Positions 1 to 45,107 of a stretch of 45,107 bases of DNA are shown here, one piece after another. Position numbers and translations under genes: made by a program. Location: positions 1-45,107 of the forward strand of contig NZ_JAGSOH010000058.1 in the NCBI RefSeq assembly GCF_018139625.1, written 5' to 3'. The notes beneath the pieces are model-generated. The model ran no database searches and was not told the DNA's origin. It saw only the letters and a program-made list of their open reading frames with translations. Position 1 is the stretch's first letter, and every line of letters begins with the position of its first letter. The DNA comes from Actinospica acidithermotolerans. GTDB taxonomy: Bacteria > Actinomycetota > Actinomycetes > Streptomycetales > Catenulisporaceae.

Positions 1-136
1 GCTCCTGCGTTCCGTAGCGGCGCTCGTCCTGCGCGGCCCAGCGGCCGGCCTGCCGGCGCGAGACGCGGTTGGAGACCGCGGTCGCCGTGCCGGCGATCGC
101 CGCGGTGCGGGCTACGCCTCTGATCAATCCGGGCAT
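1..136 (-). CDS. N-terminal part of a small actinobacterial membrane-type protein (SHOCT-like family), cut by window edge
   Basis: Reading leftwards from ATG at 136 the product begins MPGLIRGVARTAAIAGTATA and continues with SNRVSRRQAGRWAAQDERRY before the window ends. This start (a short hydrophobic Ala/Gly/Thr stretch followed by a basic, Gln-rich stretch) is characteristic of small actinobacterial proteins that usually carry a C-terminal SHOCT helix pair; that C-terminus is outside the window. It is the third gene of a minus-strand operon after the GH15 enzyme and the DUF6325 protein, 58 bp downstream of the latter. In other actinomycetes, DUF6325 and SHOCT-type genes are often neighbours, which supports the call. 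No biochemical role is known to me. Confidence 0.6.
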   Translation of the reverse strand, partial: MPGLIRGVARTAAIAGTATAVSNRVSRRQAGRWAAQDERRYGTQE

Positions 137-194
137 GATGTCCTCCAGACGGGGTCGGGGTTTGCTGTGGCGGCGGACCGAGGTCGGCGGCGGA

Positions 195-641
195 TCAGGG
201 CACGGGGGTGTCCAGCTCGTCGAGCACCCGGAGGAACTCCTGCACCGGGATCCGGCCGCCCGCGACGAGCCGGGCGCCGTTGCGGCGCAGCGTCGTGGCC
301 AGCGGGGCGGCCCAGACGTTCTCGTAGATGAGGATGGCCGCGCAGTCGCCGGGCTCGAGGTCCGCGCCGGCCTCGTCGAGGTCCTCGGTGCCCAGCAGGC
401 CGGAGGAGGCGCCCTCGAACACGGCCAGGTCGAACTCGCCGTCGCCGTCGAGGTCGCCGATCAGCACCTTGACCAGGCTGCCGTCCGCCTGCTTGATCTC
501 GAAGGCCAGGTCGAGGATCCGGATGATGCCCCGGTCCACCAGGTCGACGAGGTGCGCGAAGCCCTCGCCGGTGACCTTGCCGCCGGGAAAGGCGATGACG
601 AGGTAGTCGATGGGGCCCATTTCGTTGAGTTCGGTGATCAT
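195..641 (-). CDS. DUF6325 family protein
   Basis: 148-aa acidic soluble protein beginning MITELNEMGPIDYLVIAFPG. The MGPIDYLVIAFPG start, the DLAFEIKQADGSLVKVLIGD stretch and the later ILIYENVWAAPLA segment match the DUF6325 pattern (alternating short beta strands and acidic loops, no catalytic motif evident). The start is decided by GGAGG seven bases upstream and by the four-base ATGA overlap (638-641) with the stop of the GH15 gene, which implies translational coupling. The family is of unknown function and is frequently found next to small SHOCT or hydrophobic proteins, as here. Confidence 0.85.
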   Translation of the reverse strand: MITELNEMGPIDYLVIAFPGGKVTGEGFAHLVDLVDRGIIRILDLAFEIKQADGSLVKVLIGDLDGDGEFDLAVFEGASSGLLGTEDLDEAGADLEPGDCAAILIYENVWAAPLATTLRRNGARLVAGGRIPVQEFLRVLDELDTPVP

Positions 642-2485
642 GTCGCTCCTCCGGTGAATCGCTGCTCGGAACGGTCCAGCTCCTCGTCCAGGGCGAGGGC
701 GGCGGCGACGAGCGCCAGATGGGTGAACGCCTGCGGGAAGTTGCCCAGCTGCTCGCCGGACGGCCCGATCTCCTCGGCGAACAGTCCGACGTGGTTGGCG
801 TAGGTGAGCATCTTGTCGAAGGCGTAGCGGGCCTGCCGCAGCTGCCCGGCGCGGGCGAGCGCTTCGACGTAGAGGAAGCTGCACAGGTTGAACGTGCCCT
901 CGGAGCCGCGCAGGCCGTCGGGCGAGGCCTCCGGGTCGTACCGGTAGACCAGGCTGTCGCTGACCAGCTCGCCGTCCATGGCCCGCAGCGTGGAGAGCCA
1001 GTCCGGGTCGCGCGGCGAGATGAAGCCGACCTTCGGCATCAGCAGCAGCGAGGCGTCGAGCACGTGCGTCTTGTAGTGCTGCACGAACGCCTTGCGCTCG
1101 GAGTTCCAGCCGCGCCGCAGGATCTGCTCGAGGATGGCGTCCCGGACACCGGTCCAGCGCTCGAGGTCGGCCGGCCGCGCGAACTGCCGGGCGAGCCGGA
1201 TGCCGCGGTCGAAGGCGACCCAGGTCATCAGCCTGCTGTAGGTGAAGTCCTGCCGGCCGCCGCGGGTCTCCCAGATGCCCTCGTCCGGCCGGTCCCAGTG
1301 GTCGGTGAGCCAGTCGAGCAGCCCGGCGAACACCCGCCAGCCGCGGATGCCGCCGATGTCCCCGGACTGCGCCAGGGCGTAGGCGGCCTCGCCGTAGATG
1401 TCGAGCTGGATCTGGTCGGCCGCCGCGTTGCCGGCCCGCACCGGGGCGGACTTCCGGTAGCCCTCGAAGTGCTCGAGGACCTCCTCGGACAGCTGCGGGC
1501 TGCCGTCGATCCGGTACATGATCTGCAGCGGCTCGCCCGAGGCGGTGCCGCCGGCCTCCAGCCGGTCGCGCAGCCAGCGGCGGAACGCGAACGCCTCCTC
1601 CTCGAATCCGAGGTCGATCAGCGCGCCGACCGAGAGCGAGCCGTCACGCACCCAGGTGAACCGGTAGTCCCAGTTGCGCTCGCCGCCGATCTGCTCGGGC
1701 AGGCCCATCGTGGCCGCGGCGATCGGCGCGCCGCTCGGATGGTATGTCAGAAGCTTGAGGGTGATGGCGGACCGGTTGACCGCGTCGTGCCAGCGGCCGC
1801 GGTAGCTGGAGCGGCGCAGCCAGGAGTGCCAGAAGTCGTTGCAGGCGTCGAGCGAGGCGACGATCGTCTCCACCGGCGCGGGCGGCTCCGGCGCCTGTCC
1901 GGGAGCGTCGCTGGTGAGCACGAGGGCCGCCGTCTGCCCGGCGCCGAGGGTGACCCGCGCGGTGACGTCGTGCCCGTCCGCGCGCAGCATGATCGGGTGG
2001 GTGGCCTGCACGTGCAGGTCGATGTCGGGCCCTGAGAAGACCGCGGTGCCGTCGTCGGCGAACCTCAGCGTGTGCGTCGCGCGCCCGTAGTCGAAGCGCG
2101 GGCGGCAGACGAACTCGAAGGGCATCGAGCCGCGCACCACGCGCAGGCCGCGGATCAGCCGGTGCCGGCTGGACGGGATCGGGGAGGTGTCCGGCTCCAT
2201 GAAGTCGATGACCTCGCCGACCCCGGTCGGGCACATGAAGCGGGTGATCAGCACGGCCGTGTCCGGCAGGTAGAGCTGGCGGACGGTGCAGTCCGGCAGG
2301 CCGTCCATGTCGGCGGCGAGCTTGCAGTGGCCGCCGCGCTCGCTGTCCAGCAGCGAGGCGAACACGCTCGGCGAGTCGAAGCGCGGCGTGCACCACCAGT
2401 CGAGCGTCCCGTCGGCGGCCACGAGTGCGGCGGTCTGCAGATCGCCGACGATCCCGTGGTCCGCGATCATCGGGTAATCGTTCAT
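638..2485 (-). CDS. Glycoside hydrolase family 15 protein (trehalase/glucoamylase type)
   Basis: 615-aa cytoplasmic enzyme. The N-terminal domain opens with YPMIADHGIVGDLQTAALV and has the DGTLDWWCTPRFDSPSVFA stretch seen in bacterial GH15 trehalases and glucoamylases. The (alpha/alpha)6 catalytic barrel carries RNWDYRFTWVRDGSLSV. The likely general acid is in QLDIYGEAAYAL (about residue 365) and the general base in SEGTFNLCSFLYVEALARAG (about residue 530). Known members hydrolyse alpha-1,1 (trehalose, as in mycobacteria) or alpha-1,4/1,6 glucosidic bonds with inversion; sequence alone does not separate these. There is no signal peptide. GTG at 2491 is also in frame, but ATG at 2485 has GGAG five bases upstream. 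The gene leads an operon with DUF6325 (four-base overlap). Confidence 0.9.
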   Translation of the reverse strand: MNDYPMIADHGIVGDLQTAALVAADGTLDWWCTPRFDSPSVFASLLDSERGGHCKLAADMDGLPDCTVRQLYLPDTAVLITRFMCPTGVGEVIDFMEPDTSPIPSSRHRLIRGLRVVRGSMPFEFVCRPRFDYGRATHTLRFADDGTAVFSGPDIDLHVQATHPIMLRADGHDVTARVTLGAGQTAALVLTSDAPGQAPEPPAPVETIVASLDACNDFWHSWLRRSSYRGRWHDAVNRSAITLKLLTYHPSGAPIAAATMGLPEQIGGERNWDYRFTWVRDGSLSVGALIDLGFEEEAFAFRRWLRDRLEAGGTASGEPLQIMYRIDGSPQLSEEVLEHFEGYRKSAPVRAGNAAADQIQLDIYGEAAYALAQSGDIGGIRGWRVFAGLLDWLTDHWDRPDEGIWETRGGRQDFTYSRLMTWVAFDRGIRLARQFARPADLERWTGVRDAILEQILRRGWNSERKAFVQHYKTHVLDASLLLMPKVGFISPRDPDWLSTLRAMDGELVSDSLVYRYDPEASPDGLRGSEGTFNLCSFLYVEALARAGQLRQARYAFDKMLTYANHVGLFAEEIGPSGEQLGNFPQAFTHLALVAAALALDEELDRSEQRFTGGAT

Positions 2486-2626
2486 CTCCACTCCGTTCGC
2501 CGTGTGCGGTCTTAGGGCCGAACGTAACCCCGCCGCGTCCGCCCGAGATCACCCTCCGTGGGTGACCCGGCGCCCGGAGCCGGGCGGGAGGGTTGAGGGA
2601 GGCGGTCGGAGGAGGGAGCAAGGCCC

Positions 2627-4018
2627 ATGGCGGTTCAGACACCCGCGACCGCGCAGCAGCCAGCGAGGCTCGCGCGCGGCGTCCTCGGCCCCCTCGCGCT
2701 CGCGCAGTTCATCTGCAGCTTCGCGGGTTCGAACATGAACGTGATGATCAACGACATGAGTAAGGACCTGAATACCACGGTCCACGGCATCCAGGTCGCG
2801 ATCACGACCTTCCTGCTCGTGATGGCGGCGCTGATGATCCCGGGCGGCAAGCTGACCGACCGCTACGGCCGCAAGCGCTGCTTCCTGGTCGGCCTCGCCG
2901 TGTACGGGGTCGGCGCCGTGCTGAGCGCGGCGGCCCCCGGCCTCGGCGTGCTCATCCTCGGCAACTCGATCCTCGAGGGCGTCGGCACGGCGCTGCTCAT
3001 CCCGCCCGTCTACATCCTGACGACGATGCTGTTCACCGACCTGACAGCCCGGGCCCGCGCGTTCGGCATCATCATGGCGATGGGCGGCCTGGGCGCGGCG
3101 GCCGGTCCGCTGATCGGCGGCCTGATCACCACGGCGATCAGCTGGCGGGCCGCCTTCGGCTTCCAGGCGCTGGTCATCATCGTGATCATCCTGCTGAGCC
3201 TGCGGATCAAGGACCCGGTGCCGCCCGACCCGCACCACGCCTTCGACGTCCAGGGCGCCGTGCTCTCGGCGGTCGGCCTGGTGCTGGTCGTCATGGGCAT
3301 CCTTGCCGCGAGCACCAACCTGTGGCTGACCCTCGGCCTGATCGCCGGCGGCGTGCTCGTGCTGGCCTGGTTCAGGTTCTGGGTGCGCAAGCTGGAACGG
3401 ACCGGCCGGGAGCCGCTGATCTCCAGCTCGATCTTCCGGGTGCGCGCGTCCAACCTCGGCCTGGTGACGCAGAACTTCCAGTGGCTGGTGCTGATGGGCA
3501 CCTCCTTCACCGTCGCCACATATCTCCAGGTCGTGCGGCACTACGACGCCATCCAGACCGGCGTCATCTTCACCGCGGCCACGATCGGCCTGCTGGCGTC
3601 CTCGCTGCGCTCCGAGCCGCTGTCGAAACACTTCAAGCAGCGCACCCTGATCATGGCCGGGTTCATCGGCACGGCGGCCGGGATCGGCGTGCTGATCGGC
3701 ATGGTGAAGGGCTATCCCGGTCCGTGGGCGTTCGCGCCGGGGCTGCTGCTGATCGGCCTCGGGATCGGACTGATGCTGACGCCGTCGGTCAACATCGTGC
3801 AGTCCGCCTTCCCCGAGGCGCGCCAGGGTGAGATATCCGGCGTCTCCCGCAGCATCTCCAACCTCGGATCATCCTTCGGCACCGCTATCGCCGGCACCAT
3901 CCTGGTGGCCGACCTCACCCGCAGCGCGTACGGCGCGGCGATGATCGTGCTGGCGGTCATCGCGCTGGCCGGCCTCGTGGTCGCGGCGCGCCTGCCCGAG
4001 GGGGACCAGCGCACATGA
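2627..4018 (+). CDS. MFS transporter, DHA2 (EmrB/QacA-like) drug exporter
   Basis: 463-aa integral membrane protein, somewhat short for the 14-helix DHA2 group. Motif A is GGKLTDRYGRKR after the second helix; the antiporter-type motif C is GGLGAAAGPLIGGLI in helix 5. The N-terminus SNMNVMINDMSKDLNTTVHG corresponds to the D1 region that normally reads LDxTIVNVALP, here replaced by MNVMIND, an unusual variant. Such proteins export hydrophobic compounds in exchange for protons. The start ATG is preceded by a purine-rich GGAGGAGGGAG tract. Transcription is divergent from the GH15 operon. The gene ends in an ATGA overlap with the next small ORF, so the two proteins are probably made together. Confidence 0.88.
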   Translation: MAVQTPATAQQPARLARGVLGPLALAQFICSFAGSNMNVMINDMSKDLNTTVHGIQVAITTFLLVMAALMIPGGKLTDRYGRKRCFLVGLAVYGVGAVLSAAAPGLGVLILGNSILEGVGTALLIPPVYILTTMLFTDLTARARAFGIIMAMGGLGAAAGPLIGGLITTAISWRAAFGFQALVIIVIILLSLRIKDPVPPDPHHAFDVQGAVLSAVGLVLVVMGILAASTNLWLTLGLIAGGVLVLAWFRFWVRKLERTGREPLISSSIFRVRASNLGLVTQNFQWLVLMGTSFTVATYLQVVRHYDAIQTGVIFTAATIGLLASSLRSEPLSKHFKQRTLIMAGFIGTAAGIGVLIGMVKGYPGPWAFAPGLLLIGLGIGLMLTPSVNIVQSAFPEARQGEISGVSRSISNLGSSFGTAIAGTILVADLTRSAYGAAMIVLAVIALAGLVVAARLPEGDQRT

Positions 4019-4233
4019 CTCCCTATGAGTTCCGCATCGACGGACTGCTGGCCGAGTCGATCCTCTACGAGGCCTTCCCCGAACTGGACGGCATCTTCGT
4101 GGCGAACCAGACCATCCTGTTCGGCGAGATCACCGACGACGCGCATCTCTACGGGCTGCTTGCCCGCTTCCAGGCGCTCGGGCTGCGGGTGACCGAGCTG
4201 CGCCGGCTCCCCGACCACCCGCGCGTCAGCTGA
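4015..4233 (+). CDS. Small conserved hypothetical protein coupled to the MFS exporter
   Basis: 72-aa acidic protein, MTPYEFRIDGLLAESILYEA at the start, then AFPELDG, TILFGEITDDAHLYGLLARF and a terminal RVTELRRLPDHPR. It has no membrane segment and no motif I can assign. The pattern (a beta strand, a TxLxGxxxDxAxLxGLLxRF helix, a final LRVxExR strand) recalls a compact ferredoxin-like alpha/beta fold of small actinobacterial proteins of about this length. Its ATG overlaps the exporter stop by four bases, which argues that it is real and co-translated. It may act with or regulate the transporter; this is inference from coupling only. Confidence 0.75.
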   Translation: MTPYEFRIDGLLAESILYEAFPELDGIFVANQTILFGEITDDAHLYGLLARFQALGLRVTELRRLPDHPRVS

Positions 4234-4254
4234 CGCCCACTCGCATCGGTCGAC

Positions 4255-4288
4255 GCCGACTGAAGCAGTCTTTCAAGCCGACTGAAGC
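4255..4288. repeat. 12-bp direct repeat in convergent intergenic space
   Basis: GCCGACTGAAGC occurs at 4255-4266 and again at 4277-4288, a period of 22 bp. Just before it lies a perfect 14-bp palindrome, GCGTCAGCTGACGC at 4223-4236, which contains the stop codon of the 72-aa ORF. The minus-strand reading of the first copy contains TCGGCGTC followed by CCGA, resembling the repeat unit of the array at 13621-13800. Confidence 0.7.
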
Positions 4289-4294
4289 GGGCCT

Positions 4295-4351
4295 TTAAAT
4301 CAGTTTCATCTCACTAAATCAGTTTCATCTCACTAAATCAGTTTCATCTCA
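4295..4351. repeat. 19-bp tandem triplication of the 3' end of the LuxR-family gene
   Basis: Three head-to-tail copies of CTAAATCAGTTTCATCTCA occupy 4295-4313 (first base T instead of C), 4314-4332 and 4333-4351. The right-most copy encodes the last residues and the stop codon of the minus-strand regulator (EMKLI then TAG); the other two are exact or near-exact duplicates lying downstream of that stop. Because the period is not a multiple of three they do not extend the protein. The sequence is AT-rich compared with its surroundings. Confidence 0.95.
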
Positions 4352-6996
4352 CGCGCCCGCCGGACGGCCTCGCCCCGGCGGCTCGCGCCCAGCTTGCGGT
4401 TGATGTTCTTCAGGTGCGTCTTGACCGTGTTGACCGACACGAACAGGTCGGCCGCGATCTCGTCGGTGGACATCAGCTCGGCGGCTCGCTTCAGCACCTC
4501 GCACTCGCGCTCGCTCAGCGGCTCGACCAGCGCCGCGGGCCCCGACGCGGAGTCCGGCAGTTCCAGGATGTCGAAGCGCTGACGCAGGTCCGAGGGCAGC
4601 CAGCGGTAGGGCCGGGTGAGCGCGGGGTCGGCGCGGAGCATGCTGCGCAGCCAGGGCGAGGCGAGCCGGTAAGGCAACCGCAGCCGCTCGCCGTCCGAGG
4701 CGGCCAGCGCACGCTGGACCAGCCGCCGGGCGGCGGCAGACCTGCCGAGCAGATCGACGGCCTGGGCGCGGGTCAGCAACTCCTGCACGTAGACCTCCGA
4801 AGCGGGTGCGAGGGGCGGCGACTCGAATCCGTCCAGCGCCTTCAAGGCGATCTCCGGCTCGCCGAGGGCCAGCCGGGCGCGGGCCGAGGCGACGGCCGTC
4901 TCCGGAGCGCGGGCGTCCGCGTCATCGAGGACTGCGACCGCCTCCTCCAGGTTGCCGTCCGCGAGGTACGCGGCGGAAGCGGTGGCCGCCAGCCGGTCCG
5001 CGAGCCACGGCGAGCGGCGAGCGGGGGACGTCCACTGGGCCTCGCGCAGCGTCTCCAGCGCCGCCTTCGGCTCGCCCCGGGCCAGCAGCAGCCTGGAGCG
5101 GGCGACGCGCAGCGCGCGGGCGATCATCGGGTCCTGCTGTTCGTTCATCGTGGCGTCGGCGCGGCGCAGTTCCTCGTCCGCGGCGTCCAGCTCGCCGTGG
5201 TCGATGGCCACCTCCGCGAGCACGAGCCGTCCGACGCCGGTGCGCGCTCCGGAGGCCAGCCCCGCGCGTTCGGCCTCTTCCACGGCGGCGCGGGCGTGCT
5301 CCTCGGCACGGGTCAGGCGGCCGTCGAGCACGTCGATCAGGCCGAGCTCGCCGAGGGATTCGTGCCGCAGCAGCTCCGCCCCCGGAAGCGCCGGCGACTC
5401 GGCCGCGACGGCGAGGGCGCGGCCCGCCTCGGCGAAGCGGCCGTCCCACAGCAGCGCGGCCCCGAGATCGCCCTGCAGGTGGACGGAGAGCTCGGGGTGC
5501 CCCTCGACCAGGCTGCGCGGCAGCCGGGCGCGCAGCTCGGCCGCCTCGTCGGCGGCGGCCCGCGCCTGTTCGGCGCTGCCCTGCAGCCGCGCCGCGAGCA
5601 CGCTGAGCAGCGCGCCGGTGTAGCGCAGCGCGGTGACCTCGACCCCATCGTCCTCGGGCACCGTCTCGCGCGCATCGTGCAGATGGCGTACGGCCCGATC
5701 CGGGTCGTTGTCGGCCAGAGCCAGGCACGCGCGCACGAGCTCGGGCGCGGGCCCGGCCGTCTCGGCGGGCATCTCGGCGAACAGCGCGTTCAGCCGCGTG
5801 CTCTCGCGTCCGCCGAGCAGCCGCCCGATCGCCAGGCTGCGCACCAGCAGCGTGGCGGCGAACTCCCAGTCGCCGGCCTCGGCCGCGTGCGGCAGCGCCG
5901 CGACCACCTGCCCGTGCGAGCCGAGCCAGCGGGCCGCCCGCGCGTGCAGGCTGCGCCCGAGCTCGGGATGGCGCGCGCGCAGCCGGACGCGCAGGATCTC
6001 GGCGAGCAGCGGGTGGTAGCGGTACCAGCCGTGCCCGATCGGGCTGACGAAGGCGTTGGCGCGGTGCAGGTCGGCGAGGATCCCCGCGCCGTCCCGGCGC
6101 CCGGTGAGCGTGTCCGCGAGGTCCGGGTGGACCTGGTCGAGCAGGCAGGTGCGCAGCAGCAGGTCCCGCGTCTCGCCGGGCTGCACGTCGAAGACCTCGT
6201 TGATCAGGAACTCCGCGACGGTCTCGTGTTCGTTCTCGAACTCGCTCAGGCACGCCTCGGCGTCCGGTGCCTGCTGGGCGGCCAGCGCGGCGAGCCGCAG
6301 CCCCGCGGCCCAGCCGCCGATCCGCTCGTTGAGCGCGTGCACCGCCTCAGCGCGGATGCCGAGTCCGTGCACGCCGAAGAGCTCGATCGCCTCCTGCGGC
6401 GAGAATGCGAGGTCGGCGGCCCGCACCTCGGCCAGATCGCCGGCGGCGCGGTAGCGGTGCAGCGGAAGCAGCGGCTCGCGGCGACCGACGAGCACCAGCC
6501 GCAGACCGGGAGTGGCGTGCTTGAGCAGCTCGTGCAGCTCGGCGGCGATCGTCGGGCTGCCGATCCGGTCGAACTCGTCCAGCACGAGCGCGACGGGACG
6601 TTCGAGGTCGTGCAGGTGCGCCGCGAGCCGCGCGAGCATCGCGGGGTCGACGTGCGACGCGTCGGCCGGCGCCCGCATGTCCTCGGACAGCGGGACGCCG
6701 TGGTGCCGCAGCGCCTCGAGCACGTAGGCCCAGAAGACGCCCGGCGCGTTGTCCGTCGCCTCCACCGTCAGCCAGGCGGCGTCGCCGCTCCCGCGGCTGG
6801 TGCGGAACCATTGCGCGACCAGCAGCGTCTTGCCCGCTCCGGCCGGGCCGTTGACCAGGATCAGCGGGCCGCGCGAACCCTCCGTGAGGCGCCGCACGAG
6901 GTGCCCGCGCTTCACATAGTTCGCCGGCAGCACAGGTACGGCGAATCGGGCGACCATGATCGGGTCGCCGTTCGGGGTGCCTGCTCTACGAGACAT
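4333..6996 (-). CDS. LuxR-family transcriptional regulator of the large ATP-binding (LAL/MalT-like) type
   Basis: 887-aa regulator. The N-terminal STAND-type ATPase has Walker A GPAGAGKT (K56) and Walker B VALVLDE (D140, E141). A long helical middle region rich in Ala and Leu has the look of TPR-like repeats. The C-terminal LuxR helix-turn-helix is LSERECEVLKRAAELMSTDE followed by IAADLFVSVNTVKTHLKNIN. The length is usual for the family. Such proteins bind ATP and an inducer and activate transcription; the inducer cannot be told from sequence. The gene stands alone on the minus strand, converging on the exporter/small-protein pair. The ATG at 6996 has no strong ribosome site, and an in-frame ATG lies 14 codons inside. 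Its last codons are part of a tandem repeat. Confidence 0.92.
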   Translation of the reverse strand: MSRRAGTPNGDPIMVARFAVPVLPANYVKRGHLVRRLTEGSRGPLILVNGPAGAGKTLLVAQWFRTSRGSGDAAWLTVEATDNAPGVFWAYVLEALRHHGVPLSEDMRAPADASHVDPAMLARLAAHLHDLERPVALVLDEFDRIGSPTIAAELHELLKHATPGLRLVLVGRREPLLPLHRYRAAGDLAEVRAADLAFSPQEAIELFGVHGLGIRAEAVHALNERIGGWAAGLRLAALAAQQAPDAEACLSEFENEHETVAEFLINEVFDVQPGETRDLLLRTCLLDQVHPDLADTLTGRRDGAGILADLHRANAFVSPIGHGWYRYHPLLAEILRVRLRARHPELGRSLHARAARWLGSHGQVVAALPHAAEAGDWEFAATLLVRSLAIGRLLGGRESTRLNALFAEMPAETAGPAPELVRACLALADNDPDRAVRHLHDARETVPEDDGVEVTALRYTGALLSVLAARLQGSAEQARAAADEAAELRARLPRSLVEGHPELSVHLQGDLGAALLWDGRFAEAGRALAVAAESPALPGAELLRHESLGELGLIDVLDGRLTRAEEHARAAVEEAERAGLASGARTGVGRLVLAEVAIDHGELDAADEELRRADATMNEQQDPMIARALRVARSRLLLARGEPKAALETLREAQWTSPARRSPWLADRLAATASAAYLADGNLEEAVAVLDDADARAPETAVASARARLALGEPEIALKALDGFESPPLAPASEVYVQELLTRAQAVDLLGRSAAARRLVQRALAASDGERLRLPYRLASPWLRSMLRADPALTRPYRWLPSDLRQRFDILELPDSASGPAALVEPLSERECEVLKRAAELMSTDEIAADLFVSVNTVKTHLKNINRKLGASRRGEAVRRAREMKLI

Positions 6997-7076
6997 CGTG
7001 CCTACCGCGGGGAGTCGGAAGCTAACTCAACGCAACCACGAACAATACAATGCCTGATGAGGCTCCGCAGATCGTA

Positions 7077-7113
7077 GGGACGTTCGGCCCGGTACCCGGC
7101 CGCCGAACGTCCC
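7077..7113 (-). terminator. Hairpin downstream of the MarR gene
   Basis: Perfect 11-bp arms GGGACGTTCGG (7077-7087) and CCGAACGTCCC (7103-7113) enclose a 15-base loop. The hairpin starts about 20 bases after the MarR stop codon and lies before the start of the LAL regulator transcribed in the same direction, so it probably separates the two transcription units. No U-run follows, as is usual in high-GC actinomycetes. Confidence 0.7.
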
Positions 7114-7132
7114 GCCGTGACCGCCGAACGCA

Positions 7133-7657
7133 TCACCATGCTCCGGCTATAGGCCCGCGATCGTTTCCGGGGGACGGCGCGGCCGGCTCGCCGCCGGAGG
7201 TCCGCGCGGCGGCGCCGACGGCGGCGGTCACGCGGTCCAGCAGCGTCAGCGCCCGCGCCAGCAGACGCCGCTCGTCCGCGTCGAGCGTCGCGTCGAGGGC
7301 TTCCGCGAGCAGACGGACGCGATCTCCGCGGTCCGCGTCGATCGCGCTCCTGCCCTCCGGCGTCAGATCGAGGAGTTTCTTTCTCGCGTCGGACGGGTCG
7401 GGCCGGGTGGCGACCAGGCCCGCGTCGATCAGCTCCTTCACCGTCGCGGCCATGGTCTGGTGACGCACCTGCCGGCCGGCGGCCAGGTCGGCGGTGGTCA
7501 TCGCGCCGCGCCGGTCGAGCACGTCCAGCACCGACGCCGGGATGGGGCCGAGCCGGTCCGCCACGCGCGCCGCCCGCACCAGATCGCTCACCGAGGAACG
7601 GAGGTCCGCGGCGAGGCGGGCGGAGTCCGGCGACGGGCCGGCGGAGGCGGAGTTCAT
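7133..7657 (-). CDS. MarR-family transcriptional regulator
   Basis: 174-aa protein. The winged helix-turn-helix is PASVLDVLDRRGAMTTADLA, VRHQTMAATVKELIDAGLVA and a wing containing RPDPSDARKKLLDLTPEG; the D-x-R-[KR]-K/L wing signature is typical of MarR. Flanking helices for dimerisation are at both ends. The ATG at 7657 was chosen because upstream codons run through the regulatory region and the divergent gene. It is divergent from a metallo-beta-lactamase-fold hydrolase with 82 bp between the starts, which contain two copies of an 8-bp palindrome. It probably represses itself and the hydrolase. Confidence 0.88.
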   Translation of the reverse strand: MNSASAGPSPDSARLAADLRSSVSDLVRAARVADRLGPIPASVLDVLDRRGAMTTADLAAGRQVRHQTMAATVKELIDAGLVATRPDPSDARKKLLDLTPEGRSAIDADRGDRVRLLAEALDATLDADERRLLARALTLLDRVTAAVGAAARTSGGEPAAPSPGNDRGPIAGAW

Positions 7658-7688
7658 GCCCTGAAGACTAACAGCTACACAGGCCATC

Positions 7689-7710
7689 CTGTACAGTTTC
7701 ACCTGTACAG
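7689..7710. promoter_or_regulatory. Paired CTGTACAG palindromes, likely MarR operator
   Basis: The 8-bp palindrome CTGTACAG occurs at 7689-7696 and 7703-7710 with centres 14 bp apart, followed by a partial third copy (GCTGTAGG) at 7715-7722. The pair sits in the 82-bp space between the divergent MarR and hydrolase starts. The spacing and symmetry fit a dimeric regulator controlling both promoters; binding is inferred. Confidence 0.65.
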
Positions 7711-7739
7711 TTGAGCTGTAGGAAAACCGGGAGCCCAGC

Positions 7740-8384
7740 ATGGAGCTGACCAAGCACGCCCACGCGTGCGTGACCCTGGCCAAGGACGGCGCGCGGATCG
7801 TGATCGATCCGGGCACGTTCACCCCCGACGCCGCGGACGCGGTGGCCGCGGCGGAGGCCGTCCTGATCACCCACGAGCACTTCGACCACTTCGACGAGGA
7901 GCTGATCGCCCGCGCGCTGGAGGCCCGTCCCGGGTTGCGCGTCTTCGGCCCGGAGTCCGTCGTGGGCCGCTGGTCGGGGCGCCCCGGCCAGGTCCGCGCG
8001 GTCGCGGCCGGCGAGCGGATCGACGTGGCCGGATTCGACGTCGCCGTCTTCGGCGAGCTGCACGCCTCGATCCACCGCGACATCCCGCGCGTGCCGAACG
8101 TCGGCTACCTCGTCGACTCAGACCTCTACCACCCCGGCGACGCCTACCACGTCCCGGACGCCGCGGTCGGCACTCTGCTGCTGCCCACCAGCGGGCCGTG
8201 GACGAACCTGGGCCAGGCCGCGGACTACGTGCGCGAGGTCGCGCCGCAGCGGGCGATCCAGATCCACGAGGTCATGCTCAGCGAGATCGGCCAGCAGTCG
8301 ACCGCCCGGTTCCTGAGCCCCGGCATGCTCACGACCGTCCCGCTGACCATCGTCCCGATCGGCGACACGGTCGCGGTCGGCTGA
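7740..8384 (+). CDS. MBL-fold metallo-hydrolase (UlaG/YtnP-like)
   Basis: 214-aa cytoplasmic protein of the metallo-beta-lactamase superfamily. The metal motif HxHxDH is present as THEHFDHFD (H45, H47, D49, H50). Later ligands are likely in the GELHASIHRD and DLYHPGDAYH stretches and in the C-terminal QIHEVML. The length and the absence of extra domains place it with the small L-ascorbate-6-phosphate-lactonase-like or RNase-Z-like stand-alone hydrolases, whose substrates vary widely; I cannot name the substrate. GGGAG lies six bases upstream of the ATG. It is regulated, by context, by the divergent MarR protein. Confidence 0.88.
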   Translation: MELTKHAHACVTLAKDGARIVIDPGTFTPDAADAVAAAEAVLITHEHFDHFDEELIARALEARPGLRVFGPESVVGRWSGRPGQVRAVAAGERIDVAGFDVAVFGELHASIHRDIPRVPNVGYLVDSDLYHPGDAYHVPDAAVGTLLLPTSGPWTNLGQAADYVREVAPQRAIQIHEVMLSEIGQQSTARFLSPGMLTTVPLTIVPIGDTVAVG

Positions 8385-8418
8385 TCCGGCCGCCGCGCCG
8401 TCTCCCGCCGACGGCCGC

Positions 8419-9396
8419 TCACCGGCCGTCGGCGGACCCCGCCTCGGCCACGGTCGCCTCGGCGGCGTTCGCGCCGGCGGCCATCGAGACCGGCGGCAGG
8501 GCGCTGGTGACGGCGCGGACGATGCCGCGCAACCACTGCTGCGCGGGATCCGCGTCGAGGCGGGGGTGCCAGCACATCTGGTATCGCAGTGGCTTGATCT
8601 CCTCCGGCGCCCGCACGACGCGGAGCCACGGATCCGGCCGCGAGTCGGACAGCAGGCGCGCGGGCAGCGTCGCGATGAGCGGCGTCCCGGCGACCGCCGG
8701 CGTGGCCGCGGAGTGGTACGGCACGGTCAGCCCGGCCCGACGAGGCGTGCCGAGCTTTTCGAGCCGGTCCTCGATCACGGTCTGCCGGCCGTCGCGGGTA
8801 TCGACGATGACGTGCGCGGCCCCGAGGTACTCCTCCAGGGTGAGCCGCTCCCGGTCGGCCAGAGGGTGGTCACGGCTCATGACGCACAGGAACTCGTCGT
8901 CGAAGAGGTGCTCGGTCTGCAGCGCGGACAGCGGCCCGACCGGCCCGTAGAAGACCAGGTCGACCCGGCCGCGGTCGAGATCATCGAACACTGAATCATG
9001 CCAGCTGCGGAACCGCAGCGTCGAACGGGGCGAGCCGCGGAAGACACGCTGGAACACGGCCGGCGTGAACACCGAGGCGTAGTCGGTCCCGGCCAGCTGG
9101 AACGCCTCGGTCGCCTCGGCGGGGTCGAAGGTCTCGGGGGCGAAGAGCGCCTCGAGTTCAGGCAGGATCGCGGCCAGCCGACGCTGCACGCGCTCGCCGC
9201 GCGGCGTGAGCTGATAGCCCCCGGGCGTGCGCACGAGCAGCTCGTCGCCCAGTGTGAGGCGCAGGCGTTGCAAGGCCCTGCTCATGGCGGGCTGGCTGAG
9301 CCCGGCCAGCTCCGCGGCGTGCGACACGTGCCGTTCCTCGAGCAGCGCGGCCAGCGGCCCGAGCAGGTTCAGGTCGACCCGATCGATATGTGCCAT
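8419..9396 (-). CDS. LysR-family transcriptional regulator (NodD-like subgroup)
   Basis: 325-aa protein. The N-terminal helix-turn-helix is DLNLLGPLAALLEERHVSHA followed by AELAGLSQPAMSRALQRLR, then the LysR linker and wing LGDELLVRTPGGYQLTPRGE. The C-terminal part is the type-2 periplasmic-binding-like effector domain. The DLNLL start and HVSHAAELAGLSQPAMSRAL resemble the NodD/PcpR branch, whose members sense aromatic or plant compounds. The protein has an unusually Ala-rich tail after the effector domain. ATG at 9396 was chosen because GGAGG lies eight bases upstream; an ATG six bases earlier is too close to that site. It is divergent from the helicase gene. Confidence 0.87.
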   Translation of the reverse strand: MAHIDRVDLNLLGPLAALLEERHVSHAAELAGLSQPAMSRALQRLRLTLGDELLVRTPGGYQLTPRGERVQRRLAAILPELEALFAPETFDPAEATEAFQLAGTDYASVFTPAVFQRVFRGSPRSTLRFRSWHDSVFDDLDRGRVDLVFYGPVGPLSALQTEHLFDDEFLCVMSRDHPLADRERLTLEEYLGAAHVIVDTRDGRQTVIEDRLEKLGTPRRAGLTVPYHSAATPAVAGTPLIATLPARLLSDSRPDPWLRVVRAPEEIKPLRYQMCWHPRLDADPAQQWLRGIVRAVTSALPPVSMAAGANAAEATVAEAGSADGR

Positions 9397-9440
9397 GAGC
9401 ATAACCTCCACACCAAGCATGCCCCTCGATATTCACGGCA

Positions 9441-9464
9441 GTCATCGTAGGGACGTCCGATGAC
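9441..9464. promoter_or_regulatory. Inverted repeat upstream of the LysR gene
   Basis: GTCATCG (9441-9447) and CGATGAC (9458-9464) form 7-bp perfect arms around a 10-base spacer, about 45 bp upstream of the LysR start and 60 bp before the helicase start. LysR proteins bind such interrupted dyads close to their own divergent promoter. Assignment is by position and symmetry only. Confidence 0.4.
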
Positions 9465-9524
9465 GGGAATGACGCTTCACGGCCTTCGGCCGGCCTTCCC
9501 GCGCACTGCACATATCCTGCGTGC

Positions 9525-12239
9525 GTGGATGTGAGCGCTGCGGATCTCGACGACGGCCCGGCGACGGATCTGGCGGCTGTGGGGTGGGCGGAGGGCTTCC
9601 GGAATTACCAGGTGGAGGCTCTGTCGGCCATCGAGGCCGTGTTCGCGTCGGGCCGGTCGCGGTGCTGGACGGTGCTGCCGCCGGGAGCCGGGAAGACGTT
9701 GGTCGGGCTGGAGTCCGCGCGGCGGCTGGGGCGGGCGATCGTGGTCTTCGTGCCGAACACGGCGATCCAGGGGCAGTGGATGCGTACGTGGGAGCGATTC
9801 GCGCCGGAGAAGATCGTGGGCGTGGGGGCCGAGCGTGACCTGCGGCAGCCTGTCACGGTTCTGACCTACCAGTCATTGGCGGTATTCGACGATGAGAATG
9901 GGGATGGCAGTGCCAAGGCGGGCGGCGGGTCGCTGCTTGAGCTGCTGCACGAGAACGGGCGCGCGCTGGTGGCCGCGATGCGCGAGGCCGGCCCGCTCAC
10001 GATCGTGCTCGACGAATGCCATCACCTGCTGGAGGTCTGGGGGCGCCTGGTCGCCGAACTGCTCGACGAGCTGAGCGACGCGACGGTGCTCGGCCTGACC
10101 GCGACGCCGCCGGAGACGCTCACCAGCAGACAGGCACAGCTGGTGGAGCGGCTCTTCGGGGCGCCGGTCTACGGCGCGAGTCTGCCGGCCGTCGTCAGGT
10201 CGGGGTTTCTCGCGCCGTTCACCGAGCTGGCGTTCCTGACGACCCCGTCGCCGGTCGAGGCCGATTACATTCGCGGGCAGGCGGAGCGGTTCGCCGAATT
10301 CCGCGGCGGGCTGCTGGATCCGTCGTTCGCGTCGACCGGGTTCCTGGCGTGGTGCGACAGCCGTTTCGTCGTGCGCGCCGCGGGCGTGGAAGCGGGCGAC
10401 GGCGGCGCGATTGCGTGGGGCCAGTTGGAGAGGCAGGAGCCGGAGTTGGCCGGCGCCGCGCTACGGCTGCACCACGCGGGACTGCTCGCGCTTCCGCCCG
10501 GCGCGCGGGTTCGCGAGGAGCATCGGCAGGCGCCGTCGGCGGAGGACTGGGTCGCGCTGCTCGACGATTATGTCGGCAACTGCCTGAGCGGGTCTGCGGA
10601 GTCGCAGGACGCTGCGGCGGTGGCGGCGATCCGGGCCGCACTGCCGTCGATCGGGTACCGGCTCACGGCGCGCGGCATCAAGGCCGCGCAGTCGCCGGTG
10701 GACCGCGTACTCGCGCGGAGCGAGGCGAAGACAGACGGTGCCGTCGAGATCGTGGCGGCCGAGAGCGGGCATCTTGGCGACACAGTCAGGGCTCTGCTGT
10801 TGTGTGACTACGAGCGGGCCGGCGGGACGGTCTCGGCGGCGTTGGCCGACGTACTCGATCCGCAGGCGGGCGGGGCGCTACTCGCTCTGCGCAGGCTCGT
10901 CGAGGACGAGCGGACCGCTGACCTGGAGCCGATGCTCGTGACCGGGCGCACGGTGGCCGCGGCGCCGAGGAGCGCCGCCGCGTTCGTCGAGTGGGCGCAC
11001 CGCGAGCAGCCGGGGCTGGCGCTCGCGGTCGAGGTCCGCGACGGCATCGGCTACGTGGTCGGCGCGTGGAGTTCGCGCACATGGGTCACGTTGGCGACGC
11101 GGTACTTCGAATCCGGCCGGAGCCGGGCCCTTGTGGGCACGCGGGCGCTGCTCGGCGAAGGCTGGGATGCCCGGCGCGTGAACGTGGTCATCGACCTGAC
11201 GAGCGCGACGACGACCGGCTCCGTCGTGCAGATGCGGGGCCGCGGGCTGCGCCTCGACCCGGCGTGGCAGGCGAAGATCACGAACAACTGGACGGTGGTC
11301 TGCGTCGCGGACGGCCATCCCAAGGGCGCGGCGGACTGGCACCGATTCGTCCGCAAGCACGAAGGCCACCTCGCCGTGAACGGCGCGGGCGAGATCGTCT
11401 CCGGGATCGGCCACGTCGATTCGGCCTTCTCGCCGTACGGGCCGCCGGAGACCGGCCGCTTCGCTGAGTCGAACGCTGCGATGCTCATCCGGGCCGGGGA
11501 GCGCGACGAGACTCGGCGGCGATGGGCGATCGGCACGCCGTACACGGATGAGCTGGTTCATACGATTCGGGTCTCGACGAGTCGGGCGGCACAGGCGACC
11601 GTGCCGGTATCGGTCACGTCCGCACAACTCAGGGCTCTCCCGGCCGCCAGCGGCATTGCGATGCGCGCATCGCGGCGGTTCGCGCTGTGGTTCACGCCGG
11701 GCAAGGCGGTGCGCATCCTTGCTGAGGCGGCGGGCGAGCCGCCGCTCGGCACGCTCGGCTTCGCGACCGCCGACGCGCTCAAGGCCTGCGGCCTCTCCCC
11801 CGTCGGAGCCGAGGCGGTCAGCGCGGTGACGTCGCCGGACGGCACGTACCGACTCCAACTCGGCGGCGTCGACAAGGCGACCTCGCTGCGCTTCACCCAA
11901 GCCCTCGATGAGCTGATCGGCCCGATCGCCGAACCACGCTGGCTCATACCCCGCTTCCATCTGGCCGCGCTGCCGGCCGATCGCCGTGCGCAGCGAGCCG
12001 TCGCGCGCGCCTGGCTGCTGGGCAAGGCACCGCACAACGCCGTCGTCTACCACGCCGTGCCCGCGCCTTTCGCACGCGGCGTACGCCGTCTGGAGGCATT
12101 CGCCGTGGCGTGGAACCGGTACGTCTCGGCGGGCCGGCCGCTCGCGTCGGCGTCCGCGGAGGGCGAGGGGATCATGGTCACGCATCGCGGATCAAGCCCG
12201 CTCGACGTGACGACCACGCTCCGCGTCAGCTGGAACTGA
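9525..12239 (+). CDS. DEAD/DEAH-box superfamily 2 helicase with a large uncharacterised C-terminal region
   Basis: 904-aa protein. It has a Q-motif-like FRNYQVEALSAI, Walker A PPGAGKT (K57), Walker B DECH (D163-H166) and motif III TATPP (192-196). A long insert follows (about 230-500), then the second RecA domain with VGTRALLGEGWDARRVNVVI (about 538) and motif VI VQMRGRGLRLDP (about 568). The layout is like XPB/UvsW/SSL2-type helicases or type III restriction helicases, but no nuclease or methyltransferase motif is visible and no partner gene sits beside it. Residues 600-904 contain no domain I recognise. The GTG start has no clear ribosome site, so a leaderless message is possible. The gene is monocistronic, with LysR divergent upstream. 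DNA repair or defence are both possible. Confidence 0.82.
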   Translation: MDVSAADLDDGPATDLAAVGWAEGFRNYQVEALSAIEAVFASGRSRCWTVLPPGAGKTLVGLESARRLGRAIVVFVPNTAIQGQWMRTWERFAPEKIVGVGAERDLRQPVTVLTYQSLAVFDDENGDGSAKAGGGSLLELLHENGRALVAAMREAGPLTIVLDECHHLLEVWGRLVAELLDELSDATVLGLTATPPETLTSRQAQLVERLFGAPVYGASLPAVVRSGFLAPFTELAFLTTPSPVEADYIRGQAERFAEFRGGLLDPSFASTGFLAWCDSRFVVRAAGVEAGDGGAIAWGQLERQEPELAGAALRLHHAGLLALPPGARVREEHRQAPSAEDWVALLDDYVGNCLSGSAESQDAAAVAAIRAALPSIGYRLTARGIKAAQSPVDRVLARSEAKTDGAVEIVAAESGHLGDTVRALLLCDYERAGGTVSAALADVLDPQAGGALLALRRLVEDERTADLEPMLVTGRTVAAAPRSAAAFVEWAHREQPGLALAVEVRDGIGYVVGAWSSRTWVTLATRYFESGRSRALVGTRALLGEGWDARRVNVVIDLTSATTTGSVVQMRGRGLRLDPAWQAKITNNWTVVCVADGHPKGAADWHRFVRKHEGHLAVNGAGEIVSGIGHVDSAFSPYGPPETGRFAESNAAMLIRAGERDETRRRWAIGTPYTDELVHTIRVSTSRAAQATVPVSVTSAQLRALPAASGIAMRASRRFALWFTPGKAVRILAEAAGEPPLGTLGFATADALKACGLSPVGAEAVSAVTSPDGTYRLQLGGVDKATSLRFTQALDELIGPIAEPRWLIPRFHLAALPADRRAQRAVARAWLLGKAPHNAVVYHAVPAPFARGVRRLEAFAVAWNRYVSAGRPLASASAEGEGIMVTHRGSSPLDVTTTLRVSWN

Positions 12240-12350
12240 GCGCGCCTGCCCCGGGATGGAATGGCGGATCCGTGCGCGGCCGGCGGATGAAGTAGCGGTT
12301 TCCTGCGCTTCGGCGCGAGTAAGCGCGCTGGGGCGAGCATGGGCAGGCTC

Positions 12351-12381
12351 CGCTTGATCCGCTTGATCCGCTTGATCCGCT
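12351..12381. repeat. 9-bp tandem repeat upstream of the M20 peptidase gene
   Basis: Three perfect copies of CGCTTGATC at 12351-12377, followed by a partial copy (CGCT), lie 30-60 bp upstream of the likely start of the amidohydrolase. If translation began at the in-frame ATG at 12339 the repeat would encode Leu-Ile-Arg tripeptides, which I think is not the case. Its location in the leader or promoter could alter promoter spacing when copy number changes. Confidence 0.9.
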
Positions 12382-12410
12382 CGCCGGAAATCCGCTCAGG
12401 GAGAGATGCC

Positions 12411-13613
12411 ATGCCGTCCGCCGCACTCGTCGAATCCGCCGCCGCGCTTCAGCCCGGGCTAGCGGCGCTGCGCCGCGCGCTGCATCAGGAGCCTGAGATC
12501 GGCCTCGACCTTCCGCTCACGCAGGCGAAGGTGCTGGCGGCGTTGGAGGGGCTGGGACTGGAGGTGGGCACCGGGAAGAAGCTCAGCAGCGTGGTCGCGG
12601 TGCTGCGCGGGGGACGGCCGGGCCCGGCGGTTCTGCTGCGGGCCGACATGGACGCGCTGCCGGTGCAGGAGGCGCCGGGGCTGGCGTACGCCTCGAGGAT
12701 CGCGGGCGCGATGCACGCGTGCGGGCACGACATGCATGTCGCCGCGCTGGTCGGGGCGGCGAAGCTGCTTGTGGAGCGGCGTGACTCGATCGCGGGCTCC
12801 GTCGTGTTCATGTTCCAGCCCGGCGAGGAGGGCGACGGCGGCGCGCAGCTGATGATCGACGAAGGCGTGCTCGACGCGGCCGGGGAGCGCGTCGTGGCGG
12901 CGTACGCCCTGCACGTCGCGGCTGCGCTGCTGCCGACCGGCTGGGTCGCGTCGCGTCCGGGGCCGATCATGGCGGCGTCCGACACGCTGCGGGTGACGTT
13001 CCGCGGCCGCGGCGGTCACGGCTCCACGCCGCACGCCGCGGTGGATCCGGTGCCTGCTCTGTGCGAGGCGGTCCTCGGCCTGCAGACGATGGTGACGCGG
13101 CGGATCGACGCGTTCGATCCGGTCGTGCTCACGGTCGGCACCCTGCACGCGGGCAGCGCCGAGAACGTGATCCCGGAGACGGCGGAGTTCGCGGCGACGG
13201 TCCGCTCGTTCTCCGTCGCGGCGCGCGAGAAGGTCGCGGAGGAGGCGCTGCGCGTCGTGCGCGGGATCGGCCAGGCGCACGGATTGACCGTCGAGGCGGA
13301 GTTCGTGAGCGGTTACCCGGTCACTGTGAACGACCCGACGGAGGCCGCGTTCGCCGCGCGTACGGCGGTGGAGGTGCTGGGCGAAGGCCGCTACGTCGAG
13401 ATGCCGCACGCCATCGCGGGCTCCGAGGACTTCGGCGTCGTGGACAAGCTAGTGCCTTCGGCGTACGTGATGCTGGGTGCGTGCCCGGCGGACCGGGACG
13501 CGTTCTCAGCCCCCTACAACCACGCCCCCGAGGCGGCGTACGACGACGCCGTGCTCGGCGACGGCGCGGCGCTGCTCGCGGCACTCGCCCTCGGTCGGCT
13601 CGCACGCGGCTGA
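12411..13613 (+). CDS. M20-family metallopeptidase/amidohydrolase (N-acyl-amino-acid or hippurate hydrolase type)
   Basis: 400-aa cytoplasmic zinc enzyme. Metal-binding signatures are in order: RADMDALPVQE, HACGHDMHVAALVGAAKLL (about 100), FQPGEEG (about 138, with the catalytic Glu), the dimerisation-domain segment GRGGHGSTPHAAVDPV, and AGSEDFG near residue 337. Relatives remove acyl or benzoyl groups from amino acids (amidohydrolase, IAA-amino-acid hydrolase, hippuricase). I placed the start at ATG 12411, which has GGGAGAG upstream; starting at 12339 would add a repeat-encoded tail absent from the family. The gene converges on a double Lrp regulator across a tandem repeat array. Confidence 0.88.
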   Translation: MPSAALVESAAALQPGLAALRRALHQEPEIGLDLPLTQAKVLAALEGLGLEVGTGKKLSSVVAVLRGGRPGPAVLLRADMDALPVQEAPGLAYASRIAGAMHACGHDMHVAALVGAAKLLVERRDSIAGSVVFMFQPGEEGDGGAQLMIDEGVLDAAGERVVAAYALHVAAALLPTGWVASRPGPIMAASDTLRVTFRGRGGHGSTPHAAVDPVPALCEAVLGLQTMVTRRIDAFDPVVLTVGTLHAGSAENVIPETAEFAATVRSFSVAAREKVAEEALRVVRGIGQAHGLTVEAEFVSGYPVTVNDPTEAAFAARTAVEVLGEGRYVEMPHAIAGSEDFGVVDKLVPSAYVMLGACPADRDAFSAPYNHAPEAAYDDAVLGDGAALLAALALGRLARG

Positions 13614-13620
13614 CTCCACC

Positions 13621-13800
13621 TCGGCGTCACGGCTGACCCCGCATCAGCGTCACGGCCGACTCCGCATCAGCGTCACCACTGACTCCACCTCGGCGCCACG
13701 GGCCGACCCCACATCGGCGCCACTGCCGACCCCACATCGGCGTCCCGGCCGACCCCGCATCGGCGCCACGGGCGACCCCCCTCGGCGTCACGGCGTCGCC
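13621..13800. repeat. Degenerate 23-bp tandem repeat array with hairpin-forming units
   Basis: Eight units of about 23 bp, consensus TCGGCGTCACGGCCGACCCC followed by a three-base CA-rich tail, run at 13621, 13644, 13667, 13690, 13714, 13737, 13760 and 13782. Lengths are 22-24 bp. A partial unit precedes them over the stop codon of the M20 gene, and the last unit covers the stop codon of the Lrp gene, so the array fills the whole convergent space. Each unit contains TCGGC and GCCGA as inverted arms; in unit 3 both arms change together (TCAG and CTGA). There are no unique spacers, so it is not a CRISPR. Confidence 0.9.
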
Positions 13801-14813
13801 CACGGGTCGATCGGGACGTATCCGCGGGCGCGGCCTTCCGCGTCGGTGAGGTGGCCGACGAGCTTGACCGTGCGCAGGACGAGCTGCCGGTCGATCACGC
13901 GGGCGTTGCCGCGCGCGCCCAGCTGCGCCTCGATCCGCCGGGCGTCGCCGGTGCCGTGGGTCTGCACGTTCGCCGCCACGTTGGCCGTCGCGCCTGCGAG
14001 CACGCCGCACATGCGGATCGGGGCTGCCTGGGCCAGCCACTGCGTGGTCTGCTCCAGCTCGTTCGCGGGCACGTCGAGCAGGAGCCATGTCGCCAGCATC
14101 TGCCCGCTCAGCCGCGTGGACGCGTCGCAGCGCAGCACGATTCGACCGGAGCGGCGCAGTTCCTCCATCCTGCGACGCGCCGTCGCCGCGGGCAGTCCCG
14201 TGCGTTCCGCGAGCCGTGCGACCGGCATCCGGCCGTCCTCGCCGAGCGCCTGCCACAGCGCGCGGTCGGTCATCGCGCGACGCAGTGCCCTGCCGTGGAT
14301 CGGGCCCGAGTCGTCGGCGACGGCGCCGAGGCCGGCGGCGATGGCCTGCTGCTGCGCCGGATCCAGCGCGCCCTCGCGCCACCTGCTGCCCTCGCGCAGG
14401 GTGCGCTCGACCAATGCCGTGCGGGTGCGCAGCACGCCGGGGACGCGGCCGATCCTGTCGAGCACGTACGCCGTGACCTGCCGCGGTTCGACTGCCGCGA
14501 CGGTGATCATCAGGTCGGTCGCGCCGCTGACCACCTCGACCGTGGGCGTCTGCGGGTCGCCGGCCAGGGTCTCGGCCACGTCGTACACCGCGTCGGCCCG
14601 GCATTCGACGGCGACGAGCGCGGTCAGGCCGACGCCCATCCGCTCGGCTGACGGGTAGCAGGTCACCCAGGCGTCGCCGTCTGCCGCCAGCCGGGCCCAG
14701 CGGCGGGAGAGCGTGGCCGCGTCGACGCCCAGCGGTTCGGCCAGTTTCGACCACGGTGCGCGCGGATCGATGCGCAGAGCGTCGACCAGGGCGAAGTCGA
14801 GCTCGTCGATCAT
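13788..14813 (-). CDS. Double-module Lrp/AsnC-family transcriptional regulator
   Basis: 341-aa protein made of two Lrp-like modules. Module 1: helix-turn-helix MIDELDFALVDALRIDPRAP and LAEPLGVDAATLSRRWARL, then a RAM/AsnC ligand domain (LTALVAVECRADAVYDVAET onward). Module 2: helix-turn-helix RALWQALGEDGRMPVARLAE with RTGLPAATARRRMEELRR near residues 180-225, then a second RAM domain. Tandem Lrp proteins are common in actinomycetes and usually respond to amino acids. ATG at 14813 has AAGGA upstream; ATG at 14828 does not. It is divergent from an MFS transporter (86 bp between starts) and convergent with the M20 amidohydrolase, suggesting control of an amino-acid or acyl-amino-acid pathway. 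Confidence 0.87.
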   Translation of the reverse strand: MIDELDFALVDALRIDPRAPWSKLAEPLGVDAATLSRRWARLAADGDAWVTCYPSAERMGVGLTALVAVECRADAVYDVAETLAGDPQTPTVEVVSGATDLMITVAAVEPRQVTAYVLDRIGRVPGVLRTRTALVERTLREGSRWREGALDPAQQQAIAAGLGAVADDSGPIHGRALRRAMTDRALWQALGEDGRMPVARLAERTGLPAATARRRMEELRRSGRIVLRCDASTRLSGQMLATWLLLDVPANELEQTTQWLAQAAPIRMCGVLAGATANVAANVQTHGTGDARRIEAQLGARGNARVIDRQLVLRTVKLVGHLTDAEGRARGYVPIDPWATP

Positions 14814-14899
14814 GGCCGATCCTTGCATGCGGAGGGTCTATTCCGCGGCATCCGTGCGAGGAGGGATGCCGCGCTCCCAGGTTAGCCATTCTTTCCGCC

Positions 14900-16294
14900 A
14901 TGCCTCGCCCCTTCGCCCGACCCGGCGCGCTCGTCGGCCTGCTCGTCCTGGTCGAGCTGTTCAGCGGCACGCTGCAGGGCGCCTTCCCGATCCTGCTGCC
15001 GCACCTCGCGACCGCGCTGCATTTCAGCGCGGGCGCGCAAGCACTGGTCAGCGGCGTGAACTTCCTGGTCGCCGGCGTGACCGTGCCGCTCGGCTCGCGG
15101 CTGGGCGACCTGCTCGGCCACCGGCGGCTGCTGCTGGCGACGCTCGCGATCACCTGCTTCGGCTACGTGCTCTCGGCCGCCGCCCGAAGCCTGCCGCTCC
15201 TGCTGGTCGGCCAGGCGTTCGCCGGGGTGCTCAGCTGCTGGCTGCCGCTGGAGTTCGCGCTGCTGCGCGACCGGCTCGGCGAGGAGCGCGGCGGACGCGC
15301 GGTCGGCCTGCTGGTCGGCTCGCTGACGCTGGGGACGATCGTCGGCGACGTCGCACGGCCGGGGCTGTGGGTGCTGGCCGTGCTGCCGGCCCTGTCGCTG
15401 CTGGCGGTCTGGGCCTTCGCGCCGGAGTCGGCGACCCGCGCGGTCGGCCGCATCGACGTGCCGGGCGCGGCGCTGCTCGTGACCGGGCTCGGGTTGATGT
15501 TCGGGTGCTTCAGCAGCGTCGGCAAGTCGACCGGGCCGCTACTGACCGGCGCACTGTTCCTGGGCGCGGTAGCCGTGCTCGCGCTGTTCGTACGGCAGGA
15601 GTTGCGCACGCACTCGCCGACCGTGGACGTGCGGATGCTCGCCCGCCGCGCGACCGCGCCCGTGTTCGGGCTCAGCTTCCTGCTCGGCGTCGTACTCTAC
15701 GGAGCGCAGTCGCCGACGCTCTCCTTCCAAGCGGCCAACCCGCACTCGGTCGGCTATGGCCTGAACGCGGGCTCGCAGCTCCTCGGCCTGCTGTCGCTCC
15801 CGGCCGTGCTCGCGGCGATGATCGGGGCGCTCACCGCGCACCGCCTCGCCCTGCGGTTCGGTCCGCGCTCGCTGCTGGCGACCGGATTCGCGATCAGCGC
15901 CATCGGCTACGTCGCCATCGCGGCGAACCACGGCAGCGCGGCCTCCTTCATCGCGCCGAGCGCCATCGCCGGGTTCGGCGGCGGCGTAGGGCTCTCCGTG
16001 CTGCCGGGACTGCTCATGCGGCGGATGCCCGCCGACCAGACGGGCATCGGCACCGGCGTCTACAACACCTTGAAGACCCTCGCCGGAGCCGCCGCGGGCG
16101 CGGTCGGCGCGGCGGCCCTGGACTCTCTCGTGCTGCGACCCGGCGTGCCGGCCGAGAGCGCGTACGTCACGATCTGGGCCGGATGCGCGGTGCTCTGCGC
16201 GCTCGGCGTGCCGGTCGCGCTCGCCCTGCGCGCGAGCCATGACGACGCATCGGAAGTCTCACTGCTTGGTTCCCAGCCCTCGCCCGCCGCATGA
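14900..16294 (+). CDS. MFS transporter (DHA2/EmrB-like)
   Basis: 464-aa integral membrane protein with repeated hydrophobic helices from LVGLLVLVELFSGTLQGAFP onward. It has a motif-A-like LGSRLGDLLGHRRLL in the second loop and a long second half with LLGVVLYGAQSPTLSFQAAN and a late GLSVLPGLLMRRMPADQTGI loop typical of this group. The longer reading frame upstream runs through the Lrp promoter, so I start at ATG 14900; no clear ribosome site is present. It faces the Lrp regulator divergently and is the natural target of it. The substrate is unknown; export of amino acids or small drugs is plausible from the family. Confidence 0.85.
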   Translation: MPRPFARPGALVGLLVLVELFSGTLQGAFPILLPHLATALHFSAGAQALVSGVNFLVAGVTVPLGSRLGDLLGHRRLLLATLAITCFGYVLSAAARSLPLLLVGQAFAGVLSCWLPLEFALLRDRLGEERGGRAVGLLVGSLTLGTIVGDVARPGLWVLAVLPALSLLAVWAFAPESATRAVGRIDVPGAALLVTGLGLMFGCFSSVGKSTGPLLTGALFLGAVAVLALFVRQELRTHSPTVDVRMLARRATAPVFGLSFLLGVVLYGAQSPTLSFQAANPHSVGYGLNAGSQLLGLLSLPAVLAAMIGALTAHRLALRFGPRSLLATGFAISAIGYVAIAANHGSAASFIAPSAIAGFGGGVGLSVLPGLLMRRMPADQTGIGTGVYNTLKTLAGAAAGAVGAAALDSLVLRPGVPAESAYVTIWAGCAVLCALGVPVALALRASHDDASEVSLLGSQPSPAA

Positions 16295-16312
16295 GCTGCT
16301 AGTTTCCATCGC

Positions 16313-17260
16313 ATGGTGGACCACGGCGACACGGCGACCCTCCGGACGCGGCTGACCAACGCCGAGAGCGGCGTGCTGCTGTTCGGCATCACGCCGCCCC
16401 GGCTCAGCGCCAGCGACGAGCGGATCCGGGAGATCGCCGCCGCCACGCTGGCGCGGCTGAAGTCGCTCGACGTGGACGGTCTCGCGGTCTACGACATCGA
16501 CGACGAGAGCGACCGCAACCCGCAGGAGCGGCCGTTCCCGTATCTGCCGACCATGGATCCGGCCGTGTTCCACGCCGACTACCTCGGCGAGTGGAACCGC
16601 CCGGCGGTCATCTACCGTTGCGTCGGCAAGTACACCGGCACGGAGCTGCGGACGTGGCTGCGGGAGGCCGATCCGGAGAGTGTGCTGAGCGTCTTCGTCG
16701 GCGCCTCTTCGAAGGGCAAGGAGGTGCGGACTCGGCTCCCCGAGGCCCAGGCTCTGCGCCGCGACGTCCGCCCGGAGCTGCTGCTCGGCGGCGTCGCCAT
16801 CACCGAGCGCACCGACGAGCACCTGCGGCTGATCGCGAAGCAGGAGGCTGGCTGCTCCTACTTCATCTCGCAGGTCGTCTACAGCGCCGACGCCGCGAAG
16901 AGCATGGTCTCCGACTACTACTACGCCTGCCGCGAACGCCGGATCGAGCCGAAGCCCGTGCTGTTCACGCTCTCCGTGTGCGGCTCGGAGAAGACCCTCA
17001 CCTTCCTGAGGTGGCTCGGCGTCGACGTCCCGCGCTGGCTGGCGAACTCGCTGCTGCACGCGGACGACACGCTCGCCGCGTCGTACGAGCACTGCCTGGC
17101 CAACGCCCGGGACCTGATCGCGTTCTGCGGCGCGCTCCGCATGCCGTTCGGCTTCCTCGTCGAAAGCGTCTCGATCCGCAAGGCGGAGATCGAGGCCTCC
17201 GTCGCGCTGGCGGCCGAGCTGAGCGAGCTGCTCGGCCGCGGCGGCGAGTCGCTCACCTGA
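16313..17260 (+). CDS. Methylenetetrahydrofolate reductase-like protein
   Basis: 315-aa soluble protein predicted as a TIM barrel. The opening strand LLFGITPPRL, the TLARLKSLDVDGLAVYDIDD segment, LLGGVAITERTDEHLRLIAK and the QEAGCSYFISQVVYSAD stretch correspond to the MTHFR layout. In canonical MTHFR the last of these is the KxxxGAxFxITQ region before the active site. The protein is divergent from MetF and lacks an obvious classic FAD loop, so it may belong to the non-canonical reductases seen in actinobacteria. It follows the MFS gene by 18 bp on the same strand, probably in one transcript. I am sure of the fold assignment more than of the reaction. Confidence 0.65.
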   Translation: MVDHGDTATLRTRLTNAESGVLLFGITPPRLSASDERIREIAAATLARLKSLDVDGLAVYDIDDESDRNPQERPFPYLPTMDPAVFHADYLGEWNRPAVIYRCVGKYTGTELRTWLREADPESVLSVFVGASSKGKEVRTRLPEAQALRRDVRPELLLGGVAITERTDEHLRLIAKQEAGCSYFISQVVYSADAAKSMVSDYYYACRERRIEPKPVLFTLSVCGSEKTLTFLRWLGVDVPRWLANSLLHADDTLAASYEHCLANARDLIAFCGALRMPFGFLVESVSIRKAEIEASVALAAELSELLGRGGESLT

Positions 17261-17350
17261 GCGGCATATCGGCGAAGCACTCGTGGCCCGGGACGGCCGA
17301 GTACCGGCCCGACGCGGCCGAGATCCCGTGAGAGCGCGGGGAGTTCAGGT

Positions 17351-17369
17351 GCTTCGAACGCGTCGAAGC
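17351..17369. terminator. Weak hairpin between convergent genes
   Basis: GCTTCGA (17351-17357) and TCGAAGC (17363-17369) form perfect 7-bp arms with a 5-base loop, placed a few bases beyond the ceramidase-like gene stop and about 90 bp beyond the MTHFR-like stop. It could serve either direction. The stem is short for a high-GC terminator. Confidence 0.4.
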
Positions 17370-17373
17370 GAGT

Positions 17374-18867
17374 TCAGAGCATCTGAGTGAGGTTGTTGAT
17401 GACGATCTGCTCGACGTCCACCGAGGGGTTGTTGGGCTGCAGCCGGAAGTGGCCGAGCCACCCGAAGATCGTCTGAGCGCCGCCGGCGATGCCCGGGTAG
17501 TCGGTGGACCAGCCGCAGGCGTAGTGCAGTGCCCCGCCCGAGGAGAGCAGTTCGTTGGAGGGGATGTAGGCCGGATACTCGTTGGCGTACCCGCAGACCC
17601 ACATTCCGTTGGAGCCTCCGTATCGGGATCGGAAGTAGACGGCGTAGCCGGAGACCAGCTCGCCGGCGGAGAGGGCGAGATTCAAACGAGGCGAGCCCTG
17701 CAACTGCCAGGTTTGCTGCGGTACGTACATGGAGGTCGCGAACGAGCCGTTGTCGATCTGCCCGATCATCATCTCAGCGTGCCGCCGGAAATAGCCGGGA
17801 AGCGCGCTGTTCGCCTGGCGAGCGACATAATCGGCACGCACCTGCGCGAGGTTCGCCGGGGTGTTGGTGATGTCGAGCGGAACCGTGACGTCGCGGTAGT
17901 CGGTCAAGATCGGGCCGGTGACCCGTCGTCCCCGCTTGGCGAGCGCGTTGACCACTGTCTGCCCGAGATCGGTGCCGTACTGAGTACTCAACTGCCAACT
18001 GAAGTCGCCGACCGGGTCCTGGTCTCCGGCCGATCCGGTCAGGAACTGGGCGTGCGCTTTCGTCGCATTCTCGATCAGAGTGCACGCCACGCCCGGGTAG
18101 TCCGGGTCGCTGAGCGTCTGACCCCCCGCGGCGACGGGGTGGCAGCCGTAGCTGAAGAGCACGGCTAGCAGACTGCCGTCGGCGCTGCTGCGGGCTGCCA
18201 GGATCGGTACATCGCGTTCGACGTACGGCAATCCCTCACGGTTGTAGGAGAAGTCCTCGTCGGCGACTTGGTAGTCGAGGGTGCACGGGGTACGCGGGGC
18301 GTTCAGTGTGGTGCTCACCAAGGACACGATCGCGTCCTCGACAGAGGTGGTATAGGCCTGGATCGCGCTGGCCGCCGCGGAACCCGAGGAGATGTTGTAG
18401 GTGATGTACTCGACCAGTTCGTTGATCAGCGCGCCGCCGTTGTGCGTGTGAAGCGCGGAGAGGACGAAGTCGGACTGCGCGACGCCGAGTGCGGAGACCC
18501 GGTTGCGGATGTTCAGGTTGACCGCTCGGTCGAAGCCGAGCGTATCGGCCGTGACGATGACGTTCGGGTAGCCGCCATCCCACAGGATGATGCATCGCGC
18601 GTACAAGGGAGCGTTGTTCCCGGTCGACAGACGCGGCGTGTCCACTCCCCATCCTGCCAGGGGTGTCCCGACCGGCGGTGTGATCTCGGACTTGCCCACA
18701 CTGATGGAAAGGGACGTCGCCCGCGCCTGCCGGCTCCGCCCGGCGACAGCGGTCGCCGCGGTGGCCGACGCGGCCGGGTTCATCATCTGGAGGAACGTCG
18801 CCGAGGTCGCGGCCCCGGCGAGGCTCAGAAACCTTCGGCGGGACGTACCTGCATTCTCGTCACACAT
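17374..18867 (-). CDS. Tat-exported ceramidase-like (neutral/alkaline non-lysosomal ceramidase N-terminal domain) protein
   Basis: 497-aa protein with a twin-arginine signal: TSRRRFLSLAGAATSATFLQ, then AlaSerAla-type cleavage before residue 50. The mature protein has KSEITPPVGTPLAGWG, the metal-type motif SALHTHNGG (ATHTHSGP in bona fide ceramidases), FSYGCHPVAAGG with DPDYPG, and LTGSAGDQDPVGD. In neutral ceramidases the last motif is GDxSPN with the nucleophilic Ser; here it reads GDQDP, so that Ser is missing and ceramide hydrolysis is doubtful. ATG 18867 has GAGGAG upstream, better than the ATG at 18903. It lies 260 bp downstream of the glycosylation operon on the same strand, possibly independently transcribed. 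Confidence 0.82.
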   Translation of the reverse strand: MCDENAGTSRRRFLSLAGAATSATFLQMMNPAASATAATAVAGRSRQARATSLSISVGKSEITPPVGTPLAGWGVDTPRLSTGNNAPLYARCIILWDGGYPNVIVTADTLGFDRAVNLNIRNRVSALGVAQSDFVLSALHTHNGGALINELVEYITYNISSGSAAASAIQAYTTSVEDAIVSLVSTTLNAPRTPCTLDYQVADEDFSYNREGLPYVERDVPILAARSSADGSLLAVLFSYGCHPVAAGGQTLSDPDYPGVACTLIENATKAHAQFLTGSAGDQDPVGDFSWQLSTQYGTDLGQTVVNALAKRGRRVTGPILTDYRDVTVPLDITNTPANLAQVRADYVARQANSALPGYFRRHAEMMIGQIDNGSFATSMYVPQQTWQLQGSPRLNLALSAGELVSGYAVYFRSRYGGSNGMWVCGYANEYPAYIPSNELLSSGGALHYACGWSTDYPGIAGGAQTIFGWLGHFRLQPNNPSVDVEQIVINNLTQML

Positions 18868-19127
18868 GGCTCTCCTCACATCCGTCAGCAGGGGTACGCT
18901 CACCTGTTTAACAGGCGGCGACGATGAGGAGCCGTCGGCGCGCCGACGGTTGCGCCGACCGCAGTACCCTGTGACTGGAAGATCCCGGGCGTTCGCCGCC
19001 CCGTGGGACGGCGGCGGCGCGGACGAGCGCGCGCCCCCGATCGCGGGTGACCGAGGGCGCCTATCTGCGGGTTAGTGAGGCAGGGTCGTCGTGGGCTTGC
19101 CGACGTTGTCGATCATCACGATCCGGA
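18868..19127. other. Intergenic region with an 18-bp palindrome; no gene recognised
   Basis: This 260-bp space separates the ceramidase-like gene from the second DUF2142 gene. It holds a perfect 18-bp palindrome at 18932-18949 (CCGTCGGCGCGCCGACGG), which could terminate the operon or act as an operator. It also holds a short minus-strand open stretch ending at the TAA at 19072-19074 whose last residues read STVIRIVMIDNVGKPTTTLP plus His. That peptide looks like a gene tail but has no start or upstream body. Confidence 0.5.
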
Positions 19128-20726
19128 TCACGGTGCTCCGGCTGATCGCCGTCTCACCGGCTCACGAAGCAGCGCGCCTACCGCAGTGAGGCGCACTGCG
19201 GCGCTGCTCAGGACGGGGCGCCACATGCACACCGCGAACACGATCAGCCCGACCGCCATCAGTGCCAGCGGCACAACGGGTCCGAGCGGCGGCACCCACT
19301 TCTCCGTCAAGGGGTTCAGCGGAAGCACGTTGTCGGCCGGAAAGCCCCGCTCGAACCGCAACATGCTGACCCAGAGGGCGACGAACTGGAGCGGGAGCAG
19401 GACCGCCGCCATCCAGCGCAGCAGCGTCCTCGCCCGCTCAGCGCCCAGTGCGCCCGAGCGGCCGAGCTCGATCGCTGCGATCATCGGGGCTCCTGCCAGC
19501 AGGGGAAGCGCATAGCGTCCCTGGGAGAAGTAGAAGCCCTGCCTGAGCGCGCTGGCGTCCGTGATCATCAACATCGCGAACGCGATGACGATCGTCCCGC
19601 CGATCTGGATCTTCGCCCGGACACTGCCCAGCCACAGGCCGCCGACCAGGATGACCCCGAGAAAGGCGAGCCAGATCTGCGAGACGACGCCCGGGATGGG
19701 GATGTCGCCGTAGGAGGTGAGTCGCGTCATCCCGTCGATGTAGCCCGGCAGGCGGTTCCACAGCTCTTGGGCGGCGAGCTGCACGGGGGGCGTGTTCGGA
19801 GCGGTCGTCGCACCGGCCAGGTCGAAGTTCGGGCCGGCCAACTCGTCCCAGGCCAAGGCGATGGCACACGCGCAGGCCACCCCCGCCAGCGCGAGTCGCA
19901 TACCCCGCGACCGCCACAGGGCACGAAGCTTCTCGCGGTCGGCGTTGAACACGCAGATGACGGTGATGGCCGCGAGCCAGCCGACGCCGAAGCCCCGAGT
20001 GACGGCGAGCAGCGCGCCGGAGCAGCACATGAGCGCGACCACCGGCCTGCGCACCGGACCGTGGGCCGTCAGATCGAGCAGGCTCACCCAGTAGGCGATC
20101 GCGGCGCCGATCTCCACTCCCGCCGGATTCACCGCACCCATCAGATTGACCACCGCCGGCGTGACGCCCACGGCGATTCCCGCGATGAACCAGAGCCTCC
20201 GCCCGCCGCTCCACGCGACCGCCACCGCACTGGCGAGCAGGGCGCTGATTTCAGCGTCCGTGATCAGCCTCGCGAGAACGATGCCTTTCATCGTCGGCCA
20301 GATGTGGATCACGGGCCCGACGAGCAGATAATAGGAGGGGTCGTAGCCTGAGGCACCGCTGATGTACCTCGTGTGCTCGTGCTGCGACTGCACGTTGGCG
20401 CCTGGCGTCTGCTGGCATTTCGCGCTGGCCTGCAGATTCCACCGGAAGCAGGCCGTGCCGTGCGGCACCAGGCTCTTCGCGGTGTAGACCTTGGAATCGG
20501 CCGGCCCCGCGAAAATCTGGCCGGAGGCGACGCCGTAGGCCCGGGTGACGTGCTGCATCTCGTCGGCCGGACCGTCGTACGGCATCGCGAGCGACCACGC
20601 CGCGCCGATCAGGAAGAACGCGGTGAACGCCACCGCCCAGACCAGTCGGGCCGCGCCCATGCGCGCCACGACGCGACGGGCGGCGAAGGATGGAGTCGCA
20701 CGCGTCGGCGACACGTCGGACAACAA
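19128..20726 (-). CDS. DUF2142 family membrane protein (predicted GT-C-type glycosyltransferase), GtrA-less copy
   Basis: 532-aa polytopic membrane protein with about 10-12 helices. After the first helix comes FTAFFLIGAAWSLAMPYDGP, an outer loop with acidic Asp/Glu residues (PADEMQHVTRAYG) and two Cys, then WPTMKGIVLARLITDAEISA. This is the DUF2142 pattern, which resembles lipid-linked GT-C transferases whose catalytic acid sits in the first outer loop. It is a close tandem paralogue of the preceding gene but stops shortly after RLTAVGALL, where the paralogue enters a GtrA domain. By alignment with that paralogue I place the start at TTG 20726 with AAAGGCGGGG upstream; ATG 20747 and GTG 20762 are alternatives without a ribosome site. 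Last gene of the six-gene operon. Confidence 0.78.
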   Translation of the reverse strand: MLSDVSPTRATPSFAARRVVARMGAARLVWAVAFTAFFLIGAAWSLAMPYDGPADEMQHVTRAYGVASGQIFAGPADSKVYTAKSLVPHGTACFRWNLQASAKCQQTPGANVQSQHEHTRYISGASGYDPSYYLLVGPVIHIWPTMKGIVLARLITDAEISALLASAVAVAWSGGRRLWFIAGIAVGVTPAVVNLMGAVNPAGVEIGAAIAYWVSLLDLTAHGPVRRPVVALMCCSGALLAVTRGFGVGWLAAITVICVFNADREKLRALWRSRGMRLALAGVACACAIALAWDELAGPNFDLAGATTAPNTPPVQLAAQELWNRLPGYIDGMTRLTSYGDIPIPGVVSQIWLAFLGVILVGGLWLGSVRAKIQIGGTIVIAFAMLMITDASALRQGFYFSQGRYALPLLAGAPMIAAIELGRSGALGAERARTLLRWMAAVLLPLQFVALWVSMLRFERGFPADNVLPLNPLTEKWVPPLGPVVPLALMAVGLIVFAVCMWRPVLSSAAVRLTAVGALLREPVRRRSAGAP

Positions 20727-20786
20727 TGTATTCCCCGCCTTTGACATGATGAGTAGATCCACTGGGGACGCGCTGTCCGCACGTCT

Positions 20787-22793
20787 TCAATCTGGCCGTC
20801 CGTCGAGACTGACCGCCCGCTCCGACTCCTCGACGGCTCGCCGCCTCATGATGACGCGCCCGATGTAGGGCGATACGGAGGGCGCCGGCTCCGGCGTGTC
20901 CGGCACGGGCTCAAAGACCCAACGCCGGTAGGCTACGAAGTTGAACACCGCGTTGAACGCGGTGGCGATGGTCTTCGATGCCAGGTAGTCGCTCCACAGG
21001 TGCGAGAGCCCTACGACGATGACGAGAGTGGTGACGTAGTTCACGCCGGACAGGGCCAGCAGCCGGGCTCCCTGACGACCCATCGGGCCGGATACCCGGA
21101 AGGTGAAGATCCGATTCAGCCCGAGATTCGCCGCGAAGGCACAGCAGAACGCCAGCGTGGTCGCGAGAGCGAGCGGCAGCCCGGCCTGAGCATGCAGCGC
21201 CCAGAGGGCTGCGATGTCGATCGCGTATACCAGGGCTCCGACCACTACGAATCGTAGCATCGTGGCGTCGAAGCGGGACGGGTGCCACATGAAGACGCCG
21301 AGCACGATGAGACCGATGATCATCAGAGCGATCGGCGCGACCGGGCCCAGCGGCGGCAGCCACTTTCCGATGAACGGATCGAGCGGAAGCTTTCCGCTGG
21401 CCGGATAACCGCTCTGAAATCGCAGCATGCTGCTCCAGAGCACGACGAGCTGGATCGGGAGCATGGCCACCGCCATCAAGCGCAGCAGCGCGGTCGCCCG
21501 TTCTGCGCCCACCGCACTCGAGCGGCCGAGTTCCCGCGCCCCGATCAGAGGTGCGCCCACCAGGAGGGGCAGCGCGTACCGTCCCTGGGAGAAGTAGATA
21601 CCCTGCCGCAGCGCATCGACGTCCGTGATCATCAGGACGGCGAGCGAGACACCGATCGCCGCGGCGATCTGGATCCTCGTGCGACGGCTTCCCAGCCATA
21701 GGCCGCCGAGCACGAGAAGTCCCGCGAAGCCGAACCAGATCTGCGAAACCAGCTGCGGGACCTGGATGTCGCCGCCGTAGTAGTAGGTGTTCCGCACCAA
21801 GCCGTCCAGGTAGGACGGCAGGCGGTGCCACAACTCCTGGGCGACGACCTGCTGCAGGGTCTTGTGAGGTGTACTGGCGCCGGTCAGGTCGATATTCGGC
21901 CCCGCCAAGAAGTCCCAGACGCACGCGGCTGCGCACGCGCACCCCAGCCCTGAAAGGGCGAGCCGTACGCTGCGCATCCGCCACAGCGCGCGCAGCCGCT
22001 CCCGCCTGGCGCCGAGCACGCAGATGACGACGGTGGCCCCGAGCCAGCCCACACCGAAGCCGCGTGTGACGGCGAACAGCGCACCGGAGCACAGCAGGAG
22101 GGCGACCGACGACCTGCGCACCGGTCCGGCACCGACGAGGTCCAGAAGGCTCACCCAGAACGCGATCGCGGCGCCGATCTCGACTCCCGCCGGGTTCACC
22201 GCGCCCATCAGACTGACGACCACAGGTGTGGCGCACACCGCGATCCCCGCGACCAACCATCGGTTCCGTCCGCCGCTCCAGGCGATCGCGACCGCACTGG
22301 CGAGCAGGGCACTGATCTCGGCATCGGTGATCAGGCGGGCGAGCACGATGCCTTTCATCGTCGGCCAGATCTTGATCACCGGCCCGACGAGCAGATAGTA
22401 GGAGGGGTCGTAGCCGGAGGCGCCGCTCCCGACAGAGACGCGCGTGTGCTGCGCCTTCTGGTTCGCGCCGGGATTCTGCTGGCACTTGGCGCTGACCATG
22501 CTGTTCCACCTGAAGCAGCCGGCGCCGCGCGGAACGAGGCTCTCCGCCGTCGTCACGTTGGAATTGGCAGGTCCGGCGTAGATCTGCCCGGACGCGACGC
22601 CGTAGGCCCGGGTGACGTGCTGCAACTCATCAGGCGGCCCGTCATACGGCATCGCCAGCGACCAAGCCGCGCCGATGAGGAAGAACGCGGTGAAGACGAT
22701 GACCCAGACCAGCCGGGCTGCGCCCACCCGCGCTACGACGCGGCGGGCAGCGAAGGATGAAGTCGCCTCCGTAGGCGACACGTCGGACAGCAC
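20787..22793 (-). CDS. DUF2142-GtrA fusion membrane protein
   Basis: 668-aa polytopic membrane protein. Residues 1 to about 510 form a DUF2142 domain nearly identical in layout to the next gene (MPYDGPPDELQHVTRAYG in the first loop, WPTMKGIVLARLITDAEISA, a late LGPVAPIALMIIGLIVLGVF helix). The last 150 residues are a four-helix GtrA domain: LRFVVVGALVYAIDIAALWA, ANLGLNRIFTFRV, LALSGVNYVTTLVIVVGLSH and FNAVFNFVAYRRWVF; the N-x-x-x-x-x-x-RxWVF end is diagnostic. GtrA proteins are thought to flip polyprenyl-phosphate sugars, and DUF2142 to transfer sugars outside. Start GTG 22793 has AAAGGCGG upstream, conserved in the paralogue. It lies 47 bp after the Gfo/Idh gene. Confidence 0.83.
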   Translation of the reverse strand: MLSDVSPTEATSSFAARRVVARVGAARLVWVIVFTAFFLIGAAWSLAMPYDGPPDELQHVTRAYGVASGQIYAGPANSNVTTAESLVPRGAGCFRWNSMVSAKCQQNPGANQKAQHTRVSVGSGASGYDPSYYLLVGPVIKIWPTMKGIVLARLITDAEISALLASAVAIAWSGGRNRWLVAGIAVCATPVVVSLMGAVNPAGVEIGAAIAFWVSLLDLVGAGPVRRSSVALLLCSGALFAVTRGFGVGWLGATVVICVLGARRERLRALWRMRSVRLALSGLGCACAAACVWDFLAGPNIDLTGASTPHKTLQQVVAQELWHRLPSYLDGLVRNTYYYGGDIQVPQLVSQIWFGFAGLLVLGGLWLGSRRTRIQIAAAIGVSLAVLMITDVDALRQGIYFSQGRYALPLLVGAPLIGARELGRSSAVGAERATALLRLMAVAMLPIQLVVLWSSMLRFQSGYPASGKLPLDPFIGKWLPPLGPVAPIALMIIGLIVLGVFMWHPSRFDATMLRFVVVGALVYAIDIAALWALHAQAGLPLALATTLAFCCAFAANLGLNRIFTFRVSGPMGRQGARLLALSGVNYVTTLVIVVGLSHLWSDYLASKTIATAFNAVFNFVAYRRWVFEPVPDTPEPAPSVSPYIGRVIMRRRAVEESERAVSLDGRPD

Positions 22794-22840
22794 TTGGGTT
22801 CCGCCTTTGACGACTGAGGTGTGGGCTTGGGAGGACGGGT

Positions 22841-23950
22841 CTAATCGACCGCGACGCGCTGTCCGCAGATGGCGGAGTTCAGCAGCGCCTCCGCGGTGCG
22901 GACGGTGCGCACGCCCTCCTCGAAGGTCACGATCTGCGCGCCGAGGCCGCGAACCGCGTCCCGGAACGCCTCGTGCTCGGCGCGCAGCGGTTCGGGCTTG
23001 GCGATCGCGTAGCGCACGATGTCGCCCTGGGTGACGCCGCGGAAGTTCTGCAATGCCTCCCATTCGGTGGGCACGCTGGAGTTCGCGTAGAAGGTGAGGT
23101 CCGCCGTGAGCGTGTCCGCCACGTAGCAGCCGCGCTCGCCGGTCACCACCGTCACGCGCTCCTTCATCGGCGAGAGCCAGTTGACGAGGTGGCTGGCCAC
23201 GGTGCCGTCCTCGAGGCCGCCGACGACCGCGACGAGGTCCTCGTGGTCGCGGCCGCTGCGGTGCGCCGTGTGCGCCGCGACGGACGTGTAGGCGCGCCGG
23301 GTGACCCACGTGGTCAGGTCGATGTCGTGCGTGGCCAGGTCCATCACGACGCCGACGTCCGCGATGCGGGCCGGGAACGGCCCCTGCCGCCGGGTGACGA
23401 CCTGGAAGACATCGCCGAGCTGCCCGGCGTCGAGCCGCCGGCGCATCTCCTGCAGCGCCGGGTTGAAGCGCTCGATGTGGCCCACGCCGCCGACCAGGCC
23501 GCGGTCGGCGAACAGCTTGCTGAGCCGTTCCGCGGCGGGCGAGTCCGGGGCGAGCGGCTTCTCGATGAGCGCGTGCACGCCGGCTTCGGCGAGCGCGGCG
23601 CCGACGGATTCGTGCAGCGCGGTGGGAGCGGCCACGACGCAGTAGTCGAGGCCGAGCCCGATGAGCGTCTCGACGTCGGGGACGAGCGGCGCGGCGTATG
23701 TCGTCGTGTCGGCGGAGGGATGCGGATCGGCGATCCCGACCAGGTGCACGCCGTCGAGGGAGGCGAGCACGCGCGCGTGGTTGCGGCCCATCATGCCGAG
23801 CCCGACCAGGCCGACGCGCAGCGTCGTGGTTTTCGCGGTGTTCGCGGTCGCAGTGTTCGTCGTTGTCCCGGTGTTCGTCGCGGTCGCGGTGTTCGTCGCT
23901 GGCGCGGTGCTCTCGGTGACGGTGCTCGTGGTCGCGGTGTTCGTGCTCAC
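22841..23950 (-). CDS. Gfo/Idh/MocA-family oxidoreductase (WbpB/WlbA-like UDP-sugar 3-dehydrogenase)
   Basis: 369-aa NAD-dependent sugar dehydrogenase. After an unusual 43-residue Thr/Asn/Ala tail comes the Rossmann signature LRVGLVGLGMMGRNHARVLA, the strand-end IADP, the EKPLA motif (Lys of the active site), GHIERFNPAL, and DVGVVMDLATHDIDLTTWVT, in which the conserved D-x-x-x-H pair is present. The central region resembles WbpB/WlbA, which oxidise C3 of UDP-GlcNAc uronate before transamination. The start is fixed by a GTGA overlap with the stop of the aminotransferase gene (23947-23950), so the tail is truly translated. Member four of the six-gene glycosylation operon. Confidence 0.85.
   Translation of the reverse strand: MSTNTATTSTVTESTAPATNTATATNTGTTTNTATANTAKTTTLRVGLVGLGMMGRNHARVLASLDGVHLVGIADPHPSADTTTYAAPLVPDVETLIGLGLDYCVVAAPTALHESVGAALAEAGVHALIEKPLAPDSPAAERLSKLFADRGLVGGVGHIERFNPALQEMRRRLDAGQLGDVFQVVTRRQGPFPARIADVGVVMDLATHDIDLTTWVTRRAYTSVAAHTAHRSGRDHEDLVAVVGGLEDGTVASHLVNWLSPMKERVTVVTGERGCYVADTLTADLTFYANSSVPTEWEALQNFRGVTQGDIVRYAIAKPEPLRAEHEAFRDAVRGLGAQIVTFEEGVRTVRTAEALLNSAICGQRVAVD
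23838..23950 (-). repeat. In-frame minisatellite encoding the Thr/Asn-rich N-terminus of the Gfo/Idh protein
   Basis: On the plus strand, units beginning GTGTTCG or GTGCTC run at 23838 (15 bp), 23853, 23871 and 23889 (18 bp each), 23907 and 23922 (15 bp each), and 23937 to the end. All lengths are multiples of three, so copy changes keep the frame. They encode repeats of the type ATNTAT/ATNTGT/TTNTAT before the Rossmann fold. Confidence 0.88.
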
Positions 23951-25008
23951 AGCGAGTTCACCGCCTCGATGACCTGGCCGACCTGCTCGTCGTCGAGCAG
24001 CGGGTAGACCGGCAGCGACAGGACGGTTTCAGCGGCGCGCTCCGTCACGGGCAGGTCCGCCACGCTGAAGCTGTAGGGCGCGAGGCGGTGGATCGGGGTC
24101 GGGTAGTAGACGCCGCTGCCGACACCGAGCTCCGCGAGCCGCTCGCGGAAGCCGTCCCGGTCCTGCTCGATCGTGATCGTGTACTGGTGGTAGACGTGCC
24201 ACGCGTCCCGCGCCACCTTCGGGGTGCGCACCGAGGTGAGTTCCGCGTCGTAGCGCGCCGCGATCTGGCGCCGTCGCTGCGTCCACGCGTCCAGCTTCGC
24301 CAGCTGGACCCGGCCGACCGCCGCGCCGACGTCGGTCATCCGGTTGTTCAGGCCGACGACTTCGTTCTCGTACTGCTTGAGCATTCCCTGGTTGCGCAGC
24401 AGCCGCAGCTTGCGCTCGAGGTGCGGGTCGCCGGTGACGATCATGCCGCCCTCGAGGCTGTGCATGTTCTTCGTCGGATAGAAGCTGAAGCAGGCGGTGT
24501 CGCCGAACGCGCCGACGGGAGTGTCGCCCAGCCGCGCGGCGACCGCCTGGGCCGCGTCCTCGACGATCGCGAGGCCGTGCCGGCCCGCCAGCGGGACCAG
24601 CTCGTCCATCGCGGCCGGGTGGCCAAACAGGTGCACCGGCACGATCGCGACGGTGCGCGGGGTGATCACGGAGGCGACCGACTCGGGGTCGAGGCAGAAC
24701 GTGTCCGGGTCGATGTCGGCGAAGACCGGGGCGGCCCCGGTGACCGCGACGGCGTTCGCCGTGGCCGCGAAGGAGAACGAGGGCACGACCACCTCGTCTC
24801 CCGGGCCGATCCCGAGCGCCAGCATGGACAGGTGCAGGGCCGAGGTCCCGGAGTTGACCGCGACGCAGGCCCGGCCGTCGACCAGCTTGCCGAACTCCTG
24901 CTCGAAGTCCGCGACCTCGGGGCCCTGCACCACCCGGCCGGTGCGCAGCACGCGGACCACGGCGTCGATCTCGTCCTGGCCGATCTCCGGCCTGGCAGCG
25001 GGAATCAT
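23947..25008 (-). CDS. DegT/DnrJ/EryC1/StrS-family PLP aminotransferase (WbpE-like)
   Basis: 353-aa sugar aminotransferase. It starts MIPAARPEIGQDEIDAVVRV and carries VNSGTSALHLSMLALGIGPG, the PLP-phosphate and ring-binding segment VEDAAQAVAA (D151) and the Schiff-base Lys in FSFYPTKNMHSLEGG (K180). The C-terminal part has GVGSGVYYPTPIHRLAPYSF, typical of enzymes acting on 3-keto or 4-keto nucleotide sugars. Beside a WbpB-like dehydrogenase and a WbpD-like acetyltransferase, amination at C3 is most likely. ATG 25008 overlaps the stop of the acetyltransferase gene by four bases, and its own stop overlaps the next start, so three genes are translationally chained. Confidence 0.9.
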   Translation of the reverse strand: MIPAARPEIGQDEIDAVVRVLRTGRVVQGPEVADFEQEFGKLVDGRACVAVNSGTSALHLSMLALGIGPGDEVVVPSFSFAATANAVAVTGAAPVFADIDPDTFCLDPESVASVITPRTVAIVPVHLFGHPAAMDELVPLAGRHGLAIVEDAAQAVAARLGDTPVGAFGDTACFSFYPTKNMHSLEGGMIVTGDPHLERKLRLLRNQGMLKQYENEVVGLNNRMTDVGAAVGRVQLAKLDAWTQRRRQIAARYDAELTSVRTPKVARDAWHVYHQYTITIEQDRDGFRERLAELGVGSGVYYPTPIHRLAPYSFSVADLPVTERAAETVLSLPVYPLLDDEQVGQVIEAVNSL

Positions 25009-25643
25009 GGGTGAATCTCCTCCAGAACTTCCGGAGCGTCTCCGGTCTTGACGTACCGCACGCCCGTCTGCGGGCACTTGTAGAGATCGCCGCCGAGCGG
25101 CACGAGCGGGACCGCGGCCCGGCCCACCCAACCGACGCGCCGCGCGGGATTGCCCGCGACCAGCGCGAAATCGGGCACGTCGCGGGTGACCACGGATCCC
25201 GCCGCGACCAGCGCCCACCGCCCGATGGTCACCGGCGCCACGCACACCGCGCCGGCGCCGATCGAGGCGCCGTATTTGACGACCACGCCGACCGGCGTCC
25301 AGTCGGCTGCCGATTTCGCGTCGCCCTCCGCGGTGATCGCACGCGGATGCCGGTCGTTCGTGAACACGACGGCGGGCCCGACGAACACGCCGTCCTCCAC
25401 GAGCGCCGGCTCGTAGACGAGGGCGTAATTCTGGATCTTGACGCGGTCGCCGATGCGCACGCCGGCGCCGACGTACACGCCTCTGCCGATCACGCACTGT
25501 TCGCCGATCCGCGCGTCCTCGCGCACCTGGGCGAGGTGCCAGACCGCCGTGTCGCCGCCGACGAAGGCCCGGTCGTGCACGAGGGCCGAGGGGTCGATCC
25601 GCGGGGGCGCGCCGGCCTGCGTGGCGTTCGCTGTCCTATTCAC
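25005..25643 (-). CDS. Left-handed beta-helix N-acetyltransferase (WlbB/WbpD-like)
   Basis: 212-aa hexapeptide-repeat acyltransferase. Successive [LIV]GxxxxI-type rungs are visible: ARIGEQCVIGRGVYVGAGVR, IGDRVKIQNYALVYE, VEDGVFVGPAVVFTNDRHPR, VKYGASIGAGAVCVAPVTIG and WALVAAGSVVTRDVPDFALV. The NDRHPRA loop and the AGNPARRVGWV end are typical of sugar N-acetyltransferases. The terminal CPQTGVRYV tail resembles WlbB. In the Wlb/Wbp pathway it acetylates the 3-amino group of a UDP-diamino uronate using acetyl-CoA. GTG 25643 was chosen because GGAGGA lies seven to eight bases upstream; GTG 25667 is in frame but lacks a site. Confidence 0.87.
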   Translation of the reverse strand: MNRTANATQAGAPPRIDPSALVHDRAFVGGDTAVWHLAQVREDARIGEQCVIGRGVYVGAGVRIGDRVKIQNYALVYEPALVEDGVFVGPAVVFTNDRHPRAITAEGDAKSAADWTPVGVVVKYGASIGAGAVCVAPVTIGRWALVAAGSVVTRDVPDFALVAGNPARRVGWVGRAAVPLVPLGGDLYKCPQTGVRYVKTGDAPEVLEEIHP

Positions 25644-25669
25644 GTGTGTCTCCTCCGCTTCGGCCACGG

Positions 25670-26821
25670 TCAGGACTGCCCCGGCACCCGTGCGGCCGAG
25701 ACGGGCCCGGCCAGGCTCGCCGCGGACGCAGAGCCGGCGGTCGCGGCCGCCGCAGGCGTCATGCCGGAGGTCGCGGCCGTCATGCTGGCCGCCGCCGCCG
25801 TCATGTCGGCGGTCGCGGCCGTCGCGGAGGGAGTCAATGTGCGCTGACGCGCGAGGGCCGCGCCCGAACCCGCGTCCCAGACCGGCCGGTCCGGTGCCTG
25901 CTGGATGTCGAGCGTCCAGGCACTGATGATCAGATGGAGGCCGGCCAGCAGCGGCGTGACCGCGAGCAGGACCGTGCCGGCGCTCGGCGCGCTGCCGCCG
26001 AAGATGCGGTAGAGCGTCATGCCGAGGCCGAAGGCGGTGCCGAACCCGAACAGTGCCATCCCGGCGAACAGCAGCAGGGCGACGGGCGAGAAGGACTGGA
26101 GTACGTATTTGACGAGAATGCGCTTCCAGAATCCGCGGAAGAGCAGCCAGGAGACCGCGGGGATGACCTTGTGCAGGCGCATTCCCGACACCTCGGCGCC
26201 GTAGACCGCCGGAACGGGCACGTCACGCGCCCGCACATTCGCGATACTCAATCGGATCAGCAGGTCGTTCTCGAATTCGTATCCCGTCGCCACCCGGTCG
26301 AGAGCGATGGCGCGCAGGGCGCGGGCCGAGGTGGCGGTGTAGCCGTTCTGCGGGTCGAAGAGGTGCCAGTAACCCGACGACGCCTTCGTCATAAAAGAGA
26401 GAATCACACTGCCGAACACCCGATGCTTCGGCATCCCGGTGAAGGACGTGCGCGAGAAGAAGCGATTCGCCTTGGTGAACTCCGCCTCGCCGTCGGCGAT
26501 CGGATCGAGCAGCGCGGGCAGGTAGGCGGGGTCCATCTGCGCGTCACCCGCCATGACGACGCTCACGTCCGCCTTGAGGTCGAGTGCGAGCCGGTGCCCG
26601 TCCAGGATCGCGCCGCCGACTCCGGTGTTGTGCTGATGCCTGATCAGCTGAACGCGGGGATCTCCGACGGAGAGTGCCTCGTCGGACGTGTTATCAGTGG
26701 AACAGTCGTCGATGACGACGATATGGTCGACGAATCCAGGCATCGTGCGGATCGTCTTACCGATCAATCGGACCTCGTTGTACGCCGGCACGACGACGGC
26801 GACCGTCAGATCCCTGTACAT
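25670..26821 (-). CDS. Glycosyltransferase family 2 with two C-terminal membrane helices (GtrB/DPM1-like)
   Basis: 383-aa protein. The GT-A fold opens with TVAVVVPAYNEVRLIGKTIR, followed by DHIVVIDDCSTDNTSDEAL, the glycine loop HQHNTGVGGAILDGHRLAL and the metal-binding segment VVMAGDAQMDPAYLPALLDP (DxD-like DAQMD). Two hydrophobic helices follow (VALLLFAGMALFGFGTAFGL and TVLLAVTPLLAGLHLIISAW). This is the layout of polyprenyl-phosphate hexose synthases that charge undecaprenyl phosphate on the inner face. The last 50 residues are an Ala/Thr/Met/Ser tail encoded by tandem repeats. ATG 26821 is the first residue before the family core; AAGGTGG is 12 bases away, so an upstream in-frame GTG is possible. 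First gene of the operon. Confidence 0.85.
   Translation of the reverse strand: MYRDLTVAVVVPAYNEVRLIGKTIRTMPGFVDHIVVIDDCSTDNTSDEALSVGDPRVQLIRHQHNTGVGGAILDGHRLALDLKADVSVVMAGDAQMDPAYLPALLDPIADGEAEFTKANRFFSRTSFTGMPKHRVFGSVILSFMTKASSGYWHLFDPQNGYTATSARALRAIALDRVATGYEFENDLLIRLSIANVRARDVPVPAVYGAEVSGMRLHKVIPAVSWLLFRGFWKRILVKYVLQSFSPVALLLFAGMALFGFGTAFGLGMTLYRIFGGSAPSAGTVLLAVTPLLAGLHLIISAWTLDIQQAPDRPVWDAGSGAALARQRTLTPSATAATADMTAAAASMTAATSGMTPAAAATAGSASAASLAGPVSAARVPGQS
25758..25820 (-). repeat. In-frame 21-bp minisatellite encoding the C-terminal tail of the glycosyltransferase
   Basis: Three 21-bp units beginning GTCATG lie at 25758-25778, 25779-25799 and 25800-25820, flanked by diverged partial units. 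On the coding strand they give seven-residue repeats of the MTAAxSx type (TADMTAA, AASMTAA, TSGMTPA). The period keeps frame. Confidence 0.87.
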
Positions 26822-27060
26822 CGATATCAGACCCACCTTATGAGCTGGTTTCAGGTTTATTTCAAACGAATCGCGGATGCCGAGGCTACTTCGTTCCCGG
26901 CGCCGCCACGTGCGATGCACCGATGCAGCGGGGAAATAACACCCGTGAGGGCGACAAGAGTCCACCGATACGGTGATTCCAGGCAACGGTTCGCCCCCGG
27001 CGGGGCGTGGCCGGTTGACCGGCGTAGCCTGCACCCCGAGCTCGAAAGGCAGGACCGACG
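26822..27060. promoter_or_regulatory. Divergent promoter region of the glycosylation operon and hglS
   Basis: About 240 bp between the divergent starts of the GT2 operon and the 2-oxoadipate dioxygenase gene. The left half is unusually AT-rich for the window (around 26838-26875, with GGTTTATTTCAAACGAATC), which would suit the operon promoter. I see no clear operator dyad, riboswitch or small ORF. Confidence 0.4.
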
Positions 27061-28476
27061 ATGGTCGCGACGATCGGCCAGTGGCGGCTGCGGGCGGCGT
27101 TCGCCCAGCGGCTCTCGCGGATGTACGGACGGGAGGTTCCGGCGTACACCACGCTCGTGGACGTCTCCCGCGAGGTGAACGAGGACGTCCTGCGCGCGCA
27201 GGGCGCCGACGCCGAGCGGCTGGGCTCCATCGGCCGGGTCGGCGCCGAGCGGCACGGCGCGATCCGCGTCGGCACGCCGCGCGAGATGCAGCAGGTCGCG
27301 CGGATCTTCGGCGCTCTCGGCATGCGGCCGGTCGGCTTCTACGACCTGCGTGACGCGGCGTCCAGCGCCGTCCCGGTCGTATCCACCGCTTTCCGCCCCG
27401 TCGAGGCCGCGGAGCTGGAGCGCAACCCGTTCCGGGTCTTCACGTCTATGCTCACGCCCGCCGACCCGCGGTTCTTCGACGCCGACCTGCGCGCCCGGCT
27501 GGAGGCCTTCCTCGCCGACCGCGAGCTGTTCCCCCCGGAACTGCTGGCCCTGGCCGACCGCGCGGAGGCGGAGGGCGAACTGCCCGAGGAGGCCGCCGAG
27601 CGGTTCCTCGATCTGGCCGTATCGGCGTTCGAGCTATCGCAGGAGCCGGTGGACAAGGCCTGGTACGAGACCCTGGAGCGCGTCTCCGCGGTGGCCGCGG
27701 ACATCGGCGGCGTACGCAGCACGCACATCAACCACCTCACCCCGCGCGTGCTCGACATCGACGAGCTCTACCGGCGGATGGGCGCGCACGGCATCGAGAT
27801 GATCGATTCGATCCAGGGCCCGCCGCGGTGGCACGGCCCCGACGTGCTGCTGCGCCAGACATCGTTCCGGGCGCTGGCCGAGCCGCGCACCCTGCGGCTG
27901 GCGGACGGTACCGTGGCCGTCGGGTCGCTGCGCGTGCGCTTCGGGGAGGTCGAGGCGCGCGGCATCGCCCTGACCCGGTCCGGCCGTGAGCTCTACGACA
28001 GGCTGCTGACGCTCGTCGACCGGGAAGCGGCGTCCCGTCCCGACGAACCCCGCAGCGACGTGGCGCGCCGGGTGTGGGCCGAGCACCTGCCCGGCACCGA
28101 GCGCGACCTCGCCGCGCAGGGCCTCGGGTACTTCACCTACCACCTCTCCCCCGCGCGCCCGCGCGACGGTTCGCGCCCGCCCGGCACCGCCGACGAGCTC
28201 GTGCGGCAGGGCTGGGCGACCGCTCGGCCCATCGTCTACGAGGACTTCCTGCCCCGCTCCGCGGCCGGGATCTTCCAGTCCAACCTCAGCGGCGCAGGCT
28301 CGAAGGACGAGGGGCACGACGGGATGGCCTACGATGCCCAGCGCATCGCGGCGGACATCGACCGGGACGTCCTGGACCCGTTCGACCTGTATGAACAGCA
28401 GCAGAGCGAGTCGCTGGCCCGATTGGCGCAAGAGCTGGGTTCCACCCAATGGCCCAGCCGCGTCGCCGGACCGTGA
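27061..28476 (+). CDS. hglS: 2-oxoadipate dioxygenase/decarboxylase (HglS/YdcJ, DUF1338 family)
   Basis: 471-aa protein of the HglS/YdcJ family, Fe(II)-dependent enzymes that convert 2-oxoadipate to D-2-hydroxyglutarate and CO2 in D-lysine degradation. The metal ligands of the vicinal-oxygen-chelate-like fold are visible as ERHGAIRVGTP (H65), STHINHLTPRVLDIDELY (H222/H225) and the Glu of FGEVEARGIALTRSGRELYD (about 297). VYEDFLPRSAAGIFQSNL near residue 393 is also conserved. The length fits the family. AGGCAGGA precedes the ATG. No other lysine-catabolic gene lies beside it, so the pathway partners must be elsewhere. Confidence 0.88.
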   Translation: MVATIGQWRLRAAFAQRLSRMYGREVPAYTTLVDVSREVNEDVLRAQGADAERLGSIGRVGAERHGAIRVGTPREMQQVARIFGALGMRPVGFYDLRDAASSAVPVVSTAFRPVEAAELERNPFRVFTSMLTPADPRFFDADLRARLEAFLADRELFPPELLALADRAEAEGELPEEAAERFLDLAVSAFELSQEPVDKAWYETLERVSAVAADIGGVRSTHINHLTPRVLDIDELYRRMGAHGIEMIDSIQGPPRWHGPDVLLRQTSFRALAEPRTLRLADGTVAVGSLRVRFGEVEARGIALTRSGRELYDRLLTLVDREAASRPDEPRSDVARRVWAEHLPGTERDLAAQGLGYFTYHLSPARPRDGSRPPGTADELVRQGWATARPIVYEDFLPRSAAGIFQSNLSGAGSKDEGHDGMAYDAQRIAADIDRDVLDPFDLYEQQQSESLARLAQELGSTQWPSRVAGP

Positions 28477-28497
28477 ACCGCGTCGCTCACTGGCTAT

Positions 28498-28743
28498 ATG
28501 ACGACTTCACCTCAGGAACCGACCGCGCCGCACCCCGAGGGCTACATCCTGCGCGGCGGACCACTCGACGGAGCGGTCGCTCGCGCGCGGCGGCCGGCGT
28601 ACCTGCACCTAGAGCACTACAACGGCGACGGCGACACATACGCGCCCAGCGGGCATCCCGACTCCGAGTACCCCGAGCTGGAGCGCTACGACTTCGGGCC
28701 CATGGCGAGCGAGCGCCGGCAGCGACCGCATGGGCAGATGTGA
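28498..28743 (+). CDS. Small hypothetical protein coupled to the ClC channel gene
   Basis: 81-aa polar protein. Its core GYILRGGPLDGAVARARRPA followed by HYNGDGDTYAPSGHPDSEYP resembles small actinobacterial proteins with a YxLxGGPLDG start and a Y-x-P/Y-P-x-L end. I know no function. Codon usage is typical of the genome (mostly G/C in third positions). The stop TGA overlaps the GTG start of the chloride channel gene in a GTGA junction (28740-28743), which supports both the reading frame and coupling. No ribosome site is obvious upstream of the ATG. Confidence 0.65.
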   Translation: MTTSPQEPTAPHPEGYILRGGPLDGAVARARRPAYLHLEHYNGDGDTYAPSGHPDSEYPELERYDFGPMASERRQRPHGQM

Positions 28744-30089
28744 CGTCGCACGAGCGGCCCGCCGATCACGCCCCGGCAGCGGGCGCGGCGAGGGCCGAGC
28801 CCACCGATCCGCTCGACGCGATCCGCACCCGAGGCTACCTCGCGCTGCTGCTGCTCGCGGGCGTCATCGGCGTGCCGCTCTCCGCCGCGGCCTGGGGTTT
28901 CCTGCAGGCCGTCGACCACCTGCAGACGGTGTTCTACACCGACCTGCCGCGCGGCCTGGGCTTTCACGGCGCACCCATGTGGTGGCCGCTGCCGCTGCTC
29001 GCGGTCTCCGGAGCGCTGACGGCGGCCGCGATCGTCTTCCTGCCGGGCACCGGCGGCCACGAACCCTCCGAGGGGCTCGAGAGCGGCGCCGTGCCCACGG
29101 CGGCGATGCTGCCGGGCATCCTCATCGCCGCGCTCGCCTCGATCAGCCTCGGCGCCGTGGTCGGCCCGGAGGCTCCGCTGATCGCGCTCGGCAGCGGTCT
29201 GGCCGCGCTCGTCGTGCGCCGCATGAAACGCGCGGATGAGCGGGCCGTGCGCCTGGTCGGCGCGGCGGGGAGCTTCGCCGCGATCAGCACGCTGTTCGGC
29301 TCCCCGCTGCCCGGCGCGTTCCTGCTGATGGAGACGTCCGGGCTCGGCGGCATCGCGCTCGACGTCGCCCTGCTGCCCGGCCTTCTCGCGGCCGGCATCG
29401 GCGCGCTCATCTTCATCGGGCTCGATTCGTGGACCGGCCTGTCGACCACCTCGCTGACGATCCCCGACCTCCCGGCCGTCAAGCAGCCCGACGTCGGCCA
29501 GTTCGGGTGGGCACTGGCCATCGGCGTGGCGGGCGCGCTGATCGGCGTCCTGATCAGCCGGGCCGCGCGCGCCGCGCAACCGCACGTCGCACCGCGTCGC
29601 CTGGTGCTGATGCCGATCATCGGCCTGCTCGTGGCCGGCCTGGCCATCGCGTACGCGGAGGGGACGGGACACTCCTCGTCCGACGTGCTCTTCTCCGGCC
29701 AGAGCGGCCTGGGTCCGCTGGTCCAGAACCGTGCGCAGTACACGGTGGCCGCGCTCCTGCTCCTGGTCGTCTACAAGGCGCTGGGGTATGCCCTCTCGCT
29801 CTCCGCGTTCCGCGGCGGACCGGTCTTCCCGTCGCTGTACCTGGGCGCGGCAGGCGGCCTGCTCGTCTCGCACCTGCCCGACCTGCCGTTCGTCGCGGCG
29901 GTCGCCATGGGCATCGGCGCGATCGGTGTCGCGATGCTGCGGCTGCCGCTCACGGCGGTACTGCTCGCGACGCTGCTACTCGGCAAGGACGGACTGACCG
30001 TGATGCCCCTGGTGATCGTGTCGGTCGTCACGGCGTACGTCATCTCGGTCCGCCTCTCCCCGGCGCCGCCGAAGCCGGCGTCCGACTAG
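28740..30089 (+). CDS. ClC-family chloride channel/antiporter
   Basis: 449-aa membrane protein. The selectivity-filter segment SLGAVVGPEAPLIALGSG keeps the gating Glu (in place of GREGP), and FRGGPVFPSLYLGAAGGLLV matches the GGxFxP loop. The first filter motif GSGIP is degraded to LESGAVP after EPSEG, so ion selectivity may differ from classic ClC proteins. No CBS domains follow. A longer frame extends upstream, but the GTG at 28740 overlapping the small ORF and the position of the first helix (LALLLLAGVIGVPLSAAAWG) set the start. A strong hairpin follows the stop. Confidence 0.87.
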   Translation: MTSHERPADHAPAAGAARAEPTDPLDAIRTRGYLALLLLAGVIGVPLSAAAWGFLQAVDHLQTVFYTDLPRGLGFHGAPMWWPLPLLAVSGALTAAAIVFLPGTGGHEPSEGLESGAVPTAAMLPGILIAALASISLGAVVGPEAPLIALGSGLAALVVRRMKRADERAVRLVGAAGSFAAISTLFGSPLPGAFLLMETSGLGGIALDVALLPGLLAAGIGALIFIGLDSWTGLSTTSLTIPDLPAVKQPDVGQFGWALAIGVAGALIGVLISRAARAAQPHVAPRRLVLMPIIGLLVAGLAIAYAEGTGHSSSDVLFSGQSGLGPLVQNRAQYTVAALLLLVVYKALGYALSLSAFRGGPVFPSLYLGAAGGLLVSHLPDLPFVAAVAMGIGAIGVAMLRLPLTAVLLATLLLGKDGLTVMPLVIVSVVTAYVISVRLSPAPPKPASD

Positions 30090-30093
30090 CACC

Positions 30094-30117
30094 CAGGCGG
30101 GGACCGGTCCCCGCCTG
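30094..30117 (+). terminator. Terminator hairpin after the ClC gene
   Basis: A perfect 24-bp palindrome, arms CAGGCGGGGA and TCCCCGCCTG around CCGG, starts four bases after the ClC stop codon. It fits an actinomycete intrinsic terminator without a U-run. Confidence 0.8.
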
Positions 30118-30167
30118 CGCATGGCACGCTCCTCGCAAAGGTCGACGTTGACGCGGAGGTGCCCACC

Positions 30168-30524
30168 TTGAGCATCGAACTGCCGAGCGAGCTCACATGG
30201 TGTCTGAACATGCTGGGGATCCCTTGGCCGGATATCGACGAGGACGAATTGCGTAACTGGGCGGCCCAGGTCCGGAAGTACGCGAACAACACCTCGGACA
30301 CCCACGACGCCGCTCACGCGAAGGTCAAGGCGCTGGCCTCGACCACGCACGGCGACTCCTACGAGGCGATGCGCGCCGGCTGGGAGAAGCCGAACGGGGC
30401 ACCGTCATCGCCTCGGAGCAGGGATCGCCGGAGGAGGGCTCCGCGGCGTCCTGCGGACAGATGCGCGGCGCCGGTGCCGGAGCCGGCTCCGAGGAGGAAC
30501 GCGGCCGGCGTCCGGACTACCTGA
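30168..30524 (+). pseudogene. Truncated WXG100-like (type VII secretion substrate N-domain) gene
   Basis: From TTG 30168, eight bases after GCGGAGG, the first 70 residues read SIELPSELTWCLNMLGIPWP, DIDEDELRNWAAQVRKYA, then a helix through THGDSYEAMRAGWEK. This matches the N-terminal segment of actinobacterial WXG100-type proteins and polymorphic-toxin leaders. The second helical half expected after GWEK is absent. The frame instead runs into Arg/Pro-rich sequence (PSSPRSRDRRRRAPRRPADR), typical of out-of-frame translation of GC-rich coding DNA, and stops at 30524. A different frame opens at the same place. I read it as a frameshifted or truncated relic. Confidence 0.55.
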
Positions 30525-30700
30525 AGTCCGACACCGAGATCGCCGACCGGCACGCCGATCGCACGAAGGCCGCCGTCGCCGCGCACCTCGACGTCTGCGG
30601 CGCCTCTCCGCTCCCCCTCGACCAGAACCGGCTGGTCTGCGCGAAGTGCGGCAGCATCCTCAAGATCGACGATGCTCAGGCCCCTGCGTTGCTCGAGTGA
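30461..30700 (+). CDS. Small hypothetical protein with a CxxC motif
   Basis: 79-aa ORF beginning MRGAGAGAGSEEERGRRPDY, then a helical LKSDTEIADRHADRTKAAVA and a terminal RLVCAKCGSILKIDD with one Cys-x-x-Cys pair plus an earlier single Cys (DVCGAS). Codon use is that of real genes. Its frame is open upstream to about 30396, overlapping the broken WXG100-like gene, so it may be the 3' half of the same ancestral gene after a frameshift, or an independent gene with a weak start. Function unknown. Confidence 0.4.
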   Translation: MRGAGAGAGSEEERGRRPDYLKSDTEIADRHADRTKAAVAAHLDVCGASPLPLDQNRLVCAKCGSILKIDDAQAPALLE

Positions 30701-30729
30701 CGCGCGGTTCGGAACCCTGAACCGAGATA

Positions 30730-31659
30730 TCAGGGCTCGACCTGGATCACGATCTTTCCGCGGGTGTGCCTGCTCGCGACCTGCGCGAGGGCGTCGCGGG
30801 CCCGATCCAGCGGCATGACCTCGGCGATGTTCGCGCGCAGGCTGCCGGCCTCGACCAGGGCGCTGAGCGCTTGCAGGCGGGACCGGGTCACGCGGGCGGC
30901 GAAGGAGTCGGCGGTGATGCCGCGGGGCAGCTCGGGCTCGGCGTCCTGGATGACGATGAAGCCGGCCCGGCCGCCGTCGCGCACGGCGGTGATCGCCTGA
31001 TCGCGGGTCTGGCCGCCGGCGCAGTCCAGCAGCAGATCGACTCCGCCGGGCTCGGCGGCGAGGACCTGCTGCGGCCAGCCGGCGTCGTGGTAGTCGAAGA
31101 CGTAGCTCGCGCCGAGGCTCCGCACGTAATCGTGGTTCCTCGCGCTGGCCACGCCGAGCACCCGGGCGCCGAGGGCCGCCGCGATTTGGACCGCCGCGCC
31201 GCCCACACCGCCGGCGGCGGCCGTGACCAGAACCGTCTGACCGGCCTTCAGCCCGCCGCGGTCGACCAGGCCTTCGTGCGCGGTACCCGCCGCGATCACC
31301 AGGCCCGCCGCCTCCGGGAAGTCCAGGCGGTCCGGCATCACCGCGAGGCGGGCCGCGTCGACGACGGCCCACTCGGCGAAGCCGCCGCCGCTGGGGAACA
31401 AGGTCCCGTAGACGCGGTCGCCGCGTTCGACGTCGACGCCGCTGCCGACGTCGGCGACGACTCCGGCGACCTCCTGGCCCGGGATGAACGGCGTCGCGAG
31501 GCCGGGGAAGCCTCCGGCGAGCATGCCGACATCCCACCTGCCGACACCCGCGGCACGCACCCTGACCAGCACCTGCCCGTCCTTGGGGACCGGGGTCGGC
31601 GCGTCACCGACCCGGACGCTCTCGATTCCGTTGAACTCAGCCGCGACCGCAGCCCGCAT
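30730..31659 (-). CDS. Zinc-independent NADPH:quinone oxidoreductase-type MDR dehydrogenase
   Basis: 309-aa medium-chain dehydrogenase. The N-terminal GroES-like domain has PKDGQVLVRVRAAGVGRWDV and TPFIPGQEVAGVVADVGSGV. The cofactor domain has VLVTAAAGGVGGAAVQIAAA, with the AAxGGVGxxxxQ motif of quinone oxidoreductases, which lack the zinc Cys cluster. The end is HTRGKIVIQVEP. It probably reduces quinones or enones with NADPH. ATG 31659 has GAGGAG upstream. It is divergent from the sugar importer and shares 243 bp with it that include LacI-type palindromes; co-regulation is possible. Confidence 0.83.
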   Translation of the reverse strand: MRAAVAAEFNGIESVRVGDAPTPVPKDGQVLVRVRAAGVGRWDVGMLAGGFPGLATPFIPGQEVAGVVADVGSGVDVERGDRVYGTLFPSGGGFAEWAVVDAARLAVMPDRLDFPEAAGLVIAAGTAHEGLVDRGGLKAGQTVLVTAAAGGVGGAAVQIAAALGARVLGVASARNHDYVRSLGASYVFDYHDAGWPQQVLAAEPGGVDLLLDCAGGQTRDQAITAVRDGGRAGFIVIQDAEPELPRGITADSFAARVTRSRLQALSALVEAGSLRANIAEVMPLDRARDALAQVASRHTRGKIVIQVEP

Positions 31660-31775
31660 CGTGTCACTCCTCGTGTAGTCCCCCTCCCCACTGCCCGCCT
31701 CCGCGGGAGCCACACCCCGCCCCTGCTCCGACCGGGTGAGACGTCCGATCTCGGCAGTGCACTGCTCGAATACAT

Positions 31776-31791
31776 ATCGAAGCGCTTCGAT
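31776..31791. promoter_or_regulatory. LacI-type operator 1 (16-bp palindrome)
   Basis: Perfect 16-bp palindrome ATCGAAGCGCTTCGAT. The central CG with inverted GAAGC/GCTTC arms is the classic LacI/GalR-family operator form used upstream of actinomycete sugar importers. It lies 127 bp before the binding-protein start. Confidence 0.8.
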
Positions 31792-31865
31792 CATTCATCC
31801 CCATATACGCTGACTGATCTAGCCCCTTGCCGGTCCATCCCAGGCTCATTAACCTGTGACGCGGT

Positions 31866-31878
31866 TGAAGCGCTTCGA
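31866..31878. promoter_or_regulatory. LacI-type operator 2
   Basis: TGAAGCGCTTCGA contains the same 10-bp core GAAGCGCTTC (31867-31876) as operator 1, with the outer bases diverged. It sits 26 bp upstream of the binding-protein ATG, overlapping the likely promoter or transcription start. The two centres are about 88 bp apart. Confidence 0.75.
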
Positions 31879-31902
31879 CAGATGATGCAAAGGAGCATTC
31901 GA

Positions 31903-33186
31903 ATGCGGATCGTCGGGATACGCAGGTCGACCTCGCTCGCGGCCGCCGCCGTTCTGGTGGCCGCCGGGCTCAGCGCATGCAGCAACTCCGCCTCGTCGTC
32001 TCCGTCCGTCCTGACCGTCTGGGACTACGAAGCCGCCGACAGCGCCATGGGGGTGGCCTGGGCGCAGGCGGTGAAGGACTTCGAGAAGGCGCACCCGGGG
32101 GTGACGGTCAAGGTGCAGCTCAAGACCTTCGACCAGATCCAGAAGGGCGGGGCGATGCTGCTGAACTCGTCGAACGCCCCGGACGTGCTCGAATACAACA
32201 AGGGCGACGCCACCGCCGGGCTGCTGTCCAAGGAGGGCCTGCTCACCGACCTCACGCCCGAGGTCGCGAAGTACGGCTGGGACAGGAAGATCACCGGGAA
32301 CGTCGCGGTCACCAGCCGCTATACCAACGGCGTGATGGGCTCGGGCGACTGGTACGGCATCCCGGACTACGCCGAGTACGCCATGGTCTATTACAACAAG
32401 GACATGTTCGAGAAGTACGGCGTCGCCGTGCCGACGACCTTCGATCAATTCGTCGCCGCGCTCCAGACGTTCGCCTCGAAGGGAATCACCCCGCTCGCCA
32501 GCGCGGGCAACGACTATCCAGCACAGCAGTACCTTTACGACCTGGCGCTGATGAAGGCTGATTCGTCGTGGGTGACCGCGTATCAGACCGGCGGCAAGGC
32601 CGACTTCACCGACGCCGCGTGGACGTGGGCCGCGAACACGTTCCAGCAATGGGTGGACAAGGGCTACATCGCCAAGGACACGGTGAGTTCGACCTCCACC
32701 GACATGGGCACCGCGTTCGAGCAGGGCAAGAGTCCGATGATGGTCTCCGGCAGCTGGTGGTACGGCACGTTCGAGTCGGAGGTGAAGTCCTTCTCCTGGG
32801 GCTCGTTCCTGTGGCCCGGCGCGCAGCACGTGCCCGGCTCCGGCGGGAACATCTGGGTGGTGCCGGCCAAGGCGCACAACAAGGACCTGGCCTACGACTT
32901 CATCAACGACACACTGCAGCCCGACATCCAGAACCTGATCGCCAACAAGGGCGCGGTGCCGGTCGCGGCCGATCCGACGCAGGTCACCGACCCGATGGCC
33001 AAGACGCTGATCTCCCAGTACCAGAGCCTCGCGGCCTCGGACAGCCTGGCGTTCTACCCGGACTGGCCGGTGTCCGGGTTCTACAACGACCTGATCTCGC
33101 AGACCCAGAACCTGATGAACGGCTCCTCCCCCGGCCAGGTGCTCAGCGCCCTCCAGACCGCGTACCAGCAGGGGCTCAGCCAGTGA
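31903..33186 (+). CDS. Sugar ABC transporter substrate-binding lipoprotein
   Basis: 427-aa extracellular solute-binding protein (family 1, MalE/UgpB-like). The signal peptide runs to the lipobox LSAC with the lipidated Cys at 26 (MRIVGIRR, hydrophobic core, LVAAGLSAC). The mature protein has LTVWDYEAAD, DFEKAHPGVTVKVQ, NAPDVLEYN, YGIPDYAEYAMVYYNKDMFE and GSWWYGTF, all typical of oligosaccharide binders. AGGAG lies about seven bases before the ATG. The stop overlaps the next start (GTGA). It delivers a sugar, probably a di- or oligosaccharide, to the two permeases that follow; the precise sugar is not evident. Confidence 0.92.
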   Translation: MRIVGIRRSTSLAAAAVLVAAGLSACSNSASSSPSVLTVWDYEAADSAMGVAWAQAVKDFEKAHPGVTVKVQLKTFDQIQKGGAMLLNSSNAPDVLEYNKGDATAGLLSKEGLLTDLTPEVAKYGWDRKITGNVAVTSRYTNGVMGSGDWYGIPDYAEYAMVYYNKDMFEKYGVAVPTTFDQFVAALQTFASKGITPLASAGNDYPAQQYLYDLALMKADSSWVTAYQTGGKADFTDAAWTWAANTFQQWVDKGYIAKDTVSSTSTDMGTAFEQGKSPMMVSGSWWYGTFESEVKSFSWGSFLWPGAQHVPGSGGNIWVVPAKAHNKDLAYDFINDTLQPDIQNLIANKGAVPVAADPTQVTDPMAKTLISQYQSLAASDSLAFYPDWPVSGFYNDLISQTQNLMNGSSPGQVLSALQTAYQQGLSQ

Positions 33187-34073
33187 CCCGCTCCGAACGC
33201 GGTTACGCCTGGTTCATCGCGCCGGGGGCGGCGGCCCTGCTCGCCGTGATCGCCGTGCCCTTCGCGATGAACGTCTACATCAGCTTCACCTCCTGGCACG
33301 GCATCGGCTCGATGGACTGGATCGGCCTCGCCAACTACCGGCGGCTGCTGTCGGATCCGCAGTTCTGGTCCGGCTTCGGCCACAACGCGCTGCTCGTCGT
33401 CGCGATGGCGATCGCCCCGACGTGCCTCGGGCTGGTGATCGCGGCCGCGCTGTTCGACGTCATCGCGGTGCGCTTCGGGCCGCGCACCGCGAGCGTCCTG
33501 CGGGCGTGCGTCTACCTGCCGCAGGTGATGCCGCTCGCGGTGATGGGCGTGGTGTGGGGCTGGATCCTCTCGCCGAACAACGGGGCCTTCGACTCGCTGC
33601 TGCGCGACATCGGCCTCGGTTCACTCGCGCACGACTGGCTCGGCGATCCGCACACGGCCCTGTACGCCGTCATGTTCGTGATGCTCTGGCTGCAGCTCGG
33701 GTTCCCGCTCGTGGTCTTCATGTCCGGGCTCCAGCGGATCGACCCCGCGCTGCACGAGGCGGCCGAACTCGACGGGGCGTCGTGGCCCCGCCGGTTCTGG
33801 CACATCACGGTGCCGCACATGCGGCCCGAGTTCATGGTGGTCCTGCTGATCTGCACGATCGCCGCGCTCAAGGCGTTCGCCCCGATCTACGTGCTCACCG
33901 GCGGCGGCCCCGGCTACTCCACCACGATCCCGTCGTACTACTCGTACGAGAACTTCTTCGAGACCACGCAGGTCGGCTACGGCGCGGCGGTCGCCACCGT
34001 GCTCGCCGCGATCGCGCTCGTCGTGACAGTGGTCTTCCTCGTCGTCCAGCGGCGCACGGCCGAGGAGGGGTGA
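33183..34073 (+). CDS. Sugar ABC transporter permease (MalF/UgpA-like)
   Basis: 296-aa inner-membrane permease with six helices, starting RSERGYAWFIAPGAAALLAV. The ATPase-docking EAA loop is EAAELDGASWPRRFWHITVP near residue 195, followed by VLTGGGPGYSTT, a stretch typical of CUT1-family permeases. The GTG start at 33183 overlaps the binding-protein stop by four bases; the long upstream extension of the frame is out of register with the family. Confidence 0.92.
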   Translation: MTRSERGYAWFIAPGAAALLAVIAVPFAMNVYISFTSWHGIGSMDWIGLANYRRLLSDPQFWSGFGHNALLVVAMAIAPTCLGLVIAAALFDVIAVRFGPRTASVLRACVYLPQVMPLAVMGVVWGWILSPNNGAFDSLLRDIGLGSLAHDWLGDPHTALYAVMFVMLWLQLGFPLVVFMSGLQRIDPALHEAAELDGASWPRRFWHITVPHMRPEFMVVLLICTIAALKAFAPIYVLTGGGPGYSTTIPSYYSYENFFETTQVGYGAAVATVLAAIALVVTVVFLVVQRRTAEEG

Positions 34074-34078
34074 GGCAG

Positions 34079-35011
34079 ATGGCTCAAGCAACAGCCCTCG
34101 AAGACGCCCGCCCCGACAGCCTCCGCAGGCCGCGCCGCCCGCGCCGACCGCGGCGCGTCGGCCGGCAGTCCTCGGGCGGCGGCAGGGCCGGGCGCACGCC
34201 GATCTCGTACCTCGCCCTGGTCGTCCTCGGCGCGCTCGCGCTCGCGATGGTCGCGCCGTTCGTGCTCGTCGTGATGAACGGGGTCAAAACCTCCACCGAC
34301 TACGCGGCGCACGGCCCGCTGAGCGTGCCGCAGAGTCTGAGCCTGGCGAACCTGCAGACGTTCTGGCAGCAGGTGGACTTCGGCCAGGTGCTTGTCAACA
34401 GTGTGCTGATCAGCGCGTGCGTGGCGGTGTTCGCCGTGCTGCTGTCGATCCTGAGCGCCTACGCGCTCGGCATCGGCCGTATCAAGGGTCGCACGACGAT
34501 CCTGGTCCTGTTCCTGCTGGCGAACCTGCTGCCGCAGGAGGCGCTGATCTACCCGCTGTACTACCTCGCGAACCAGTTAGGGCTCTACGACACCCGCCTG
34601 GTGGTCATCATCATCTTCACGGTGATCCAGAGCGCGTTCGGCACCTACCTGCTCTCCTCGGTGCTCGGCGCGTTCCCCCGGGAGCTGCTGGAGGCCGCGC
34701 GCATCGACGGCGCGGGAGTCTGGCGGATCCTGTGGCGCATCGTCGTGCCGATCAGCCGTCCGACGATCACGGTGATGCTCACGTTCTTCTTCATCTGGAC
34801 GTGGAACGAGTTCCTCATCCCGCTCGTGCTGCTGCCCTCCAACCAGAACGAGACCGTCCCGGTGGCGCTCGGCCTCGCGCAGGGCGAGCACATGGTCGAC
34901 GTGACGATGCAGGCGGCCTCGGCGCTGCTCGGCATCTTCCCGGCGATCGTGTTCTTCCTGATCTTCCAGCGCACGCTGTCCCGGGGCATCACCCTCGGCG
35001 CGATCAAGTAG
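34079..35011 (+). CDS. Sugar ABC transporter permease (MalG/UgpE-like)
   Basis: 310-aa permease with an Arg/Pro-rich cytoplasmic N-terminus (RRPRRPRRPRRVGR) and six helices. The EAA loop is EAARIDGAGVWRILWRIVVP, followed by FIWTWNEFLIPLVLL and an LSRGITLGAIK end typical of CUT1 permeases. ATG 34079 lies five bases after the previous stop, within a GAGGAGGGG tract that serves as ribosome site. No ATP-binding subunit follows, so a shared MsiK-type ATPase encoded elsewhere is expected. A strong bidirectional terminator follows. Confidence 0.92.
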   Translation: MAQATALEDARPDSLRRPRRPRRPRRVGRQSSGGGRAGRTPISYLALVVLGALALAMVAPFVLVVMNGVKTSTDYAAHGPLSVPQSLSLANLQTFWQQVDFGQVLVNSVLISACVAVFAVLLSILSAYALGIGRIKGRTTILVLFLLANLLPQEALIYPLYYLANQLGLYDTRLVVIIIFTVIQSAFGTYLLSSVLGAFPRELLEAARIDGAGVWRILWRIVVPISRPTITVMLTFFFIWTWNEFLIPLVLLPSNQNETVPVALGLAQGEHMVDVTMQAASALLGIFPAIVFFLIFQRTLSRGITLGAIK

Positions 35012-35047
35012 CACCGTCGCCGGACGCACGTCGCGGAGCAGTACCCG

Positions 35048-35082
35048 GTGTGCCCCCGGCCGATCCACGGCCGGGGGCACAC
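35048..35082. terminator. Bidirectional terminator between importer and gnd
   Basis: Perfect 14-bp arms GTGTGCCCCCGGCC (35048-35061) and GGCCGGGGGCACAC (35069-35082) with a 7-base loop, located between two convergent operons 37 bp after the permease stop and 22 bp after the gnd stop. It is the strongest hairpin in the window. Confidence 0.85.
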
Positions 35083-35103
35083 TGCGCGTCCGAGCATCCG
35101 CCC

Positions 35104-36570
35104 CTACTTGTCCACCCTCTGCTCGCTCATGTCGCCCGCCCAGAGCGTGTGGAAGGTGCCCTCCCGGTCCACGCGCTGGTAGGTGTGCGCGCCGAAGTCG
35201 TCGCGCAGGCACTGGATGAGCGCGGCGGGCAGCCGCGGGCGGCGCAGTGCGTCGAGGTAGGCGAGCGAGGAGGAGAAGGTCGGGGTCGGGATCCCGGCGC
35301 GCACCGCGGCGGCGATGACCCGCCGCCAGCTCTCGACGCCTGCCGCGACCGCGTCCGCGAAGTACGGCGCGACGAGCAGGCTCTCCAGGCCCGGAGTCTC
35401 CTCGTAGGCGGCTCGGATCCGGTCCAGGAACCGCGCCCGGATGATGCAGCCGCCGCGCCAGATCGTGGCCATCGCGCCGCGGTCGATGTCCCAGCCGTAC
35501 TCCTCGCTGCCGGCCTGGATGTGGTCGAAGCCCTGCGCGTAGGCGACGATCTTCGAGGCGTACAGCGCGTTGCGCACGTCCTCGACGAACTGCTTGGGGT
35601 CCTCGACCACGCCGGCCGGGTCGACGTCGCCGGCCCGGCCCTCGAACGTGCGCTGCGCGGCCTGGCGCTGGTCGACGTGGCCGGAGAGCGAGCGGGCGAA
35701 GGTGGCCTCGGCGATACCCGTGATCGGGATGCCCAGGTCCAGGGCGCTCTGCACGGTCCAGCGCCCGGTGCCCTTCTGCTCGGCCCGGTCGGCGACCACG
35801 TCGATGAACGGCTTGCCGGTGGACCGGTCCTCGTGCGAGAGCACGTCGGCGGTGATCTCGATCAGGAACGACTCGAGCTCGCCGCGGTTCCACTCGCGGA
35901 AGATCGCCGCGATGTGCCCGGGGCTCACGCCGAGCCCGGAGCGCAGCAGGTCGTAGGACTCGGCGATCAGCTGCATGTCGGCGTACTCGATGCCGTTGTG
36001 CACCATCTTCACGAAGTGGCCGGCGCCGTCCGGCCCGACGTGCACCGCGCAGGGCACGCCGTCGACCTGCGCCGCGATCTTCTCGAAGATCGGGCCGAGC
36101 GTGCGGTAGGCCTCGACCGATCCGCCGGGCATGATGCTCGGGCCGTTCAGGGCACCCTCCTCGCCGCCGGAGACGCCGGTTCCCACGAAGTGCAGGCCCT
36201 TCGCCGCCAGGTCCTTCTCCCGCCGGATCGTGTCGGTGTAGTGCGTGTTCCCGCAGTCGATCACGATGTCGCCCGGTTCGAGCAGGCCCGTCAGCTCCTC
36301 GATCACCGCGTCGGTGGCCGCGCCCGCCTTGACCATCACGATCACCGCGCGCGGCCGGGTGAGCGAGGCGACGAACTCCTCCATCGACTCGGACGGCACG
36401 AAGTCGCCCTCGTCGCCGTGCTCGGCCATCAGGCTGCGGGTGCGCTCCACGCTGCGGTTGTGCAGCGCCACGGTGAACCCGTTGCGGGCGAGGTTGCGCG
36501 CGAGGTTGCGGCCCATCACCGAGAGCCCGGTGACGCCGATCTGGGCGCGGGCATCAGCTTGCGTGGTCAT
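35104..36570 (-). CDS. gnd: 6-phosphogluconate dehydrogenase, decarboxylating
   Basis: 488-aa cytosolic enzyme oxidising 6-phosphogluconate to ribulose 5-phosphate with CO2 release and NADP reduction (oxidative pentose phosphate pathway). The cofactor loop is IGVTGLSVMGRNLARNLARN. The substrate region includes FVGTGVSGGEEGALNGPSIM and GAGHFVKMVHNGIEYADMQL (catalytic Lys in HFVKMVHNGIEY), and the C-terminal helical dimer domain ends TYQRVDREGTFHTLWAGD. The length is that of the long dimeric form. ATG 36570 has AGGAGG nine bases upstream. Single-gene unit, convergent with the sugar importer. Confidence 0.95.
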   Translation of the reverse strand: MTTQADARAQIGVTGLSVMGRNLARNLARNGFTVALHNRSVERTRSLMAEHGDEGDFVPSESMEEFVASLTRPRAVIVMVKAGAATDAVIEELTGLLEPGDIVIDCGNTHYTDTIRREKDLAAKGLHFVGTGVSGGEEGALNGPSIMPGGSVEAYRTLGPIFEKIAAQVDGVPCAVHVGPDGAGHFVKMVHNGIEYADMQLIAESYDLLRSGLGVSPGHIAAIFREWNRGELESFLIEITADVLSHEDRSTGKPFIDVVADRAEQKGTGRWTVQSALDLGIPITGIAEATFARSLSGHVDQRQAAQRTFEGRAGDVDPAGVVEDPKQFVEDVRNALYASKIVAYAQGFDHIQAGSEEYGWDIDRGAMATIWRGGCIIRARFLDRIRAAYEETPGLESLLVAPYFADAVAAGVESWRRVIAAAVRAGIPTPTFSSSLAYLDALRRPRLPAALIQCLRDDFGAHTYQRVDREGTFHTLWAGDMSEQRVDK

Positions 36571-36673
36571 CTGCGAAGCCTCCTGGGGTTCTTCTGGATA
36601 GCGTTGCCTGCTCGCGGCGGCGACGCCCTCCAGCCTGCGCCCCGGAGCGCCGATCCGCACGTCAGCACGCCGT

Positions 36674-36707
36674 GCCCCGATCGGGCCGGGTCATGCCCGA
36701 TCGGGGC
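36674..36707 (-). terminator. Terminator of the TetR-linked oxidoreductase gene
   Basis: Perfect 12-bp arms GCCCCGATCGGG (36674-36685) and CCCGATCGGGGC (36696-36707) with a 10-base loop, starting 14 bases past the stop codon on the minus strand. Confidence 0.8.
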
Positions 36708-36721
36708 CGCGCGGGTTGCGA

Positions 36722-37645
36722 TCAGAGGACGACCACGATCTTTCCGTGCACGTGCCGGCCGGCCTGCAGCCTGACGGCCTCCCGGATCTCCTCGACGGGG
36801 AAGGTCGCGGCGATCGGCACGGTGATCGAGCCCGCGGCGACGAGGCCGGCGATCCGCTCGAGCTCCTGCGGCCGCGCGTCGGCGCCGCCGGTCGCGCGCA
36901 CCGCGCCGGGCGGGCTGGGGCCCGCGGCGATCGTGGAGATGCGCTCCGGGCGGACGCCGAGTTCGAGCGCCGCCTCGGCGGTCTCGGTGCCGAACAGGTC
37001 GGTCGCCGCGGTCACCCCGTTCGGCGCCAGCGCGCGCACGCGGTCCGCCAGGCCTGGGCCGTAGGCGACGGGCTCGACGCCGAACTGCCGCAGGAAGTCG
37101 AAGGTGCCCTCGGAGGCAGTGCCGATCACTCGGGCGCCGGCCAGCTTGGCGAGCTGGACGGCGAACACGCCGACACCGCCTGCCGCACCGCCGATCAGCA
37201 CCTCGTCCCCCGCCTCCACGCCGATCGCCGCGAGCGCCGCCGAGGCGGTCGCGGCGGCGATGGTGATCGCGCCGGCGACCTCGTCCCCGATCCCGTCCGG
37301 GGTGCGCAGGAGCGTGTCCGGGCCGGCGGGGTCGACCAGGAGGTGGTCGGCGGCGGCCCGGCCGGTCGCGGCGCCGAGGACGCGGTCCCCGACCGCGAAG
37401 CCCGAGACGCCCTCGCCGACCTCGTCCACGGTGCCCGCGAAGTCGGTGCCGAAGCCGGCCGGGAGCGTGATGCCGAACTGCTGCGCCATCTGCGGCATCG
37501 AGGAGAAGATCCAGTCCATCGGGTTGAGCCCGACCGCGGCCACCCGGACGCGCACCTGGCCGGGGCCGGCGTGCGGTTCGGGCACCTCGCGAAGGTCCAG
37601 GACCTCGGGGCCGCCGAACGTCTCGTAGACGACAGCTCTGCTCAT
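36722..37645 (-). CDS. NADP-dependent MDR oxidoreductase (quinone oxidoreductase-like)
   Basis: 307-aa medium-chain dehydrogenase: GQVRVRVAAVGLNPMDWIFS, GFGTDFAGTVDEVGEGVSGF, nucleotide-binding VLIGGAAGGVGVFAVQLAKL and the terminal HVHGKIVVVL. It has no zinc-binding Cys set. The active-site region LNPMDW is typical of the QOR/enoyl-reductase group. GGAGG lies upstream of ATG 37645. It is divergent from a TetR regulator whose intergenic space has two GGGAC-N3-GTCC dyads, so it is likely induced by an electrophile or quinone sensed by that protein. It is a distant paralogue of the gene at 30730. Confidence 0.86.
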   Translation of the reverse strand: MSRAVVYETFGGPEVLDLREVPEPHAGPGQVRVRVAAVGLNPMDWIFSSMPQMAQQFGITLPAGFGTDFAGTVDEVGEGVSGFAVGDRVLGAATGRAAADHLLVDPAGPDTLLRTPDGIGDEVAGAITIAAATASAALAAIGVEAGDEVLIGGAAGGVGVFAVQLAKLAGARVIGTASEGTFDFLRQFGVEPVAYGPGLADRVRALAPNGVTAATDLFGTETAEAALELGVRPERISTIAAGPSPPGAVRATGGADARPQELERIAGLVAAGSITVPIAATFPVEEIREAVRLQAGRHVHGKIVVVL

Positions 37646-37663
37646 GACGCGCCTCCACAGAAG

Positions 37664-37688
37664 GTGATGGGACTTTGTCCTATCACCC
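37664..37688. promoter_or_regulatory. TetR-type operator 1
   Basis: A 25-bp palindrome with one mismatch, GGTGATGGGAC-TTT-GTCCTATCACC, 19 bp upstream of the oxidoreductase start and probably over its promoter. It shares the GATGGGAC-N3-GTCC core with operator 2. Confidence 0.75.
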
Positions 37689-37702
37689 ACCGTACCACGG
37701 CC

Positions 37703-37721
37703 GATGGGACCAAGTCCCGTA
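37703..37721. promoter_or_regulatory. TetR-type operator 2
   Basis: GATGGGACCAAGTCCCGTA, a dyad with perfect GGGAC/GTCCC arms around CAA, ends just before the possible TetR start codons at 37724 and 37733. Position over the TetR start suggests autoregulation. Confidence 0.72.
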
Positions 37722-37732
37722 AGATGGTCCGC

Positions 37733-38302
37733 ATGGCCCGCTGGGAACCCAACGCCTCGCAACGGCTCGCGAGCGCCGCTCTCGAACTGTTCATGGAGCG
37801 CGGCTACGAGAACACGACCGTCGTCGACATCGCACAGCGCGCCGGCCTCGCGAAGAGCACCTTCTTCCGGCACTTCCAGGACAAGCGCGGCGTACTGTTC
37901 GGTGAAGAGCTGATGACCGAGCAACTGGTCACCGCGATTGCCGCGGCTCCTGACGATGCGACCCCGCTCGAAGCGGTGGCGCGTGGCCTCGGCGCGCTCG
38001 GGGAAAGCCTGTTCACGGACGAACGTCGCGCGCTGGTCACCCGAAGGCGCGCGGTGATCGACGCCCATCCGGACCTGATGGAGCGCGAGACCCTCAAGAT
38101 CGCGAGCCTCACCGCCTCGATCGCCCGGGCGCTGGCCGACCGCGGCGTGGCCGGACCCGTCGCCGAGGCGGCCGCGCAATTGGGAGCACTGGTCCTGAAG
38201 TGGGCCTACGAGCGATGGACGGAGGCGGGCAACGAGGACGGGTTCGGCGACCTCGTCCGACGGGCCGCCAGCGACGTACAGGCGGCCGTCCAGGAGGTCT
38301 GA
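37733..38302 (+). CDS. TetR/AcrR-family transcriptional regulator
   Basis: 189-aa repressor. The N-terminal domain reads ARWEPNASQRLASAALELFM and ERGYENTTVVDIAQRAGLAK, with recognition helix STFFRHFQDKRGVLFGEE; the Ala-rich C-terminal helices bind the ligand. ATG 37733 gives the MARWxPxAxxRL start common to this subfamily; ATG 37724 three codons upstream is also possible, and neither has a strong ribosome site. It probably represses itself and the divergent oxidoreductase through the two dyads between them. Confidence 0.87.
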   Translation: MARWEPNASQRLASAALELFMERGYENTTVVDIAQRAGLAKSTFFRHFQDKRGVLFGEELMTEQLVTAIAAAPDDATPLEAVARGLGALGESLFTDERRALVTRRRAVIDAHPDLMERETLKIASLTASIARALADRGVAGPVAEAAAQLGALVLKWAYERWTEAGNEDGFGDLVRRAASDVQAAVQEV

Positions 38303-38375
38303 GGCGCCGACGGCCGCGGCGTGCGTATTGAATAAGCGCTCTGCATCCGGGTACTCGGCCCTCCAGGAGGAGGAC

Positions 38376-39032
38376 GTGCGACTACATAAACCCACTGAAA
38401 CACGGACGAAGACGCCGAAGGGTACCGGCGCGAAGGGTCCGGCGAAGAAGAAAACTGCGCCGAAGAAGGCAGCGGCTCCGGCTCCCGGGCCGGTGTTGCA
38501 CTGGCGGACGCCTACCGGACGTGCGGCTCGGGCGATGGTGCGGAGTCTGGCGCTGATCCTGCTGACGCTGGCTGTCTTCGAGGTGCTGCGGATCACGTTG
38601 GTGCCGACGCCTAACTCGGTCGTGTTCAGCCGGCCGAACATGCATCCGTTCGCGACGATCCGGCTCTATCTGCGCGACGGGACCGTCGAGGAGCAGTTCC
38701 TGCAGATCGGCGGGAACATCGCCATGGGGTTCGTGCTCGGGTTCCTGCTGCCGCAGATCACGCCGCGGCTGCGCGGGCTGCTGCGCGTCGAGGTGGTGAC
38801 GGCGGTGCTGATCTCCGCGGTCGAACTGCTGCAGCATCTTGTGATCCGCGGCACGTCGGTCAACATCGACGATCTGATCCTGGCCGGTGCGGGCGCCGCG
38901 CTCGGCTACGTTCCGCTCGGGCGGATGTTCGGGATGCGGCTGCATCCGCACCATCTGCACTGGTGGCAGCAGATTCTCGCGCGCTCGGTCGACCGGGGAC
39001 GGCGCAGGCCGGCCACGCGGCGGAGTGCGTGA
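38376..39032 (+). CDS. VanZ-like family membrane protein
   Basis: 218-aa protein with a long Lys/Pro/Ala-rich cytoplasmic N-terminus (AKGPAKKKTAPKKAAAPAPG) and then four helices of the VanZ domain. Recognisable parts are SLALILLTLAVFEVLRITLV, the loop PFATIRLYLRDGTVEEQFLQ, IGGNIAMGFVLGFLLPQI and ELLQHLVIRGTSVNIDDLIL, where N-[IV]-x-x-G/DDxxxN-type residues are typical. VanZ proteins give low-level teicoplanin resistance or act on envelope lipids in other bacteria; the role here is unknown. GTG 38376 was chosen over the earlier in-frame ATG because AGGAGGAGG lies directly upstream. Confidence 0.83.
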   Translation: MRLHKPTETRTKTPKGTGAKGPAKKKTAPKKAAAPAPGPVLHWRTPTGRAARAMVRSLALILLTLAVFEVLRITLVPTPNSVVFSRPNMHPFATIRLYLRDGTVEEQFLQIGGNIAMGFVLGFLLPQITPRLRGLLRVEVVTAVLISAVELLQHLVIRGTSVNIDDLILAGAGAALGYVPLGRMFGMRLHPHHLHWWQQILARSVDRGRRRPATRRSA

Positions 39033-39072
39033 CCGGCCGGGTTTCGGAGCGCGTGCCCGGGTGCGTCCCCGG

Positions 39073-40224
39073 TCAGCCGTGGAGCGCCGCCTGGATCCCG
39101 AGGCTGGTGACGGAGACCGTGATCCAGAGCACGGCCCCGAGCACCAGCGGGCGCGGCCCGGTGCGGCGCAGCGCGGTGAAGTCGGTGGACAGTCCGATCG
39201 CGGCCAGGGCCGTGGTGATCAGGAAGCCGGAGCCCTTGCCGATCAGCGGGTGCAGTTCGGCGGGAACGAGACCGGCGGTGTTGATCGCGGCGGCGACGAG
39301 GAAGCCGACGAGGAACCAGGGGATCAGGGCCCGGACTCGGACGCGGCGCGCGGCCGTCGTCGCGGCCCCGGTCGCGGGCGCGGCCTCGGCGCCGCCGGCC
39401 TGGCGCTCGGCACGGCGCCGGACGAGGGCGGCGAGGACGAGGCAGATCGGGATGATCAGCAGCGTGCGGGTGAGCTTGACGACGACCGCGTAGTCCGCCG
39501 CGTCGTTGCCGTACGCGGTGGCGGCGGCGATGACCGACGAGGTGTCGTTCACGGCCGTGCCGGAGAACAGTCCGAAGGCGTGCTGACTCAGCCCGAGCAG
39601 GTGGCCGACGAGCGGGAAGACGAGCACGGCGGCGATGTTGAAGACGAAGATGGTCGAGATCGCGTACGCCACGTCCACACCGACCGCGCCGATGACCGGC
39701 GTGACCGCGGCGATCGCCGAGGCCCCGCAGATGCCGGTGCCGACGCCGATCAGCGTCGCGAGGTCCCCCGTCACCTTCAGCTTGCGCCCGACGACGTACG
39801 CCGCGCTCAGGCAGACGGCGAGCGTGCCGATCATGACCGGGAGGGACTGCGCGCCCACCTGCACGATCTGGCGCAGGGACAGCTGCGCGCCGAGGACGAC
39901 CACGGAGACCTGCAGCAGGGTCCTGCTCGCGGTCCCGATGCCCGGGCGCAGCCGGCCGGCGATCCGGCTGCCGAGCCCGCTGCCGCGGCCGCCGTCCCCG
40001 AGCTTGAGCACGCTGGCCAGCACCGTGCCGATGACGATGCCGGAGACCGGCCCGCCGACCAGCGGAAGCCGCGTGCCGATGACGGTGGCGACGGCCGCGA
40101 TGCCGAGGGCGAGGGCCAGTCCGGGCAGCCGCGAGGTCACGCGGTCGCCGAGCTTCGGGCCCGTCGGCGCGGCCGGGGTGTGGCGCGCGACGTCCGAGGT
40201 GCGTTCAGGGGTCTCCGTCTTCAT
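39073..40224 (-). CDS. YeiH-family putative sulfate/sulfite exporter
   Basis: 383-aa membrane protein of the Cons_hypoth698/UPF0324 group with about ten helices. Signature segments are VVVLGAQLSLRQI, LIGVGTGICGASAIAAVTPV, GHLLGLSQHAFGLFSGTAVN and DTSSVIAAATAYG, and IGLSTDFTALRRTGPRPL near the end. The GICGASAI and GTAVNDTSSV stretches are the hallmarks of the family. It is divergent from a LysR regulator, the same arrangement as yeiH/yeiE in enterobacteria, where the regulator is reported to respond to sulfite. Export of sulfite or a related sulfur anion is therefore a reasonable inference. Confidence 0.85.
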   Translation of the reverse strand: MKTETPERTSDVARHTPAAPTGPKLGDRVTSRLPGLALALGIAAVATVIGTRLPLVGGPVSGIVIGTVLASVLKLGDGGRGSGLGSRIAGRLRPGIGTASRTLLQVSVVVLGAQLSLRQIVQVGAQSLPVMIGTLAVCLSAAYVVGRKLKVTGDLATLIGVGTGICGASAIAAVTPVIGAVGVDVAYAISTIFVFNIAAVLVFPLVGHLLGLSQHAFGLFSGTAVNDTSSVIAAATAYGNDAADYAVVVKLTRTLLIIPICLVLAALVRRRAERQAGGAEAAPATGAATTAARRVRVRALIPWFLVGFLVAAAINTAGLVPAELHPLIGKGSGFLITTALAAIGLSTDFTALRRTGPRPLVLGAVLWITVSVTSLGIQAALHG

Positions 40225-40279
40225 GACTCCGACTCTCTCGCCGCGGCGAGCCGGGCTGTAGTCCCCGAGTCATGACCAG

Positions 40280-40300
40280 GTCATAGCGAGAGGCTATGAC
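40280..40300. promoter_or_regulatory. LysR-type operator between yeiH-like and LysR genes
   Basis: GTCATAGC (40280-40287) and GCTATGAC (40293-40300) are perfect 8-bp arms around a 5-base centre. The ATAG-N7-CTAT core fits the T-N11-A pattern of LysR binding sites. It lies 55 bp upstream of the exporter start and 30 bp upstream of the regulator start. Confidence 0.75.
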
Positions 40301-40329
40301 AGCGAAATGGAAAGCAGTAGACTCGTGAG

Positions 40330-41226
40330 GTGACCCGGGCCCCAGATCTCGACTCGCTGAAGCTGCTTGTGCTGGTCGGGCAGCTCGGCAGCGTGGGTGC
40401 GGCGGCCGAACGGGTCGGCATCTCGCAGCCGACCGCGAGCCACCGGCTCTCGACCCTGGAACGCAGCCTCGGCCTGGTGCTGCTGGAGCGCTCCCGGCGC
40501 GGCTCGAGGCTGACCGAGGCGGGCCATATGGTCGTCGGCTGGTCCCAGCGGGTGCTCGACGACCTCGCCGAGCTGATGACCGGCGCCGAGGCGCTACGCG
40601 TGCGCCGCGACGCCGAACTGCACGTCGCGGCGAGCATGACCATCGCGGAGTACCTGGCGCCGAGCTGGATCGGCCAGCTGCGCGGCCAGCGGCCCGATCT
40701 CTACGTCGGACTGCAGGTCACCAACAGCGAACGGGTTGCGGCCCTGGTGGGCTCCGGAGCCGCCGACCTCGGGTTCATCGAGTCCCCGCACCCGCCGGCC
40801 GGCCTGGCCACCCGCCCGGTCGCCCACGACCGGCTGATCGTGGTGGTCGCCAACGGCCATCCCTGGGCCCGGCGGCGCAAGCCGCTGAGCGTCGAGGAGC
40901 TGGCGGCCACCCCGCTCGTGGTGCGCGAGGCCGGCTCCGGAACCAGGGAGACGCTCGACGAGGTTCTGGGCCGGGCCGGCGTCGCCATGGCCAAACCGCT
41001 GCTGGAACTCGGCTCCGCCACCGCCGTGCGCAGCGCCGTGATCGCCGCCACCGGCCCGGCCGTCGTCAGCGAGCTCGCCGTCCGCACCGACATCGCGGAC
41101 GGCAGGCTCGCCGCGGTGAGCGTCGACGGCCTCGACCTCCGCAGGGTCCTGCGGGCGGTCTGGCCGAACGACCGCAAGCTGGTCGGGCCCGCGGCGGAAC
41201 TGCTGGCCGTCGCGCGGCGGCGCTGA
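40330..41226 (+). CDS. LysR-family transcriptional regulator (YeiE/CysB/CbbR-like)
   Basis: 298-aa protein. The helix-turn-helix is DLDSLKLLVLVGQLGSVGAA followed by AERVGISQPTASHRLSTLER, then LGLVLLERSRRGSRLTEAGH. The effector domain includes PDLYVGLQVTNSERVAALVG and PLVVREAGSGTRETLDEVLG; the last motif (REAGSGTR) is characteristic of the CbbR/YeiE branch. Start GTG 40330. It is divergent from the YeiH-type exporter with a dyad between, so it is probably its regulator, sensing a sulfur or small anionic ligand. Confidence 0.88.
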   Translation: MTRAPDLDSLKLLVLVGQLGSVGAAAERVGISQPTASHRLSTLERSLGLVLLERSRRGSRLTEAGHMVVGWSQRVLDDLAELMTGAEALRVRRDAELHVAASMTIAEYLAPSWIGQLRGQRPDLYVGLQVTNSERVAALVGSGAADLGFIESPHPPAGLATRPVAHDRLIVVVANGHPWARRRKPLSVEELAATPLVVREAGSGTRETLDEVLGRAGVAMAKPLLELGSATAVRSAVIAATGPAVVSELAVRTDIADGRLAAVSVDGLDLRRVLRAVWPNDRKLVGPAAELLAVARRR

Positions 41227-41261
41227 CCCCCGCAGCACCGCCGCCGCGCGACGACGACGGA

Positions 41262-41286
41262 GCGCGACCTCAGTGCTGGGTCGCGC
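41262..41286. terminator. Hairpin between convergent LysR and DUF1269 genes
   Basis: GCGCGACC (41262-41269) and GGTCGCGC (41279-41286) form perfect 8-bp arms with a 9-base loop, 36 bp after the LysR stop and 15 bp after the DUF1269 stop. Confidence 0.65.
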
Positions 41287-41301
41287 GGTCGTCGGGCACT
41301 T

Positions 41302-41790
41302 TCACTCCTCGGCGAACGCCTCGCGTAGCCGCTGCTCCTGCTCCTCGGAGAGGTTCGAGCGGATGAGCTCGGGGCGCAGCTCGGCGAAGGCCGGCTCGAC
41401 CTTGTCCAGGACCGCGCCCGAGGTGAGGGCGAACAGCGCCGAGGTGCCGGGCGTGACCTTGTCCCGCACCTCCTTGATGAACTCGTCGTCGATGCCGACG
41501 TCGGAGAGCGAGCCGGCCAGCGCGCCGGAGGCCGCGCCGATGGCCGCACCGAGCAGCGGCATCAGGAACAGCAGGCCGAACAGCATGCCCCAGAACGCGC
41601 CGCCGAGCGCGCCGACGCCGGTCAGGTTGTGCATCTGGGTGGTGCGCGGCTTCTTCGCCCCTTCGGGCCAGCTCACCACGGCGCCGTCGAGCATCTTGAT
41701 CAGCTGCTGCTTCTGCAGGTTCTCCGCGGTGACCAGGGCCTTGTGCGCGCCCTCGGCGTCGGGGAACTTCCAGACGGTGAGCGTCGCCAC
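41302..41790 (-). CDS. DUF1269 family protein
   Basis: 162-aa protein. The start VATLTVWKFPDAEGAHKALV with LQKQQLIKMLDGAVVSWPEG is the soluble alpha/beta part. A Gly/Ala-rich hydrophobic hairpin follows (GALGGAFWGMLFGLLFLMPL and LLGAAIGAASGALAGSL), then an acidic C-terminus in which EFIKEVRDKVTPGTSALFAL is diagnostic of DUF1269. The function is unknown; members are often near stress or membrane-homeostasis genes. The GTG start is two bases after the stop of the DUF7144 gene, so the two are co-transcribed. Confidence 0.87.
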   Translation of the reverse strand: MATLTVWKFPDAEGAHKALVTAENLQKQQLIKMLDGAVVSWPEGAKKPRTTQMHNLTGVGALGGAFWGMLFGLLFLMPLLGAAIGAASGALAGSLSDVGIDDEFIKEVRDKVTPGTSALFALTSGAVLDKVEPAFAELRPELIRSNLSEEQEQRLREAFAEE

Positions 41791-41792
41791 GA

Positions 41793-42218
41793 TCAGGCCC
41801 GCTGCTTGCCGCCGTAGATGCACAGGGCGTACAGCGCGACGACGTCGACGGCGATGATCATCAGCGACCAGAAGGGATACGCCGGGATGAAGAACATCTG
41901 CCCGATGGCGTTGAGCGAGACGACGGCTATGCCGAACCACCGCGCCACCTGGTTCCGCGCGGCCACCCCGACGGCGGCGACCAGCTGGAGGCCGCCGAGG
42001 ATGGTCACCGCCCAGCCCCAGGCGCGCAGGTCGCCGACGACGTAGTGCGCGTCGTTGACGAAGATGTGCGAGTTCGCGATCGCGGCGATGCCGTTGAGCA
42101 GGTTGAAGAAGCCGAGGACGCCGAGCAGCACCGCCGCGAAGGCGATCATCCCGCCGCCCTCGTCGGTCGCGAGCTCCGGGTGCGTGCCGGTGTACGGCCT
42201 CGTGGTGTGCGTCGCCAT
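41793..42218 (-). CDS. DUF7144 family four-helix membrane protein
   Basis: 141-aa protein with four helices: GMIAFAAVLLGVLGFFNLLN, WGWAVTILGGLQLVAAVGVA, WFGIAVVSLNAIGQMFFIPA and LMIIAVDVVALYALCIYG. The GFFNLLNGIAAI, ALYALCIYGG and HYVVGDLRAWGW segments match DUF7144 proteins, which are common in actinomycetes and of unknown role. ATG 42218 has GAGGAG upstream; the longer frame from 42269 does not. It heads an operon with DUF1269. Confidence 0.85.
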   Translation of the reverse strand: MATHTTRPYTGTHPELATDEGGGMIAFAAVLLGVLGFFNLLNGIAAIANSHIFVNDAHYVVGDLRAWGWAVTILGGLQLVAAVGVAARNQVARWFGIAVVSLNAIGQMFFIPAYPFWSLMIIAVDVVALYALCIYGGKQRA

Positions 42219-42425
42219 CTCTCTCTCCTCTGCAAGCGACTGGTCGGAAGATCCGGCTCGTTTCCGCATGGCCCGCCGGTGTCTCCGGCGCTCCTACCAG
42301 CAAGCGTGGCCCGGCACCGCGGCCGGTGGATCACCTGCCAGGGGTGATCTGTGGATTGCGCGACACGCCGACCCGCTTGCACCGTCGGGGCCGGACGGCG
42401 CCGCGGACCTTAGTGTGGTCGCGAG

Positions 42426-43382
42426 ATGAGCAGGTCGGACGGTAAACCGCGCGGACGCGCACGACTGCGCCGCTCGCTGACCTTCTGGCTGCGCCCGGCG
42501 TTCGTGCTCCGCGTCATCAACCGGTTCCAGAAGATCGCCGGCTTCGACCGCTCGATGGCCCTGGCCTCCAGCGCGCTCACCGCGCTGGTCCCGCTCGCGC
42601 TGGTCGTCTCCTCGCTGCTCTCCCAGTTCAGCGCGCGCGACCTGGCCGACCGGATCGTGCACCGTTACGACCTGAGCGGGGGCGGCGAGGCGGCGGTGCG
42701 GCAGCTGTTCGCGTTCGCCGGCGAGACCGACGCGGGCATCGACGTCCTCGGGACGCTGTTCCTGCTCGTCTCCGCACTCAGCTTCTCCCGCGCCGTCCAG
42801 CGCATGGTCGAGCAGGCGTGGGAGCTGGCGCCGCTCAGCGTGCGCAACACGATCAACGGGCTGATCTGGCTGCTCGCCCTGGTCCTCTACACGGTGGTGT
42901 CCGGCAGCATCTACGGATACCTGGGCGGCGGCCGGATCGAGGTGGCGGCCTCGCTGGCCGAGATTCCGATCAGCGTCCTGTTCCTCACCTGGAGCGCCTG
43001 GGTGCTGTCCGCGAAGCGCGTACCGCTGCGCCGGCTCGTGCCCTTCGGGATCATCGCCGCGATCGCGGCCGCCGTGTACGTCGAAGCCGGGAAGGTCTAC
43101 CTGCCGACGCTGTTCAACTCAGCCGCGACCCGGTACGGCCCGATCGGGGCGGTGTTCGCCATGATCACGGCGCTGTTCGGCACGATGCTGATCCTGGTCG
43201 CCTCCTCGGCGCTCGGCCGCGAGGTCGCCGACGAGCTCGACCGGATCGCCCGCGGGCAGCGCGCCCCGTACGACGAGGTCAGCCAGCAGTGGGCGGCCGT
43301 GGTCGAGCAGGCCCGCTCCCGCTGGGACAGCGTCCGCAAGTCCCGGGAGCTACGGCAGCAGGGCCGGCCGGACGCCGAATGA
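42426..43382 (+). CDS. YihY/virulence factor BrkB family membrane protein
   Basis: 318-aa protein with about six helices. The conserved start SMALASSALTALVPLALVVS (the family normally reads AxxAFxxxLSLxPLL), LVSALSFSRAVQRMVEQAWE, GLIWLLALVLYTVVSGSIYG and the late ATRYGPIGAVFAMITALFGT are all typical. The N-terminus is basic and the C-terminus hydrophilic (cytoplasmic). Despite the older names RNase BN or BrkB, the family has no established enzyme activity. The ATG lacks a clear ribosome site. It is divergent from the DUF7144 operon and convergent with the small gene at 43500. Confidence 0.87.
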   Translation: MSRSDGKPRGRARLRRSLTFWLRPAFVLRVINRFQKIAGFDRSMALASSALTALVPLALVVSSLLSQFSARDLADRIVHRYDLSGGGEAAVRQLFAFAGETDAGIDVLGTLFLLVSALSFSRAVQRMVEQAWELAPLSVRNTINGLIWLLALVLYTVVSGSIYGYLGGGRIEVAASLAEIPISVLFLTWSAWVLSAKRVPLRRLVPFGIIAAIAAAVYVEAGKVYLPTLFNSAATRYGPIGAVFAMITALFGTMLILVASSALGREVADELDRIARGQRAPYDEVSQQWAAVVEQARSRWDSVRKSRELRQQGRPDAE

Positions 43383-43457
43383 GGGCTCCCGCCCCGGGTG
43401 GATTCGATCGGCGCATCGCCCCCCGCGCGGATGCGGAGATCCGCCGAGAACGACGAG

Positions 43458-43485
43458 CGGCCCGATCGGGGGACCGACCGGGCCG
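43458..43485. terminator. Bidirectional terminator hairpin
   Basis: CGGCCCGATCGG (43458-43469) and CCGACCGGGCCG (43474-43485) pair over 12 bp with one mismatch around a 4-base loop. It lies between the convergent YihY gene and the small gene that ends at 43500. Confidence 0.75.
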
Positions 43486-43499
43486 CCGATGCGGTCCCA

Positions 43500-43778
43500 T
43501 CAGGCCGGCACGACGGGCACCGGGGGCACCGCGCCCTCGGGGAAGTAGGGCTCGCCGGTCCCCATGACCGCCGCATCCAGATCGCTGACGTGCGCGTACA
43601 CCCGAGCCCAGCCGAAGCCCTTGAGCCGCTCGAGCCGGTCGCTGCGCAGCCAGACGTGCTCGACACCGTCCGCGGTGGCGACGCGATACTCGACGAGGTT
43701 CGGACCGGCGCAGATCTGCCGCCCGCCCTGCGGCTCCGGGCCGCCGACGAGGATCGCATTCGGTTCTATCTCACGCAT
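43500..43778 (-). CDS. Small hypothetical protein, possibly DUF5988-like
   Basis: 92-aa protein beginning MREIEPNAILVGGPEPQGGR. The core ILVGGPEPQ, then VEYRVATADGVEHVWLRSDR and LERLKGFGWARVYAHV, resembles DUF5988 proteins (an ILVGGP strand, then a strand pair ending in a YxHFxx-type motif), though the match is loose. It has a Pro/Val tail (GAVPPVPVVPA). ATG 43778 is favoured because codons upstream read as low-quality Pro/Arg stretches; GGAG is close by. No catalytic motif is seen. Confidence 0.6.
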   Translation of the reverse strand: MREIEPNAILVGGPEPQGGRQICAGPNLVEYRVATADGVEHVWLRSDRLERLKGFGWARVYAHVSDLDAAVMGTGEPYFPEGAVPPVPVVPA

Positions 43779-44003
43779 GACTCCAGGGGACCACCGGGTC
43801 CGCGCGGACGCATCCCCCCTGCGTCCGATCGGGGCATGGACGCCAGGAACGCCACCGCCGCCCGGGGACGCCCCCGGCCGCGGCCGGCGGAGCCGGCACC
43901 GAATCGACGTGCTCGTGGATCGGCCCGTCGGCCGGATTCGACGGTTCCGGGTGCGCGGGCGGGGTTCCCGGATCACAGCGCTTCGGCCGCTGACGCGGCA
44001 GGC
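43779..44003. other. Intergenic region, no gene recognised
   Basis: This 225-bp, very GC-rich space separates the small gene from the end of the glutaminase gene on the same strand. It contains a 14-bp palindrome CCGGCCGCGGCCGG (43874-43887) that could help terminate the glutaminase transcript. Apparent ORFs here have no coding signature. Confidence 0.5.
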
Positions 44004-44915
44004 CTAGAAGATCGAGAGCCCCGTCGCGGTGGTGAAGTGGTCCAGGGCCGCCATCGCCGCGACGGAGTTGCCCGCCGCGTCGAGTCGCGGGCCCCAGGCG
44101 CAGAGCGTGGCCCGCTCCGGAAGGACAGCCAGGATCCCGCCGCCGACGCCGCTCTTGCCGGGGATGCCCACGCGGTACGCGAACTCGCCCGCCGCGTCGT
44201 AGGTGCCGCAGATGAGCATGATGGCGTTGACGCGCTTGGCCTGACTGCGCTGCAGCAGCCGGCTGCCGTCCGCGCGTACGCCGTGCCGGGCGAGGAAGCG
44301 CCCGGCCAACGCCAGGTCGCCGCAGCCGGCCTCGATCGCGCAGTGCCGGTAGTAGTGGGCGAGCACGGTGTCCACGTCGCCCAGCAGGTTGCCGTGGCTG
44401 GCGATGAAGTGCGCGAGCGCGGCGTTGCGGTGGCCGTGTTCGGCCTCTGATGCGGCCACCTCCGGGTCGATGTCCAGGGACGGGTTCCCGGACTCGGTGC
44501 GCAGGAAGTCGAGCACGGCGCCGGCGGCGTCGCCGGTCTGTTGCAGCAGCCGGTCGGTGACGACTATCGCGCCGGCGTTGATGAACGGATTGCGCGGGAT
44601 GCCGTGCTCGGTCTCGAGCTGGATCAGGGAGTTGAAGGGGTTGCCCGACGGCTCGCGGCCGACGCCCCGCCAGAGCTCGTCGCCGCCGTGCGCTATCGCG
44701 AGGACGAGCGTGAACAGCTTGGAGACGGACTGGATGGAGAAGCGCCGCTCCCAGTCGCCGACGCCGTACAGTTCCCCGTCCGCGGTGGCCAGCGCCATCC
44801 CGAAGGCGTCGGCCGGGGCCTTGGCGAGAGCCGGGATGTAGTCGGCGACCCGCCCCTGGCCGGCCGTGGCCCGCGCGGCCGCTGCCGCCTCCGCCAAGAT
44901 CTGCTGGTAGTCCAC
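44004..44915 (-). CDS. glsA: Glutaminase
   Basis: 303-aa serine-type glutaminase converting L-glutamine to glutamate and ammonia. The catalytic Ser-x-x-Lys is in RFSIQSVSKLFTLVLA (S63, K66). Other family segments are GREPSGNPFNSLIQLETEHG, IPRNPFINAGAIVVTDRLL, HGHRNAALAHFIASHGNL and GIPGKSGVGGGILAVLP. The length is that of the bacterial short form without ankyrin or STAS extensions. GTG 44915 was chosen since it gives the family-length N-terminus. Its upstream region is interrupted about 65 bp away by an IS481-type element. Confidence 0.94.
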   Translation of the reverse strand: MDYQQILAEAAAAARATAGQGRVADYIPALAKAPADAFGMALATADGELYGVGDWERRFSIQSVSKLFTLVLAIAHGGDELWRGVGREPSGNPFNSLIQLETEHGIPRNPFINAGAIVVTDRLLQQTGDAAGAVLDFLRTESGNPSLDIDPEVAASEAEHGHRNAALAHFIASHGNLLGDVDTVLAHYYRHCAIEAGCGDLALAGRFLARHGVRADGSRLLQRSQAKRVNAIMLICGTYDAAGEFAYRVGIPGKSGVGGGILAVLPERATLCAWGPRLDAAGNSVAAMAALDHFTTATGLSIF

Positions 44916-44980
44916 GGCGTCATTGTGCCGCACGCTCCGGGCCGCCAGATGCACGTCGTCCGCCGGTCACCCGGCCTAGG

Positions 44981-45107
44981 TGTACTGACCACAGAGGTTG
45001 GTGACGGGGGTCACGGCCGGTTGATCTTGTAATGGGTGAGGGCCTTCTGGCTTGGTGTGGATTGCGACATCTGCACCGGCTACCGGAAAGGCCCTCATGC
45101 CCCACCG
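44981..45107 (+). mobile_element. Left end of an IS481-family insertion sequence, cut by window edge
   Basis: From TGTACTGACCACAGAGGTTG (44981) the sequence has the look of an actinobacterial IS481-family terminus: a TG-starting end, a short leader and then a transposase beginning MPHR at 45097. The bases directly outside, CCTAGG (44975-44980), fit the NCTAGN target preference known for IS481. The right end and the second target copy are outside the window. Confidence 0.75.
45097..45107 (+). CDS. IS481-family transposase, first four codons only
   Basis: ATG CCC CAC CG, giving MPH and probably R, is preceded by the purine-rich ACCGGAAAGG. Actinobacterial IS481 transposases of the DDE type often begin MPHRNAPL. 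Identification rests on this start and on the upstream terminus, since the rest lies outside. Confidence 0.6.

Follow-up and report, generated by a model that had tools for sequence, protein, structure and literature searches.

We found that six genes on the minus strand, at 19128-26821 of the window (the whole stretch of 45,107 nucleotides that was analysed), probably make a diamino sugar, load it onto a membrane lipid and attach it outside the cell. They are best explained as a surface-glycosylation unit that is complete and supplies its own sugar, analogous in layout to the arn operon, with other chemistry. We lean towards a specific form of this reading, in which a 2,3-diacetamido sugar, probably a uronic acid, would be loaded on polyprenyl phosphate, flipped and transferred outside. 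What carries it is the recurrence of the gene linkage in relatives, the grouping of the GT2 glycosyltransferase with those of loci L249 and L250, the presence of 6-dehydrogenase and WecB genes in the host genome, the predicted GT-C fold, and the NMR structures of the utr polymers. In the proposed pathway, the Gfo/Idh/MocA dehydrogenase (Gfo) would oxidize C3 of a UDP-N-acetylglucosamine derivative, the DegT aminotransferase would aminate the C3-oxidized sugar, and the acetyltransferase would cap the resulting amine, so that a UDP-2,3-diacetamido-2,3-dideoxy sugar would be formed. The product would most likely be the glucuronic acid UDP-GlcNAc3NAcA, its C6 being oxidized by a WbpA/UtrD-type dehydrogenase of contig C389. 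Loading on polyprenyl phosphate would fall to the GT2 and membrane crossing to the GtrA domain; the DUF2142 GT-C domains would then pass the sugar to an acceptor outside the cell, probably a polysaccharide of the wall. The genes are:

25670..26821, minus strand: GT2 glycosyltransferase, ATG start (Pfam GT2, 4e-19)
25005..25643, minus strand: hexapeptide acetyltransferase, WlbB-like, GTG start behind GGAGGAG (Pfam hexapeptide, 2e-16)
23947..25008, minus strand: DegT/DnrJ/EryC1/StrS aminotransferase (Pfam DegT, 1e-121)
22841..23950, minus strand: Gfo/Idh/MocA dehydrogenase, GTG start (Pfam Gfo/Idh, 7e-18)
20787..22793, minus strand: DUF2142-GtrA fusion, GTG start (Pfam DUF2142, 9.5e-24, and GtrA, 9e-15)
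19128..20762, minus strand: second DUF2142 protein, without GtrA, GTG start or ATG at 20747 (Pfam DUF2142, 4e-21)

All six genes that the earlier note had placed on this strand were found again, with Pfam domains in agreement, and its two four-base overlaps were located, an ATGA at 25005-25008 and a GTGA at 23947-23950. Its range of 26-60 bp for the other gaps held to within a few bases, the measured values being 26, 47 and 24 or 39 bp. A longer acetyltransferase, starting at 25667, is also possible. Simple scans of 17000-27300 gave no sigma-70-type promoter match (0.6 in shuffled sequence) and four terminator-like sites (2.7 in shuffled sequence). A search of four relatives at 1e-60 for the neighbouring gene at 27061 came back empty, an answer that by itself shows nothing. 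The operon is accessory within the genus, a point against our preferred reading, since one of two other genomes of the genus had no DUF2142 match and the other had a single match at 28% identity.

The three soluble enzymes fit the synthesis of a 3-amino-3-deoxy, N-acetylated sugar, and the genes for the proposed UDP-sugar 3-dehydrogenase (Gfo), 3-keto-sugar aminotransferase (DegT) and 3-N-acetyltransferase lie together in the operon, as is typical of Wbp/Utr-type pathways. The acetyltransferase, a putative left-handed beta-helix enzyme, has its best PDB match in 3mqg (6e-45), which we take to be WlbB; the next match is far weaker (9e-24), and QdtC reaches only 1.6e-16. DegT is closest to 7b0d (1e-86), with WbpE (7e-69) among several other sugar aminotransferases matched; it scores higher against 7b0d and 2oga, the latter presumably a desosamine-pathway enzyme, than against WbpE. 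Gfo has an N-terminal extension of ~40 residues rich in Thr and Asn. Its best NCBIfam model is UDP-GlcNAc 3-dehydrogenase (NF040723), at 192.5 bits and thus short of the curated cut-off of 450 bits, and its best PDB match is 7bvj (5e-24), which we take to be GnnA; it is only remotely like 3q2k (5e-14), presumably WlbA.

Across the order, Gfo matches occurred in 69 of 293 genomes, the host genome included, and those other than the window copy were 63-69% identical to it, with one exception at 44%. DegT adjoins 19 of the 20 related Gfo genes that we fetched. Two features of Gfo were considered as markers of the substrate and rejected. The NCBIfam score does not discriminate: of nine Gfo proteins scanned, seven lie at 182-203 bits whether or not a 6-dehydrogenase is present, while the L118 protein scored 246 bits and a fragment of an archaeal Gfo 415. 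A candidate carboxylate contact, residue 203 in the ORF of 369 residues, is Lys in all 18 cassettes of the first count that had a 6-dehydrogenase in their stretch; the window copy has Met there, the Nocardioides copy Leu and the L101 copy Tyr. The idea fell because L250 has Met despite a 6-dehydrogenase nearby; Lys is also retained in three lineages lacking a 6-dehydrogenase orthologue or neighbour.

The GT2 is a proposed polyprenyl-phosphate loading enzyme. Like the DPMS/GtrB-like GT2 enzymes of GtrA-type systems, it has C-terminal membrane helices, two hydrophobic stretches near residues 235-253 and 280-298 by hydropathy; its sole PDB match at 1e-5 is the dolichyl-P-mannose synthase 5mlz (3.5e-10), and its nearest NCBIfam models, AglJ (68 bits) and PpgS (50 bits), both score under cut-off. 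It is 70% identical to the GT2 of L249/L250 and groups with them on a tree (98*), which was built by a quick method with 16 of 40 inner branches open and omits L251 and L257 (repeats) and GT2 rows below 330 bits.

The earlier note had the sugar made, loaded on a lipid, flipped and transferred by a GT-C enzyme within one coupled system, a proposal to which the recurrence of the linkage across families lends weight: far from being consistently separated in relatives, DegT and Gfo genes lie near the GT2 gene in seven named families, and parts of the operon adjoin each other in many actinomycete genera. Among actinomycete GT2 relatives flanked on each side by 9 kb or more, 18 of 24 had both genes in the stretch; the same was true of only 2/48 more distant GT2 loci, and of 11 of the 12 loci fetched, from 14 matches, for the Micromonospora family. 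All six functions fall within 20 kb in 5/32 loci of the first set and 6/12 of the Micromonospora-family set; one contig is common to both, leaving ten distinct other six-function loci, several of them close kin. The same GT2 family is accompanied by two remote Gfo lineages. In a Micromonospora stretch, two genes at the far end also look like sugar genes. Of 32 GT2 relatives, 26 have a GtrA domain encoded in their stretch. DUF2142 appears in only 6/32 GT2 loci of the first set, which counts against our preferred reading, and the GT-C partner in related loci varies between DUF2142 and OST-like DUF6541. No description of this module was found in the open-licence literature searched.

On a tree of one Gfo lineage, the link to the GT2 changes at least twice, and the three label changes seen may represent one gain and two losses. 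This tree was also made by a quick method, with 12 of 31 inner branches open, the window on a long branch and 34 of 47 rows used; the rows omitted were ten of the remote Gfo type plus L219, L133 and L057, which either came from identical or overlapping genomic positions or belonged to a short locus. The window Gfo and the copy on C389 do not pair on it, and a recent duplication within the genome was therefore rejected.

A GT-C fold for DUF2142, as the earlier note had suggested, is supported by structure prediction. The AlphaFold2 model of the fused protein (pLDDT 87.9, pTM 0.83) matched ArnT 5f15 with Z 15.8, rmsd 4.7 and 332 aligned residues, and ALG12 was also matched. Foldseek alone returned nothing for this protein at E <0.001 (the best, 0.0039, was ArnT), so the fold assignment draws on a second look with VIA-align and on conserved residues, namely D54, E55, H58, R404 and Y405 in model numbering. 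The acidic pair is strongly conserved, with D54 in 32/32 DUF2142 rows and position 55 occupied by E in 30 and D in 2, and it lies where the first outer loop begins, the place of the acidic residues in GT-C transferases of GtrA-type systems. The GtrA domain, over its Pfam cut-off, would be responsible for flipping, which would make the fusion a flippase and transferase in one chain. Its model resembles the membrane helices of Dpm1 with Z 7.8, rated uncertain by the tool. The dolichyl-phosphate-mannose synthase membrane domain also falls in the GtrA Pfam family. The DUF2142 pair is a tandem duplication, with 70% identity between the proteins and 77% at the DNA level. The DUF2142-GtrA fusion did not turn up in the other genomes of two overlapping draws of 292 and 393, with up to four candidates scored per genome.

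The WbpA-type 6-dehydrogenase that the earlier note had reported as missing is indeed absent from the operon, but a candidate lies elsewhere in the genome (G000:C389:113989-115227), beside a second, paralogous cassette. Its best PDB match is 4r16 (3e-59), annotated as UDP-N-acetylmannosaminuronic acid dehydrogenase, and a putative UDP-N-acetylhexosamine 6-dehydrogenase is thus available at the level of the genome. Contig C370 of the same genome encodes a WecB/WbpI-like epimerase, 64% identical to that of a Leifsonia cluster and 69% to that of the L250 cluster. L250 itself encodes a 6-dehydrogenase (74% identical to that of the host genome), a WecB-like epimerase, Gfo, DegT and the acetyltransferase. 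The 6-dehydrogenase does not accompany the cassette everywhere it occurs with a window-type GT2. A WbpA orthologue is missing from six relatives whose cassette and GT2 are orthologous (two Streptomyces, a Nocardioides, two Microbacterium and an Arthrobacter), no 6-dehydrogenase there being more than 39% identical to the WbpA-like one, and this counts against the uronic form; in one of the six, G688, no 6-dehydrogenase was found at 1e-20 and just one NDP-sugar dehydrogenase at 1e-15. Because of these six genomes, we consider membership of the Wbp/Utr-type uronate branch probable, not established.

The same genomes, G688 included, are what would be expected if Gfo acted directly on UDP-GlcNAc, such that UDP-GlcNAc3NAc would be exported as a neutral sugar and no 6-dehydrogenase would be needed; the lack of a 6-dehydrogenase in the operon also fits this. 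The best Gfo matches, UDP-GlcNAc 3-dehydrogenase and 7bvj, are presumably enzymes acting on UDP-GlcNAc itself, and a different Gfo in the Micromonospora modules matches 7bvj better (3e-33). We nevertheless think this neutral route rather unlikely: such best matches are equally seen for cassettes near a 6-dehydrogenase, which score like the window copy in NCBIfam (191 and 200 versus 192 bits). Moreover, a 6-dehydrogenase was found in 16 of the 20 stretches fetched around related Gfo genes of the order, the second copy of the host included, a WecB-like epimerase accompanies the nearest relatives of the window GT2, joined in L250 by a 6-dehydrogenase, and the host genome has both enzymes.

It is quite improbable, in our view, that the cassette only boosts UDP-GlcNAc3NAcA for a wall polymer exported by an ABC transporter of C389, with GlcNAc or another common sugar being the one that GT2, GtrA and DUF2142 move. 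The repeated co-occurrence of the sugar cassette with a window-type GT2, with two remote Gfo lineages, argues against it, as do the changes of the cassette-GT2 link on the Gfo tree, although the paralogous cassette of C389 does lie with genes for an ABC transporter and a glycosyltransferase, so that the host genome probably uses UDP-GlcNAc3NAcA already, and the GtrA systems covered in an excerpt of one report carry Gal, GlcNAc or Glc (PMC8035078). More improbable still is an amino sugar of an unrelated kind, such as a dTDP-3-amino-3,6-dideoxyhexose, destined for a natural product. The top DegT scores, to 7b0d and 2oga (the latter presumably a desosamine-pathway enzyme) and not to WbpE, would suit it, but the acetyltransferase prefers 3mqg to QdtC, relatives lie near 6-dehydrogenase and WecB genes, and no antibiotic-pathway match was seen among 44 neighbour proteins scanned (from L085, L128, L130, L132, L152, L249 and L250), several of which had no match of any kind. 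The sugar-related neighbours in those seven loci were glycosyltransferases, epimerases, exporters and a TagF-type protein.

Returning to the lipid-linked diacetamido sugar, we tentatively raise a broader possibility, which we would sooner doubt than assert: a widespread actinomycete device may add 2,3-diacetamido-2,3-dideoxy-hexuronic acid (or its neutral form) residue by residue from a polyprenyl-phosphate carrier to external acceptors, with an exchangeable GT-C protein (DUF2142 or OST-like DUF6541) and, in the host genome, flippase and transferase in one polypeptide. If so, the type of sugar used in the umbrella-toxin receptors of Streptomyces would have a second route, an extracytoplasmic one. 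Wall glycans of a kind lately identified as a toxin receptor would be linked to assembly on the outside, and there would be a means of altering such a receptor. A polyprenyl-phosphate-linked diamino sugar would be predicted, two unnamed membrane families, DUF2142 (in actinomycetes) and DUF6541, would gain a testable function, and DUF2142-GtrA would become a test case for cooperation of GtrA and GT-C, because both are in one chain.

Among known systems, GnnA/GnnB, which make the lipid A diamino sugar and feed LpxA, and the methanogen UDP-GlcNAc3NAc route also use Gfo and DegT, acting on UDP-GlcNAc. The operon shares this pair and the 7bvj match (presumably GnnA), yet is remote in sequence, its Gfo missing the NCBIfam cut-off. 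The arn operon (ArnB, ArnC, ArnT) adds L-Ara4N to lipid A; common to both layouts are a DegT-made amino sugar, GT2 loading of polyprenyl phosphate, a flippase and a GT-C transferase, with the ArnT match of the DUF2142 model noted above. The likeness is an analogy only, since sugar chemistry differs and there is no lipid A acceptor, and no ArnA-, ArnD- or ArnEF-type genes were among the Pfam matches of the six genes. Three-component systems that add pentofuranoses reportedly show that such systems can carry unusual sugars, though theirs is not a diamino sugar. The WbpA/B/E/D/I pathway of Pseudomonas aeruginosa (Wlb in Bordetella) is alike in the 3mqg match of the acetyltransferase and in the presence of WbpE among the DegT matches; it differs in that the Gfo of the operon is remote, the 6-dehydrogenase and epimerase are elsewhere in the genome, and the host is Gram-positive.

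The gsf genes of Actinoplanes missouriensis, as described in an excerpt of the report on them, encode a UDP-ManNAc/GlcNAc dehydrogenase, GtrA, a two-helix GT2 and a protein of 11 helices that has no named domain, and their deletion leads to small sporangia and immature spores (PMC13390465). GtrA and the two-helix GT2 are shared with the operon, whereas that excerpt does not mention an aminotransferase, Gfo or hexapeptide acetyltransferase (PMC13390465). CsbB/GtcA/YfhO and Csd, as outlined in part of another report, likewise combine a GT-A type GT2 bearing membrane helices with GtrA and GT-C, and move Glc, Gal or GlcNAc (PMC8035078); in the operon, by comparison, donor synthesis is co-encoded and GtrA is fused to GT-C. 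By gene content, the nearest published relatives are the Streptomyces utr loci. The relevant part of their description gives NMR proof that utr polymers, teichuronic-acid-like and carried on wall teichoic acid, contain ManNAc3NAcA or GlcNAc3NAcA, and lists utrA and utrB (aminotransferase and oxidase), utrJ (N-acetyltransferase), utrD (UDP-sugar dehydrogenase) and utrH (2-epimerase) (PMC13274773). The operon resembles them in its set of sugar enzymes, a likeness by description. In that same account, assembly is proposed to proceed via TarS/TarM-like glycosyltransferases, whereas the GT2, GtrA and GT-C of the operon would imply assembly outside the cell (PMC13274773).

The operon forms a single minus-strand series, as the earlier note described, and the two gene overlaps it reported were seen as ATGA and GTGA junctions.

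26821 to 19128, minus strand: GT2, hexapeptide acetyltransferase, DegT aminotransferase, Gfo/Idh dehydrogenase, DUF2142-GtrA and DUF2142, in that order

The window is an entire contig of a draft genome of 7.89 Mb in 422 contigs. Its two DUF2142 proteins, 70% identical, are a tandem duplication. The first 40 or so residues of the Gfo protein (22841-23950) are rich in Thr, Asn and Ala; none of the aligned relatives shows such an extension in this form. A gene at 17374-18903, also on the minus strand, lies 224 bp beyond the downstream end of the operon. Its product carries a Tat-like signal and an N-terminal domain of the ceramidase type (PF04734, 34 bits) and is possibly an acceptor or a glycan-active enzyme.

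The proposal that the sugar and membrane halves belong together was supported by comparison with other genomes. Scanning the GT2 alignment against the genome collection gave at least 545 stretches encoding relatives, the best 80 of which were fetched. The first 32 loci (L128-L159; actinomycetes or other Actinomycetota by title) are 50-66% identical. Among these best 32 of at least 545, GtrA was found in 26, DegT with Gfo in 20, the acetyltransferase in 17, DUF2142 in 6, a 6-dehydrogenase in 4 and WecB in 3. DegT and Gfo were present in 18 of the 24 loci with at least 9 kb on either side, a count that includes near-copies (five Arthrobacter-type, three Micromonospora, two Streptomyces and two Microbacterium loci), and seven named families have the pair near GT2. 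The remaining 48 loci (42-49% identical) have it in two cases, L170 and L190, a count lowered by divergence and short contigs. In L190 (Methanosarcina sp. KYL-1, 3004-11461), an archaeal GT2 relative lies near Gfo, DegT, an acetyltransferase and two 6-dehydrogenase relatives, and the association of GT2 with sugar genes thus crosses domains.

In the family of Micromonospora inaquosa, 14 of 250 genomes searched have GT2 at 1e-80. Twelve of these loci were fetched, two of them, judged by length, contigs already found (L257, and L251, which is L156); 11 of the 12 carry DegT and Gfo, L255 being the one without. All six functions lie within 20 kb in L128, L129, L141, L152 and L156 of the first set, and in L251 (again L156), L252, L253, L254, L256 and L258 of the Micromonospora-family set. 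The order GtrA (reverse), acetyltransferase, DegT, Gfo, GT2, DUF2142 recurs in eight of 14 distinct Micromonospora-family loci, and the Gfo of these eight is of a different, remote type. Mapped on a tree of the close Gfo proteins, the GT2-linked state has to change three times; starred branches force at least two of these changes, each of which may be a gain or a loss. Because two Gfo lineages occur with one GT2 family and the label changes, these data argue for a shared function beyond shared descent. In L128 (Micromonospora inaquosa), the six-gene module (4731-14204) sits between proteasomal ATPase and Pup-ligase-family genes, followed at some distance by a proteasome subunit gene; near 19-21 kb, two genes resemble sugar genes by their N-termini.

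Among solved structures, the acetyltransferase has a single clear match, 3mqg (6e-45), which we take to be WlbB. The DegT aminotransferase matches WbpE at 7e-69, with other sugar aminotransferases scoring better, and the structure closest to Gfo is 7bvj (5e-24), presumably GnnA, followed more distantly by 3q2k (5e-14), presumably WlbA. Of 293 genomes from the order of Streptomyces, 69 have Gfo relatives, source genome counted; the listed matches other than the window copy are 63-69% identical, with one exception at 44%. At the 20 of these places fetched, DegT adjoins the Gfo relative in 19 and a nucleotide-sugar 6-dehydrogenase lies within the stretch in 16. Of the four without it, L090 is truncated where its contig stops, L099 has the homologue of 44% identity, and in L101 and L102 the DegT-Gfo pair stands alone.

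The earlier note had WbpA absent from the window; the genome has a candidate for it elsewhere. On contig C389 of the source genome, a second acetyltransferase-DegT-Gfo cassette directly adjoins a 6-dehydrogenase gene (113989-115227). Among solved structures, its product is closest to one annotated UDP-N-acetylmannosaminuronic acid dehydrogenase (3e-59); an ABC-2 transporter, an ABC ATPase and a group-1 glycosyltransferase are neighbours. Contig C370 encodes a WecB-like epimerase that shares 64% identity with the copy at a Leifsonia poae locus and 69% with its L250 counterpart. With these additions, the genome encodes a candidate for each of the five Wbp-type enzymes, though at separate places.

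We favour a uronic acid as the product mainly because the nearest GT2 relatives, L249 and L250, sit with an epimerase and, in L250, a 6-dehydrogenase; together with the window GT2 they form a 98* group (70% identical). L250 encodes a 6-dehydrogenase (74% identical to the source genome's), a WecB-like epimerase, GtrA, GT2, Gfo, DegT, the acetyltransferase and an ABC exporter; L249, which starts at a contig end, has this set minus the 6-dehydrogenase, and no DUF2142 was seen in either stretch. A neutral sugar, made without C6 oxidation, is a serious rival. Among 15 other genomes tested, all with GT2, six have a 6-dehydrogenase 66-70% identical to the source genome's. Six of the other nine (two Streptomyces, Nocardioides, two Microbacterium and Arthrobacter; a completeness figure was available for a minority of these genomes) carry an orthologous cassette; in G688, one of these six, just one nucleotide-sugar dehydrogenase reaches 1e-15. 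The unit can thus probably do without C6 oxidation in some hosts.

For the membrane half, the suggested structural comparison of DUF2142 with GT-C enzymes supports a predicted GT-C fold. The AlphaFold2 model of DUF2142-GtrA (mean pLDDT 87.9, pTM 0.83) was built from 48 rows: 32 DUF2142 sequences (the two from the window plus 30 of the 56 found) and 16 of the 29 GtrA sequences. VIA-align gave Z 15.8 to ArnT with undecaprenyl phosphate (5f15; rmsd 4.7, 332 aligned), 15.8 to ALG12 and 14.8 to AftD, where common helix arrangement alone can give helical proteins Z of about 13. Used on its own, Foldseek gave nothing at E 0.001 or below; its top match was ArnT at 0.0039. An acidic pair is typical of GT-C enzymes, and DUF2142 has one: D54 is kept in 32/32 rows and E55 in 30/32, with Asp in the other two. 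The match for the GtrA part is to the membrane helices of dolichyl-phosphate-mannose synthase (Z 7.8, rated uncertain by VIA-align), which fits a flippase but also an anchor holding GT2 in the membrane. In overlapping draws of 293 genomes from the order and 394 from the class, both of which include the source genome, the DUF2142-GtrA fusion was found in the source genome only.

The GT-C partner of the GT2 unit is exchanged between loci. The ten many-helix proteins of GT2 loci that were scanned comprised five DUF6541 proteins, one GT87 (Phycicoccus), one acyltransferase and three without a match. The DUF6541 five come from Arthrobacter, a Geodermatophilaceae genome, Homoserinimonas, an Actinomycetales MAG and Oerskovia, and a profile search added Paenarthrobacter, Pseudonocardia and others. 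Large DUF6541 membrane proteins in GtrA-GT2 loci are:

L143:7371-9506
L135:4884-6962
L136:11002-13137
L142:7223-9517
L148:5222-7372

A DUF6541 model (12 rows; pLDDT 80.3, pTM 0.85) reached Z up to 20.2 over 469 residues against oligosaccharyltransferase subunits, and the predicted fold is oligosaccharyltransferase-like, C-terminal soluble part included. Among open-licence papers, a search found none that names DUF6541 and three that name DUF2142, on lactococci and streptococci. One of these hypothesises that DUF2142 proteins polymerise or transfer wall polysaccharide (PMC12599335); another has them as membrane proteins of rgp loci (PMC9746298). A DMFA2_C-domain protein (PF20254) lies near GT2 in two actinomycete families, in L250 (10155-11681), where its start resembles by eye a Tat-secreted protein, and in L132 (13530-15632), where it also has Tachylectin repeats. 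The 11-helix protein AMIS_70420 of the Actinoplanes missouriensis gsf cluster (PMC13390465) has no named domain and may be the missing GT-C enzyme of that cluster.

The earlier note was right in its observation and mostly right in the function it proposed; the C6 state of the sugar, a lipid-linked intermediate, flipping and an acceptor are parts of that picture which we infer. A published parallel is offered by the Streptomyces utr loci, which encode an aminotransferase/oxidase pair, an N-acetyltransferase, a UDP-sugar dehydrogenase and a 2-epimerase. NMR showed ManNAc3NAcA together with GlcNAc3NAcA in the polymer of S. griseus, and GlcNAc3NAcA in that of S. antibioticus, both attached to wall teichoic acid (PMC13274773). 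The relatives found here agree with these loci by gene content. The operon is best described as a glycosylation operon of the GtrA type, Arn-like in layout, that brings its own supply of a 2,3-diacetamido sugar.
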